From NCBI GenBank assembly GCA_018333865.1, contig JAGXSE010000026.1, positions 1-47,571 on the forward strand: a stretch of DNA of 47,571 nt, in the 5' to 3' direction. This document shows, in pieces, positions 1-47,571 of this stretch. How positions within the stretch are numbered: the stretch's first letter is position 1; each line of letters starts with the position of its first letter. Source of the DNA: Syntrophomonadaceae bacterium (lineage in GTDB: Bacteria; Bacillota; PH28-bin88). Both the position numbers and the translations under genes were made by a program. The notes under the pieces are model-generated. The model saw only the letters and a list, made by a program, of their open reading frames with translations. It did no database searches and was not told where the DNA came from.

Positions 1-180
1 CCCCCAGCCCAGCAGGGCAACCCACTGACCGTTCAATTCAGCGACGTATTTGATGGATTCTCCCACAAGTTGACGAAAGCCAAGGTAATGGTGCTCGTCC
101 ATGAGTTGATTCCACTGTTGCTCTTCCTCTTGTTTAATGGGTCGGACATTCAACGATTGAAATTCTGTCTGTGTTGGCAT
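1..180 (-). CDS. DUF4338 / DruA-like protein, N-terminal part, runs off left edge
   Basis: The minus strand is open from an ATG at 180 to the window edge, giving 60 residues. GAGGAG lies about 8 nt upstream of the ATG. The protein starts MPTQTEFQSLNVRPI and contains DEHHYLG, LVGESIKYVAEL and QWVALLGWG, the pattern I associate with DUF4338, the family that includes Druantia DruA and many stand-alone copies carried near insertion sequences. The gene sits directly beside an acyl-CoA ligase missing its 5' half, which suggests that it arrived on a mobile element. Role not known from sequence; a transposition-related or defence role are both possible. The family call is fairly firm; the function is inference. 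Confidence 0.72.
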   Translation of the reverse strand, partial: MPTQTEFQSLNVRPIKQEEEQQWNQLMDEHHYLGFRQLVGESIKYVAELNGQWVALLGWG

Positions 181-202
181 TCAAGACTCCTCTTCGGACC
201 GA

Positions 203-224
203 AAAATGTATTTGACTACATTTT
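203..224. repeat. Short palindrome in the DUF4338 leader
   Basis: An 8-bp inverted repeat (AAAATGTA / TACATTTT, 6-nt loop) lies upstream of the DUF4338 start and before the acyl-CoA ligase remnant. It could be a weak stop for transcription or part of an element end. No target-site duplication can be tested because the other side is outside the window. Confidence 0.35.
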
Positions 225-299
225 AGCAGTTCGAAGAAGAAAAGACCAGAGGGCATTGAAAATCTTTGTTGTGACTATATTTTACTCGACTTTGACGTA

Positions 300-1274
300 A
301 CCCTGTGGTTGCCGAAAATCCAGGTGGGCAATGAAAGGATTTTGAGTGTTATTCCTTTTTTCCATAGCTACGGAATGACCACATGTCTTAACCTGGCAAT
401 CGTTTCAGCTGCAACCATGGTGTTGCTTCCCCAATTTATTATTAAAGATGTCCTTGGTTCTATCAACCGCTACCGGCCGACCATGTTTCCCGGCGTTCCC
501 ACCATGTACATCGCCCTGATCAATAATCCGGAGATTGGCAAGTATGATTTGAGGTCAATTTCGGCTTGTATAAGCGGCGCAGCTGCCTTGCCTGTCGAAG
601 TTCAGGCAAAATTTGAACAGATAACCGGAGGTAGATTGGTTGAGGGGTATGGCTTGTCAGAGGCCTCACCAGTGACCCATGCAAACCCAATTTATGGATT
701 ACGGAAGGCCGGAAGTATTGGTCTTCCTTTTCCCAGCACTGTTGCCAAAGTAGTTAGCCTTGAGACTGGAGAGGACTTATCGGTTGGTGAAATTGGTGAA
801 TTAGTGGTGCAGGGACCACAAGTCATGCAAGGATACTGGAATAATGAGGAGGAAACACAACTCGTATTAAAAGGAAACTGGCTTTATACAGGTGATCTGG
901 CCAAGATGGATGAAGACGGCTATTTCTTCATAGTGGACCGAAAAAAAGATATGATCATTGCAGGAGGATACAATATTTATCCCAGGGATATTGAAGAAGT
1001 TCTTTATACCCATCCGAAGATACAGGAGGCACTGGTAATAAGCGCTCCTCATGAGTATTTGGGTGAGGCAGTTAAAGCATTTGTTGTATTAAAACCTGGG
1101 GAAGAGGCTTCCGCGGAGGAAATAATTCAGTATTGTTCAACAAGGTTGGCCAAGTTTAAGGTTCCTAAAATGGTTGAGTTTAGAGGCAGTCTGCCAAAAA
1201 CACTGATCGGAAAAATCCTGCGGCGTGTTGTCGTTGATGAAGAGCGCAAGAAATACCTGGATAAAGTGAATTAA
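300..1274 (+). pseudogene. Long-chain acyl-CoA ligase (FadD-like), 5'-truncated remnant
   Basis: The frame matches the second half of an AMP-forming acyl-CoA synthetase. It shows VIPFFHSYGMT, FPGVPTMYIAL, EGYGLSEASPVTH, the hinge region YTGDLAKMDEDGYFFIVDRK, GGYNIYPRDIEE and a C-terminal LPKTLIGKILRR with the usual catalytic lysine. Complete family members are about 550 residues; this one has about 320. The missing N-terminal half includes the ATP-binding P-loop of the YTSGTTG type, so the product should not adenylate fatty acids. Homology seems to begin near 300 (LWLPKIQVGNERI), next to the DUF4338 leader. No convincing ribosome binding site precedes the TTG at 309. I read it as a gene broken by insertion or deletion. 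Confidence 0.8.
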
Positions 1275-1427
1275 AGTTATCAGGCCGCAGTACAAGGATA
1301 CGGCGGCCATTTTTCTGAAATAATCATTTTCATTAAAACAGGACAGTCTAATAATGGCAGTTTTTGAAGGAGTTTTATGTATTTACTCGAATATCATTTC
1401 TAGAGACTTAGAAAGAGGTGAGGGGAT

Positions 1428-1730
1428 ATGGCAATAGTTGCTGTTAGCATAGCGCCTTTAGGCGTAGGAACAAGTGTAAGCAGATACGTTGCTGCTGCTG
1501 AAAAAGTTTTGCAGGATAAAAAAAATATCAAAAGCCACCTTGGTCCTATGTTTACCACTTTGGAAGGAGATTTAGATGAAATTTTAGCTGCTATCAGAGA
1601 AATGCAGGAGGCTGTCTTTGCTTCAGGTGCAGAAAGAGTTTCAACTTTAATAAAGATTGATGACCGCAGGGATAAACTAAGCACAATGGAGGAAAAAATA
1701 GCCTCGGTTAACCGAAGGTTGGGTGTTTAA
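1428..1730 (+). CDS. MTH1187/YqgV-type thiamine-binding protein
   Basis: This 100-residue protein begins MAIVAVSIAPLGVGTSVSRY and carries a ferredoxin-like alpha/beta pattern with HLGPMFTTLEGDLDEILAAI. That matches the small MTH1187 (DUF77) family, some members of which bind thiamine in the cytoplasm. Length is typical. The ATG has a strong GAGGTGAGGGG ribosome binding site 5-8 nt upstream. It stands alone between the broken acyl-CoA ligase and an unknown protein. The family call is good; ligand binding is inferred from the family. Confidence 0.8.
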   Translation: MAIVAVSIAPLGVGTSVSRYVAAAEKVLQDKKNIKSHLGPMFTTLEGDLDEILAAIREMQEAVFASGAERVSTLIKIDDRRDKLSTMEEKIASVNRRLGV

Positions 1731-1762
1731 CTAGAATTGAAAACTAAGGGGTGCAGTTTATT

Positions 1763-2269
1763 TTGACCGAAAAGGATCGCCAGCAAAGGCATACCAGCTC
1801 AAAAACCAAGCAAAACTACGATAAAATATTCGAATTTTTTCGGGATATAATTGAACAATCCTTTGCTTCGGGCAGTGTCCGAGGGGTGTTGCCCATTCCG
1901 GAATGTATCGGGTTCGAGGCTTCCTATAATAAAGGCCTGTTTTCTATCTGTTTTATTGCAGAAAGAAGAGAGATTGAGGGGTATTTACCCCTGATCGATT
2001 TAGTTGGCACAATCATGTTGCAACAGCCAGACAGTGCATATTTCAAATTAAATGAAAGCAACAGATATGCTTTGTGTGGTACCTGGGCGTCTCCCGCAAT
2101 TTCTTCACAAGAACTGAAGCAATTTCTAAAAACGATATTAACTCCCGGGCATAAGGTGTTTTCCTTCAGCCAAAGGATGAAAGAGTGTCTATTATCCTTT
2201 CTCTCCAGAAATACCAGACAGCTTACAAAAGATAAAACTATTTTTCGGATCAGAGGATATAGTCGCTAA
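1763..2269 (+). CDS. Hypothetical protein, about 169 aa
   Basis: I do not recognise this protein. The frame is open from GTG 1751, but TTG at 1763 fits the AAGGGGTG box at 1746-1753 better. The N-terminus is charged and hydrophilic. A middle part (VLPIPECIGFEASYNKGLFSICFIAERREIEGYLPL) looks like beta-strand/helix mixed fold, and the C-terminal third is basic. There is no signal peptide, membrane helix or metal motif. It lies 20-30 nt after the thiamine-binding gene on the same strand and may be co-transcribed. Coding status is supported by length and spacing only. Confidence 0.55.
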   Translation: MTEKDRQQRHTSSKTKQNYDKIFEFFRDIIEQSFASGSVRGVLPIPECIGFEASYNKGLFSICFIAERREIEGYLPLIDLVGTIMLQQPDSAYFKLNESNRYALCGTWASPAISSQELKQFLKTILTPGHKVFSFSQRMKECLLSFLSRNTRQLTKDKTIFRIRGYSR

Positions 2270-2367
2270 AATATGTAATTATGAATACAATATACATTGT
2301 GAGTTAACTATTGAAGACGCTGGCTATTTCTGAAAAAATAGTGTTTATAAAGAAAGGAGGAATTTTT

Positions 2368-3606
2368 TTGAATTCCATGAACGCTTCTCATGCTGTGGGA
2401 AAACATGAAGAAGATGCCGTCTTTTCGGTTCTTAAGGCTGCCCAGGAAGCTATTGCCTCATTTGGCAGGGAAAAAGTGATAAATGGAACAATTGGTGCCA
2501 TATATGATGATCAGGAGCGATTTTCGACCCTTTTCAAGGTTAATGAGATATTTTCCAGTTTAAGTCCTGAAGAAATAATGAATTATGCTCCCATCAGCGG
2601 GTTGCCTGATTTTCTTGCTGCCTCAATTGATATTACTTTTGGAAAACATAGGCCTGAAGCCTTTGTAAAGGCAGTCGCAACTCCGGGGGGAACTGGCGGC
2701 GTTCGCCACGTGTTCTACAATTATTCCGAACAGGGAAGCAAAATTCTCATTCCAGATTGGTACTGGGGGCCGTATAGCACCATTGCCGCTGAGCATTTAA
2801 GGGAAGTGCAGAAGTATGCCCTGTTTAATAATGACTATCAATTCAACATTGCATCCCTGGTTGAAGGATTGAAGTCTTTGTTGCATTTTCAAGATAATGT
2901 CGTTGTGGTAATAAATACGCCTGCTCATAATCCGACTGGTTATAGCCTGTCATTTCCTCAGTGGGAGCAATTGTTAGCTGAGATAGTTGGCTGTGTCAAA
3001 GAAAAGCAAAAAAGAGTAATTCTGTTAGTTGATATAGCCTATATAGACTACGCCGGGGAGCCTGACCAAGCCAGGGAATTTATGACCCTATTCGGGGGTC
3101 TGCCAGAAAATATTTTAGTAACAATTGCTTTTAGCATGTCTAAATCTTTTCTTTGTTATGGATTAAGATCCGGATCTTTAATTGGAATCAGCAGCAATAA
3201 AGGCTATGCGGAGGAGTTTTTCAACACAAATGCCTATTCAAACCGTGGCGTCTGGTCCAATGGTACCAGAGGAGCACAAAGGCTTTTAACTGAAATAATT
3301 AAAAATAAGGACGTTTTAGTTTCAATCAACAAGGAAAGGGAAGAATTGCGTCTCTTGATTGAGAAGAGAGCTGGGCTCTTCCTGGATGAGGCTAAAGCTT
3401 CGGGTTTAAACATTTGCCCATATAATGCCGGCTTTTTTATTACCGTTCCTTGCGAACAACCGGCAATAACGGCGACCAAACTAGCTGCTGAGAACATTTT
3501 TGCTGTGCCACTGGCAAAGGGCCTGAGGTTCGCTATTTGTTCTATTCCTACTTACAAAATTCCCGGGCTTGCTTCAAAAACAAAGAAGGCTCTGACGGAA
3601 ATATAG
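2368..3606 (+). CDS. PLP-dependent aminotransferase, class I/II fold
   Basis: About 412 residues from the TTG at 2368, chosen because AGGAGG at 2355-2360 lies 7 nt upstream; the frame is open further upstream without a better site. Fold-type I features are visible: TPGGTGG near the phosphate site, NTPAHNPTG, the aspartate in DIAYIDYAG that contacts the pyridine nitrogen, and the Schiff-base lysine in AFSMSKSF followed by GLRSGSLIG. The pattern resembles aspartate/aromatic amino-acid aminotransferases. It is followed after a strong hairpin by a histidine ammonia-lyase, so an amino-acid catabolic role is reasonable. The substrate cannot be fixed from sequence. Confidence 0.8.
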   Translation: MNSMNASHAVGKHEEDAVFSVLKAAQEAIASFGREKVINGTIGAIYDDQERFSTLFKVNEIFSSLSPEEIMNYAPISGLPDFLAASIDITFGKHRPEAFVKAVATPGGTGGVRHVFYNYSEQGSKILIPDWYWGPYSTIAAEHLREVQKYALFNNDYQFNIASLVEGLKSLLHFQDNVVVVINTPAHNPTGYSLSFPQWEQLLAEIVGCVKEKQKRVILLVDIAYIDYAGEPDQAREFMTLFGGLPENILVTIAFSMSKSFLCYGLRSGSLIGISSNKGYAEEFFNTNAYSNRGVWSNGTRGAQRLLTEIIKNKDVLVSINKEREELRLLIEKRAGLFLDEAKASGLNICPYNAGFFITVPCEQPAITATKLAAENIFAVPLAKGLRFAICSIPTYKIPGLASKTKKALTEI

Positions 3607-3729
3607 TCAGCGTCAAGATGGTTCTTGCATCAGTCAGGACACTGATTAAAATTCTTCGTGCTGCGGCAAGTATCAACCGCTTGAAAGCAAAAAAGTAAGC
3701 ACGCAAAAAATAGTCGCATTGGGTTCAAT

Positions 3730-3759
3730 AAAGGAGGAGGAAGTGTTTCCTCCTCCTTT
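3730..3759 (+). terminator. Strong hairpin, probable terminator
   Basis: A perfect 13-bp stem (AAAGGAGGAGGAA / TTCCTCCTCCTTT) closes a GTGT tetraloop between the aminotransferase and hutH. The descending arm ends in TTTT, giving a short U-run. It probably separates the two transcription units. The ascending arm also looks like a Shine-Dalgarno sequence but no start codon follows at a useful distance. Confidence 0.65.
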
Positions 3760-3814
3760 TCAAAATTTGTTGGGGTTATGGATTAATTGCTTATAGCAAC
3801 TGGGGGTTTTTGGT

Positions 3815-5350
3815 ATGGGCTATTCGTCAGGTTTAGTTGAAATTGATGGTGAAAAGCTTTTAATTCCCGATGTGGTACAGGTTGCCCGCCATGGCACGCC
3901 AGTTGCTATTTCAGAAGCTGGCAAACATAAACTAGAGCTGGCAAGGACAATAATTGACCGTTTGGTCACCCAAAATGTTGTCACCTATGGTGTCAATACG
4001 GGGTTCGGCAAACTTAGCGACGTAATTATTTCGCCCGAGCAGACCGGACAACTGCAATATAATCTTATCACAAGCCATGCTGGCGGAGTTGGAGAGCCCT
4101 TTGAGGAGGAAATAGTAAGAGCCATCTTGCTGTTAAGGGCCAATACCCTGACCAAGGGCTACTCGGGCATAAGCACAAATATTGTTGAAACAATGATCAG
4201 GATGCTTAATGCTGGGGTACATCCATTAATTCCTAAAAAGGGCTCTGTTGGGGCCAGTGGCGACCTGGCTCCGTTAGCCCATATGGCTCTTGTGTTGATT
4301 GGTGAGGGGGAGGCCTTTTTTCAGGGGCAAAGGTTGGCCGGACGGGATGCTTTGCAAAAAGCCGGACTAAGACCTGTAACTCTTAAGGCCAAAGAGGGAT
4401 TGGCTTTAATCAACGGGACCCAGGTCATGGGCGCATTAGCCACCATCGGGGTGCATGACGCAGAACAACTTTTTAAGATTGCGAATATCAGCGCCGCGAT
4501 TACAATTGAAGCTTTAGGCGGCATCACGGCTGCTTTTGATAAGAGGTTGCATGTGGTTAGACCACATCCCGGCCAGATTAAATGTGCGGAACAGATCATG
4601 CGCTTGCTCTCCGGTAGCAAACTTATGTCACAAGCGGTTTATGGGAGAGTGCAGGATGCCTATTCTCTGAGGTGTATACCGCAGGTACATGGCGCCAGTT
4701 GGGATGCTCTGGAGTACACCCGGCGAGTTATCGAAATAGAAATTAATTCTGCCACCGATAACCCATTAGTGTTCCCTGATCAAGGAGAAGTCGTTTCTGG
4801 AGGAAATTTTCATGGTCAACCTTTGGCTTTAGCGGCTGATTTTTTAGCTATGGCAGTAGCTGAGATTGGAAATATTGCTGAAAGGCGCATTGAAAGGTTG
4901 GTTAACCCGCAGTTAAGCGGCCTACCCGCCTTTTTAGCCCAAGATAGCGGACTGAATTCCGGTTTAATGATTGGACAGTATACTGCTGCAGCTCTGGTAT
5001 CCGAAAATAAAATCCTTGCCTCTCCAGCTTGTGTGGATTCCATTCCAACTTCAGCTAATCAGGAAGACCATGTGAGCATGGGGAGTATCTCAACCAGAAA
5101 GTTAAGGGATATAATTCAGCATACCTGTTATATCCTGGCGATAGAACTTCTTTGTGGTTGTCAAGCCATGGAATTTAGGCCGAAGGCCATGGGGCGCGGC
5201 ACAGTGATTCCTTATCAACTGATCAGAAAAGTTGTGCCTCCTCTTACCAGAGATAGGCCTATTCATGGTGATATAGAGGCGGTATACGAATTAATAATGA
5301 CAGGTAAAATAGTATCTGAAGTTGAAAAGGAAATTGGCCTATTAACTTAA
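3815..5350 (+). CDS. hutH: Histidine ammonia-lyase (HutH-like)
   Basis: 511 residues, the usual HutH length. The Ala-Ser-Gly triad that cyclises to the MIO electrophile is at residues 147-149 within GSVGASGDLAPLAHMAL. Other family signatures are VTYGVNTGFGKLSD near the N-terminus, ALINGTQVM, SATDNPLV and GQYTAAALVSENK. The enzyme deaminates histidine to urocanate, or a related aromatic amino acid. The ATG at 3815 follows TGGGGG at 8-13 nt. No hutU, hutI or hutG is in the window, so the rest of histidine breakdown lies elsewhere or the substrate differs. Neighbours are an aminotransferase and an asparaginase. Confidence 0.9.
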   Translation: MGYSSGLVEIDGEKLLIPDVVQVARHGTPVAISEAGKHKLELARTIIDRLVTQNVVTYGVNTGFGKLSDVIISPEQTGQLQYNLITSHAGGVGEPFEEEIVRAILLLRANTLTKGYSGISTNIVETMIRMLNAGVHPLIPKKGSVGASGDLAPLAHMALVLIGEGEAFFQGQRLAGRDALQKAGLRPVTLKAKEGLALINGTQVMGALATIGVHDAEQLFKIANISAAITIEALGGITAAFDKRLHVVRPHPGQIKCAEQIMRLLSGSKLMSQAVYGRVQDAYSLRCIPQVHGASWDALEYTRRVIEIEINSATDNPLVFPDQGEVVSGGNFHGQPLALAADFLAMAVAEIGNIAERRIERLVNPQLSGLPAFLAQDSGLNSGLMIGQYTAAALVSENKILASPACVDSIPTSANQEDHVSMGSISTRKLRDIIQHTCYILAIELLCGCQAMEFRPKAMGRGTVIPYQLIRKVVPPLTRDRPIHGDIEAVYELIMTGKIVSEVEKEIGLLT

Positions 5351-5413
5351 TTTGCAGTAGATAGTATAGATGCTTCGCGATGATTTTTTGAAAAAAATAA
5401 AGGGCAGGAAATA

Positions 5414-6412
5414 ATGAAAGAAATAATCGTTGAGGTTCGCAGAGGAAAATTATTGGAAAGTAAACATCGGGTTCATGCAGTGATTGTCGATAATGAGGGG
5501 CATGTAGTAAAGTCATATGGGGATGAGCTTTTTTTTACCTTTTGGAGGTCTGCTGCAAAACCATTCCAAGTATTGCCATTAATTGAGCTGGGTGGTCATA
5601 AAAGGTTTGGGTTTACTCCCCAAGAAATTGCTGTTATGGTTTCTTCCCACAACGGTGAGCAGGAACACCTGCATGCTGTGGAAAGTATCTTAAATAAAAT
5701 TGGCTTATCGGAAACCAGCCTGGATTGTGGTACAGCCATTCCTTTGGGACGCAAAGTGGCAAAAGAGTTAGCCCAATCAAAGAAAAAACCTACGCTTTTG
5801 CATAATGCCTGCTCAGGAAAGCATGCTGCGGCATTAGCCTTAGCTAAAACCATGGACGTTGATGAGCAAGGCTATATTTTGCCAGAACATCCGGTACAGA
5901 AAAAATTGCTGGAAGCCATTGCTCACTGCACTGATCTCAATGCAGATACAATCGAAACTGCAGTAGATGGATGTGGCTTTCCTGTTTATGCCTTGCCTCT
6001 ACGCAACATGGCAATGGCCTATGCAAGGCTGGCGAAAACCATCAAGCGCTGCAATGATAAACAAGAGGCGGCTCTGGAACTTATCCGCGAGGCAATGGTG
6101 CGTAATCCTTTTTACGTTGCAGGCTCTGAGCGAATTTGCACAGGAGTGATGGAAAAAACCGGAGGGGAAATAGTAGCGAAGCAGGGAGCTGAAGGCATAT
6201 TTTGTATGGGCCAAAACAGTGAAGGTTTAGGTGTTGCCATTAAGGTTGAAGATGGGGCTCATCGCGCCTTAGATCCGGTTGTGGTATCCCTGTTGAATGA
6301 TTTAAATGTCTTGCCAGCGTCAGCAGCTCCTCTCTCTGATCTTTTGGAACCGGTGGTACGTAATCACCGAAAAGAAATCATCGGATACTTAACCGTTATA
6401 AAACCTTGTTAA
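5414..6412 (+). CDS. L-asparaginase II family protein
   Basis: 332 residues matching the thermolabile asparaginase family (PF06089), which is unrelated to the classical AnsA/AnsB fold. Visible motifs are FWRSAAKPFQVLPL, VMVSSHNGEQEH, LLHNACSGKHAA and AVDGCGFPVYALPL. The ATG is preceded by AGGGCAGGAA. It lies about 60 nt after hutH on the same strand, and a GNAT gene follows closely, so these may form one unit releasing ammonia from amino acids. Asparagine hydrolysis is inferred from the family. Confidence 0.85.
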   Translation: MKEIIVEVRRGKLLESKHRVHAVIVDNEGHVVKSYGDELFFTFWRSAAKPFQVLPLIELGGHKRFGFTPQEIAVMVSSHNGEQEHLHAVESILNKIGLSETSLDCGTAIPLGRKVAKELAQSKKKPTLLHNACSGKHAAALALAKTMDVDEQGYILPEHPVQKKLLEAIAHCTDLNADTIETAVDGCGFPVYALPLRNMAMAYARLAKTIKRCNDKQEAALELIREAMVRNPFYVAGSERICTGVMEKTGGEIVAKQGAEGIFCMGQNSEGLGVAIKVEDGAHRALDPVVVSLLNDLNVLPASAAPLSDLLEPVVRNHRKEIIGYLTVIKPC

Positions 6413-6436
6413 ATAAACAAAAAGAGAGGGTTGCCT

Positions 6437-6970
6437 ATGATTAAGTTGCGCAAAGCCAAGATGTCTGATATACCTCATATTCATAATATAGTAAATGATT
6501 ATGCACTTCGCGGACTAATGCTACGGCGACCCCTGATGATGCTTTATGAAAGTGTACGAGATTTTGTTGTTGCCGAATGTAATTGTGGGACTATAGTTGG
6601 CACGAGTGGTTTGCATGTGCTTTGGAACGACATGGCAGAAGTAAGATCCCTGGCTGTCTTGCCTGCTTGGCAAGGCAGAGGAATCGGGAAAAGCATGATT
6701 CAGTATATGGTGCAAGAGGCCCAGGAAATAGGTATTGAGCGTTTGTTTGCCTTTACATATCAACAAAGTTTCTTTGAAAAGTGCGGTTTTACAGTGGTCA
6801 AGAAGGATACTCTGCCGCAAAAGGTTTGGAAGGAATGCATTTACTGTGACAAATTTCACTCCTGTGACGAAATAGCAATGATTCGGAGCCTTAGGCCAAT
6901 ACTTTCATCTCAAGCTGAGGAAAAACAGGAAATTCCCTTGATCGACATCCCCTTATGGACTGTTAAGTAG
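6437..6970 (+). CDS. GNAT acetyltransferase, short ArgA-like
   Basis: About 177 residues. The ATG at 6437 is chosen over the in-frame TTG at 6431 because GAGAGGG at 6424-6430 is correctly spaced for it. The acetyl-CoA pyrophosphate loop is visible as VLPAWQGRGIGKSM, followed by FAFTYQQSFFEKCGFTVV. This layout, with the Cys-containing segment KECIYCDKFHSCDEIAM near the C-terminus, resembles stand-alone short N-acetylglutamate synthases of Clostridia. It could thus make N-acetylglutamate for arginine synthesis, though no arg genes are nearby. The GNAT fold is firm; the substrate is a guess. Confidence 0.75.
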   Translation: MIKLRKAKMSDIPHIHNIVNDYALRGLMLRRPLMMLYESVRDFVVAECNCGTIVGTSGLHVLWNDMAEVRSLAVLPAWQGRGIGKSMIQYMVQEAQEIGIERLFAFTYQQSFFEKCGFTVVKKDTLPQKVWKECIYCDKFHSCDEIAMIRSLRPILSSQAEEKQEIPLIDIPLWTVK

Positions 6971-7025
6971 TTCTGGTATAAACGAATTTTTTTAGCAGCA
7001 ACCACTGTTAATCCCCATATTATGG

Positions 7026-7031
7026 TATAAT
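7026..7031 (+). promoter_or_regulatory. Candidate -10 box upstream of cinA
   Basis: A perfect TATAAT lies about 40 nt before the cinA coding region. The matching -35 near 7003-7008 is poor (TTAATC/CTGTTA-like). This may be the cinA promoter, but support is weak. Confidence 0.35.
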
Positions 7032-7068
7032 TAATTTTAATGAGTCTCCGATGAAGGGATGAGTTCTC

Positions 7069-8331
7069 ATCAAAACCGAATTAATTTTTTCAGGAACGGA
7101 ACTGTTGCTGGGCCAGGTTCTAAATTCAAACTCTCAATATCTCTCCCGGGTTTTAGCAGAAATTGGGGCTGAAATCTATTTTCATACAACAGTGGGGGAT
7201 AATTTAGAGCGGTTAACCTATACTATCCGGACTGCTGCCGGAAGGTCAGACCTGATTATAATTTGTGGCGGCTTAGGACCGACTGAGGATGACTTGTCCA
7301 GGGAGGCTCTGGCAGCTGCTTTAGGAGTAAAATTGGAATTAGACCTGCATTCTCGGATGGAAATTGAAGATTTTTTTAAAAAAAGAAATATCATAATGAC
7401 CCAAAGTAACCTGAAACAAGCTATGCTGCCTGTTGGCGGCCAGGTGTTATCCAATACGATAGGGACCGCTCCAGGCGTTATTTTGGAAAAAGATAAAAAG
7501 ATATTTGTCTTGCTTCCTGGTCCCCCTGGTGAGCTGAAAAGTATGGTGGAAAAGAACCTGCTACCATATTTAAGAGCCAAAAATGGTAATTGGGGAACGA
7601 TAATTCAATCAAGGGTTTTAAAACTTTGTGGCATTGGAGAATCTTCGGCCGAGGAAAAGCTGATAGATCTGCTTAAAAGCAGCAATCCAACCATAGCTCC
7701 AACGGCACATCTTGGTGAAGTGCATTTTAGAATCACAGCCAAAGCCAAAGAGCATGCCGAGGCCAACCGAATGATCGGAGAATTGGAGGCCAAAGTCAGG
7801 CAAAGGCTCAATAAATACATATTTGGTGTCGATGGTGATACTTTAGAGTCCGTGATCGGACTGCAGTTAGCTGCTCAAGGCCTAAAGCTGGCAGTTGCTG
7901 AATCCTGTACCGGAGGTTTGTTGGCTGCAAGAATTACCAACGTTCCGGGGAGCTCTGGCTATTTTCAATTAGGGCTTATTGTTTATGATAACCATTGGAA
8001 AAAAGAATTGCTCCATGTTCCGGAGGCCTACTTTGCTCAATTCGGAGCAGTAAGCAAGGAAGTTGCCGGAATTATGGCCGACTCCATCAAGTCATTGGCG
8101 GGTGCTGACATTGGAATTGGAATTACTGGTATTGCTGGTCCAGGAGGCGCTACAGAGGAAAAGCCAATTGGTTTAGTATTTATAGCATTGAGCTTTCAAG
8201 GTAGACTGATCATAAAAGAGGAAAAATTTTTAGGGGACCGGGTTGCAATCAGGCATAGGGCGGTACAGTCCGCTCTAACAATGTTATGGCGAGAGCTTAG
8301 CGGTAGTGCCTTGTATTTAAGACCCCAATAA
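7069..8331 (+). CDS. cinA: CinA family competence/damage protein, nicotinamide-nucleotide amidase
   Basis: About 420 residues, normal for full CinA. The N-terminal MoCF-like domain shows KTELIFSGTELLLGQVLNSN, IICGGLGPTEDDLSREALA and LLPGPPGELKSM. The C-terminal amidase domain shows AVAESCTGGLLAARIT and GIGITGIAGPGGATEEKPIG. The enzyme deamidates NMN for NAD recycling. The start is odd: homology begins at 7069, directly after an in-frame TGA at 7060-7062, with no ATG, GTG or TTG between. AAGGGATGAG at 7055-7064 is correctly placed for an ATC start at 7069. The first canonical in-frame start, TTG 7105, would remove the conserved TELLLG region. Its 3' end overlaps the convergent Nudix gene by 15 nt. 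Confidence 0.85.
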   Translation: MKTELIFSGTELLLGQVLNSNSQYLSRVLAEIGAEIYFHTTVGDNLERLTYTIRTAAGRSDLIIICGGLGPTEDDLSREALAAALGVKLELDLHSRMEIEDFFKKRNIIMTQSNLKQAMLPVGGQVLSNTIGTAPGVILEKDKKIFVLLPGPPGELKSMVEKNLLPYLRAKNGNWGTIIQSRVLKLCGIGESSAEEKLIDLLKSSNPTIAPTAHLGEVHFRITAKAKEHAEANRMIGELEAKVRQRLNKYIFGVDGDTLESVIGLQLAAQGLKLAVAESCTGGLLAARITNVPGSSGYFQLGLIVYDNHWKKELLHVPEAYFAQFGAVSKEVAGIMADSIKSLAGADIGIGITGIAGPGGATEEKPIGLVFIALSFQGRLIIKEEKFLGDRVAIRHRAVQSALTMLWRELSGSALYLRPQ

Positions 8332-8880
8332 CGCCAGTGCCGTGTCAGTTAATTTAACCCTGTACTGGAAAAATCCTTTTCCGGTGGCCAATAGTAGGCT
8401 GCGAACATCTCCTTGCAGTTCAGGAACAGTAATCCATTTGGCGTCAGCGATTTCTTTTGTATCAATTGGAGCAATAGTACCTTTATCAACCTTGGCCGAG
8501 AAGACATGAGTCGTCCATGGAACAATTAGCTTTTGGTTTTTGAAATTAACGTTTATCCTGAGCAAATATTTTTCTAATCTAATAGAGAGGCCTGTTTCTT
8601 CGTATGCTTCTCGCAGTACTCCTGTTTCGAAATCTTCTCCTGGTTCCAATCCTCCGCTTGGAGCCCTGAAGACCCCTGTTGGGTGAAAGTGTTTTCTTAT
8701 AACTGCAATGCGGGATTGATTGTCAGCAATAAAGAAAGTAATATCATGAGCTCTCCCATATTTCTGGCTTTGACGCAGCATTTTCATTTCTTCTTCTGAA
8801 ATAGGCTGTTCCAAAAATAATAGTTTGGGGATATTGTATTTAGTTTCTATTGACCGGACTACATCTTTGCTGACATACAT
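8317..8880 (-). CDS. Nudix hydrolase
   Basis: 187 residues with a complete Nudix box, GGLEPGEDFETGVLREAYEETGL in pattern: G-x5-E-x7-R-E-x-x-E-E-x-G-L. It is preceded by FRAPSGG, as usual. Nudix enzymes cleave nucleoside diphosphates linked to another group. About 60 N-terminal residues precede the box domain and include LFLEQPISEEEM. The ATG at 8880 follows a GGGGGTG box at about 8 nt on the minus strand. It lies downstream of menA on the same strand, with only about 30 nt between, so both may be co-transcribed. The substrate is unknown. Confidence 0.8.
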   Translation of the reverse strand: MYVSKDVVRSIETKYNIPKLLFLEQPISEEEMKMLRQSQKYGRAHDITFFIADNQSRIAVIRKHFHPTGVFRAPSGGLEPGEDFETGVLREAYEETGLSIRLEKYLLRINVNFKNQKLIVPWTTHVFSAKVDKGTIAPIDTKEIADAKWITVPELQGDVRSLLLATGKGFFQYRVKLTDTALALLGS

Positions 8881-8909
8881 GGATTTTTCACCCCCAATAG
8901 CGATATTAT

Positions 8910-9788
8910 TTAAATTATTAACCCAAGTGCAAGCAGCAAACTATAGGCCAATACCAGCCTGGCAGTATTGGCTAAGGTATTATTTAACTCCTGCCCTTCC
9001 AGTTTTAGCATTTCTTTTATCATTTTAACGGCAAAAGGTAAGGTAAGGAGGGGCAATAAGGTCCATGGCCTCACTCCCACTAAGATAACCGCGCACAGGT
9101 AACCTACGCCAAGCAAGAAAACATACTGCCTGACACAAAAGCTGCGGCCAAACCGGACAGCTAAGGTTCGCTTCCCTGCCAGTGCATCATGATGCCGGTC
9201 TCTCGTATTGTTGACTACCAGAATATTGGTTATTAATGCTCCGACCCCCGCTCCGGCTACTATTGAATAAAAGGTAATTTCTCCGGTATGTAAATAGTAA
9301 GTGCCAGCAACTCCTACTAAACCAAAAAAGATAAATACTGCTATATCACCTAATCCTTTATAAGCCAACGCAAAAGGACCAGCAGTGTATAAAATGGCGG
9401 CAGCTACGCAAAAAAATCCGAGCAGGAGCAGCACAGGCCCGCCAATCGAGGAAAGCCAAACGCCAAGGATCACGGCAGCCAATGTAACCAGGAAAACAGC
9501 TATTTGCATTTGTTTAACTGAAATTAAACCAGAGGCAACAGCCCGTTTTGGTCCAATCCTGTCTGCGCCATCAGCACCCTTTAAATAATCAAACAGATCA
9601 TTTGCAAAATTTGAGCTTATTTGCAGCATTAATGATAATAAACCGCAGGCTAATAGAATTTGCCATGAAAAACTTGAGCTGCTAAACGCGAGAGCTGAAC
9701 CGACCAATACAGGCCCAATGGCGGCTGGGAGGGTTTTTGGTCTTGCTGCCAGGATCCAGGGGGTAAATTTATTTGAAAGAACAACCAT
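8910..9788 (-). CDS. menA: 1,4-dihydroxy-2-naphthoate polyprenyltransferase (MenA)
   Basis: 292 residues of a UbiA-type integral membrane prenyltransferase with about eight or nine hydrophobic helices. The first aspartate-rich motif is NFANDLFDYLKGADGADR, and the second is NNTRDRHHDALAGKRTLAVR; both bind the Mg-diphosphate of the prenyl donor. Starting WILAARPKTLPAAIGPVLVG is typical of MenA. It transfers the polyprenyl chain to DHNA, making demethylmenaquinone. It is divergent from the menFDHBEC cluster, which supports menA rather than another UbiA member. AGGAGG lies just before the ATG on the minus strand. Confidence 0.92.
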   Translation of the reverse strand: MVVLSNKFTPWILAARPKTLPAAIGPVLVGSALAFSSSSFSWQILLACGLLSLMLQISSNFANDLFDYLKGADGADRIGPKRAVASGLISVKQMQIAVFLVTLAAVILGVWLSSIGGPVLLLLGFFCVAAAILYTAGPFALAYKGLGDIAVFIFFGLVGVAGTYYLHTGEITFYSIVAGAGVGALITNILVVNNTRDRHHDALAGKRTLAVRFGRSFCVRQYVFLLGVGYLCAVILVGVRPWTLLPLLTLPFAVKMIKEMLKLEGQELNNTLANTARLVLAYSLLLALGLII

Positions 9789-10133
9789 GACAGGGTTCCT
9801 CCTGGCTGTGCCAAACTGGGAGCAGATTTGCTAAATTATATAATCCGGCACTCATCCTGATATTTAATGTTAGATGTATATTATGTTAATTGCTTTTTAC
9901 ACAACACTTTAGCGTTATTTTCTCTGTAAATAACTGGTTGAGTACTTGGGTAGTGGCCATGCTTATTATAACATAAACACTGTTCTGCAGATGGATTTAA
10001 TTCTTGCAGGAACTTATCTTGATTATAAAGAATGAATTACATTCTAATGCCGGGTATTTCTCTATGCCTGGAAAAGCTGAGGTATTAGAGCGGATGGCCA
10101 TCTCTGATAAATAACGCAGCTGGAGGTATTCTA
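9789..10133. other. Divergent intergenic region between menA and menF
   Basis: 345 nt, AT-rich, with no convincing ORF. It must hold promoters for menA (leftward) and for the menF operon (rightward). I see several AT-rich hexamers, such as TATAAC at 9967 with TTGGGT 15 nt upstream, but none that I would call with confidence. No riboswitch or long hairpin was recognised. Confidence 0.5.
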
Positions 10134-11537
10134 GTGATCACCGCTCAGGACAAATTGTTGTATGAAAAACTCAAGGAGGGAATTGCACGTTGCCGGGAAA
10201 CGTTGCAGGCTGTTATAATCAGCAAAGTTAAAAAAGTAAATTGCATTGATGCCTTTTCTTTATTTAGGGCTGGGAGGTCTAAATTTTTTGGAGAACGGGT
10301 TTTTTGGTCAGAGCCTACCAGGAACATCTTGCTTGTTGGAATCGGTCATGCTCATACTATCAACGCAGCCTCAGACAACCAGCGCTTTTCCGATGTGAAG
10401 AATCAATGGCAGCAATTTTTGCATCACCAGATCATTTTATCTGGTTATTATCCATTAATTTATGGGACAGGACCTGTCTTGTTGGGCGGGTTTTCTTTTG
10501 ACCCATACCAGCAAAAAACAGGTTTATGGAAAAATTTTTCAGAAGGCAAAATGATCTTGCCCAGTTTTATGCTTACGGTTAACAAGGGACAGGCATGGTT
10601 GACAACCAATATGCTTGTTAACCGGCATGACAACCCTGATGAAAAGATGGGATGGATGGAAGAGCAGGAACGATTATTGTTCAGAAATCAGTCCAAACCG
10701 TCTCTTCGTCACAATCTAAAATTGAAAGAAATGGAAGTCAGCTCCAGGCAATGGATTGATTCTGTTCAAAAGGTCACCAGAGACATCAGCTACGGTTTAG
10801 TCGATAAAGTCGTATTGGCACGGGAATTACGCCTTGAGGCAACCAATTTTATTCAAGTGGAAGATGTTTTAACTCGCTTGTATAGTGAACAACCTGCAAG
10901 TTATATCTTTGCCGTTGAAAGTGGAGACCATTATTTTATTGGAGCATCACCGGAACGGCTGGTGAAAAAACAAAAAAATAAGTGCCTGTCAATGTGTTTG
11001 GCGGGAACAATTGCCCGGGGAAATTCTGCAAAAGAGGATACACAGCTGGGAGATGCCCTGTTGCAGGATAAGAAAAATTTACATGAGCATTCACTTGTTG
11101 TACAGATGATTAAAACTGGAATGAAAGAAGGGTGTAATGAGATTATCATTCCGGAAAAACCAGCCCTTCGTAAACTGAGAGATGTACAACATTTGTATAC
11201 TCCGGTTATTGGGTTGGTAAAAGATAATATATCACTGTTAGATATGGTGGAAAAGCTCCACCCGACTCCAGCTTTAGGCGGGTACCCGCGAGATAAAGCA
11301 CTGGAAGCAATCCGGGAAGTGGAGAATCTTGACCGTGGATGGTATGGTGGTCCGGTTGGGTGGGTCAATAAAGATGGTGACGGAGAATTTGCTGTTGCGA
11401 TCCGTTCAGGTTTGGTTCAGGGGAAATCGATATCTTTATTTGCCGGATGCGGAATTGTCGCTGAATCTGACCCGGAAAGTGAATTCATGGAAACACAGAT
11501 GAAATTCAAGCCTATGCTATCAGCTTTAAGAGGTTGA
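10134..11537 (+). CDS. menF: Isochorismate synthase (MenF)
   Basis: 467 residues. The C-terminal chorismate-binding domain (about residues 210-460) shows LVDKVVLARELRLEA with the likely base lysine, YFIGASPERLVKK, LAGTIARG, LHPTPALGGYPRDKAL, RGWYGGPVGW and SDPESEFMETQMKFKP with Mg-binding glutamates. It converts chorismate to isochorismate, the first men step. The GTG start at 10134 has GGAGG 7 nt upstream. Its stop is 6 nt from the menD start, so translation is probably coupled. Isochorismate synthases for siderophores look alike, but the men context decides. Confidence 0.92.
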   Translation: MITAQDKLLYEKLKEGIARCRETLQAVIISKVKKVNCIDAFSLFRAGRSKFFGERVFWSEPTRNILLVGIGHAHTINAASDNQRFSDVKNQWQQFLHHQIILSGYYPLIYGTGPVLLGGFSFDPYQQKTGLWKNFSEGKMILPSFMLTVNKGQAWLTTNMLVNRHDNPDEKMGWMEEQERLLFRNQSKPSLRHNLKLKEMEVSSRQWIDSVQKVTRDISYGLVDKVVLARELRLEATNFIQVEDVLTRLYSEQPASYIFAVESGDHYFIGASPERLVKKQKNKCLSMCLAGTIARGNSAKEDTQLGDALLQDKKNLHEHSLVVQMIKTGMKEGCNEIIIPEKPALRKLRDVQHLYTPVIGLVKDNISLLDMVEKLHPTPALGGYPRDKALEAIREVENLDRGWYGGPVGWVNKDGDGEFAVAIRSGLVQGKSISLFAGCGIVAESDPESEFMETQMKFKPMLSALRG

Positions 11538-11543
11538 ATTGCA

Positions 11544-13304
11544 ATGATCAGTAATGATGTGATAACGGCGTATGTTGCGGCATTTGTCGACGAATTAGCA
11601 AGAGCTGGGATATGTGATGTTATTGTTAGCCCTGGCTCCAGGTCAGCGCCGATGGCAATACTAATGGCAGAGCATTCACAAATAAAGGTTTGGACGCAAA
11701 TAGACGAGCGTTCGGCGGGTTTTTTTGCCTTGGGAATGGCTAAGGCGAAAAGAGAACCGGTCGCTTTGCTTTGTACATCAGGAACAGCAGCAGCAAACTA
11801 TTATCCTGCTGTGATAGAAGCCTGTCTTTCCCGGATTCCGCTTTTAGTACTAACAGCAGACCGGCCGCATGAATTACGGGATGTCGGTGCTCCCCAGTCC
11901 ATCGACCAGATTGGTCTCTACGGAAAGTATGCCAAATGGTTTGTTGATGTGGCAATTCCCGATGATAATGAAACAATGCTGCATTATATACGCACAGTCG
12001 CTGGAAGAGCTGTGGGTACAGCCATTGCCGGACCTGCAGGAGTTGTGCACCTCAATTTTCCATTCCGGGAACCGCTAGTTCCGAAATTATCCCTGCCGAA
12101 TTTATGGACGGGCGGCCGCAGGAAAATCAGCCCCAGTTATGTTAAGGTACAAGCAGGAGACAGGCAACTCGATCTAAACCAGCTGCAGTGGTTTGTCGAT
12201 ACTTTAAAAGGTGTTCAAAAAGGAATCATCGTCTGTGGCCCTCTTGATGATCCCCAATTTGCGCAAGAAGTAACACATTTAGCTGCCAGGCTACAATACC
12301 CTGTATTGGCTGATCCGTTATCACAGGTTCGGAGCGGATCCCACCCTAAAGAATGGATTATTGACAGCTATGATTCTTTTTTGCGAAATGAGAATGTTAA
12401 AAAAGATTTAGAGCCGGAAATAATTATCCGGTTCGGAGCGATGCCGACTTCCAAAGCATTTTTATTATATGTTCAGGCCCATCCAAATGCTCGCCAGATT
12501 GTGATTGATAAGGATAGTGGTTGGCAGGAGCCAACTTTGATGGCTTCTGATATGTTTTATTCAGACCCGGTAAAGTTTTGCTGCCGGCTTTCCCAGGCAG
12601 TTGATAAACCTAAACCCCTTGCGAAGTGGGGTGCAAAGTGGAAGAAACTGAATGAAATAAGTCGGTCACATATGCAAAAGGAAGGAATAAGGAATAATTT
12701 ATTCGAGGGACAGGTAATCATCGAACTGCAAAAACTGCTGCCGGATGGCGCAAGTTTATATGTCGGAAACAGCATGCCGGTCCGGGATTTGGATGCGTTT
12801 TTTGCAGTAACCCATAAAAATATTCGCGTTCTGGGGAACCGAGGTGCTAACGGAATTGACGGTCTTGTTTCCAGTGCTTTGGGTGCCAGCGTAGCGTGTT
12901 TCCCACTGGTACTTGTGATTGGTGACGTTTCTTTTTACCATGATTTAAACGGTCTGCTTGCGGCGAAGCTTCATGGATTGAACATAACCATAGTTGTTTT
13001 GAATAATAATGGCGGCGGCATTTTTTCCTTTTTGCCTCAAGCAAAGCATAAGAAACATTTTGAAATGCTGTTCGGAACCCCAACCGGATTGAACTTTGAA
13101 CAGGCAGTCAATATGTATGGCGGTTTCTTTGCACGGGTCTCCAATTGGCAGGAGTTTCGGGAAATGGTAGCTTGTCGCGTTGCAGGAAAGGGACTTTCTG
13201 TGATTGAGGTGCCGACTGAAAGAGAAGAAAATGCAGAACTGCATCGCAGGCTTTGGCAGTCCTTGTCCGAGAATATCAGCCAATCCTTAGACATTGGAAT
13301 ATAA
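11544..13304 (+). CDS. menD: SEPHCHC synthase (MenD)
   Basis: 586 residues, a ThDP-dependent enzyme of typical length. The N-terminal PYR domain has VIVSPGSRSAPM and a likely catalytic glutamate in TQIDERSAGFFALGMAK. The C-terminal PP domain has GNSMPVRDLD, LGNRGANGIDG and the ThDP/Mg motif GDVSFYHDLNGLL ending LNNNGGGIFSFLP. It joins 2-oxoglutarate to isochorismate to give SEPHCHC. AAGAGG lies about 10 nt before the ATG, inside the end of menF. Confidence 0.95.
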   Translation: MISNDVITAYVAAFVDELARAGICDVIVSPGSRSAPMAILMAEHSQIKVWTQIDERSAGFFALGMAKAKREPVALLCTSGTAAANYYPAVIEACLSRIPLLVLTADRPHELRDVGAPQSIDQIGLYGKYAKWFVDVAIPDDNETMLHYIRTVAGRAVGTAIAGPAGVVHLNFPFREPLVPKLSLPNLWTGGRRKISPSYVKVQAGDRQLDLNQLQWFVDTLKGVQKGIIVCGPLDDPQFAQEVTHLAARLQYPVLADPLSQVRSGSHPKEWIIDSYDSFLRNENVKKDLEPEIIIRFGAMPTSKAFLLYVQAHPNARQIVIDKDSGWQEPTLMASDMFYSDPVKFCCRLSQAVDKPKPLAKWGAKWKKLNEISRSHMQKEGIRNNLFEGQVIIELQKLLPDGASLYVGNSMPVRDLDAFFAVTHKNIRVLGNRGANGIDGLVSSALGASVACFPLVLVIGDVSFYHDLNGLLAAKLHGLNITIVVLNNNGGGIFSFLPQAKHKKHFEMLFGTPTGLNFEQAVNMYGGFFARVSNWQEFREMVACRVAGKGLSVIEVPTEREENAELHRRLWQSLSENISQSLDIGI

Positions 13305-13305
13305 C

Positions 13306-14115
13306 ATGAAAATCAACATTAATAGTGTACGTTATCACATAGATATCGCGGGACAAGGTGAGCCCTTGCTCTTACTTCATGGTTTTACTGGTTCCATGGA
13401 GAACTGGCAGCCTTTTCTGCATGAATGGAGTTCTGCTTATAGACTAGTGAGGCTCGATCTTCCGGGTCACGGAAAATCAGATCTTCCTGTCGAACCTTCC
13501 CGTTATGCAATAGAAAAAATTGCAGCCGACATTAAGAAAATACTGGAAGAGCTAAGAATAACTAAAACCCATATCCTGGGATATTCCATGGGAGGACGGC
13601 TTGCTTTGACATTTGCCGTGAAGTACCCTGAGCATGTTTTATCGCTAATTGTAGAAAGCGGTTCGCCAGGACTGGAGACAAGACGAGAAAGAATAGATCG
13701 GATCAAGCATGATGAGCTTTTGGCTGATTTTATCGTGGCTGCTGGGATGGAAGCATTTGTCGATTATTGGGAGAATCAGCCTTTATTTAAAACCCAACAT
13801 TCGTTACCAGCCGGGACCAGAGACAGCATTCGTAGTCAACGTTTAAATAACTATCCTTTAGGTTTAGCCAATAGTCTTCGCGGAATGGGAAGCGGAAAGC
13901 AGCCACCTTTGTGGAACTCTCTACAATTGTTGCAAATGCCCGTTTTTTTGATTGCCGGTGATAAGGATGAAAAGTTTTGCCGCATTGCCGAAAAAATGAG
14001 CAAAAATATTCGCAATGTAAAAATAGCATTGGTGCCAGCGTCAGGCCATGCGATTCATGTTGAACATCCTGAGATTTTTGGTAAAATGGTTATGAACTTT
14101 TTAAAAAATGTTTGA
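13306..14115 (+). CDS. menH: SHCHC synthase-like alpha/beta hydrolase (MenH)
   Basis: About 269 residues from ATG 13306, which lies one base after the menD stop; an in-frame TTG at 13294 would overlap menD. The alpha/beta-hydrolase fold shows [13 protein letters not shown], the nucleophile elbow [10 protein letters not shown] (Ser about residue 92), the acid segment AGDKDEKF and the histidine in [11 protein letters not shown]. It eliminates pyruvate from SEPHCHC. Place in the men operon supports the call over a general esterase. No strong separate ribosome binding site is seen, so coupling to menD is likely. Confidence 0.88.
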
Positions 14116-14137
14116 AGCAAGAGTAGGAGGCTTTGCA

Positions 14138-14956
14138 ATGCCGGTTCAATGGGTAAAAGAGCGGGAGTATGAAGATATATTATATGAAACCTACAATCAT
14201 ATCGCGAAGATCACAATTAATCGTCCGGAGGTACGCAATGCGTTTCGCCCGAAGACGGTAAACGAACTTATTCATGCCTTTACTATTGCCCGGGATGATG
14301 CGGATATTGGTGTTATTATTTTAACGGGTGCGGGGGATAAGGCATTTTGTTCCGGAGGAGATCAAAGTGTTCGCGGGCACGGCGGCTATGTAGGGGATGA
14401 CCGGATTCCGCGTTTGAATGTGCTGGATTTGCAGCGATTAATCCGAGTAATTCCAAAGCCGGTAGTTGCCATGGTGGCAGGCTATGCGATTGGCGGCGGC
14501 CATGTTTTGCATATAGTCTGTGATTTAACGATTGCGGCAGATAATGCAATATTTGGACAGACCGGTCCGAGGGTAGGAAGTTTTGATGCTGGATACGGTG
14601 CAGGTTATCTGGCGCGCATTGTCGGACACAAGAAGGCACGGGAAATCTGGTATTTATGCCGGCAATATTCTGCCAAGGAAGCGCTGGATATGGGATTGGT
14701 CAATACAGTTGTCCCACTTGCAGAACTGGAAGATGAAACTGTGAAATGGTGTAAAGAAATGCTGGAGAAGTCACCGACAGCGCTTCGTTTTTTGAAAGCG
14801 TCTTTTAATGCGGATACGGACGGCTTGGCAGGCCTGCAACAATTAGGTGGTGATGCAACCCTTCTTTATTATACAACTGAAGAGGCAAAAGAAGGTCATG
14901 CAGCTTATAAGGAAAAAAGAAAGCCGGATTTTAAAAAATTCCCACGTTTTCCGTAA
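14138..14956 (+). CDS. menB: 1,4-dihydroxy-2-naphthoyl-CoA synthase (MenB)
   Basis: 272 residues from ATG 14138, chosen for TAGGAGG at 14124-14130; the frame is open upstream into menH. The crotonase fold is clear: [29 protein letters not shown] with the oxyanion-hole glycines, [14 protein letters not shown], and [17 protein letters not shown]. The Gly in QTGPRVG is what bicarbonate-dependent MenB enzymes carry, so this is likely that type (inference). It closes the second naphthoquinone ring from OSB-CoA. A hairpin follows the stop. Confidence 0.95.
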
Positions 14957-14981
14957 ACAGCCAAGCCTTGTCTGAAGGCGC

Positions 14982-15013
14982 CAGCTTGATGAAAATCTCA
15001 TCAAGCTGATTTT
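14982..15013 (+). terminator. Intra-operon hairpin between menB and menE
   Basis: A perfect 11-bp stem (CAGCTTGATGA / TCATCAAGCTG) with a 5-nt loop is followed by ATTTT. It looks like a Rho-independent terminator or attenuator within the men cluster, placing menE-menC in a separately tuned segment. Confidence 0.65.
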
Positions 15014-15060
15014 ACAAATGAGGTAGTTATCTATGATAAATTAAAGGGGCAACAATAACA

Positions 15061-16551
15061 GTGACTAGTGATATAATGCCTAATTGGTTATCTAAGCGGG
15101 CATTACTTACACCGGAACGAATTGCTTTAAGAGCCGGGGATCATGCATGGACATTTGCCGAGTTGAACCAGCGCTCCCAAAGAACCGCTCAACGGCTGGC
15201 CCAATTCGGTATTAAAAAAGACGATCATGTTGCTCTCCTGGTTCAAAACAGCCTGCAATCGGTTGAGATCTTTCATGCCCTGGAATATCTTGGCGCTGTT
15301 ATGGTATTGCTGAATACCAGGCTTACCCCCTATGAATTGGCCTGGCAGCTGCAAGACGCCAGTGCAGTATGTCTTATTTATGATCATGACTATCAGGAAC
15401 TAACCACTAAAATCAAGTTGCATGACCCGGGTCTGCAAATTGTTTCAACTACGGAGCTGCTTAAGTTGCATGGAATATCCGTTCCGTTAAGTCATGAATT
15501 CACATTAGACCATGTCCATTCGATAATTTATACTTCCGGAACAACCGGACATCCGAAGGGAGTTATGCTGACCTATGGCAATTATTGGTGGAGCGCTGTT
15601 GCTTCCGCAATAAATCTTGGTTTAAATGTTAACGATTGCTGGCTGCTTTGTCTGCCTGTTTTTCACGTCGGCGGGTTATCGATTGTGATACGAGGTGTCA
15701 TTTACGGTATTACAGTGGAGATTCACCCACAATTTGATCCGGTAAAAATAAATGAGTCTATCCGGCAGGGCCGGGTTACAATGATATCTGTGGTCAGCGT
15801 AATGTTAACAAAGATGCTGCAAGAATTAGGCCATGCATCCTATCCCACTTCCTTACGCTGTGTACTTTTGGGGGGAGGCCCTGTGCCCCGTACCCTGCTG
15901 GAACAAGGCGAGCAACGCAATATTCCGCTGTTTCAAACTTATGGGATGACAGAAACGGCATCGCAGATTGCAACCCTGGGTCCGGATTATCTCCGATTAA
16001 AGCCAGGTTCAGCGGGAAAAGCTTTATTTCCTTTTAGGCTCAAAATAATAAAAGGTGGAATAGAGCAAATGCCTGGGGAAGAAGGAGAAATTGTTGTCAA
16101 AGGGCCAAATGTAACAAAAGGCTATTACCGGAAACAGGCGGAAACGGAGAATGTGATCAGAGATGGTTGGCTATATACCGGAGACTGGGGTTATCTTGAT
16201 GAGGATGGTTTTTTATATTTACTGGATCGCCGGGAAGATTTAATTATTTCCGGTGGTGAAAATATCTATCCCGCTGAAGTGGAATCAGTGATTCTCAAGC
16301 ATCCGGCTGTTGAAGAAGCCGGTGTTGCCGGGAGGGAGGATCAAAAATGGGGGCAGGTTCCGGTTGCTTTTGTCAAACTAAAAACCGGTGAGCAAGTAAA
16401 AAAGGAAGATCTTTTTTTATTTTGTCGCCAGAGACTTGCCGGATATAAGGTGCCGATAGCTTTTTACTTTGTCAATGAATTACCCCGTAATGCGACAAAT
16501 AAACTGTTGCGCAGAAGACTTCTAGATCTCCTGCCATTGAAGGATGGTTAG
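15061..16551 (+). CDS. menE: o-Succinylbenzoate-CoA ligase (MenE)
   Basis: 496 residues, an AMP-forming ligase of full length. Motifs: IIYTSGTTGHPKGVMLTY (phosphate loop), FQTYGMTETASQIATL, LYTGDWGYLDEDGFLYLLDR, IISGGENIYPAEVE and a C-terminal lysine in ATNKLLRR. The GTG at 15061 follows AAAGGGG at 11 nt; an ATG at 15076 is the alternative. It activates o-succinylbenzoate with CoA for MenB. Upstream is a terminator-like hairpin; downstream menC starts near or within its end. Neighbours choose menE over other acyl-CoA ligases. Confidence 0.93.
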   Translation: MTSDIMPNWLSKRALLTPERIALRAGDHAWTFAELNQRSQRTAQRLAQFGIKKDDHVALLVQNSLQSVEIFHALEYLGAVMVLLNTRLTPYELAWQLQDASAVCLIYDHDYQELTTKIKLHDPGLQIVSTTELLKLHGISVPLSHEFTLDHVHSIIYTSGTTGHPKGVMLTYGNYWWSAVASAINLGLNVNDCWLLCLPVFHVGGLSIVIRGVIYGITVEIHPQFDPVKINESIRQGRVTMISVVSVMLTKMLQELGHASYPTSLRCVLLGGGPVPRTLLEQGEQRNIPLFQTYGMTETASQIATLGPDYLRLKPGSAGKALFPFRLKIIKGGIEQMPGEEGEIVVKGPNVTKGYYRKQAETENVIRDGWLYTGDWGYLDEDGFLYLLDRREDLIISGGENIYPAEVESVILKHPAVEEAGVAGREDQKWGQVPVAFVKLKTGEQVKKEDLFLFCRQRLAGYKVPIAFYFVNELPRNATNKLLRRRLLDLLPLKDG

Positions 16552-16555
16552 TCAG

Positions 16556-17668
16556 ATGCAACTAAAGCAGGTAAAACTCCATCAGATCCGAATGAAATTA
16601 AATGCGCCCTTTGTGACAAGCTATGGAGCAGTTCAGGATCGGGAAAGCATTATTGTGGAGATGGAAGATGATCAAGGGGTTATTGGCTGGGGAGAATGTG
16701 TTGCTTTCTCTTTTCCCTGGTATACAGAAGAGACGCTGCAAACCTGCCGGCATATGATGGCGGACTTTTTAATTCCAATCTTATTTCAACAACCCCTCGC
16801 TCATCCGGATGAAGTAAGGCAGCGCTTCTTACCTGTCCGACGGAACCAGATGGCAAAAGCGGCCTTGGAAGGAGCTGTTTGGGATGTATATGCGAAGCAC
16901 AAAATGATGACGCTCTCGAAGGTAATTGGCGGGGAAAAAGAAAAGATTGATGTTGGGGTAGCTATCGGGATACGACCGCTGGAGATGATGCTGGATGAGA
17001 TCAATAATGCATTAGCGGAGGGTTATAAAAGAATAAAAGTTAAAATTAAACCGGGCTTAGAACATGAGCTCTTAGGAGGAATCAGAAAACATTTTCCAAA
17101 CCTCCCCCTGATGGCAGACGCCAATTCCGCTTATTGCCTGGATGACATCGACTTATTGAAGTCTTTGGATGAGTATCAATTAATGATGATTGAGCAGCCG
17201 CTTGGTGTTGATGACCTTGTAGATCATGCTAAATTGCAAAAGCGGATAAAAACTCCAGTTTGCCTGGATGAGAGTATCGTGTCCTATGAGTGTGCTCAAA
17301 AAGCAGTGGAGCTAGGCAGTTGCAAAGTTATTAATATAAAAACTGGCCGTGTCGGAGGAATCAGCGAGGCTAAAAGGATTCATGATCTATGCCAGCAGAA
17401 TGACATTGCCCTCTGGGGTGGTGGTATGCTGGAAGCCGGTGTGGCTAGAGCTCATAGCGTAGCAATAGCTTCTTTGCCTTATTTTACGCTGCCTGCGGAT
17501 ACCGCTGGTTCTTCCCGCTATTGGGAGCAGGATATTATTGAACCTGAAGTAACGGTGCATCAGGGAGCTATTCATGTTTCCAATCAGCCTGGATTAGGAT
17601 ATCATATTAATCGCAACCGCTTAGAAGCGGTGACTGTGCAAAAGACAACTTTTATCAAGGATAAATAA
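16556..17668 (+). CDS. menC: o-Succinylbenzoate synthase (MenC), OSBS/NSAR-like
   Basis: About 370 residues of the enolase superfamily. Active-site elements are visible: KRIKVKIKPG with the KxK lysines, metal ligands in MADANSAY, MIEQPL and CLDES, and a second lysine in INIKTGRVGG. It dehydrates SHCHC to OSB. The length and LGVDDL segment resemble the Firmicutes OSBS/N-succinylamino-acid racemase group, so a second racemase activity is possible. ATG 16556 is preferred to ATG 16544 because AAGGA at 16540-16544 then sits upstream; 16544 overlaps menE. Confidence 0.92.
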   Translation: MQLKQVKLHQIRMKLNAPFVTSYGAVQDRESIIVEMEDDQGVIGWGECVAFSFPWYTEETLQTCRHMMADFLIPILFQQPLAHPDEVRQRFLPVRRNQMAKAALEGAVWDVYAKHKMMTLSKVIGGEKEKIDVGVAIGIRPLEMMLDEINNALAEGYKRIKVKIKPGLEHELLGGIRKHFPNLPLMADANSAYCLDDIDLLKSLDEYQLMMIEQPLGVDDLVDHAKLQKRIKTPVCLDESIVSYECAQKAVELGSCKVINIKTGRVGGISEAKRIHDLCQQNDIALWGGGMLEAGVARAHSVAIASLPYFTLPADTAGSSRYWEQDIIEPEVTVHQGAIHVSNQPGLGYHINRNRLEAVTVQKTTFIKDK

Positions 17669-17774
17669 TATTATCCAAAAATTTTAATTATTCAGGAGGG
17701 AAACAAAGTTCAGTGTTTAATAAAAGATACTAGTTTTCATAAGTGGCACTTTCTAAGTGATGGGAGGAATAGAA

Positions 17775-19490
17775 ATGGATATCTTTTCCCATGACCTGAT
17801 TATTTTGGGTTCTGGCCTGGCAGGTCTTCGGGCAGCTCTTGAAGCCGCAAGGGTCAGTGATGGGAAGCTTAACATTGCGATTGTGGCAAAAACTCAACTA
17901 ATGCGAGCTCATTCGGTTTGTGCTGAAGGCGGAACAGGGGTCGCTCTGAAACAGAACGAGGGGGACAGTCTTGAACTGCATGCCTGGGACACGATAAAAG
18001 GAAGTGACTTTTTGGCTGATCAGGATGCCGTTGATATTTTCGTCAGGACAATGCCGGAGGAAATCATTCAATTGGAGCACTGGGGCATTCCCTGGTCGCG
18101 GCGGCCAGATGGCACGATTGATTCAAGGCCTTTTGGCGGCCACACCTTCCCGCGGGCAGTTTTTGCGGCGGATAAGACTGGTTTTTTTGAAGTTCAAACC
18201 CTGTATGACACCTTGCAAAAATATGCCCATATTACCCGTTACGATGAATGGATGGCTACGTCTTTATTAATTAAAAACAACGCTTATTGCGGTTTTACTG
18301 CTATCGGTTTGGCGGAAGGGCGGTTTGCTGCTTTTAAGTCGAAAGCCTTAATTGTCGCAACCGGTGGGGCTTGCCGGATTTATGGTTTTACAACTTATTC
18401 CCATACAGTCACCGGTGATGGGATGGCGATTGCCTTCAAGGCCGGGCTGCCATTAAAAGATATGGAATTTATCCAGTTCCATCCAACCGGACTGGTCCCT
18501 TCGGGCATCTTAATAACTGAGGCTGCCCGCGGAGAAGGCGGTTATTTAATTAACAAGCAGGGCGAGCGTTTTATGTCCAACTATGCTGAAAAGATGATGG
18601 AATTGGCGCCTCGCGATATTGTTTCCAGATCCTCAATGTTGGAGATTGAACAGGGTAGAGGTTATCAGGGTCCGAAAGGTTTGGATTATGTTTATTGCGA
18701 TCTCAGGCATCTTGGCGCTAGCCGGATCAATGAGCGCTTACCGTTAATCCGGGAGGTGGCTATCAAGTTTACCGGAATAGACCCAATTTACCAGCCTATA
18801 CCAGTCAGGCCTGTTGCTCATTACTCTATGGGTGGTATTCATGTGGACAATGACGGGTGGACGTTTACGGAAGGCCTCTGGTCTGCAGGAGAAGCAGCTT
18901 GCGTATCTATGCATGGAGCCAACCGCCTAGGAACCAACTCAACTGCGGAGTGCCTGGTTTGGGGCAAAATCACTGGAGACAGAGCCGCAAAATATGCAAT
19001 GACTGTCAGGGCTTATCCTGATTTGCCGATGGATGAGGTTCGGCTGGAAGAGAATAGAGTAATGCATCAAATTTTTAATAAATCAGGTGCGGAAAGCCTT
19101 TATGATATCAGGCAGGAATTGCGGGATATCATGGATACGAACGCAGGAGTATTTCGTACCCGGGAGGGACTTGAGGAAGCTGTGGAAAAGATAGAGGAGC
19201 TGAAACAGCGATTTGAACATTCTTCCCTCAAGGATAAAAGTTATATTTATAACACAGATCTGGTTTCCTATCTGGAAATGGATAATATGCTTACCTTGGC
19301 GGAAGTTATCGTAAAGGGTGGACTTACTCGTGAAGAATCCAGAGGCGGGCATGCCCGGAGAGATTTCCCTGCAAGAGACGATGACAAATGGCTGAAGCAC
19401 ACATTGGCGTATTACAGGAAAGAAGGCCCTAAGCTGGATTATATACCTGTTCGAGTTACCACATGGAAGCCTGTTGAAAGAAAGTATTAG
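17775..19490 (+). CDS. sdhA: Succinate dehydrogenase/fumarate reductase flavoprotein subunit
   Basis: About 571 residues from ATG 17775, with GGGAGGA at 17762-17768. The FAD-binding N-terminus is LIILGSGLAGLRAALEAAR; the HSVCAEGGTGVAL segment holds the histidine that usually carries covalent FAD. Substrate-site elements are FIQFHPTGL, TEAARGEGGYLINKQGERF and RPVAHYSMGGIHVD, with GANRLGTNSTAECLVWG later. Together with the next three genes it forms a membrane complex linking succinate/fumarate to menaquinone. Direction (oxidation or fumarate respiration) cannot be told from sequence. Confidence 0.92.
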   Translation: MDIFSHDLIILGSGLAGLRAALEAARVSDGKLNIAIVAKTQLMRAHSVCAEGGTGVALKQNEGDSLELHAWDTIKGSDFLADQDAVDIFVRTMPEEIIQLEHWGIPWSRRPDGTIDSRPFGGHTFPRAVFAADKTGFFEVQTLYDTLQKYAHITRYDEWMATSLLIKNNAYCGFTAIGLAEGRFAAFKSKALIVATGGACRIYGFTTYSHTVTGDGMAIAFKAGLPLKDMEFIQFHPTGLVPSGILITEAARGEGGYLINKQGERFMSNYAEKMMELAPRDIVSRSSMLEIEQGRGYQGPKGLDYVYCDLRHLGASRINERLPLIREVAIKFTGIDPIYQPIPVRPVAHYSMGGIHVDNDGWTFTEGLWSAGEAACVSMHGANRLGTNSTAECLVWGKITGDRAAKYAMTVRAYPDLPMDEVRLEENRVMHQIFNKSGAESLYDIRQELRDIMDTNAGVFRTREGLEEAVEKIEELKQRFEHSSLKDKSYIYNTDLVSYLEMDNMLTLAEVIVKGGLTREESRGGHARRDFPARDDDKWLKHTLAYYRKEGPKLDYIPVRVTTWKPVERKY

Positions 19491-19501
19491 GGGGTGTATG
19501 A

Positions 19502-19939
19502 TTGGTGGAAAAGCGGGTGCACCGTGATAATCATTTAGGCCTGAAGGGATGGGCTATAGCCGGGAAGTATGGTGCTGAACGTTACCTTTACCTTCTTCAC
19601 CGAATAACCGGTTTAGGGCTCCTGACTTACTTGCTCCTGCATGTTTATGTAACTGGTGTCCGGATTCAAGGTGAAGCTGCCTGGGCCGCAAAAATGGCGG
19701 CAGTCGGGACGCCATTCTTTAAATTTGGAGAATTTCTGGTTGTGGTCGGCTTTATTTTTCATGCTCTGAATGGGATTAGATTATTGATCGTTGAGTTTGG
19801 TTATTGCATAGGCAAGCCGGAACGCCAGGAATACCCGTATGTTACTTCTGTGACTAAACAAAGACCATTAACGATTGCTGTTCTTGTTTTAGCTGGTCTA
19901 TTAATAGCGCTTAGCGGCTTAGAATTCTTTATTTTATAG
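19502..19939 (+). CDS. sdhC: Succinate dehydrogenase/fumarate reductase cytochrome b anchor, SdhC-like
   Basis: 145 residues with three hydrophobic helices. The first helix carries YLLHRITGLGLLTYLLLHVYV, and the second region FIFHALNGIRLL has the H-x3-G-x-R pattern common in SdhC anchors, so heme b ligation by histidine is likely. Start is TTG 19502 (or GTG 19505), with AGGGGGTG about 6 nt upstream, overlapping nothing. It sits 11 nt after sdhA. Name given by place and pattern. Confidence 0.82.
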   Translation: MVEKRVHRDNHLGLKGWAIAGKYGAERYLYLLHRITGLGLLTYLLLHVYVTGVRIQGEAAWAAKMAAVGTPFFKFGEFLVVVGFIFHALNGIRLLIVEFGYCIGKPERQEYPYVTSVTKQRPLTIAVLVLAGLLIALSGLEFFIL

Positions 19940-19952
19940 GAGGTGAACTTTT

Positions 19953-20327
19953 ATGATGAGAGAATCTCTGTTATGGGCCTCCTTTATGAAAGCAGCTCTA
20001 TTATTGGTAATAATGTTGGGGTTCCATATGGTGATGATGAATATGCATGCACTTTTGGGTTTTTTCGGCCTTCATTTGGGAGATGTATTGGAGTATAGTT
20101 CAGTTATGGAACGGGCCGCCAGTCCGTTGTGGACTCTATATTACGTCATTTTTTTAGCTGTTGCTTTATACCATGGTTTATATGGCTTCCGCTCTATTTT
20201 ACTGGAAACCTTCCCTGGAAGTAACGCCATTACCATTATTAACAGCTTTGTCCTTATAGTTGGCTCCATCGCCTTTATCTATGGCACCTATATCCTTATA
20301 CAATCTTACATGTTGGGAGGGGTTTAA
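19953..20327 (+). CDS. sdhD: Succinate dehydrogenase/fumarate reductase second membrane anchor, SdhD-like
   Basis: 124 residues with three predicted membrane helices, including LLVIMLGFHMVMMNMHALLG and the H-x3-G-x-R motif in YHGLYGFRSILLE. This pairs with the preceding SdhC-like anchor to bury heme and the quinone site. TAGGAGGTGA lies about 8 nt before the ATG pair. The stop codon abuts the GTG of the iron-sulfur gene, which suggests coupled translation and fixed subunit ratio. Confidence 0.8.
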   Translation: MMRESLLWASFMKAALLLVIMLGFHMVMMNMHALLGFFGLHLGDVLEYSSVMERAASPLWTLYYVIFLAVALYHGLYGFRSILLETFPGSNAITIINSFVLIVGSIAFIYGTYILIQSYMLGGV

Positions 20328-21170
20328 GTGGAACCCAACGAAACCCTTTATGAGCAAATATCAAAAAGAATTACTTTTAAAATCCAGCGATTTGATCCTT
20401 TGCAAGATAAAGAACCCTATCTTCAGGAATACTCATTTGATGTGTACAGCGGGATGACGATTTTAGACTGTCTAATTTTCATAAAAGAAAAGCTTGATGC
20501 TACTCTTTCTTTCCGGGCTTCATGCCGAATGGGGATTTGCGGCTCCTGTGGCATGTTGATTAACAGGTTTCCCAATTTAGCCTGCCAAACCCAATCCTTT
20601 TCTCTTAATTCGGATGTTATAGAAATTAAGTCGCTGCCAAATTACCCAATAATCAAAGACCTGATATCTGATTTGACTCTACTTTTTCAAAAGCATCAGA
20701 ATATTAAGCCCTTCATTATTCAAGAAAAAGAAGACACGGATTTAACTCTGGAGTATAAACAAACGCCTCAGGAATTGGAAGACTACCTGCAATTTGCGTA
20801 TTGCTTAAAATGCGGCATCTGCTTAGCGGCATGCCCTACAGTTGCCACAGATCGAGAATTTCACGGTCCGCAAGCTTTGGCTCAGGCTTTCCGTTACAAT
20901 ATTGATAACCGTGACAGTGGCCGTGAGGAACGAGACAAAATTATTGACCAGGCCCATGGTATTTGGCGATGCCACATGGCTGGAGCCTGTGCAGAGGCTT
21001 GCCCCAAGGGAGTCGATCCGGCGATGGCAATCCAAATAATGAAGAAACAAACAGTTATGGGTGCTCTTGGCATGCGCCGCAAAAAAAATCCAAAAGTGCA
21101 GGTTGAACAAGCTAATAACCAGGGACCAATCAATGCACCAAAGGCGCCGGAGCCTACGGTTGACAAGTAA
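20328..21170 (+). CDS. sdhB: Succinate dehydrogenase/fumarate reductase iron-sulfur subunit
   Basis: 280 residues. The N-terminal plant-type [2Fe-2S] domain has SCRMGICGSCGML and a later LACQT cysteine. The C-terminal domain has CLKCGICLAACP for a [4Fe-4S] cluster and CHMAGACAEACPKGVDP for the other cluster(s). The first motif reads C-x4-C-x2-C, as usual. It passes electrons from FAD to the quinone site. The GTG start directly follows the sdhD stop, with GGGAGGGG upstream. The C-terminal ~35 residues are basic and low-complexity. Confidence 0.92.
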   Translation: MEPNETLYEQISKRITFKIQRFDPLQDKEPYLQEYSFDVYSGMTILDCLIFIKEKLDATLSFRASCRMGICGSCGMLINRFPNLACQTQSFSLNSDVIEIKSLPNYPIIKDLISDLTLLFQKHQNIKPFIIQEKEDTDLTLEYKQTPQELEDYLQFAYCLKCGICLAACPTVATDREFHGPQALAQAFRYNIDNRDSGREERDKIIDQAHGIWRCHMAGACAEACPKGVDPAMAIQIMKKQTVMGALGMRRKKNPKVQVEQANNQGPINAPKAPEPTVDK

Positions 21171-21182
21171 GCTAAAGTTCTT

Positions 21183-21210
21183 TGAGGGGCTATGGGCCCC
21201 TCAGGCTTTT
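21183..21210 (+). terminator. Rho-independent terminator after sdhB
   Basis: An 8-bp GC-rich stem (TGAGGGGC / GCCCCTCA), 5-nt loop, then GGCTTTT. It lies 12 nt after the sdhB stop and closes the sdh unit. Confidence 0.8.
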
Positions 21211-21226
21211 GTATTAGGATAGATAA

Positions 21227-21257
21227 CTGCAGGATTTTCTTGCAGAAAGGCGAATAC
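21227..21257 (+). promoter_or_regulatory. Small hairpin plus conserved-looking tail upstream of polyprenyl synthase
   Basis: CTGCA (21227-21231) and TGCAG (21241-21245) enclose 9 nt, followed directly by AAAGGCGAATAC. I have the impression that similar hairpin-plus-AGGCGAAT elements occur in leaders of other Clostridia, but I cannot verify that here. Function unknown. Confidence 0.3.
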
Positions 21258-21282
21258 CAATTATGTTAGTCAATTAATAACG

Positions 21283-22278
21283 ATGGAAGGCTGTTTCAAT
21301 TCTATGTATGCATATTTGCCTCATAAAGAATTTTTCCAGGACTTACAGGACGTTGAACAAGGCTTGCTTAATTGTTTAGATACTGCAAATCCAGTATTGC
21401 AGGAAAGTCTTTCTCATTTGTTAATGGCTGGCGGCAAGCGATTACGGCCGACATTTGCCTTGCTAGCTGCCAGGTGCAATCCAGATGTAACAAATTTGGA
21501 CAATTTAATTCCCCTCGCAGTATCATTAGAATTAATTCATATGGCTAGCTTGGTGCACGATGATATCATCGACCTATCCGTTCTCCGGCGGGGGTTGCCG
21601 ACCCTTTGGACCAAATGGGGAGACAGGGTTTCAGTTCATATCGGAGATTTTCTGTTTGCCAGGGCTTTAGTCTTGATTTCCGATTACAATGACCCCAGAA
21701 TATATAGAGTATTGTCCAAAACCGGCGTTAGGATGTGTGAAGGGGAAATACAACAAATGGCTTCCACCTGTCAATCATCCCACTCTGTCAGGAAATATTT
21801 AAATCGGGTTAGGCTTAAAACTGCGCTGCTAATTTCTGCGAGTTGTCAGTTGGGAGCTATTGCGGTTGATTCCCCTGCAAAACACATTTCCCTATTGAAA
21901 AATTATGGTCATAATTTAGGTATGGCGTTTCAGATTACCGATGACTTGCTGGATTTAATCGCGGAACCGACAAGACTTGGCAAGCCGATAGGTAATGACT
22001 TAAGGCAGGGGATAGTTACTTTACCTGTAATACTTGCAATGCAGGATAATGCCCACCATCATTTTTTCAGCCGCCTATTGAATGCTGAACATAAAAGTGA
22101 AAGTGAAATCGAAGAAGCAATTGCGAGGATAAAACAGAGCGGCAGCTTGCAGGTTTGTGATAACATAGTAAACAAATATATTTGGAAAGCTAAAGAAAAA
22201 ATTGCTGGCTTGCCTGATACCAAAGCAAAGGAATCCCTGATCTGGATTGCCGATATGATTCCGAGCAGAAGCTTTTAA
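21283..22278 (+). CDS. Long-chain trans-polyprenyl diphosphate synthase (HepT/HepS2-like)
   Basis: 331 residues from ATG 21283; ATG 21304 is an alternative and has GGAAGG about 13 nt upstream. The isoprenyl synthase fold is clear: GGKRLRPTFALLAA, the first aspartate-rich motif LVHDDIIDLSVLRRGLPT, GDFLFARAL, and the second FQITDDLLDLI with GKPIGNDLRQG. It elongates farnesyl/geranyl diphosphate with IPP. Its place between men/sdh and heme genes suggests that it makes the menaquinone side chain. Chain length cannot be read reliably; no HepS1-like partner is nearby. Confidence 0.87.
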   Translation: MEGCFNSMYAYLPHKEFFQDLQDVEQGLLNCLDTANPVLQESLSHLLMAGGKRLRPTFALLAARCNPDVTNLDNLIPLAVSLELIHMASLVHDDIIDLSVLRRGLPTLWTKWGDRVSVHIGDFLFARALVLISDYNDPRIYRVLSKTGVRMCEGEIQQMASTCQSSHSVRKYLNRVRLKTALLISASCQLGAIAVDSPAKHISLLKNYGHNLGMAFQITDDLLDLIAEPTRLGKPIGNDLRQGIVTLPVILAMQDNAHHHFFSRLLNAEHKSESEIEEAIARIKQSGSLQVCDNIVNKYIWKAKEKIAGLPDTKAKESLIWIADMIPSRSF

Positions 22279-22304
22279 AATTTTTCTTGTGAGGTACAGT
22301 CGAA

Positions 22305-22937
22305 ATGCCAATGATGTACCCAGTAACACTAGAACTGGTTGATAAAGAGTGTCTGGTAGTTGGTGGGGGTGTGGTTGCGGAACGAAAAGTGCTGTCTTTG
22401 CTAGAATGCGGAGCTATAATAACTGTGGTCAGCCCCGCTATTACTACTATGCTTCGTAAACTAGCCGACACCAGCCTGATTAAGTATAAAGATGGTTGCT
22501 ACTCAAAAGATGATTTGCTGAATAAATTGCTGGTTATTTGCGCCACAAACAACCAGGTTGTTAATCAGCAGGTTGCTCAAGACTGTAAAGGAATTGGCAT
22601 CTGGGTTAATGTTGTTGATCAGCCTGAGTTATGCACGTTTCATGTGCCTGCTGTTATGCGGCGTGGTATGATGTCAATCAGTGTATCTACATCAGGCGCA
22701 AGCCCCTTGCTCGCGGCCAAAATTAGGAAGCAGTTAGAACAGGATTTCGGGCAAGAGTATGAGATATTACTTCAGATCATGGTGGAGGTTCGCAAAGAAG
22801 TTAATCAAAAAAATATTGACCCCATAAAGCGATATCAAATTTATTCAAAAATCTTAAATTCAAATATTATGCAATTAATCAAGCAGGGCAAGACTGAAAA
22901 GGTTAAGGAGTTGATTGCTGCGTGTACATCCTTGTAG
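22305..22937 (+). CDS. Precorrin-2 dehydrogenase / siroheme synthase N-terminal type
   Basis: 210 residues. The N-terminal Rossmann motif is CLVVGGGVVAERKVLSLLE, followed by VICATNNQVVNQQVAQDCK and NVVDQPELCTFHVPAVMRRG, then ISVSTSGASPLLAAKIRKQL. This is the CysG N-terminal/Met8p/SirC family, which oxidises precorrin-2 to sirohydrochlorin with NAD and may add iron. GTGAGGT lies about 10 nt before the ATG. Its 3' end overlaps hemA by 16 nt, so it belongs to the heme operon. Confidence 0.9.
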   Translation: MPMMYPVTLELVDKECLVVGGGVVAERKVLSLLECGAIITVVSPAITTMLRKLADTSLIKYKDGCYSKDDLLNKLLVICATNNQVVNQQVAQDCKGIGIWVNVVDQPELCTFHVPAVMRRGMMSISVSTSGASPLLAAKIRKQLEQDFGQEYEILLQIMVEVRKEVNQKNIDPIKRYQIYSKILNSNIMQLIKQGKTEKVKELIAACTSL

Positions 22938-24283
22938 TTGGATTAAACCATCGCTCTGCACCGGTTGAAATCAGAGAAACAGTTGCTTTTGGCGGGCGTT
23001 CTTTAATTGAGGCGCTTAATTTACTAAAAGGCAAACCAAACGTTGAAGGATGCGTGATCTTATCGACGTGTAACAGGACTGAAATATATGCAGCAGTTAC
23101 AGATTTAGAAATAGGGTTAGCCGGTACCTTCGAAACTTTCGCTCACTCGTGCGGTCAACCGGTCTCTGAAATAAGCCATTATCTTTACTCTTATGTGCTG
23201 TCAGATGCAATTAGACATCTGTTTAGAGTAGCTGCGGGATTGGATTCCATGGTGCTTGGAGAGACTGAAATATTAGGTCAGGTAAAAGATGCCTATCAGG
23301 TCGCCTGTAATGCTAATACCACTAACAATGTCATAAACTCCCTGTTCCAGCAAGCAATTACAGTAGGCAAGAGAGTGCGGATGGAAACAAAGATTGATCA
23401 AAATCCAGTGTCAGTGAGCTATACCGCTATTGAACTGATAAGACAATCTTTTGGTTTGCAGGGCAAATCTGTTATGGTTTATGGAGCAGGGAAAATGGCT
23501 GAAATGGCCTTGAAGTATTTATCTGAGTTTGAAACTGCCTCACTCTATATTATTAACCGTTCCTTCGATAAGGCTATCTTACTGGCAGAACGATATGGCG
23601 GCAGGGCTATTCCCATAAACCAATTTTATAACACTCTTAACGAAGTTGATATATTAATAAGCTGTACTTCAGCTCCTCATTATGTAATTAACCCGGCGGA
23701 GGTGCTGGAAACCATCGCTTTTCGCCGATGTAGAAAACTGGTTATGATCGATATTGCTGTGCCAAGGGACATTAACCCTGAAGTAGGTTCCATTGAAGGG
23801 GTTGTGTTGTTCGATATTGACGATTTGCAGCAAGTAGTAGACCATAACCTGTCAGAACGCAGAAAATTAGCTGCATTAGCTGAAACTATTGTCAGTCAAG
23901 AACTGCAAAATTTCCTAAAGTGGTTAAGCTCTTTATTTGTTATTCCTACCATTATTGCCTTGAAAGAAAAGGCAAATCAGATTAAAGAAGCTGAGTTAAC
24001 CAGAGCCATAAACCGTTTAGGCTTGATAAACGATAGGGAAAAGAAGATTTTGAATTCAATGGGCAACTCCATTATTAACCAACTTCTCCACGATCCAATT
24101 ATTAACTTAAAAGACTACGCTTCTAATCATCAAGGACATCTTTACGCAGAAGTGCTGCAAAACCTGTTTAATTTGGAAATAGAAGGGCAAAAACCGAGAA
24201 ATAAACCCGCAGGTTATGCTGCTGCAGCAGATTCGTCTGCTGGCCGGATAATAAAGATTGGAGATCAGGCGTATGACTCATGA
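22922..24283 (+). CDS. hemA: Glutamyl-tRNA reductase (HemA)
   Basis: 453 residues. The catalytic cysteine is in ILSTCNRTEIY (about residue 50). Other motifs: GLNHRSAPVEIRE, HLFRVAAGLDSMVLGETEILGQVK, the NADPH-binding VMVYGAGKMAEMAL and DIAVPRDINPEV. A C-terminal dimerisation helix ends the protein. It makes glutamate-1-semialdehyde, used by hemL downstream. The GTG 22922 start lies inside the preceding gene. A further about 30 residues at the C-terminus are alanine-rich and not conserved. Confidence 0.95.
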   Translation: MYILVVGLNHRSAPVEIRETVAFGGRSLIEALNLLKGKPNVEGCVILSTCNRTEIYAAVTDLEIGLAGTFETFAHSCGQPVSEISHYLYSYVLSDAIRHLFRVAAGLDSMVLGETEILGQVKDAYQVACNANTTNNVINSLFQQAITVGKRVRMETKIDQNPVSVSYTAIELIRQSFGLQGKSVMVYGAGKMAEMALKYLSEFETASLYIINRSFDKAILLAERYGGRAIPINQFYNTLNEVDILISCTSAPHYVINPAEVLETIAFRRCRKLVMIDIAVPRDINPEVGSIEGVVLFDIDDLQQVVDHNLSERRKLAALAETIVSQELQNFLKWLSSLFVIPTIIALKEKANQIKEAELTRAINRLGLINDREKKILNSMGNSIINQLLHDPIINLKDYASNHQGHLYAEVLQNLFNLEIEGQKPRNKPAGYAAAADSSAGRIIKIGDQAYDS

Positions 24284-25217
24284 AATAAGAATTGGTACCC
24301 GGGAAAGTGCGTTAGCCATGTGGCAAACCAACTGGGTAATTGAGTTTTTAAGGAAATACCATCCCACAGTACAATTTTCCGTTGTCCCCATTAAAACCAA
24401 GGGTGATAAGATAATCGATGTGGCTCTGGCAAAGATCGGGGACAAGGGGCTTTTTACGAAAGAACTGGAAATTGCTTTGCTCGAGAATCAAATTGATCTG
24501 GCCATCCATAGCATGAAGGACATTCCTACAGCCATTCCTGCCGGTTTGAAAATATCGGCCATTAGTCAAAGAACTGATCCCCGGGATGTTTTGCTGTCCT
24601 TAAATAGTTTCACTCTGGATACACTTCCCGCCGGTGCCAAAGTAGGCACTAGCAGCCTCAGGCGCAGGGCACAGCTTTTGAATTACAGGAGCGATTTGAA
24701 CATTTTAGACCTGCGTGGAAATATAGATACCAGGATGGCCAAACTGGAACGGGGCGAATTTAAAGCTATTGTTCTGGCCAAGGCCGGAGTTGAACGGTTA
24801 AAGATGGAAGAAAGAATTTCTGAGGCTATTTCATTAGATGTATGCTTGCCTGCTGTAGGACAAGGAGCGATTGGGATACAAACGCGGGTTGACGACGTGC
24901 AGACCATTGAGTTGGTTAGCGCAATCCATCATCCTGCAACCGCAGATGCCATTTTTGCCGAAAGATCCCTATTGCGAGAGCTTGAAGGAGGTTGTCAAAT
25001 ACCAATTGGTGCCTTGGGGCAAATAGAAGGTAATGATTTAGTGCTGGATGGTCTGGTAGCAAGCTTGAATGGAGATAGAATTGTCCGCTTAACTGCCTCC
25101 GGTCCGAGAACAATGCCTGATGCTATCGGGCGTGAGTTAGCTCATAAATTAATCGCAGAAGGAGCAAGGGAAATATTGCAGCAAGTTCGACGGGAGGCGC
25201 AAGTTTGTGAGCAGTGA
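24273..25217 (+). CDS. hemC: Porphobilinogen deaminase (HemC)
   Basis: About 314 residues from ATG 24273, with GGAG 9 nt upstream and 11 nt overlap with hemA. Motifs: RIGTRESALAMWQ, IKTKGDKI, HSMKDIPTAIP, GTSSLRRRAQLL, LDLRGNIDTRMAKL and LEGGCQIPIGALG with the cysteine that binds the dipyrromethane cofactor. It joins four porphobilinogens into hydroxymethylbilane. The 3' end overlaps cobA-hemD by 11 nt. Confidence 0.96.
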   Translation: MTHEIRIGTRESALAMWQTNWVIEFLRKYHPTVQFSVVPIKTKGDKIIDVALAKIGDKGLFTKELEIALLENQIDLAIHSMKDIPTAIPAGLKISAISQRTDPRDVLLSLNSFTLDTLPAGAKVGTSSLRRRAQLLNYRSDLNILDLRGNIDTRMAKLERGEFKAIVLAKAGVERLKMEERISEAISLDVCLPAVGQGAIGIQTRVDDVQTIELVSAIHHPATADAIFAERSLLRELEGGCQIPIGALGQIEGNDLVLDGLVASLNGDRIVRLTASGPRTMPDAIGRELAHKLIAEGAREILQQVRREAQVCEQ

Positions 25218-26754
25218 ATTGAAAAGAGCCATCGTGTACCTGGTGGGAGCAGGGCCTGGTGATCCCAGACTTATAACAGTAAAAGGTTTAGAGTGTATTA
25301 AACGATCTGATGTTATTATTTACGATCGTTTAGTAAGCCCAAAGCTTTTAAATTTTGCCAGGCCGGATGCGGAAATTGTATATGTCGGCAAATCGCCTGA
25401 ACAGCATACCTTAATTCAAACGGATATTAATAATTTGTTGGTGTCTAAAGCGAAAGAAGAAAAGGTAGTAACCAGGCTTAAGGGCGGTGATCCGTTTGTA
25501 TTTGGCCGCGGCGGGGAAGAAGCGGAAACCCTTTATGAACACGGCATTCCTTTTGAAGTGGTGCCAGGGATAACCTCGGCGATTGCAGTTCCAGCTTATG
25601 CAGGCATACCGGTTACCCATAGAAATATTAATTCTTCCTTTGCCATAGTAACAGGCAATGAAGTCCCGGATCGGGATGGGTCCCGGGTTGCCTGGGACAA
25701 ACTCGCTACGGCAACGGAGACAATTATTTTTTTAATGGGCATGGCAAACCTCAGCTACATTACATCTCAACTAATCAAATATGGTAAGGACCCAGATACC
25801 CCTGTAGCGTTAATACGGTGGGGAACCAGACCTGAACAGGAAACTTTAACGGGCTGCCTGGGCAATATTGCTGATGCGGCTGAAAAACAGGGCATTAAAC
25901 ATCCTGTTACAATAGTTGTTGGTGATGTTGTTAACTTGCGGGATAAGCTGAAATGGTTCGAGGATAAACCTCTGTTCGGCAAACGGATTTTGGTTACCCG
26001 CTCCCGCAACCAGGCTAGTATTCTTAGTTCGGCACTGGAAGATATGGGGGCTGAAGCTTATGAATTCCCTGTAATAGAAATTGTGCCTCCTTTAGATTAC
26101 TCGCCTTTGGACGAAGCAGTACAAGAAGTAAGACGCTATAACTGGATTGTGTTTACCAGTGTTAACGGGGTAAACTCATTCATCAGCCGCTTAAAACATC
26201 TGGATAAGGACATCAGAGACTTGTCAGGAATTAGAATGTGTGCTATTGGGCCGGCCACGAAGGAAGCTGTAAGGGGCCATGGGTTAAAAGTTGACTATCT
26301 CCCGGAAGAATACGTGGCGGAATCTCTGGTTAATTATTTTCGAGAGGAAGATTTGCGCGGGAAGAGATTTCTTTTGCCCCGGGCTGACATTGCCAGGCGG
26401 TTTCTCGCCGATGAATTGAGAAATATGGGTGCGATTGTGGACGAAATAATTGCATACCGGACTGTAAAAACACATGGCGATGCCGGGATGCTGCAAAGAC
26501 TCTTTGACCGGGGACAAATTCATGCCATTACTTTTACTAGTTCTTCCACAGTGAAAAACTTCCTTGAAATGTTTAGAGGTGCAGATATGGCAGATGTCCT
26601 GCAAGGAGTTGTTATCGCATGTATAGGCCCAATTACAGCTGCTACGGCAAAAGAAAAGGGTCTGCCAGTACATCTGATTGCAAAAGAATATACTATCGCA
26701 GGGCTGGTTAAGGTTCTTGCAGACCATTTTGCCCAATTGCCAAAAAAACAGTAA
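25207..26754 (+). CDS. Uroporphyrinogen-III C-methyltransferase / uroporphyrinogen-III synthase fusion
   Basis: 515 residues in two domains. Residues 1-245 are a SUMT: VYLVGAGPGDPRLITVKGL, VARLKGGDPFVFGRGGEEAE, VVPGITSAIAVPAYAGIPVTHR. Residues 260-515 are a HemD-type domain: GKRILVTRSRNQASILSSAL, IVFTSVNGVNSF, CAIGPATKEA, ITFTSSSTVKNFLEMF. The fusion closes the uroporphyrinogen-III ring and then methylates it to precorrin-2, feeding siroheme. CobA-HemD fusions are common in Clostridia. GGGAGG precedes the GTG start. Confidence 0.94.
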   Translation: MSSELKRAIVYLVGAGPGDPRLITVKGLECIKRSDVIIYDRLVSPKLLNFARPDAEIVYVGKSPEQHTLIQTDINNLLVSKAKEEKVVTRLKGGDPFVFGRGGEEAETLYEHGIPFEVVPGITSAIAVPAYAGIPVTHRNINSSFAIVTGNEVPDRDGSRVAWDKLATATETIIFLMGMANLSYITSQLIKYGKDPDTPVALIRWGTRPEQETLTGCLGNIADAAEKQGIKHPVTIVVGDVVNLRDKLKWFEDKPLFGKRILVTRSRNQASILSSALEDMGAEAYEFPVIEIVPPLDYSPLDEAVQEVRRYNWIVFTSVNGVNSFISRLKHLDKDIRDLSGIRMCAIGPATKEAVRGHGLKVDYLPEEYVAESLVNYFREEDLRGKRFLLPRADIARRFLADELRNMGAIVDEIIAYRTVKTHGDAGMLQRLFDRGQIHAITFTSSSTVKNFLEMFRGADMADVLQGVVIACIGPITAATAKEKGLPVHLIAKEYTIAGLVKVLADHFAQLPKKQ

Positions 26755-26772
26755 GAGTGAGGTTTTGAAATT

Positions 26773-27753
26773 ATGGATGGCTTTCCACTGATAAGATTGC
26801 GGAGACTTAGAGAAAACCCAGCGCTAAGGCAGATGATTAAGGAAACAGTTCTGCAAGTTACCGATCTTATTTATCCTCTATTTGTGATTCCTGGGGAGGG
26901 AATAACAAAACCAATCAGCTCTATGCCGGGGATTTGCCAGCGGTCAGTTGATCAAATGCTTTGCGAGGTAGATGAAGTTTACAGATCAGGTATCCCTGCG
27001 ATATTATTATTTGGTATTCCAGAAAGAAAAGACGATATTGGTTCAGGGGCTTATGCTGCTTCCGGGATTGTCCAAACTGCAGTTAAGGCCATAAAAAAGC
27101 GGTACCCTTCTTTAGTTGTTATCACTGACGTATGCTTGTGTGAATACACCAGCCATGGTCACTGCGGGATAGTGGCCGAAGACCGGATATTGAATGACCC
27201 CACCCTGGAACTGCTTGCCAAGACAGCCCTTTCCCACGTGGAAGCAGGTGCAGATATAGTTGCGCCTTCAGATATGATGGACGGGCGAGTGAAGGCAATA
27301 AGGCAGAAACTGGATGCTCACGGTTTCATTCATGCACCTATAATGAGCTATTCAGTCAAGTATGCGTCAGCATTTTATGGCCCCTTCCGCGAAGCTGCCG
27401 AGTCTGCTCCTAAGTTTGGGGACAGACGCAGTCATCAAATGGACCCGGCCAATAAAAAGGAAGCATTAAGAGAAATCGAGCAGGATCTCCATGAAGGCGC
27501 CGATATGGTCATGATCAAACCTGCTTTGGCCTACCTTGATGTAATAAATCAGGTCAAAAAAGCCACACATATTCCTGTGGTTGCTTACAATGTCAGCGGA
27601 GAATATGCTATGGTAAAAGCAGCAGCCAGTTCAGGCTGGCTGGATGAACGTCCGGTTGTGATGGAGATAATGACTGGAATAAAAAGAGCCGGAGCAGACT
27701 TGATAATCACCTATCATGCCAAAGATGTCGCCAGGTGGCTGCAAGAGGCTTAA
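26773..27753 (+). CDS. hemB: Porphobilinogen synthase (HemB)
   Basis: 326 residues. The zinc-type signature [14 protein letters not shown] is present with three cysteines, so this is a zinc-dependent enzyme. Catalytic lysines are in [17 protein letters not shown] and [13 protein letters not shown]. It condenses two 5-aminolevulinates. GTGAGG is about 10 nt before the ATG; the gene follows cobA-hemD by 18 nt. Confidence 0.96.
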
Positions 27754-27787
27754 AACTGTTAAGAAAGGAGTTTAATCGAAAAAAAGA

Positions 27788-28780
27788 ATGATCATTTCGT
27801 GGAATACGACTAATCAGTGTAACATGTATTGCGATCACTGCTACCGTGACGCCGGTTTAAAATCGGCAGAGGAATTATCTACCGGACAAGCCAGAAAACT
27901 GCTGAAAGAAATTGCTCAATGCGGTTTTAAGATTATGATTTTTAGCGGCGGGGAACCTCTGATGCGAGAGGACATATATGAATTAATTCAAGAGGCAAGA
28001 AACCTGGGGCTGCGACCAGTATTAGGCACTAATGGCACCTATATTACACGCGAAGTGGCCATAAAACTAAAAGAAGCCGGCATCCTGGGTGTAGGGATCA
28101 GTCTTGATAGCATGAATCCTAAAAAACATGACCAGCTGCGAAAAATGGAAGGTGCATGGCAATCCGCGCTTGATGGGATAAGGAACTGTAGGGAAGCAGG
28201 CATTCCTTTCCAGATCCATACCACTATCTTTGATTGGAACCAGGACGAGGTCCTTCAGATCACAGACCTGGCTGTAGAGCTTGGAGCGGTTGCCCATCAT
28301 TTCTTTTTCCTTGTTCCAACCGGAAGAGCAGTAAGCATAGAGGAAGAATCCTTGCGAGCCGAACAATATGAAGAGATATTAAAGAAAATAATGGAGAAAC
28401 AGAAAACGGTTGATATCGAATTGAAACCTACCTGTGCGCCCCAGTTCATGCGGATTGCCAGGCAAATGGGAATGAATTTAAGGTTTGGCCGGGGCTGCCT
28501 GGCTGGAACAAGCTATTGTATAATCAGCCCTACCGGGGATGTGCAGCCTTGTGCTTACCTTAACTTACCAGTTGGCAATGTAAAGGATACTCCTTTTGAT
28601 ATATTATGGCGGGAAAGCGATGTTCTGAAACGATTGAGAACGCTGGACTATACAGGTGGTTGCGGCGCATGTGGCTACCGTAAACTGTGCGGTGGTTGCC
28701 GTGCCAGAGCTCACTTTTATCATGGCGATTATATGGCTGAGGAACCGTGGTGTGACTTTCATGGTCGAAAAGGATATTAG
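27788..28780 (+). CDS. Radical SAM protein, NirJ2/AhbC-AhbD-like
   Basis: 330 residues. The radical SAM cluster motif C-x3-C-x2-C is at residues 12-19 (CNMYCDHCYRDAG), followed by FSGGEPLMRED. A SPASM-like C-terminus carries CLAGTSYCIISPTGDVQPCAYL and CGACGYRKLCGGCRARA for further Fe-S binding. This layout matches NirJ2-type and Ahb-type proteins of alternative heme or heme d1 routes. The hemB-hemL setting supports a tetrapyrrole role. The siroheme decarboxylases (AhbA/B, NirD/L type) that normally accompany it are absent here. AAGGAG at 27765-27770 is 17 nt from the ATG, unusually far, and no other in-frame start exists after the TAA at 27773. Confidence 0.82.
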   Translation: MIISWNTTNQCNMYCDHCYRDAGLKSAEELSTGQARKLLKEIAQCGFKIMIFSGGEPLMREDIYELIQEARNLGLRPVLGTNGTYITREVAIKLKEAGILGVGISLDSMNPKKHDQLRKMEGAWQSALDGIRNCREAGIPFQIHTTIFDWNQDEVLQITDLAVELGAVAHHFFFLVPTGRAVSIEEESLRAEQYEEILKKIMEKQKTVDIELKPTCAPQFMRIARQMGMNLRFGRGCLAGTSYCIISPTGDVQPCAYLNLPVGNVKDTPFDILWRESDVLKRLRTLDYTGGCGACGYRKLCGGCRARAHFYHGDYMAEEPWCDFHGRKGY

Positions 28781-28798
28781 ATTTTGGAGGTGTGACTT

Positions 28799-30100
28799 GT
28801 GTCAAAAGACTATCCTAAGTCCCGCGCCCTTTTTATGGATGCTCAGAGAATTATTCCCGGCGGTGTAAACAGCCCTGTCCGCGCTTTTAAGTCTGTGGGT
28901 ATGGAACACCCCCTGTTTATTACCAGGGGGGATGGTTCAAGAGTATGGGATGTAGACGGAAACTCTTATATTGATTATGTGGGATCCTGGGGCCCTTTAA
29001 TTTTAGGTCATCGCCATCCTGAGGTGGTACAAGCATTGCATGCCTGTCTGGATGAAATAGGCACCAGCTTTGGCGCCCCAACTGAATTGGAGTCAAAAAT
29101 GGCAAAATTGGTTCTTGAAGCTTTCCCTTCAATGGAAATGGTGCGAATGGTCAATTCCGGTACCGAAGCCACAATGAGCGCTCTGCGATTAGCCCGAGGA
29201 TATACTGGCAGAGATAAAATCGTGAAATTTGAAGGTTGCTATCATGGTCATGCTGACCATTTGTTAATAAAGGCAGGTTCCGGGGCATTAACCCTGGGGA
29301 TACCGACTAGTCCGGGGGTACCCGCTAACATTGCCGGTAACACCATCATTGCACGCTTTAATGACCTGGAGAATGTTAATGAGATATTCAGATTAGAGGG
29401 GGAGAACATCGCTGCTGTAATTTTGGAACCTGTCCCGGGAAATATGGGATGTGTTCCTCCCCTCCCAGGTTTCTTGCAAGGATTGCGGCAAATAACTGAG
29501 GAATATGGTGCCTTGCTAGTATTTGACGAGGTAATGACAGGTTTTCGTGTTGCTTACGGGGGAGCCCAAGCATTATATGGTATTGATCCTGATTTAACCT
29601 GCTTGGGTAAGATAATTGGCGGAGGTTTGCCTGTTGGGGCTTATGGCGGAAAGGAAAAAATAATGAGCAGGATGGCCCCCAGGGGGCCGATTTACCAGGC
29701 AGGAACTTTGTCGGGAAACCCTCTGGCAATGACAGCCGGAATTGCAACTTTAACCATTTTGAAGGACCCCGCGGTTTACATAGAGCTTGAAAAGAATGGG
29801 GCATATCTCGAAAAAGGATTAGCTGAAGCAGCAAAAGAGGCCGGTATTAATATTTCATTTACGAGGGTAGGTTCCATGTTTTGCGGGTTCTTTACTGAAC
29901 AACAGGTAACGGATTATAACAGCGCCTTATCCTCAAACGTTGGGATTTTCAATGCCTTTTTCAAGCTGATGCTGGAATACGGGGTTTATTTAGCACCTTC
30001 TCAATTTGAAGCCGGTTTTATATCAATAGCCCATACCAGGGAAGACTTGGACTTGACAGTTGACGCAACGAAAAAAGCCCTTAAGCGGCTGCCCCAGTAA
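28799..30100 (+). CDS. hemL: Glutamate-1-semialdehyde 2,1-aminomutase (HemL)
   Basis: 433 residues. Motifs include [61 protein letters not shown], and the PLP lysine in [19 protein letters not shown], then [16 protein letters not shown]. It converts glutamate-1-semialdehyde to 5-aminolevulinate. GGAGGTG is 6 nt upstream of the GTG. It is the last gene of the heme operon and is followed by a clear terminator. Confidence 0.96.
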
Positions 30101-30106
30101 TATGCT

Positions 30107-30132
30107 AAAAACCGGCTGTGATGCCGGTTTTT
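30107..30132 (+). terminator. Rho-independent terminator after hemL
   Basis: A perfect 10-bp stem (AAAAACCGGC / GCCGGTTTTT) with loop TGTGAT. The right arm ends in a run of five T. It ends the heme operon, and its symmetric A/T ends could also act on the opposite strand. Confidence 0.88.
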
Positions 30133-30216
30133 AGTTGTTATATAATGTATAAACTATTTGCCAGGGGGTAATAATAGGACTACACACTCACTTCTTCATA
30201 GACCTCCTTGAGCAGG

Positions 30217-30244
30217 CAGGTCCAAGGGTCAGACCTTGGGCCTG
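30217..30244 (+). promoter_or_regulatory. GC-rich hairpin in the leader of the FtsA-like gene
   Basis: CAGGTCCAAGG and CCTTGGGCCTG form an 11-bp stem with one G-U pair and a 6-nt loop, followed by CTGGCATTTTAA. It could be a leader terminator/attenuator or a protein-binding site for the gene 85 nt downstream. No T-box or known riboswitch core was recognised. Confidence 0.45.
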
Positions 30245-30328
30245 CTGGCATTTTAATGGGGATTGCAGGGATTTGTCTTATTTCCTCGAAATACCAAGGT
30301 AGCAATCAGGTTAAAGCGGGGGGACGCT

Positions 30329-32287
30329 ATGAAAGAGGAAACTATTTTCGCATTGGATATTGGAACTCGGAGTGTAGTTGGTTTGTTGGCGGAAAAGACA
30401 GAAACCTCTTTTTGTGTTCGTGCCTGCGAAGTTGAAGAGCACAGCAAAAGATCGATGCTGGATGGGCAGATTCATGATGTTCCAGAAGTGGCCGAAGTTG
30501 TTAAGCGAATTAAGAAAAAGCTGGAAAACTGTACAGGGGAGAGCTTAAGAAAGGTTTCGGTTGCTGCAGCTGGAAGGACTCTGAAAACAACTAAGGGGAG
30601 AGAGTCGCGTGATATTTCCCTGCTGAAAGAAATCAGCCAGGAAGAGGTAGTATTGCTCCAATATGAAGCTGTACAGAATGCTTTCAGAAACTTACAGGTA
30701 CGATCAGGAGAATATCATTGTGTCGGCTATTCTTTGGTAGCCAATTATTTGGACGGCACTGAAACCTATAACCTGATCGGGCAGCGGGGCCTCAGGATGG
30801 AAGTTGAAGTTATTGCCACTTTTTTGCCTCGGGTTGTTGTGGATTCCCTTCAAACTGTATTGGAATGTGCCAGCCTGGAAATGGCCAGTCTAACTTTGGA
30901 GCCTATTGCTGCCCTTGAGGTGGCTATCCCGTCTTCCATGCGAAAATTGAATTTAGTGCTGGTGGATATAGGAGCCGGGACCTCCGACATAGCAGTCACT
31001 TCAGAAGGAAAGGTAATTGGCTTTGACATGGTTCCTGCCGCGGGAGATGAAATAACGGAAGAGATCTGCAGTAAATATTTGCTGGATTTTCACGTAGCAG
31101 AAAAGCTTAAGCGGCAATTAGGAGCAAAAAAGCAGGTTCAATTCACCGATATTCTGGGTTTTAAGCATAGCATGTCATCGTCCCAGATTGTTGATGATGT
31201 ATCAGCTACCAGGGAGATAGCGAAGCAGGTGGCTGAAAAAATCATGTCTATTAACGGCAAAGCTCCCCAAGCAGTTCTCTGTGTAGGGGGTGGCAGCCTG
31301 ATGCCAGGCCTGACAGACAAACTGGCTATGCATTTAGGACTTCCGTCTAACCGGGTATCTGTAAGAGGCAAAGAGGTTATTCAAGGAATCTCGGGTATTC
31401 CCAAAAATCTTGTTGGACCTCAGTTCATTACCCCTTTGGGTATTGCCATGACGGCCTCGTCCCATCATACCATGGCATTTGCGCATGTTACAGTTAACTC
31501 CAGGAAGATACGGCTATTGAAGGCAGGAAATTCTACAGTAGCGGAAGCACTGTTAACTGCCGGGGTGCAAATGCGCCATCTCCATGGCAAACCAGGACCA
31601 GGCTTAACCCTTAAGGTAAATAATAAGGTCATCACCTTGAAAGGAGGACTGCCGCAAGCTGCCTTGATAACAAAAAACGGGGAAAAGTCCGGGCTTGATG
31701 ACTTGCTGTGCGAAGGAGATTGTTTAGAGTTTATTCCTGCAGAGAACGGCAAGCCGGCTCGTGGGCTAATACTGGATGTTGTTCCCAGGTTGGCTTCCAG
31801 AACAGTTGTAATCGATGGACATCGGATTGAATTAAAGCCAACAGTATTGATGAATGGCATCGAAGTTCACGAAAAAACCCCCCTGATAGACAATGCCACT
31901 ATTGAGTACCAAAAATGGGATACTATAGGGGATGTGGCTAGCTTAATGGGCAAGAGTAAATTGCATGCCTTTCTAAATGGTAAGAAGGCAGATTGGGACG
32001 CAGCAGTTAACGATGGTGATTGTATAGACTTTGTGAGTCAAGCAAGGGAGCAGATTGCCGTTGTAATCAATGATAAGGAGCATTTCGTCCCGTATACAGG
32101 TTCTGAAATGATCCTCCTGGACATTTTCAGCCAAATAGATTTAGATGTATCAAATCTTTCGCGCCAACGCTATTCAATGGAAATTAACGGGGTTGAAGCC
32201 GCTTTTACAACACCTGTTCAAAAAGGGGATAAAATTCTGATTAAGTGGCATCAAGAGGCTATAAATAACAGTAATGCCGTTTATTAA
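30329..32287 (+). CDS. FtsA-like actin-fold protein with long C-terminal extension
   Basis: 652 residues from ATG 30329, with a G-rich box just upstream; the frame is open before it. Residues 1-385 resemble FtsA/PilM: FALDIGTRSVVGLL (phosphate 1), LVDIGAGTSDIAV (phosphate 2) and AVLCVGGGSLMPGLTDKLA (adenosine motif). A 1C-type insertion around VVLLQYEAVQNAFRNLQ is plausible. Residues about 400-652 contain repeated small beta-rich units with phrases such as LLCEGDCLEFIP, VNDGDCIDFVS and VQKGDKILIKW, which look like ubiquitin/beta-grasp-type domains. It may act in division or envelope organisation. FtsA is usually about 420 residues and next to ftsZ, which is not here. Confidence 0.75.
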   Translation: MKEETIFALDIGTRSVVGLLAEKTETSFCVRACEVEEHSKRSMLDGQIHDVPEVAEVVKRIKKKLENCTGESLRKVSVAAAGRTLKTTKGRESRDISLLKEISQEEVVLLQYEAVQNAFRNLQVRSGEYHCVGYSLVANYLDGTETYNLIGQRGLRMEVEVIATFLPRVVVDSLQTVLECASLEMASLTLEPIAALEVAIPSSMRKLNLVLVDIGAGTSDIAVTSEGKVIGFDMVPAAGDEITEEICSKYLLDFHVAEKLKRQLGAKKQVQFTDILGFKHSMSSSQIVDDVSATREIAKQVAEKIMSINGKAPQAVLCVGGGSLMPGLTDKLAMHLGLPSNRVSVRGKEVIQGISGIPKNLVGPQFITPLGIAMTASSHHTMAFAHVTVNSRKIRLLKAGNSTVAEALLTAGVQMRHLHGKPGPGLTLKVNNKVITLKGGLPQAALITKNGEKSGLDDLLCEGDCLEFIPAENGKPARGLILDVVPRLASRTVVIDGHRIELKPTVLMNGIEVHEKTPLIDNATIEYQKWDTIGDVASLMGKSKLHAFLNGKKADWDAAVNDGDCIDFVSQAREQIAVVINDKEHFVPYTGSEMILLDIFSQIDLDVSNLSRQRYSMEINGVEAAFTTPVQKGDKILIKWHQEAINNSNAVY

Positions 32288-32301
32288 CCCAATTGTGCTT
32301 C

Positions 32302-32330
32302 TTGACAGGTAATGCTGTCTTTGATAAAAT
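32302..32330 (+). promoter_or_regulatory. Sigma-A type promoter for tRNA-Leu
   Basis: TTGACA at 32302-32307 and TAAAAT at 32325-32330, spaced by exactly 17 nt. The expected start of transcription is about 14 nt before the tRNA. Confidence 0.85.
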
Positions 32331-32350
32331 AACCATCGCAACTAAAAAAA

Positions 32351-32437
32351 GCGGCAGTGGCGGAATTGGCAGACGCGCTAGATTCAGGGTCTAGTGAACG
32401 TACGTTCATGGGGGTTCAAGTCCCTTCTGCCGCACCA
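32351..32437 (+). tRNA. tRNA-Leu(CAG)
   Basis: 87 nt including an encoded CCA. The acceptor arms GCGGCAG and CTGCCGC pair; D-arm GGCGGAATTGGCAGAC is typical of leucine tRNA. The anticodon stem CTAGA/TCTAG encloses loop TTCAGGG, giving anticodon CAG. A long variable arm (GAACGTACGTTC) and GGGGTTCAAGTCCC T-arm follow. It marks the insertion point of the island to the right. Confidence 0.95.
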
Positions 32438-32496
32438 ATAATACCAAGGGTTCCAGGGTTTAGCAAATCCCGGAAGCAAGCATAAAAAAGCAAAAA

Positions 32497-32518
32497 TACG
32501 CCAGTTTTACGCCAGTTT
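32497..32518 (+). repeat. Tandem 11-bp direct repeat beside the tRNA
   Basis: TACGCCAGTTT occurs twice head to tail, 60-80 nt after the tRNA 3' end. Short direct repeats in this place are typical arm-type sites for tyrosine integrases, and an integrase remnant begins 60 nt further on. I read it as part of an old attachment region. Confidence 0.6.
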
Positions 32519-32578
32519 GGAACAATAAAATTAACAGGGTGGCAGCCCTGCTAATAGTAGGCAAAAATATTTTTTTTG

Positions 32579-32780
32579 TTATTCGCCCTGCACCTTCGCA
32601 GGGCCTTTTCTTTTGTCCAACAACCCATCCAAACTCGCTGCTGCCAGCTTTGCCATCTCCGGTGTAACATGGCTGTAAAGGTCAAGGGTCATGGTTATGC
32701 TGGAATGGCCCAGCCTTTCCTGCGCCAGTTTAGCAGGTATGCCTCGCTGCAGCAGCAGGGTAGCGTGTGTGTGCAGCAAG
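32579..32780 (-). pseudogene. Tyrosine recombinase (integrase), C-terminal remnant
   Basis: About 67 residues on the minus strand match the end of an integrase catalytic domain: HTHATLLLQRGIPAKLAQE, RLGHSSITMTLDLYSHV with the likely nucleophile tyrosine, then PEMAKLAAASLDGLLDKRKG to the stop at 32579. The arginine of the usual HDLRHTHA is lost (FLLHTHA), and recognisable similarity stops near 32780, so the N-terminal and core halves are absent. Position and direction beside tRNA-Leu are those of an island integrase. The product cannot be active. Confidence 0.82.
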
Positions 32781-32803
32781 AAATCCAAATGCTTGGATTT
32801 CTT
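32778..32803. repeat. Perfect 11-bp inverted repeat at the integrase break point
   Basis: AAGAAATCCAA (32778-32788) and TTGGATTTCTT (32793-32803) enclose ATGC. It lies exactly where recognisable similarity to the minus-strand integrase ends. It may be a recombination scar, an element end or a terminator for either direction. Confidence 0.6.
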
Positions 32804-32865
32804 CGCCACGCTTTTGCTCTTCAGTTTCTCCGCAATGGCAGGCATGCCCTTGCTCTGTAGCGGCT

Positions 32866-33000
32866 CTCGGCCACACAGACTTATGCATGACCAAGAGATA
32901 TGTGGTACATGCAAAACAGGATATCCGGGAGCAGCATACTCTGGCAACTTTCCTGAATTCCATACTACCTAATAGCGATAGAGTTAGAAAGACAAGGTAG
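32866..33000 (+). pseudogene. Second tyrosine recombinase, C-terminal remnant
   Basis: On the plus strand, codons from 32866 read LGHTDLCMTKRYVVHAKQD and continue to IREQHTLATFLNSILPNS and a stop at 32998-33000. LGHTD-x2-MT-x-RYVH is the box II/nucleophile end of XerC/phage-type recombinases. It differs from the minus-strand remnant (LGHSSI, YSHV), so it comes from another recombinase. Nothing upstream in frame looks like the rest of it. Two unrelated integrase ends facing each other indicate repeated insertion and deletion at this tRNA. Confidence 0.7.
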
Positions 33001-33083
33001 AAATATTTCTTAAACCTGTGCCCACAGCTGATGATTGTTTGAGAACAGAGCTCTTTCAGGCAGGAGTTTGGATAAGAAAGACG

Positions 33084-33137
33084 AAAATGATACATGAATT
33101 TTCATTTTGCAAGCAACAAGAATTGTACAAATTGTTG
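33084..33137. promoter_or_regulatory. Two dyads upstream of the methyltransferase gene
   Basis: AAAATGA (33084-33090) and TCATTTT (33102-33108) form one dyad. AATTGTACAAATT within 33114-33137, flanked by CAACAAG and GTTG, forms an imperfect second one. They lie 40-90 nt before the start codon, a usual place for an operator. No regulator gene is adjacent. Confidence 0.35.
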
Positions 33138-33175
33138 TATTACCCTGAGCAACGTGATGAAGCGGGGTCGAACGG

Positions 33176-34690
33176 ATGGAAGAAATCAGACAGACGTTTC
33201 GGATAATTGATCTTTTTGCCGGAGCGGGTGGATTTTCCGAGGGTTTCCTGGAAGTTGAGGCTTTAACGGGAAAAAGGGCTTTTGAGGTAGTTAAGGCTGT
33301 TGAAATAGATAGGGCAGCATGTATTAACCTGATCGAACATCTGGAATCCTACGGATTACCTGGAAGACAGATTGTGTTTGAGGGGGATATTGGGCATGAA
33401 TTTACTCAAAAGAGTATCATCAAAGAGGGAATAGATAAGAAGGTTGATATTATAATTGGTGGACCACCATGTCAGACTTTCAGTTTGGTTGGGCCTGCCA
33501 GAGTCGGTGCAAGCGATCTGCGGCTGAAACTGAGTAAGGATCCCAGGAATAAGTTGTACAGGCACTTCTTGGAAATAGTGGAGGCAATCAGGCCAGCCTT
33601 TGTGGTTTTCGAAAATGTTGAGGGAATAGTTTCAAAAAGAGATGAAGATGAATTGACTGGCAATAGCAAGAGGGTAATTGAATTTGTAACAGATTCCCTG
33701 CGAGACATTGGGTACGACCCATCATCTGTTCAAGATGGAGAGAAAACTCGCGATTACTTGGTTCTAAATGCAGCAAATTTTGGTGTTCCGCAGTTTAGAA
33801 AAAGGGTAATAATAATTGCTAACAGATTGGGAATCCCAAACCCCATCCCAAAGCCGAACTGTGGACCGGTATTTGGGACAGACTATTCCACAACTGCTGA
33901 TGCGATTGAACACCTGCCAGTAGTGCTCTCCCGGATAAATACCGTTGGATTTGACAAGTTGAAGAAAATTGAAGTTTTTTTGGAAAAACCAGATAGATAT
34001 CTCAGGTTTTTTGTTGATGCTCTGAATAAACTTGCAGTTAAATATAAAGTGAGAGCCGAGGGGGAAATGCTTGTCAGGTTATCAAGTGTTGTCAGCGAGG
34101 CTTTCCTTGAACTGGAGGCTTCCGAGCAGAGAAATATTGCCTCATTACGAAAATTCGTTGACGTCTATAACAGTAATCTTGATAGCCTTGAAGGCCGTGA
34201 TCTGGAACATGATAGATTTCCAGCTCCGCACATTTCCAGACCGCATAATATCAGAGACGTGTGTATTTTTTCCCGGATGGAACCAGGAACTAATTCAGCC
34301 TGGTTCATGAAACCATCCTCAGGTCATTACAATGAAGATCTGGCCAGGATTTACCCGTATAACTCTGAGAACCATGAGGATACATATGTGAAACAGAGCT
34401 GGAAATCACCCTCAACCACGATCCTGTCGCACATGAATCGGGATGGGTTGCGATTTATCCATCCCGAGCAACCACGAACATATACTCCATGTGAGGCCGC
34501 TCTTTTGCAGTCCTTCAGGCGGAAGGAAAGATTCTCGCTAAGTCGCTCTAACCAGAGCGATATTTTCAGGCAGATAGGCAATGCGGTTCCCCCTCTTATG
34601 GCTCGCGCCATTGCAAAGGCCATTTATGATACCCTCATTGATTATCAAGCAATGCAAGATTCATGCACATCCGCATGGTGCACACAATAA
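33176..34690 (+). CDS. DNA (cytosine-5-)-methyltransferase, DrmMII-like
   Basis: 504 residues with the ordered 5mC motifs: I DLFAGAGGFSEGF (residue ~11), IV GGPPCQTFSLVG with the catalytic cysteine (~95), VI VFENVEG (~146), VIII QFRKRVIII (~206) and X QIGNAVPPLMARA (~466). The region between VIII and X is long (~250 residues) and holds the target-recognition domain plus a helical insert. Presence upstream of drmA/drmB-like genes suggests the methyltransferase of a class 2 DISARM-type system, marking self DNA. It may also be a solitary or restriction-linked enzyme; no restriction endonuclease is seen beside it. The recognition sequence cannot be predicted. Confidence 0.9.
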   Translation: MEEIRQTFRIIDLFAGAGGFSEGFLEVEALTGKRAFEVVKAVEIDRAACINLIEHLESYGLPGRQIVFEGDIGHEFTQKSIIKEGIDKKVDIIIGGPPCQTFSLVGPARVGASDLRLKLSKDPRNKLYRHFLEIVEAIRPAFVVFENVEGIVSKRDEDELTGNSKRVIEFVTDSLRDIGYDPSSVQDGEKTRDYLVLNAANFGVPQFRKRVIIIANRLGIPNPIPKPNCGPVFGTDYSTTADAIEHLPVVLSRINTVGFDKLKKIEVFLEKPDRYLRFFVDALNKLAVKYKVRAEGEMLVRLSSVVSEAFLELEASEQRNIASLRKFVDVYNSNLDSLEGRDLEHDRFPAPHISRPHNIRDVCIFSRMEPGTNSAWFMKPSSGHYNEDLARIYPYNSENHEDTYVKQSWKSPSTTILSHMNRDGLRFIHPEQPRTYTPCEAALLQSFRRKERFSLSRSNQSDIFRQIGNAVPPLMARAIAKAIYDTLIDYQAMQDSCTSAWCTQ

Positions 34691-34858
34691 AGGTTGTTTT
34701 TGGACTGCTGAGCAGGGCAACAAAGGACCTTTTCTCTTGCAAGGGCAAAGGTACGATTTTTTTATAACCGTGCATCGAAAAACTGGTAGCAATAAGGATA
34801 GGTAGGGTCTTTATTTGTACAGTTTTCTCTTCCAAAATAATCTGGGGATAAAAACTGT

Positions 34859-35524
34859 TCAGGGTGGTTCCGGGATGCGCCTGTTATTAGCGCAATATGA
34901 ATTGATTGTACACTGGATACATTCTTGTTTTTGGGGCCTACATATCTGTTGTCCATGTGCTATCAGGTTTACATGAAGTTTAAATGCTAGGTCAGGCGGA
35001 ACCTGTTTGGATAGCTCCCGTTGAGCCTGCCGGTGGTCAAGTCTCCAGGGAATTGTCCCCAGTCTTTTCAGAACACGAATGCAATGGGTATCTGCAGGAA
35101 AAACCTTTCTGTCAAGAGCATACATCATTACGCAAAGAGCAGTCTTTGTGCCCACACCAGGAAGAGATGTCAGAAATGATAGGCAATCCTCATTGGATTT
35201 TTCCCGTAGTGGATCAAGGGTAATCCTACCGAATTGATGAAATAAAAATTCAGCAACATCTCCGATGTTTTTTACCCGCATGTGCTGCAGCCCACACGAG
35301 TAGAGGAGATTGTACAGTTGGGTTTCATCCATATCAAGTAGCATATCAGGCCAGGGAACTAATTCCAGTATGCGCTCAAATACATGCTGAGCTTTTCTGA
35401 TGGGTGTCTTGCGTGTCAGCATTACGTAGAACAGGCACTCAACTGGATCTTCAGGATTGCCGTGTCTCGGGTTATGATATTTTCTTTCCAGCTGGTCGCT
35501 TATCAGATTCCATAAAGCCTCCAT
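34859..35524 (-). CDS. Endonuclease III-like HhH-GPD DNA glycosylase with Fe-S cluster
   Basis: About 221 residues from the second ATG (35524), preceded by GGCGGAG; the ATG at 35539 is an alternative. The helix-hairpin-helix is LTSLPGVGTKTALCVM, carrying the Schiff-base lysine position of Nth, and the catalytic aspartate is in PADTHCIRVLKRLG. The C-terminus has C-x6-C-x2-C-x5-C (from QQICRPQKQEC to SYC), the Nth [4Fe-4S] pattern. It should remove damaged or mismatched bases and nick DNA. It is convergent with the 5mC methyltransferase, so repair of T:G mismatches from deaminated 5mC is a good hypothesis, as for MIG-type enzymes. It could instead be a defence nuclease. Generic nth is the other reading. 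Confidence 0.85.
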   Translation of the reverse strand: MEALWNLISDQLERKYHNPRHGNPEDPVECLFYVMLTRKTPIRKAQHVFERILELVPWPDMLLDMDETQLYNLLYSCGLQHMRVKNIGDVAEFLFHQFGRITLDPLREKSNEDCLSFLTSLPGVGTKTALCVMMYALDRKVFPADTHCIRVLKRLGTIPWRLDHRQAQRELSKQVPPDLAFKLHVNLIAHGQQICRPQKQECIQCTINSYCANNRRIPEPP

Positions 35525-35552
35525 TTTTTCTCCGCCCATTCTACGTCCCTAG

Positions 35553-35580
35553 ATTTTATCTGCAAACTCTTTAACAGCAA
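35553..35580 (-). promoter_or_regulatory. Candidate promoter for the glycosylase gene
   Basis: On the minus strand TTGCTG (35580-35575) and TAAAAT (35558-35553) are 16 nt apart, 30-50 nt before the ATG at 35524. The short distance favours the second ATG as start. The operon to the right must start within the same 140-nt gap, but I see no clear plus-strand promoter. Confidence 0.45.
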
Positions 35581-35678
35581 GGGTCATCTTTTGGATATTT
35601 TCATTGTACCACCCATTTTTAAAAAACCAATATTTCAGGAAACCTTAATTCCAGATCATTATTGGTAAGGGGCAGATT

Positions 35679-38600
35679 ATGGAAGGAAAAAAGGGCATTC
35701 TTGCAGAATATAGCCACAATTTCAAACAAGATTTACGGAGAAAAAAAGATATGAGCAGTAAAGAAAACTTCCGGGAAATAGCTGAAATTTGGCTGGAGAA
35801 ACTGGAATCATGCCAGTTTGCAGGAGAGATATATATAGATGAGGACCAGATGAGGCAGATTGCTGGTGAAATGATTCGAAAATATGATTCTGGCCAGATT
35901 ACTGCTGATCAGTACGCAACAATACTTGTTATCACTGCTGTGAACTGTGCCTATCATTACTATGATGACGAAGGTTTCTGGCCTCACTTTGCAAGACTGG
36001 TTCGAAAGGACCTTTCGGATTTTCAAATGGAGACGTTTGGCCGCACTATTGAAGTAAAGCTGGATACTCTTGGGTTACTTAGAACAAGGAGAACAGGTCC
36101 TTTCCGTTATGTTGGAGCCCTCCTCGAGCAGTGTGGTGTGTCAAGGAGGTACATAGCCCCATTTGCTCGTATCTTGCGTGAATTAAGTTGTGGCCGCCAG
36201 AGCTGGGATTCTGTTGTGGCTATAAGTTATAGAGAATTCCAGAGGATTATCTCTGAGTTGAACTGTTCAAAATATCTCAAGAGCTTCCTCATGGATGCTG
36301 AGGGATGGAAATTCACTATTCAGGTATGTCAGTTGCTCCAGTACTACGAACTGGGGATAATGACGCTGACAAACCTCACGGAGATACCTGGATTTCAACC
36401 ACATTTCTGGCAGGAATTAATCAGTCACCTGGCTCTACGGGCGAGGACTGAGAGAAAAAAACAAAGTCTGGTATTCAGGCCAAGAATATGCTTTTTTCCA
36501 GAAAAAGGTCGTATTGGTCTGGCCTTTCCCTCATCGCAATATCTGCACGGAATGACTCAACCATCAATAGCCCTACCCTGGGATTTTCCCGTGACCCTGT
36601 TCGATAGAAATGAAAGTTTGTGGTCATTGAAGTATTCCGGGACCATTAAAAATCCTGACGGTACAGCACAAAACTGGGAGATTGATGGCTGGGTTCCAGA
36701 CGGGAGGCCAGTTGTATTTGACATCCGCCACGGACTAATCAGTCGCGGGGCAGTGGTTTCCCCTGGCGAATATTTCCTTCTGGTTCCCCGTGGCTATACC
36801 CATGGCTGTAGTACCAGAAAGAATTTTGGGTCCGTAATGCTCCCTGGAGATTGGAATTATCACGCTTTTCAGGTCCAAATAAATGTGGGTGATTTTGTTG
36901 CCGGGTACAATACAGAAACGGAGCGTTCACCGGAAATCACTCTTGAGTGGTCAGTCCCCGAGAAAAAACAATTCGTGATGACGACACCCGGCCTTGAGGT
37001 CTTCTCTGGTTCCATGCCGGAAATGACTATCTCTGATTTTTCACTGGTTGAGAGCAATATCGTTGGACTATTCTTTGAAACCAATTTCGGTACTGGGTGG
37101 ATCAGGAACAAGGAGGGACTGCAGGACTTCAGGCAGGAATGCAATAAAAGAGTGCCTGTTGTCGGGCGCATCTGGCTTTCCTACCTTAGTAGAAGTATGA
37201 ACTCCGATAGTTTACAGGCATCTTCCCAAGTAGAATTCTGTCTTCTGCCAGAGCTTGGACTGAAGTTTGAAAACAGGCTTTATGGATTTGATGAGGAAGC
37301 AGTTATTTCCGGGAACTTCTCCTGTTGCAAGGTTATATTTGAAGGCTGCAAATATAACCCTGACGATAGGTGTTGGATAGTCCCTTCAAACCTGGATGAG
37401 GTATCAGGAAACGTGACCTGTGGTGAAGTCTCGGTATCAATAAAATCAAGGCTTTTCAGAGCCCGAATGTTTGGTACCGACGGCAGATCTCTCAGATATC
37501 TTATGGGAACCGATCTGGTAAGTTTAGAAGGCATAATACTTTCAGGGTACCCCGAAGGAGAGGCAGTTCTTTTCCTGGATGGAGAGAGCGAGAGGAGGTT
37601 AGCTGTTAAATACGATACCTGGGGTCGGTCAGAAATAAACCCTGTACAGATAATGGAGTTCTTGCGGCATTCCCCTAACCAGATTAGCGAGGTTCTTGTC
37701 AGCTGTATGGGCAGTAGAGTGACTACAGGGACAGTGATTGTTGATCTCGAGAACTTGAAGAGAAGGATTTTCCTGGGTGAAAAGTACTCAATATCGGTAT
37801 GTTCGGCAATGAATCTCAAGAAGCTCATTCATGTCTGTGAGCGTCTCTGTATTGGGGAACGAGCCACGATAAACTTGAACAATTTGCCTGGAATAACCAC
37901 CGAGTTCAATTACTGGGTTAACAGTATTTTTGCATGTGCCAGCCTTATTGATAATACAGACATACGGGTCGAAGGTCGACCGGTTGACTGGAAATCCCAA
38001 CTTCTGGATAATAAGCTCCGGCAGATTCTGGAAGCCTATGCAAGCAGGAATGAAAATGACCAGATAGCGAACTTTGCCGTCTCAGATATAGATATAATAC
38101 CATCGGTTGCTCGGTGGCAACGGGCCGTGAGGGAGGCGATAGGACACTTCACACCCTCAGAATTAATATCTTCCCTTCAGGAATGGGCAGTTGACGTGAA
38201 AGAGAATCGGCTTCCGACAAGGAGCCAGATATCAAAAAGAACCGGTGGGACAAACCTAACAAGGGGATGGGTAAATTATTACCATGCTGGCAGGTATGAG
38301 GACACACTGCAAATCCTTGCCAGTATGGAAAGAGAATCACCGATTATGCGGGATACAGGTAATTTTCTTCTAGCCTTACTTTTTCTGAGGCAGGCCCGCA
38401 TCCGTTCTGCATTCGAGTTATTAGAGGACAAGAAATCGCCAGGAATCTTTCCCCAAGAGTATTACCTTCTAAGATATATTATCTCAGTGTTTCTAGACCA
38501 CAGCCCTCCCCCTCTGGACATCAAGGAATTCACCCCCAGTCTACCCTTGCGACCTGAAGACAGAGTTTTACTTGACATCGCACTGGAGGTACAGGGCAAT

Positions 38601-38801
38601 TCTGGAAGAGCAGGCCGTTATGGTATTGATACTGATGACTGGCTTGTGCTGTTGTTTATCCTGCATATATCTCAAGACAGAAAAGATAGGGAGATCGTTC
38701 TTGGCAGAATTCATAGTATCAGAAAGAGTATCCCCTCCTCCCCAGAATTATCAGTAGTTGAAAAAATAAAGAAACTTGCAGGAGGAAGTTACAGTGCATG
38801 A
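35679..38801 (+). CDS. Large protein of unknown function, first gene of the defence operon
   Basis: 1040 residues that I do not recognise. ATG 35679 has AAGGGG 6 nt upstream; ATG 35751 with GGAG is an alternative. Three zones can be seen. Residues ~25-270 are helical, with YHYYDDEGFWPHFARLV and a hydrophobic pattern that may bind DNA or protein. Residues ~270-740 are rich in beta strands (for example EIDGWVPDGRPVVFDI, EYFLLVPRGYTHGC). Residues ~790-1035 are helical, with a TPR-like stretch (GWVNYYHAGRYEDTLQILAS). No nuclease, ATPase or membrane motif is evident. It overlaps the next gene by 8 nt. It fills the place where class 2 DISARM has drmE, but I cannot show homology. Confidence 0.8.
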   Translation: MEGKKGILAEYSHNFKQDLRRKKDMSSKENFREIAEIWLEKLESCQFAGEIYIDEDQMRQIAGEMIRKYDSGQITADQYATILVITAVNCAYHYYDDEGFWPHFARLVRKDLSDFQMETFGRTIEVKLDTLGLLRTRRTGPFRYVGALLEQCGVSRRYIAPFARILRELSCGRQSWDSVVAISYREFQRIISELNCSKYLKSFLMDAEGWKFTIQVCQLLQYYELGIMTLTNLTEIPGFQPHFWQELISHLALRARTERKKQSLVFRPRICFFPEKGRIGLAFPSSQYLHGMTQPSIALPWDFPVTLFDRNESLWSLKYSGTIKNPDGTAQNWEIDGWVPDGRPVVFDIRHGLISRGAVVSPGEYFLLVPRGYTHGCSTRKNFGSVMLPGDWNYHAFQVQINVGDFVAGYNTETERSPEITLEWSVPEKKQFVMTTPGLEVFSGSMPEMTISDFSLVESNIVGLFFETNFGTGWIRNKEGLQDFRQECNKRVPVVGRIWLSYLSRSMNSDSLQASSQVEFCLLPELGLKFENRLYGFDEEAVISGNFSCCKVIFEGCKYNPDDRCWIVPSNLDEVSGNVTCGEVSVSIKSRLFRARMFGTDGRSLRYLMGTDLVSLEGIILSGYPEGEAVLFLDGESERRLAVKYDTWGRSEINPVQIMEFLRHSPNQISEVLVSCMGSRVTTGTVIVDLENLKRRIFLGEKYSISVCSAMNLKKLIHVCERLCIGERATINLNNLPGITTEFNYWVNSIFACASLIDNTDIRVEGRPVDWKSQLLDNKLRQILEAYASRNENDQIANFAVSDIDIIPSVARWQRAVREAIGHFTPSELISSLQEWAVDVKENRLPTRSQISKRTGGTNLTRGWVNYYHAGRYEDTLQILASMERESPIMRDTGNFLLALLFLRQARIRSAFELLEDKKSPGIFPQEYYLLRYIISVFLDHSPPPLDIKEFTPSLPLRPEDRVLLDIALEVQGNSGRAGRYGIDTDDWLVLLFILHISQDRKDREIVLGRIHSIRKSIPSSPELSVVEKIKKLAGGSYSA

Positions 38802-40128
38802 TGTCATCAGAGAAGTTGAGGTTCTGTCCGAAAAATACCGGAATAACAATAAGCTGAGCCGGGTGGATGCATTGAAGGTTGAGGAATCGCTGGGCCTTCT
38901 CTTTATGGCTCCTGAAACCTTTGAGGTTGCATGTTATCTGATGCTGAAGCTGCCTTCAGATTGTGCATGCAGGGCACTCATCTCTTCACTGCAAGGTGGT
39001 GATACGGAAAGGCAGAATAAGATTGATAGCATTGTCAAACACAAGGGGTTTAACAGTTTTTCAGGTCGTTGCCGACAGCTGGAATTGCTTAAACTCATGA
39101 TAGCAGATTCGAAAAGGAGTGCATTTTTCCTTCTAACTCATCTTGCTGAACAGCTTACAATGGCAGGAAGAAAGAAGCCAGGTTCCCGGATTGTTGCCAT
39201 GTTTCGTGAAAGAATGATGGACAACCTTGAGCTATTACAAATCCCGCTAGAAAAGCTGAGCGTAAGTCCCAGGCAAATCAGTAATATCTCCGCCCTTGTG
39301 CTTTTGGGCCTTGTTGATATGCACAGGCAGGATCCTGGAAGTGATGGCAAAAAAATAAAGTTCCTTGAGTGGTTAGCAGGTTCCGGTAGCCAGCCTACCC
39401 TTTCGGATACATTTGTTTGCGAAGTTGAAAAGGATACAGCAAGCTGGGCTGAGGATATTCAGCGGGAATGTGTTCGACTTGGCCTGATCAGGATCGTGAC
39501 TTTTCGGACTGAGAGCGAAACTCAAACTCCTAAAAAAGAGACAGCGAAGTCTGAGATTGCTCATGTAACAGATTTCGATGGGGTTCCGAAGATTGAACAG
39601 GGCAAAGGTACCACAATCTGGGACAGAAGCTCGGGTCCCGTCAGACAGCTTGAGGCGGTAGCTGAATATCTTATCAGTCTTGAGGAATATCTTGCCAGCC
39701 TGAAAAAGGAGTTGCACAGTATTCAGGCTAATCTGGACTCTGAAAAGAAACAGAGGCTTGAGAGTCAGATGCTTGTTGCCAGACTGAAGGAGGATAACCG
39801 CAGTCTTGCTTTACAAAACAAGGAAATGAGCACAGGGCTGGAAGCGGCTGAAAAAACAGTTCTCCATCTGGAGAGGGAAGCCGAAAATCGGAGCAAGGCA
39901 CACCGGGAGGAAATAGATCTCCTTCTCAGCCAGATGGACAAGGAAACCGATTATAACATGAAGGAATTTAAGAATATGCTGGCTCAATCCCTCAGATTAC
40001 AATATATGAACTTTCTTGAAGTGGAAGACACGCCCATGACTGCCGATCTTGGCGAACATCTGCGATACTCTATCAGGAAGGTATTCAAGCTGCTGGAGGC
40101 CAGGGGCATTTCAGTGGAGGAAGGATGA
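38794..40128 (+). CDS. Helical protein with coiled coil, possible Hsp70 partner
   Basis: About 444 residues from GTG 38794, chosen for GGAGG at 38781-38785; it overlaps the previous gene by 8 nt. Residues 1-200 are almost all helical and HEAT-like in look. A polar linker follows. Residues ~285-390 form a strong coiled coil with heptads (QLEAVAEYLISLEEYLASL onward, many E/K/L). The last ~50 residues form a small helical end with HLRYSIRKVFKLLEARGISV. The layout of coiled coil plus small C-terminal domain, directly before an Hsp70 gene, resembles GrpE-type exchange factors in outline only. A scaffold role is as likely. Not recognised as a named family. Confidence 0.78.
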   Translation: MHDVIREVEVLSEKYRNNNKLSRVDALKVEESLGLLFMAPETFEVACYLMLKLPSDCACRALISSLQGGDTERQNKIDSIVKHKGFNSFSGRCRQLELLKLMIADSKRSAFFLLTHLAEQLTMAGRKKPGSRIVAMFRERMMDNLELLQIPLEKLSVSPRQISNISALVLLGLVDMHRQDPGSDGKKIKFLEWLAGSGSQPTLSDTFVCEVEKDTASWAEDIQRECVRLGLIRIVTFRTESETQTPKKETAKSEIAHVTDFDGVPKIEQGKGTTIWDRSSGPVRQLEAVAEYLISLEEYLASLKKELHSIQANLDSEKKQRLESQMLVARLKEDNRSLALQNKEMSTGLEAAEKTVLHLEREAENRSKAHREEIDLLLSQMDKETDYNMKEFKNMLAQSLRLQYMNFLEVEDTPMTADLGEHLRYSIRKVFKLLEARGISVEEG

Positions 40129-40136
40129 TCTGAATT

Positions 40137-41567
40137 ATGAATTTTGGGATTGATTTCGGTACAACGAACAGTGCCTGTATGGCCATTCAGGAAAGAAGAA
40201 GATCTGTCAAGTATACTGATGGATATGGAAACCCTTTCCCCTCACTGGTTATCGTGGACCGGGTGACGGGTAAGGTGCATCGTGGCAGGGAAGCCTGGAA
40301 AAACCGGGAAGAGCTCAGCGATTCCTGTGAGGTAATTCCCTCTGTAAAAACATACCTTGGTACGAATAAGACATGGAAGATAAAAGGGAAAGAGTGGACA
40401 CCAGAGATGGTTGCAGCAGAAGTCTTCCGGGGTCTTAAGGAGCAGGTAAGCAAAAAGGGGGCCGTAGACCGGTTAGAGGAGGCTGTGGTGGCGGTACCGG
40501 TAGGCTTTCCCACAGGAAAGAGAGTGGCACTGAGGCGGGCTGCACAGATCGCAGGGATATCAATTCAGAGTTTTGTCAGCGAGCCCACAGCTGCATTGTT
40601 TTGCCATTATGGCGAGATAGGGATGTACCCCACGATAGGTGTACTGGACTGGGGCGGAGGCACTCTTGATATAGCGATTATTGAGAACAGAAAAGGACGG
40701 ATAAGAGAGCTTTCCACCAGCGGCCTCAATCTTGGCGGGGACAATATTGACAGAAAGCTTGCTGAGTGGGCTCACGATAGAGTGGTCAAGGAAAAGGGAG
40801 GCGGTATCTCGTTTGCGCAGATGCCTTCAGGTGCGCGCGACAGATTGATCGCCAGCTGTGAGCAGGCAAAAAAGGATCTTACTAATGACGATCAGACCGA
40901 AATCAGGATCTGGCGGTATGGAGATTTTGGAGAGATTAACATTGTAATTGATATCGAAATGTTTTCCAGCCTTATAGCTCCTGATATTGCACAGGTAATC
41001 AGCTGTTTTGAAGAGAGTGTTTCCCGGGCCAGGTTAAGTTTTGAAGAGCTGGGATGTATCCTTATGGTCGGGGGAAGTGTAAATCTGCGACCATTCAGCA
41101 ATGCTGTGGCCAGTAGATGGAAGGGGAAGGTCTTTTATCCGGGAGATTCTGACTGGAGCGTTGCAAGGGGCGCAGCTAATCTTAGCCTACAGCCAGGAAA
41201 CTATGTACTGGCACAGGATGTTAGTGTCCGGATGTCTGATGGTAGCCTTTTCCCACTTGTCAGTCAGGGGGATCATGTTACTTTTGGTAACACCACAACA
41301 TACACCTTTGCTCTTGTCGAGGATTCTTCAACCGCAAATTTTGTTATCTGCGATGAGAATGGCAGGAATATTGGCTACCTGAATGTCCCATCCTTCGGTT
41401 TCTTTCGAGAAAAGATTCCGCTGATTGTTGCAATAGATAATAACATGATATTTCAGGTGACTGCAAGAAGTCAGGAAAGAGCCGAGATTACAAGACAGGG
41501 GTGGCGTTTTGCTGGTCTTCGATTGGATTACCAGCTCCCGGTAGTCGATCTTGAGGTGACTGAGTGA
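40137..41567 (+). CDS. Hsp70-like ATPase, short form without lid
   Basis: 476 residues. The actin/Hsp70 ATPase is complete: NFGIDFGTTNSACMA (phosphate 1, residues 2-16), VVAVPVGFPTGKRVALRRA, QSFVSEPTAALFCHY (connect 1), GVLDWGGGTLDIAII (phosphate 2, ~residue 171) and CILMVGGSVNLRPF (adenosine, ~311). After ~residue 360 there is a beta-rich domain like the substrate-binding beta-subdomain (FTYTFALVED-type strands), but no helical lid and no EEVD-like tail. DnaK is ~640 residues. It is sandwiched by coiled-coil and SF1 helicase genes, unlike dnaK with grpE/dnaJ, so it is probably a specialised chaperone-type switch of the defence complex. Confidence 0.88.
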   Translation: MNFGIDFGTTNSACMAIQERRRSVKYTDGYGNPFPSLVIVDRVTGKVHRGREAWKNREELSDSCEVIPSVKTYLGTNKTWKIKGKEWTPEMVAAEVFRGLKEQVSKKGAVDRLEEAVVAVPVGFPTGKRVALRRAAQIAGISIQSFVSEPTAALFCHYGEIGMYPTIGVLDWGGGTLDIAIIENRKGRIRELSTSGLNLGGDNIDRKLAEWAHDRVVKEKGGGISFAQMPSGARDRLIASCEQAKKDLTNDDQTEIRIWRYGDFGEINIVIDIEMFSSLIAPDIAQVISCFEESVSRARLSFEELGCILMVGGSVNLRPFSNAVASRWKGKVFYPGDSDWSVARGAANLSLQPGNYVLAQDVSVRMSDGSLFPLVSQGDHVTFGNTTTYTFALVEDSSTANFVICDENGRNIGYLNVPSFGFFREKIPLIVAIDNNMIFQVTARSQERAEITRQGWRFAGLRLDYQLPVVDLEVTE

Positions 41568-43960
41568 TGCAAGGACCGTCAAATATAGAATGTTCAAGTA
41601 ATGTATATATACTGAAGGGAGATTTTTATAGAGACAGGGAATTTCAGGCAAGGGTTAGAGGGCGAAAAAATCTCCATACCATGCTCAGGATTCTAGCGGG
41701 TCTGTCATGGGTACCTGGAGAGGTCTCCGTTGACGAGTATGTTGACAGATACCTGACACAGAGCCAGAAAGATGAATGGGAAAAAGGGAAGCCATGCGCC
41801 TTGGTTGAAAATCGTGATGAACTTGTTTGGGGCCTGGTAAGGCGTGATAATGGACAGTTTGTTGAGTGCCGGTGCTACAGAACCCAGTGCTCACTCTTCA
41901 GAAGTTGTCGGCCTGATTACCCGGCTGACAGTCCCGAAATCCTTCCACCCGAAAGACTACCTTCCTGTGACCATGGCGAACCGAATGAAGAGCAAACATT
42001 GCCAATAGTAGATCTGGATTTGATTTCAAGATACGAGGACAAGTTGTCTGATGGCCTGTCAGGGGACGCAATAATTATAGACTTTGAAGACGAACCTGAA
42101 ATCATTCCACCCATTTTCGAGTGGAAGTTGCCCTCATCAGACCCATCACCGGCAGTTGATAGACAGGAAGTTATTATTAGAAGCCTTCCCCATGAATACA
42201 TGCTGGTACAGGCTGGACCAGGAACCGGCAAAACCCATTCGCTTCTAAGGAAGCTTGAATACATGGTTGATGAGAATAGAATGGTTGAGGCCGATTCAGT
42301 GTTGCTTCTCTGTTTCACCAGAGCTGCTGTCAGTGAAATAAAGGACAGATTTAAGGCTGGTGTTGATTCTGGCAAGTACTCCGATGATCTGTCCCGGTTA
42401 GAGATCAGAACTTTTGATTCATTTGCCACCAGGGTGCTGATTGCCCGTAATATTGATCTGACAGGAAAGGATTATAATAGCCGTATTGAAATGGCTATAC
42501 AGGAGATACAGGCCGACCCTGAAATAATTGGTGAAATGAGACATTTAATAGTTGATGAGATCCAGGATCTGGTTGGAATCCGGGCTCGACTGGTGCAGGC
42601 AATCCTGTCATGCAAGCCTCCAGACTGCGGCTTCACTCTTCTGGGAGATTCCCTTCAAGGAATCTATGATTATCAGATTAAGGACTGTCCCGGTGAACCT
42701 GGGGCGACAGATCTGCTTGAATGGATAATGAGTAATTTCCCAGATCGGCTAGGGGTGGTAACACTTGATCGGAATTTTCGCCAGAATGGTGAACTGGCGT
42801 CCTTCATGGCAAAGTCACGAATGTTGCTGGAGGGGGGGACAGAAAGGGCAGTCCGCACGTTTATCCGTAGTGTGGAGGAGCTAAAGTGCTGCGGTAAGGA
42901 TTATAACTTTCCGCTGCCCCTTGAAAATCACAAAAAAATTGGTATACTGTGCCGAACCAATGGTGAGGCACTAAAAATATCCAACTATTTCAGGCAACGA
43001 GGAGTTGACCATGTGCTGAGGAGGCACCAGGATTCTCCTGAATTGCCACCGTGGATAGCCGAAGTGTTATCGGCAGGAGAGGTACATCTGACCAGGGAAC
43101 AGTTCATCAACATTGTGACCAGTCTTGACCTGCGACACCCCATGGATAACGAAAAACTTTATAGTGTCCTGCATTCAGTAGGAGATCAGAACACGCCCCG
43201 GGTTCTTAATCTTAACGGCTTGAAAAGAGCACTGGCTCTTGGTGCGCGCCTTCCGGATGAGTTATACGAGGAAAGGCGGTGCCATATATTTTTGAGTACC
43301 ATTCACCAGTCCAAGGGACGAGAGTTTGAAGAGGTTTTTCTTCTCTCTCCACGGCTGAATGAGAAGGATCAAATCATGGAGGAAGCCAAGGTGCTTTATG
43401 TTGCAGTTACGAGGGCGAGACAATCTCTGGAAATAATAAAAAGATCATTCAGCAGGGAATGGCTGACGAAGTCAGAAACAGTGGATCGCTGGTTGGAAGT
43501 AGCCAATAAGAGGGGTGGCGGTAAGACCCTGGTTAGCCTTGAGGTGGGGAGGGAGCAGGATGTTGATAATCAGGGTTTTGTGGATGGACTTTTGGTCAGT
43601 AACCCGGAGGAAAACCAGATTTATCTCAGAATGCATGTTGTACCAGGAGACAGGGTGGAAATTAGAATGGGGGAAGAAATGGATTTTTATGGAATCTATC
43701 ACAAAAGAAGACTTATTGGTAGGATGTCCATGAAATTCCATCTTGAGGTAGGGGAAATCATGAAAGAGGTTTATGGGTCTTCCTCACACAGACCAATGGC
43801 ATTTGAAGAGATATATATTGATCAGGTGCATTCTGTAGTAAAAAAGCCGGAGACGCTCAGGAAGACTGTACCTGAACCTTACTTTACCAGCGGGGTGTGG
43901 CATGGGGTAAGCCTTTCCGGCCTTGCCAAGGTGTTCTGGCCATGGGATTGTAGGAGGTGA
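41567..43960 (+). CDS. UvrD/PcrA-like SF1 helicase with unique N-terminal domain
   Basis: About 797 residues from ATG 41567 (GTG 41564 also possible), coupled to the Hsp70 stop by TGATG with GAGGTGA upstream. SF1 motifs in order: I QAGPGTGKTHSLL (~217), Ia LLCFTRAAVSEIKD, II IVDEIQDL (~329), III LLGDSLQGIYDY (~360), IV LDRNFRQNGE (~402), V STIHQSKGREFEEVF (~577), VI VLYVAVTRARQSLE (~611). The N-terminal ~200 residues are not helicase and contain a cysteine-rich CRCYRTQCSLFRSC. No RecB-type nuclease is seen at the C-terminus, though ~170 residues follow motif VI. It likely moves along ssDNA with 3'-5' polarity, as does the family. Confidence 0.87.
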   Translation: MQGPSNIECSSNVYILKGDFYRDREFQARVRGRKNLHTMLRILAGLSWVPGEVSVDEYVDRYLTQSQKDEWEKGKPCALVENRDELVWGLVRRDNGQFVECRCYRTQCSLFRSCRPDYPADSPEILPPERLPSCDHGEPNEEQTLPIVDLDLISRYEDKLSDGLSGDAIIIDFEDEPEIIPPIFEWKLPSSDPSPAVDRQEVIIRSLPHEYMLVQAGPGTGKTHSLLRKLEYMVDENRMVEADSVLLLCFTRAAVSEIKDRFKAGVDSGKYSDDLSRLEIRTFDSFATRVLIARNIDLTGKDYNSRIEMAIQEIQADPEIIGEMRHLIVDEIQDLVGIRARLVQAILSCKPPDCGFTLLGDSLQGIYDYQIKDCPGEPGATDLLEWIMSNFPDRLGVVTLDRNFRQNGELASFMAKSRMLLEGGTERAVRTFIRSVEELKCCGKDYNFPLPLENHKKIGILCRTNGEALKISNYFRQRGVDHVLRRHQDSPELPPWIAEVLSAGEVHLTREQFINIVTSLDLRHPMDNEKLYSVLHSVGDQNTPRVLNLNGLKRALALGARLPDELYEERRCHIFLSTIHQSKGREFEEVFLLSPRLNEKDQIMEEAKVLYVAVTRARQSLEIIKRSFSREWLTKSETVDRWLEVANKRGGGKTLVSLEVGREQDVDNQGFVDGLLVSNPEENQIYLRMHVVPGDRVEIRMGEEMDFYGIYHKRRLIGRMSMKFHLEVGEIMKEVYGSSSHRPMAFEEIYIDQVHSVVKKPETLRKTVPEPYFTSGVWHGVSLSGLAKVFWPWDCRR

Positions 43961-43965
43961 GAGTA

Positions 43966-46900
43966 TTGAGCATTGAAAGGTATTATGAGGCTCGGGAGTT
44001 GCTGGAGAGCTTTTTCAGACGGGATCTGCTGGGTCCCGTCCAAGCGGATGAAGTCATCAGTGATACCTGGCCAGCGGATTACTATATCTGTGGTCGGTTA
44101 TTCCCCCAGGATGTCGAGTTGAAACAGGAGGATATGGAGCAAAACCTGATGGATGATGATTTCGAGGGGAGTGATCAGTCACTCAACATGTGCTATTCCG
44201 TATATCCCTCCTCGATGGCCATTTCCTTTTCCGTAATTGCCGGGGAGACCAGGCTTAGAATACTTGCAAGCGTTGCTCGATATATCCCTATGGAAATAGA
44301 AACTGAAAGTGTACGACGGAAGACTATTATTGAATGGCATCGAGACTTCACATCCAGATGGATTGATGTGTATACTGACAGGAAGTACCAGGAGATAGAG
44401 CTTGTTCATGGTCTTCAGCTACGGGTATACCTGCAAAAGGTGTATGACGATGGTTCGCGCACACTGACAGTTGCAATGATCAACATTTTCAGGAAGCAAA
44501 TGGACATCATCTCAAACAATGCCGCAACCTTCTTTCAGCCAAAAATACAGGTTTTTGGAGAGGAAGAGGGAAAAGCGGTTTTTATCGAGAAAAGAATGCG
44601 TGTCAGCCTTGGAAAAGATCCTGAGCTCCTCAATCTTGAAATGCTGTATCGCCATAACCGCACATTTGCAGTTGGGCATGGATGCAGTGCTGGGTGGAAA
44701 AGTTCAGGCGTAACGGCCACAGAGATCTTCACAGAGTTTCTGCCTGGCTACGAACTTTTTCAGATGAAGCCTGCAAGCCATGTGAAAGGTGAAATTTTGA
44801 GCTTCGAATTTCTTGGGCAGAATTCTTCTGAGGTAGTCTCTTCAGGACTTGAAGAGATGGGTGCTTCGTACGAAAAATGGATTGAACACATGAGACTGGA
44901 AATTCCAACACTTCCAGAAAGGTACCGTACGGTGGCCAGCGGAAATATTGAAAGGTGCGTGGAGACCCTAACACGGATTCGGGATGGTATTCATGTACTA
45001 GCGGAGAACGAGCTGGCTTTCAAGGCTTTCCAGATGGTTAACCAGGCCATGTTAAGGCTTCGCCTTCAACAGGGGGGGGCAGGCAACAAGGCCGGACATG
45101 GCTGGTACCCGTTTCAGCTGGCATTTATCCTTCAGCAGATCCCTTCAATATCTGATCCCTTGAATCCATACCGGGATGTTGTTGACCTCCTGTGGTTTCC
45201 CACAGGCGGGGGGAAAACAGAGGCTTATCTTGGTCTTTCTGCATTCACCATCTTTCTTAGAAGGATGGTGGCCAGGAGGCAGGGTGTTCCAGGGGGCGGA
45301 GTGACCATCCTGATGAGGTATACACTGAGGCTTCTGACACTTCAGCAGTTCGAAAGGGCTTCAGGCCTGATCTGCGCGTGTGAATTGATACGACGAGAAA
45401 ATCCCGGGATCCTTGGTGATGAGGAAATCTCTGCAGGTTTATGGGTTGGCGGGGGTTTAACCCCAAATAAACGAAGTGAGGCCATACATTCACTGCAAAC
45501 CATCAAGCGGGAGGGTTTTGAAGCTCTATCAGAGGATGAGGCTAATCCCTGTCAGATACTGAGATGCCCGTGGTGTAAAAACGCGATTACACCACAGTAC
45601 TACGCTGTCTCTGCCGACCGGATGGTTGTTTCCTGCCCCAACAATCTTTGTGGTTTCAATCATGGTCTGCCAGTGTATGTTGTTGATGAAGACCTGTATG
45701 ACCACGGTCCAGCCCTGGTGGTTGGAACCATAGACAAATTTGCCCGAATGACATGGGAGGAGAAAGTGGGCAGACTGTTTGCTCTGAACTCCAACAGGCT
45801 TCCTCCCGAACTTATTATCCAGGATGAATTACACCTTATATCGGGTCCTCTGGGCACTATTGCGGGGCTTTATGAGGCAGCAATTGATGAGTTCTGCAGG
45901 CAAGATGATGTGAAGGCAAAGATTATCTCATCAACTGCGACTATTCGTAATGCCCATAGCCAGATCCTCAATCTCTACGGGCGGGATTTCAGGCAATTCC
46001 CTCCCCAGGGTATTGATATTCGGGATTCCTATTTTGCGGAGGAGGCTGGGGCTTCCGAAAGACCAGCAAGAAAATACCTGGGTGTTATGGCTCCGGGCAC
46101 CAGTGGCAACACCTTACTGATCAGGGTATACTCGATTCTTCTTTTTTCAACCCGTAATCTGAAAGCTAGCGGTTTTCCTGACAGTGTAGTGGATTCCTTC
46201 TGGACACTTGTCGGGTATTTTAACAGCCTCAAGCAACTGGGTGGGGCGGTCAACAATGTCATTGATGACGTGCATGGACGTTTAAAATACCTGTATGAGA
46301 CCAAGTTCAGGGGTGCGTTCCCGGTAGGCACCAGACCACCTGAGTACCCCGAGTTCGACGAGCTTACCAGCCGGAAGGCAAATTCCGAGATTGGTGAGAT
46401 CCTCAAACGCCTCGAGGTCCGGTTCCCAGATCCCAGGGCGTTTGACCTCATACTGGCCTCCAACATGCTTTCCGTTGGGATAGATATCGGGCGACTTGGG
46501 TTGATGGTGCTTCAGGGACAACCAAAATCCAATTCAGAGTACATACAGGCTACCAGCAGGGTAGGGCGCCAGAATCCCGGACTTGTCGTCACCATGAACG
46601 ATGCCTCACGCAGCCGGGATCGGTCACACTATGAACAGTTCCTCACCTATCACTCGTCACTTTACAGGTATGTGGAGGCCACCAGTCTGACCCCATTTGC
46701 TGAGCGAGCGAGGGACAGGGCTCTCCATGCTGTTCTCATCAGTCTCTCCCGGCACCTTATTGATGGGCTGAGGGCTAACAGTGATGCTGTACGGGTTCGT
46801 GTCCTGCATAACAGGGTTGAGGAGATGATAGAGCGTATACTGGAAAGGGTCAGGGTGATAGACGAGTCAGAAGTTGATGGCAGTAGAGAACACCTGTATG

Positions 46901-47076
46901 ATATTCTGGCTCACTGGGAGAATCTAGCCAGCACAGATCTGGTTTATCAGAAGTACACAAGACAACAGGGAATTCCCTTACTGACAGATAGATTTAACAG
47001 TGATGGTGATGCGATTCCTACCCTGAATTCAATGCGGAATGTTGATGTTGAATGTGATGTGATTCTGGAGGGATAG
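43966..47076 (+). CDS. DrmA-like DISARM SF2 helicase
   Basis: About 1036 residues from TTG 43966 with AGGAGG at 43952-43957; GTG 43957 lies inside that box. SF2 motifs: LLWFPTGGGKTEAYL (I, ~411), IIQDELHLISGPLG (II, DELH, ~619), ISSTATIRNAHSQI (III, ~655), LASNMLSVGIDIGRLGLMV (V, ~830) and YIQATSRVGRQNPG (VI, ~861). A zinc-ribbon-like insert with CPWC and CPNNLC lies between motifs I and II (~528-565). The N-terminal ~380 residues are a beta-rich non-helicase region. This architecture, with a DrmB-like gene next, fits DrmA of DISARM. It would translocate on DNA with DrmB to sense phage DNA. Confidence 0.85.
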   Translation: MSIERYYEARELLESFFRRDLLGPVQADEVISDTWPADYYICGRLFPQDVELKQEDMEQNLMDDDFEGSDQSLNMCYSVYPSSMAISFSVIAGETRLRILASVARYIPMEIETESVRRKTIIEWHRDFTSRWIDVYTDRKYQEIELVHGLQLRVYLQKVYDDGSRTLTVAMINIFRKQMDIISNNAATFFQPKIQVFGEEEGKAVFIEKRMRVSLGKDPELLNLEMLYRHNRTFAVGHGCSAGWKSSGVTATEIFTEFLPGYELFQMKPASHVKGEILSFEFLGQNSSEVVSSGLEEMGASYEKWIEHMRLEIPTLPERYRTVASGNIERCVETLTRIRDGIHVLAENELAFKAFQMVNQAMLRLRLQQGGAGNKAGHGWYPFQLAFILQQIPSISDPLNPYRDVVDLLWFPTGGGKTEAYLGLSAFTIFLRRMVARRQGVPGGGVTILMRYTLRLLTLQQFERASGLICACELIRRENPGILGDEEISAGLWVGGGLTPNKRSEAIHSLQTIKREGFEALSEDEANPCQILRCPWCKNAITPQYYAVSADRMVVSCPNNLCGFNHGLPVYVVDEDLYDHGPALVVGTIDKFARMTWEEKVGRLFALNSNRLPPELIIQDELHLISGPLGTIAGLYEAAIDEFCRQDDVKAKIISSTATIRNAHSQILNLYGRDFRQFPPQGIDIRDSYFAEEAGASERPARKYLGVMAPGTSGNTLLIRVYSILLFSTRNLKASGFPDSVVDSFWTLVGYFNSLKQLGGAVNNVIDDVHGRLKYLYETKFRGAFPVGTRPPEYPEFDELTSRKANSEIGEILKRLEVRFPDPRAFDLILASNMLSVGIDIGRLGLMVLQGQPKSNSEYIQATSRVGRQNPGLVVTMNDASRSRDRSHYEQFLTYHSSLYRYVEATSLTPFAERARDRALHAVLISLSRHLIDGLRANSDAVRVRVLHNRVEEMIERILERVRVIDESEVDGSREHLYDILAHWENLASTDLVYQKYTRQQGIPLLTDRFNSDGDAIPTLNSMRNVDVECDVILEG

Positions 47077-47079
47077 CAA

Positions 47080-47295
47080 ATGAGACTGGGTGGACGGCGG
47101 AGAGAGTACAGAAAGGCGGGTCAGCTACGGCAGGGTCAATTCCTGACGACGTTCGGGTGCGGAGCAATTGTTGATCTGCCGGGAGAATCGGTTATTATGG
47201 CTGGAACCGATTTCTGGAGGCACCATGAAACAGATGAATTCAGGCTTTACGAGGAGACGTTGCAACGTGAGCGTAAAACTTTCCCCACCTGGTAA
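47080..47295 (+). pseudogene. DrmB-like gene, N-terminal fragment cut by an insertion element
   Basis: 71 codons after GGAGG, beginning 3 nt after drmA. GQFLTTFGCGAIVDLPGESV and IMAGTDFW are the conserved N-terminal block that I know from DrmB (DUF1998) proteins, which have about 600 residues. The frame ends TTW-stop where an IS66-like leader starts; the stop TAA seems to be given by the element's GTAA end. The rest of drmB, if kept, lies to the right of the element, outside the window. The product as it stands cannot fold as DrmB. Confidence 0.82.
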
Positions 47296-47571
47296 AATCT
47301 TCAGCTTTATAAGATAATCTTCCTCAAGATTATAGATGGAGGGAGATTTTTTATATGAACAAAACCGAGCTGCAAAAGTTATGGGAGACCCGGCTTAGTG
47401 AATTTAAAGCCAGTGGCAAGAGTGTTAAAGAATGGTGCGCTGTTCAAGATCATGTAACACCCCGGCAGGTATGGTACTGGCTTTCCAAGTTTAAAGACCA
47501 AAATGAATTGTCTTTTGCCAAATCAACCCAGTGGCTGCCTGTAGAAATAAATGAGCAATCAGCTTTGGAGC
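47292..47571 (+). mobile_element. IS66-family insertion sequence, left part
   Basis: The break in drmB is followed by GTAAAATCTTCAGC, and GTAA is a usual IS66 end. A 60-nt leader with a small repeat (AGATAATCTTCC... AGATTATAGATGG) leads to tnpA. The terminal repeat, target duplication, tnpB and the transposase tnpC are beyond the edge, so the left boundary is inferred. Confidence 0.7.
47355..47571 (+). CDS. tnpA: IS66 TnpA accessory protein, partial at right edge
   Basis: 72 codons are visible from ATG 47355, preceded by GGAGGGAG. The start MNKTELQKLWETRLSEFKAS, then GKSVKEWCAVQDHVTPRQVWYWLSKF, is the typical helix-turn-helix-like N-terminus of IS66 TnpA. TnpA is needed together with TnpB and TnpC for transposition of this family. 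The frame is open to the edge. Confidence 0.9.
   Translation, partial: MNKTELQKLWETRLSEFKASGKSVKEWCAVQDHVTPRQVWYWLSKFKDQNELSFAKSTQWLPVEINEQSALE

Follow-up and report, generated by a model that had tools for sequence, protein, structure and literature searches.

How DISARM senses phage beyond methylation and free DNA ends is a question touched by one gene cluster in the window, the whole 47,571-nt stretch of DNA that was analysed, where a large protein (here called BIG) stands at the head of a DISARM-like operon. Its relatives, its predicted structure, and its gene company were examined for the part that it might play beside the DISARM helicase.

The BIG gene and its operon

BIG is encoded on the forward strand at 35679..38801, where the preliminary description had placed a 1040-aa protein. 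The reading frame is present, and it is considered a real gene because three homologs align with it, at about 35-37% identity, over the full length in two cases and up to an in-frame stop in the third. The product is probably 1016 aa long and starts at 35751, since the homologs begin at M25 (nt 35751) and the ribosome-binding site there (GGAG) is better than that of 35679. No family in the Pfam, PADLOC, or NCBIfam profiles was matched by BIG, and the BIG profile found no match among PDB sequences.

The same description had BIG leading a transcription unit, and this was borne out. The successive distances as far as drmB are -26 (BIG/COIL overlap), 8 (COIL-Hsp70), -4 (Hsp70/UvrD overlap), -4 (UvrD/DrmA overlap), and 3 nt (DrmA-DrmB), so that BIG is taken to head one compact unit. 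COIL (38776..40128, forward strand) is a 450-aa coiled-coil protein of no recognized family, and was aligned with homologs from four other loci. It was considered as a GrpE-type Hsp70 partner, and this was rejected, as no Pfam GrpE was found in the proteins of the window, L009, and L018 (for L018, among the best 25 of 55 entries). The 476-aa Hsp70-type ATPase (40137..41567, forward strand; Pfam HSP70 E 2.4e-36), which is kept in five loci, carries the nucleotide-binding domain motifs DFGTTNSA, SEPTAAL, DWGGGTLD, and GGSVN, and appears to stop after a short beta substrate-binding part, the domain end being judged by eye. The 798-aa UvrD-type SF1 helicase (41564..43960, forward strand; Pfam UvrD-helicase E 1.3e-21; GPGTGKT, DEIQD, and VAVTRAR) begins with about 190 aa of non-helicase sequence. 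DrmA, the 1039-aa YprA-family helicase of DISARM (43957..47076, forward strand), is the fourth gene downstream of BIG, and was identified by PADLOC DrmA (E 1.6e-235) and by NCBIfam NF038325 (972.1 bits, above the cut-off of 950).

Upstream of BIG, at a distance of 988 nt, is the DrmMII gene (33176..34690, forward strand), which encodes a 504-aa 5-cytosine DNA methyltransferase (PADLOC DrmMII E 4.9e-156; Pfam DNA_methylase; motif GPPCQTFS). A divergent gene between the two (34859..35539, reverse strand) encodes a 226-aa HhH-GPD/Nth-like DNA glycosylase (Pfam HhH-GPD E 2.6e-12) with a C-X6-C-X2-C-X5-C iron-sulphur motif; its NCBIfam nth match (E 1.2e-21) is under that family's cut-off. This glycosylase adjoins the 5mC methylase in the place that is held by a Vsr endonuclease in L062 and L063, and it is possibly a mismatch-repair companion of DrmMII, acting on T:G mismatches from deamination. 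Further upstream, a 122-aa ORF (32579-32947, reverse strand) resembles, by eye, the C-terminal end of a tyrosine integrase, and is possibly left over from the element that brought the island in.

The gene after drmA, putatively assigned as drmB, is 56% identical to the gene in the same place of L018. Its 5′ fragment (47080..47266, forward strand) is broken after the 8-mer GTTGCAAC at 47259-47266, where an element of IS66 type, named from the sequence by eye, begins and runs to the contig end (47267..47571, forward strand). The remainder of drmB was found on contig C37 (L078) of the same genome, followed by a 586-aa NERD-helicase (PADLOC RTasNERD-Hel E 1.6e-40). Because GTTGCAAC is present as an 8-bp repeat at both junctions of the IS66-like ends, in the window and on C37, drmB is concluded to be split by an insertion, and in this genome the system may therefore be inactive. 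The G080 genes follow the same order through drmB and on to a NERD-type protein. The full order is thus DrmMII, BIG, COIL, Hsp70, UvrD, DrmA, and putative DrmB, with the NERD-helicase following on another contig. The presence of DrmMII and of DrmA above its cut-off, together with Hsp70 and UvrD, identifies the locus as DISARM-like. DrmC was not found after drmB, where the NERD-helicase stands instead; according to the accessible portion of PMC9142583, DrmC is dispensable and often missing in DISARM, and the name "DISARM-like" was chosen on these grounds.

Relatives of BIG beside YprA-family helicases

Close relatives of BIG are few. The BIG profile matched 4 of 398 genomes of the phylum, namely the window genome, G080, G077, and, weakly, G386. 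A profile scan of genome contigs yielded three loci from 67 pattern matches, which were the G080 and G077 loci again and one new locus (L018), so that four close BIG loci are known, window included. The BIG sequence alone found no homolog in viral contigs or genome contigs, none in 60 relatives apart from its own genome, and, by tblastn, none in plasmids; the profile likewise found nothing in viral contigs. The order BIG-COIL-Hsp70-UvrD-DrmA-DrmB is kept in L009 (G080) and L018, and the contig of L011 ends within UvrD.

These loci bear on a reading that we consider unlikely, in which BIG, COIL, Hsp70, and UvrD form a self-contained module that only happens to be linked to DISARM-like genes, and BIG acts together with Hsp70 and UvrD rather than with DrmA. 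The two halves are indeed found apart: COIL-Hsp70-UvrD stands in L010 (G163) on an 18.7 kb contig with no DrmA match, and UvrD-DrmA-DrmB stands in L062, L063, and L064 with no annotated Hsp70. However, the L010 contig starts 484 nt before COIL, so that BIG may lie beyond the contig start, and BIG is accompanied by DrmA in all three loci of sufficient extent (window, L009, and L018).

Several further features of these loci were recorded. The L010 homolog of UvrD (3194-4885) keeps the N-terminus and the C-terminal part and has no match to residues about 120-405; judged by this alignment, its helicase motor is largely missing. A 335-aa, weakly DrmC-like protein (4878-5885; PADLOC E 4.3e-8) is encoded 3′ of COIL-Hsp70-UvrD in L010. 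UvrD-DrmA-DrmB-NERD was found on plasmids of Rhizobium (L062 and L063) and Azospirillum (L072), with no Hsp70 annotated nearby; seven plasmid records matched the L062 protein and four loci were examined, two near-identical Rhizobium records and an unannotated Paracoccus record being left out. In L018, the BIG operon is preceded by NurA-like and HerA-like genes (1494-5112), identified by eye, from which insertion-sequence genes separate it.

The weak match in G386, a 961-aa protein (L019), adjoins a DruE-like helicase. A search with this protein found nothing in plasmids and matched 17 of 398 genomes, the query genome included. The matched proteins are about 930-1660 aa long, and two sets were aligned, MID (four sequences) and LONG (nine sequences). 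A DruE-like helicase is encoded directly downstream in 15 of the 17 (in two pieces in L040, L041, and L042); for L068 and L069 no judgement was possible, as the gene there is broken up or close to the end of its contig. Since the helicase served to find cyanobacterial loci L050 and L051, its neighbourhood there is given by construction. Profile comparison of the N-terminal domain of BIG gave matches to the cyanobacterial set (E 1.3e-11), LONG (2.1e-9), MID (1.5e-8), and a set comprising HYP and Druantia I proteins (1.1e-6). The beta-rich region of BIG alone matched LONG with E 5.6e-7 and MID only with E 1.2e-3, and whole-profile comparisons gave E 1.6e-8 for LONG (over BIG 201-683) and 4.3e-7 for MID (over BIG 16-637). 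By blastp against a small set, the cyanobacterial plasmid proteins matched the L018 copy of BIG with E 2.5e-9 and the window copy with E 3.5e-7 at best. On a Nitrosococcus plasmid, a 955-aa protein encoded between DruA and a PADLOC DruD/DruE1 pair has the N-terminal domain in common through the HYP set.

With the N-terminal domain, the beta-rich region, and a YprA-family helicase in the same operon all found, these comparisons place BIG in an unnamed family whose large members are encoded next to YprA-family helicases; it is not a singleton. The MID/LONG, cyanobacterial, and Nitrosococcus proteins share the N-terminal domain of BIG, and LONG shares the beta-rich region as well. LONG differs from BIG in a coiled-coil insert of several hundred residues, and MID/LONG-type partners sit by a DruE-like helicase, whereas the partner of BIG is DrmA. 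These relatives also argue against the self-contained module, as they adjoin YprA-type helicases and no Hsp70 or UvrD was noticed beside the MID/LONG-type partners in a survey of gene lengths and a helicase search.

Two other observations concern this family. G080 contains both the BIG operon (L009) and a LONG/DruE-like helicase pair (L046). The C-terminal domains of the MID proteins L022 (of L038) and L024 (of L040) resemble the RNA polymerase alpha CTD (Pfam E 2.4e-8 and 1.6e-28, respectively).

Predicted structure and comparison with DruH

AlphaFold modelling of full-length BIG from four sequences gave moderate confidence (mean pLDDT 63.8, pTM 0.39), and a layout of helices at 31-251, strands at 269-688, and helices at 690-1033. 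The N-terminal helical domain (residues 25-256; 35751..36447, forward strand), which is common to large partners of DruE-like helicases, was modelled well on its own (pLDDT 87.4, pTM 0.80). The model, fold alignment, and a profile match to LONG support the beta-rich, Ig-like region (residues 415-691; 36921..37751, forward strand), within which VIA-align found Ig-like domains at Z about 4-6. The predicted TPR-like C-terminus (residues 849-1040; 38223..38798, forward strand) aligned best with TPR-type proteins (Z 9.1, rmsd 5.6, 147 aligned), a match at a level (Z about 9) for which the tool warns of an arrangement common for helical repeats. A fold search with the full model returned Ig-like and TPR-like matches only, and both assignments are to be read as fold-level hints. 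For the N-terminal domain by itself, Foldseek returned no match with E below 0.7, and Z did not exceed 4.1. DruH (PDB 9tud) was absent among the fold matches listed for this domain, the fold library being one that may not include 9tud, and the lack of matches does not show a new fold.

The helical N-terminus, beta-rich middle, and TPR-like C-terminus of the preliminary description agree with this layout and with the TPR-type alignment. Its "unknown fold" no longer applies to the protein as a whole, the fold hints being Ig-like for the middle and TPR-like for the end. Structure prediction and profile-profile search, the checks that it had proposed, yielded the layout, the helicase-partner family, and a weak link to DruH.

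The C-terminus gives rise to another explanation, that BIG is a structural scaffold or an Hsp70 client that assembles the operon proteins and senses nothing. A TPR-like end, next to an Hsp70 gene whose ATPase motifs are intact, would suit such a role. Helical repeats often give TPR-like matches, however, and the relatives of BIG occur in two-gene pairs with a helicase, and we consider this explanation improbable.

The link to DruH was detected in the N-terminal domain. A 23-sequence profile of this domain from the superfamily matched the N-terminal domain of a DruH profile (the L052 DruH, PADLOC E 0, and eight relatives) with a score of 36.4 (E 9.6e-5, prob 58.5), compared to 20.5 for the best of 200 column shuffles and 12.2 for the reversed profile. 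In a decoy test with 71 windows of real proteins, the score was 34.0 for the DruH N-terminal window, 19.0 for a DruH window that overlaps it, and at most 17.4 for windows outside the DruH and LONG N-terminal windows. The N-terminal domain of BIG alone reached E 0.063 against DruH. Over the whole length, neither BIG (prob 1) nor MID matched DruH, and LONG did so weakly (prob 13, E 0.0022); the DruH beta region had no profile match to that of the BIG family, and hence only the N-terminal link was kept. BIG found no match to the PADLOC DruH profiles, with which genuine DruH (L052) scores E 0. Because BIG alone has no DruH match, the profile evidence is graded as suggestive of a relationship of the BIG superfamily to DruH through the N-terminal domain.

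DrmE was considered as well. In a comparison limited to the PADLOC and NCBIfam profiles and one candidate protein, BIG matched no DrmE. Out of 84 plasmid records that contain a stretch resembling DrmA, two were examined for DrmE. An 801-aa protein (L090), a DrmE candidate by position only and not labelled DrmE by PADLOC, did not match BIG.

The accessible text of PMC13192584 assigns DruH helical ends and three Ig-like domains and regards it as a likely sensor, a role that its authors call indirect. The same text reports that dimeric DruH nicks DNA, and that AF3 models put DNA along the N-terminal helices. By analogy, BIG might be a DNA-acting subunit, binding or cutting DNA, and not a sensor. 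However, no nuclease family in PADLOC, Pfam, or NCBIfam was matched by BIG, a NERD protein is already encoded in the operon, and DruH beyond the N-terminal domain is not detectably common to BIG, so that we hold this function to be doubtful.

Proposed role and comparison with known systems

The gene, the operon, the relationship of the N-terminal domain and beta-rich region, and the helicase association were established by computation. The packing of the operon, the presence of BIG with DrmA in three of four loci (the contig of the fourth ending inside UvrD), the profile matches, and the helicase association led us to a reading to which we give an even chance, namely, that BIG is an infection-sensing or licensing adaptor of the DISARM-like system, with a role toward the DrmA helicase like that of DruH. 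Counting against it are the failure of BIG alone to match DruH, the unmatched DruH beta region, the indirect sensor role and dimer nuclease activity of DruH itself, COIL-Hsp70-UvrD without DrmA in L010, and the small number of BIG loci (four). The earlier proposal of a sensor or scaffold thereby gains support through a family of YprA-helicase partners that weakly reaches DruH. Its framing around Hsp70 and UvrD is to be widened, the conserved company being a YprA-type helicase (DrmA or DruE) as much as Hsp70/UvrD.

As such an adaptor, BIG would dock on or control DrmA through its helical N-terminal domain, recognize a phage protein or a protein made upon infection through its Ig-like middle, and dock a partner, perhaps the Hsp70/COIL pair, through its TPR-like end. 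The Hsp70/COIL pair, with ATP, could switch or reset BIG. Licensed DrmAB might then load onto phage DNA without the mark of DrmMII, and this DNA would subsequently be processed by UvrD and the NERD-helicase. DrmAB is described as activated by, and preferring, unmethylated DNA with a 5′ overhang (in the portion of PMC9142583 available), and Druantia III as triggered by a phage tail protein in Mycolicibacterium (in that of PMC13316683). A broader and more tentative proposal is that a single ancestral sensor, common to the DISARM-like and several Druantia-type systems, gates the adjoining YprA-family helicase; in this sensor, a shared helical N-terminal domain would be joined to a fast-changing Ig-like middle (in BIG, MID/LONG, the Druantia I-type partner, and DruH), and BIG would have gained the Hsp70 pair as an ATP-driven switch.

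DruH has so far been described only within Druantia III. A shared N-terminal domain would join DISARM and Druantia III, would place in one family many large unannotated proteins that adjoin YprA-type helicases, and would make it testable whether the domain gates the helicase. Neither an Hsp70-containing DISARM operon nor the BIG partner family appeared in the titles and opening lines of abstracts of a mostly non-subscription literature, and the main text of a YprA-family preprint (PMC12458937), in its accessible portion, mentions no Hsp70, DruH, YjiT, or Ig-like domain.

Three known systems can be compared with this locus. In CoCoNuT, CnuD (Hsp70 NBD/SBD) likewise places an Hsp70-like unit in a predicted defence operon, and the available part of PMC11090510 describes McrBC-type systems that contain Hsp70 units and mentions a DISARM-like system next to McrBC; unlike CoCoNuT, this locus showed neither an McrB nor an McrC homolog in a scan of seven window proteins. 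The DruH of Druantia III (STY4851/ECs_5259, YjiT family) resembles BIG in size, in its helical-beta-helical layout, in a gene that adjoins a YprA-family helicase, and in the weak N-terminal profile match, whereas its beta region is unrelated by sequence and its partner is DruE; no druE lies beside BIG, and the YprA-family helicase of the operon is DrmA. DISARM itself differs from this locus, which has a NERD-helicase and no detected DrmC after DrmB, and extra genes for BIG, COIL, Hsp70, and UvrD, but the two have in common DrmMII and DrmA, which match known profiles, and, after DrmA, the putative DrmB.

Follow-up and report, generated by a model that had tools for sequence, protein, structure and literature searches.

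A lidless Hsp70-like protein and its coiled-coil neighbour in a gene block found beside DISARM- and Druantia-type helicases

Genes at the locus

The stretch analysed here (the window, 47,571 nucleotides) comes from a Syntrophomonadaceae bacterium and carries a tightly packed operon. Its order is X (a large first protein of 1040 aa), CC (an alpha-solenoid and coiled-coil protein), an Hsp70-like protein, a UvrD-like helicase with an N-terminal cysteine (Cys) domain and, lastly, the YprA-family helicase DrmA (Table 1). X and CC overlap by 8 nt, a gap of 8 nt separates CC from the Hsp70-like gene, and the latter overlaps the UvrD-like gene by 4 nt. The operon adjoins a DrmMII methyltransferase gene and a tRNA-Leu gene that is accompanied by the remnant of an integrase. 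The initial annotation had placed the CC and Hsp70-like pair at 38794-41567, inside a defence operon, and both the position and the setting are correct. As for the start of X, homologues support an ATG at 35751, giving 1016 aa instead of the 1040 aa read from 35679.

Table 1. Features in and around the operon, in window coordinates
Feature	Position	Strand	Evidence
tRNA-Leu(CAG), probable island integration site	32351..32437	+	ARAGORN
Tyrosine recombinase (integrase), C-terminal remnant	32579..32947	-	Pfam Phage_integrase 2.7e-8
C5-cytosine DNA methyltransferase, DrmMII-like, 504 aa	33176..34690	+	PADLOC DrmMII 4.9e-156
HhH-GPD DNA glycosylase / endonuclease III-like, 226 aa, opposite strand	34859..35539	-	
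X, large first protein of the block	35679..38801	+	orthologues, AlphaFold2
CC, alpha-solenoid and coiled-coil protein, GTG start, 444 aa	38794..40128	+	
CC alpha-solenoid domain, residues 2-228	38797..39477	+	AlphaFold2, high confidence
CC long single helix / coiled coil, residues 282-410	39637..40023	+	AlphaFold2
CC C-terminal helix, residues 417-436	40042..40101	+	AlphaFold2
Hsp70-like protein, lidless, 476 aa	40137..41567	+	
Hsp70 nucleotide-binding domain, signature DWGGGT (D171-T176)	40137..41186	+	
Probable SBD-beta-like domain, residues ~355-446, no lid after	41199..41474	+	hhalign to DnaK
UvrD/GajB-like SF1 helicase with N-terminal Cys domain, 798 aa	41564..43960	+	
Cys domain motif CRCx4Cx5C (C102-C115)	41867..41908	+	alignment
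DrmA, DISARM YprA-family helicase, 1039 aa	43957..47076	+	NF038325 972 bits

Domain anatomy of the proteins

The Hsp70-like protein (P0003) matches HSP70 of Pfam (2.4e-36) and DnaK of NCBIfam (2.3e-39) within residues 3-347. A profile alignment to DnaK (hhalign) covers 434 columns (E 3.7e-47) and ends at residue 446, around residue 466 of DnaK. From this end point, the nucleotide-binding domain (NBD) and probably SBD-beta are present, and the lid-bearing C-terminal part is absent; the protein ends at residue 476, compared with 610 aa for the host's DnaK. The catalytic residues D6, T9, K71, E149, D171 and T176 are retained in 12 of 12 operon-linked copies. An initial reading of the protein as having all nucleotide motifs and no lid therefore holds.

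Two other features of DnaK are lost. These are R167, the J-protein coupling arginine, and DVLLLD, the interdomain linker. Both are present in the four DnaKs compared and absent from all 14 Hsp70-like family members, where the position of the arginine is taken by S, N, A, Q or H. Given these losses, the sequences make a canonical chaperone role unlikely. The protein thus shares with DnaK the NBD, a probable SBD-beta and every catalytic residue, and differs in the lid, the arginine, the linker and a signature that reads DWGGGT for DLGGGT. The SBD-beta region is conserved across the family. The host genome encodes its own dnaK, grpE and dnaJ. None of the proteins of the window's operon was recognised as a J protein. 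No PADLOC model matches the Hsp70-like protein at E 0.01.

In the case of CC (P0002), the AlphaFold2 model (10 sequences, mean pLDDT 86) consists of an alpha-solenoid, a disordered linker (residues 239-278) that joins it to a long helix of 129 residues, and a last helix. Conservation in CC is highest at the C-terminal end. The initial annotation had described a long coiled coil with a small helical end, roughly like GrpE, and proposed an exchange factor. The shape is right, although the first half, which went unmentioned, is a folded helical domain. The GrpE reading is unsupported and was rejected: CC has no match to the GrpE family (PF01025) in Pfam at E 0.1, an alignment of its profile to GrpE of the host has E 0.43, the all-helical model has no strands and so no C-terminal beta wing, and the N-terminal solenoid is extra relative to GrpE. 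A fold search with CC gave no match at E <= 0.001.

For X, numbered from the ATG at 35751, AlphaFold2 (pTM 0.38) predicts a helical region (7-234), tandem beta-sandwich domains (245-664) and a second helical region (684-1009). A fold search returned Ig-repeat matches and some phage tail-tip matches. No known family was matched in PADLOC, Pfam or NCBIfam. DrmE, of class 2 DISARM, was not found: no PADLOC model matches X even at E 10 or CC at E 0.01, and X as DrmE is unsupported. The architecture of X resembles that of DruH, published as helical/Ig-like/helical and as the likely phage sensor of Druantia III (PMC13192584). An identity with DruH by sequence is unsupported (hhalign to E. coli DruH, E 0.43), likewise with an extended N-terminal profile. 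A small search also detected the N-terminal domain of X on cyanobacterial plasmids, where the gene that opens DruE operons encodes it (~1e-12).

Distribution and helicase partners

The Hsp70-like family was found at 14 loci, in Bacillota and Thermodesulfobacteriota. An alignment-based contig scan gave 10 of the Hsp70-like loci, and a single-sequence scan gave none. Of the 13 loci that could be read, 11 have CC immediately upstream of Hsp70. The order CC-Hsp70-Cys is conserved from one phylum to the other, and such conservation across distant genomes indicates that the arrangement is not due to chance. The Cys domain is the other constant neighbour of Hsp70, often fused to a UvrD-like helicase, and is absent in L079, where Hsp70 is divergent. 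Some loci (L033, L079) either lack X or carry one of unrelated sequence.

The two exceptions without an upstream CC (L028, L029) are chromosomal and consist of Hsp70 and a Cys protein, with no helicase or defence genes and with a degenerate ATP site, so the Hsp70 and Cys pair can have another use. In the tree, the copies from these two loci form a long branch and L079 another; its topology does not resolve whether DruE-linked copies originated from DrmA-linked ones.

Among 399 genomes of the phylum, full-length CC was seen only beside an Hsp70-like gene, which together with the adjacency bears out the dedicated pair first proposed. A full CC gene without Hsp70, the occurrence that would have counted against the pair, was not found; one genome has two partial copies of CC, at the ends of contigs and not readable. 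One further CC match (G341), amid SMC- and Ffh-like housekeeping genes, was a false coiled-coil match. A plasmid search gave no match to the Hsp70-like protein at 1e-45. Phage matches were only to ordinary DnaK/HscA-like proteins, at identity of ~30% or less, and no viral contig had the Hsp70-like C-terminus or X.

Identity between the window and its relatives is 25-38% for X, 20-33% for CC, 40-60% for Hsp70 and 55-67% for DrmA. Fast X and CC beside slow Hsp70 and helicases is what one would expect of X and CC meeting partners that change. The fast evolution of CC could alternatively reflect weak constraint.

In terms of helicases, most loci pair the X-CC-Hsp70-Cys block with DrmA/DrmB of DISARM type, and two pair it with Druantia-type DruE (L035, L036; 726 bits to a DruE model). 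Since the same block occurs with both, it is portable between helicase systems. The window's helicase is DrmA, scoring above the NF038325 cut-off of 950, and DruE is not in the window. DrmB, an OB-CON-DUF1998/MZB protein, directly follows DrmA in L031, L032, L034, L039 and L079; the window's contig stops at 47571, before that position. Of these loci, L034 is the complete operon of Paenibacillus sp. 1_12. The methyltransferase is of the type that forms a class 2 DISARM component. For the DrmC PLD nuclease, no suitably sized and placed ORF was seen in the window, where the contig ends early, or by DrmB in L031, L032 and L034, from reading of the stretch and the DrmC model on part of the ORFs. 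The Hsp70-like gene is present in 3 of 17 genomes of the phylum with DrmA-short (the window, G080 and G327).

A possible switch, its alternatives and known systems

To our knowledge, little is established about the way in which DISARM and related YprA-helicase systems detect infection or remain inactive in healthy cells. A portable block on two kinds of helicase system suggests a dedicated ATP-driven immunity switch. The reading we favour, though tentatively, is that X, CC, the lidless Hsp70 and the Cys domain make up a portable front end of four proteins with the pair at its core, working as an ATP-dependent switch between a sensor and YprA-family helicases. It draws on gene linkage, portability, domain anatomy, retained ATPase residues, lost J and linker residues and the contrast in rates.

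X, multi-domain and Ig-like with a DruH-style layout, would detect a phage protein or structure. CC, through its solenoid and long coiled coil, would make the physical contacts that tether X to Hsp70. The latter may act as an ATP-driven conformational switch and not as a folding chaperone, since its ATPase site is intact but the lid, J-coupling arginine and canonical linker are missing. Its nucleotide state, via the Cys domain, would then license the UvrD-like and DrmA(B) helicases on incoming DNA, with the signal running from X to the helicases, and the methyltransferase would mark self. Control of helicase assembly or activation by Hsp70 and CC, as first suggested, is plausible.

With some reserve, we propose that this is a previously undescribed, helicase-agnostic immune front end, with an Ig-like sensor, a J-independent lidless Hsp70 switch and a solenoid/coiled-coil adaptor, plugged into DISARM (DrmAB) and Druantia (DruE). 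A module swapped between DrmAB and DruE would point to control that follows a shared logic and is distinct from the effector. If true, an Hsp70 switch in immunity that is independent of J proteins and lid would be unusual.

An unlikely alternative takes Hsp70 as a nucleic-acid-binding unit targeting the complex to phage RNA or ssDNA, as proposed for CnuD, and CC as scaffold. CnuD, found in CoCoNuT defence operons, joins an Hsp70-like NBD/SBD, HEAT-like repeats and coiled coils (PMC11090510), and the neighbours of Hsp70 here are nucleic-acid helicases. However, the CnuD argument needs degenerate ATP motifs, while operon-linked copies here have all ATPase residues. Furthermore, neither an RNase nor an McrB GTPase could be recognised in this operon, and no McrB-like GTPase (CnuB) among the window's defence genes.

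Next, Hsp70 might be a decoy that mimics host DnaK and is bound by chaperone-recruiting phage proteins, its occupancy activating the helicases. A lidless NBD with SBD-beta would form an open substrate platform, and both the conserved SBD-beta region and the host's separate dnaK, grpE and dnaJ fit this idea. We consider it quite improbable, as a conserved Hsp70 beside fast-evolving X and CC is the reverse of a baited decoy, and no phage trigger is known.

The initial reading, a dedicated chaperone and GrpE-like exchange factor that fold or assemble the helicases, agrees with the tight pairing in one operon and the intact ATPase motifs. It is nevertheless highly improbable for a CC with neither the fold nor the sequence of GrpE, and an Hsp70 that lacks lid, R167 equivalent, linker and any J protein recognised in its operon. 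Lastly, that these are unrelated passenger genes of a defence island, or a housekeeping pair beside DISARM, draws support from the chromosomal L028 and L029 but is barely credible, given overlapping genes, an order that two phyla share although the helicases differ, and solo copies on a long branch with a degenerate ATP site.

The switch-like front end that we favour can be compared with several known systems. With DISARM (DrmA-short with DrmMII) the locus has in common DrmA above the NCBIfam cut-off, the DrmMII-type methyltransferase and, in relatives, DrmB. It differs by the X-CC-Hsp70-Cys/UvrD block, which a NERD-UvrD protein often accompanies, and no DrmC-sized PLD gene or DrmE was seen. 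ARMADA, BRIGADE and TALON have a YprA-family helicase, some with a GajB-like helicase and methyltransferase, and the main text of their description makes no mention of Hsp70 (PMC12458937). As for CoCoNuT, CnuD and the proteins here have similar kinds of parts in a defence operon, a likeness that comes from the published description. By comparison, solenoid and coiled coil belong here to a protein of their own, the ATP motifs are intact and no McrB-type GTPase was recognised.

In the E. coli locus of Druantia type III (L057), druH and druE are adjacent, with neither Hsp70 nor CC, and X has no detectable sequence homology to E. coli DruH. The likeness lies in the DruE-type helicase beside the block in L035 and L036, and in the DruH-like layout and first-gene position of X. 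Finally, the B component of the PADLOC candidate PDC-M61 weakly matches the divergent Hsp70 of L079 (6.6e-7).

The operon and its surroundings

The genome has 3.2 Mb and is assigned to Bacillota by the named relatives in its phylum sample; the window ends where its contig of 47,571 bases ends. Tightly packed in the operon are a large first protein (X), a solenoid/coiled-coil protein (CC), an Hsp70-like protein (Hsp70), a UvrD/GajB-like helicase and DrmA, with successive junctions of -8, +8, -4 and -4 nt. The initial annotation placed the CC-Hsp70 pair exactly. DrmA scores above the NCBI DISARM cut-off (972 vs 950 bits), and a DrmMII-like cytosine methyltransferase lies upstream of the operon. 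A tRNA-Leu adjoined by a tyrosine-integrase remnant is the probable island boundary.

Coordinates of the operon and of the adjacent glycosylase gene in the window
Feature	Position	Length	Remarks
HhH-GPD glycosylase	34859-35539		strand opposite to operon; upstream
X	35679 or 35751 (alternative starts) to 38801
CC	38794-40128	444 aa
Hsp70-like protein	40137-41567	476 aa
UvrD/GajB-like helicase	41564-43960
DrmA	43957-47076

HhH-GPD DNA glycosylases repeatedly lie beside cytosine methyltransferase or DISARM genes, in the window and at other loci (L032:19231-20058, L067:281-979); they may repair 5mC deamination mismatches or be restriction glycosylases. Elsewhere in the host genome (L040:5661-7238), a chaperonin-like gene between hrcA and grpE-dnaK-dnaJ resembles, by eye only, an archaeal-type (group II) chaperonin.

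Hsp70 and its partners

Residues 3-347 of Hsp70 match DnaK/HscA (Pfam, NCBIfam), and the DnaK profile alignment reaches residue 446, across the SBD-beta region. Since the protein ends just past this region, the lid is absent; the ATP-site residues are present, as the initial annotation had it. D6, T9, K71, E149, D171 and T176 are retained in the 12 operon-linked members. All 14 members have W172 (DWGGGT), where the compared DnaKs have L, and none has the arginine matching DnaK R167. The DVLLLD interdomain linker is also absent from the family. In established Hsp70s, ATP hydrolysis is tied to J proteins and to the substrate domain through R167 and this linker; judging from sequence, a canonical cycle driven by DnaJ is therefore unlikely here.

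In the AlphaFold2 model of CC, built on ten homologues (mean pLDDT 86), an N-terminal solenoid made up wholly of helices (2-228) is joined by a disordered linker (239-278) to a single 129-residue helix (282-410), and a last helix (417-436) follows. The long helix and small helical end had been recognised correctly. The suggested likeness to GrpE fails, and CC was rejected as a GrpE: the model has no beta domain, Pfam gives no GrpE match, the fold search returned nothing at E <= 0.001, and profile comparison with the host's own GrpE shows no similarity (E 0.43).

The Hsp70 family was found at 14 loci (window, L028-L039, L079). CC is immediately upstream in 11 of the 13 readable on that side, leaving out L039, which is cut off there by the end of its contig. 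L028 and L029, the two that lack CC, have no defence genes and degenerate ATP motifs. The Cys domain, the N-terminal part of the window's UvrD-like helicase, follows Hsp70 in 13 of 14 loci, with invariant N7, S12-N13 and CRCx4C; it is joined either to UvrD or to a helical tail, or else stands alone as a protein of 113-124 aa. It is thus a more constant partner than CC. Among 399 phylum genomes, the full-length CC N-terminal domain is found only beside this Hsp70 (4 genomes), which agrees with the proposed pairing. CC fragments in G201 are located at contig ends, and a match in G341 is a false coiled-coil match. X was found only in operons with the Hsp70 block, plus a distant relative in G387 adjoining a DruE-like helicase.

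The chromosomal pairs of Hsp70 and Cys-domain/helical protein at L028:8469-10697 and L029:8294-10447, helicase-free and with degenerate ATP sites, are possibly a repurposed offshoot of the defence module. One in-frame TAA interrupts X in a MAG (L030:4570-7665, G077:C36), either a nonsense mutation or an assembly error.

A constant front end with variable effectors

The front-end block is upstream of DrmA in six loci, and of DrmB too in five, the window contig ending before it. X-CC-Hsp70-Cys precedes a 1616/1623-aa helicase in a Desulfomonile MAG (L035; best-matching models DruE, 726 bits) and a deltaproteobacterial MAG (L036). Thermosyntropha lipolytica (L033:485-12930) has a different effector set: CC-Hsp70-Cys and a UvrD missing most of the helicase core come before a PLD protein, a pair of large proteins resembling AddB/AddA and a PAPS-reductase-domain protein. 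The front end is therefore conserved while the effector changes; the Hsp70 tree does not show which way the exchange between helicase types went. DrmA-short is present in 17 of 399 phylum genomes, with Hsp70 beside it in three and DrmE-like, NERD-UvrD or DrmD genes in its place in others.

A highly diverged whole operon (L079:1282-13621, G327) has CC, Hsp70, UvrD without Cys domain, DrmA and DrmB. Its first protein (886 aa) is unrelated by sequence, and the Hsp70 gives a weak match to PDC-M61B, a PADLOC candidate.

Identity between window and relatives is 25-38% for X and 20-33% for CC, vs 40-60% for Hsp70, 39-53% for UvrD and 55-67% for DrmA. These fast and slow rates fit a sensor and adaptor against a switch and effector; the divergence of CC possibly reflects weak constraint.

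Possible mechanism and known systems

Tentatively, we favour a putative relay in which X would sense, CC would couple, the ATP state of Hsp70 would gate, and the Cys domain would hand the signal on to the UvrD-like helicase and to DrmA(B). In CoCoNuT, the Hsp70-like CnuD is accompanied by HEAT-like and coiled-coil parts (PMC11090510), closer to CC than GrpE is, by analogy and not by demonstrated homology. On the same analogy, Hsp70 might be a nucleic-acid-binding unit, as proposed for CnuD, although this is unlikely. A chaperone decoy is more doubtful. A true chaperone with exchange factor, the original proposal, is slightly less credible still, with GrpE likeness lost, and mere passenger genes are very improbable.

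No PADLOC model matches X, CC or Hsp70 in the window or close relatives, and Hsp70 goes unmentioned in the main text of the survey of YprA-helicase systems. Among open full texts combining Hsp70 with defence-system terms, the CoCoNuT papers alone were relevant; description elsewhere is possible. Within the open literature, we take these to be systems of the DISARM/Druantia class whose Hsp70 module has not been described before.

Family searches gave no convincing match for X. Its AlphaFold2 model (pLDDT 77, pTM 0.38) has tandem beta-sandwiches between a helical N-terminus and a helical C-terminus, and in fold searches matches Ig-type repeat proteins, with some phage tail-tip J proteins among the weaker hits. 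Druantia DruH has a core of three Ig-like domains between helical ends, resembles phage baseplate J proteins and is argued to be the phage sensor (PMC13192584). DruH has the layout and first-gene position of X, but no detectable sequence similarity to it. DruE-type operons on cyanobacterial plasmids (L058-L060) and at L045:4034-11612 lack Hsp70, and their first gene carries the N-terminal helical domain of X; the second plasmid gene encodes an uncharacterised protein of ~308 aa. As a small search detected this domain in the first gene of the plasmid operons (7e-12 to 1e-13), a link between X and Druantia-type sensors is plausible.
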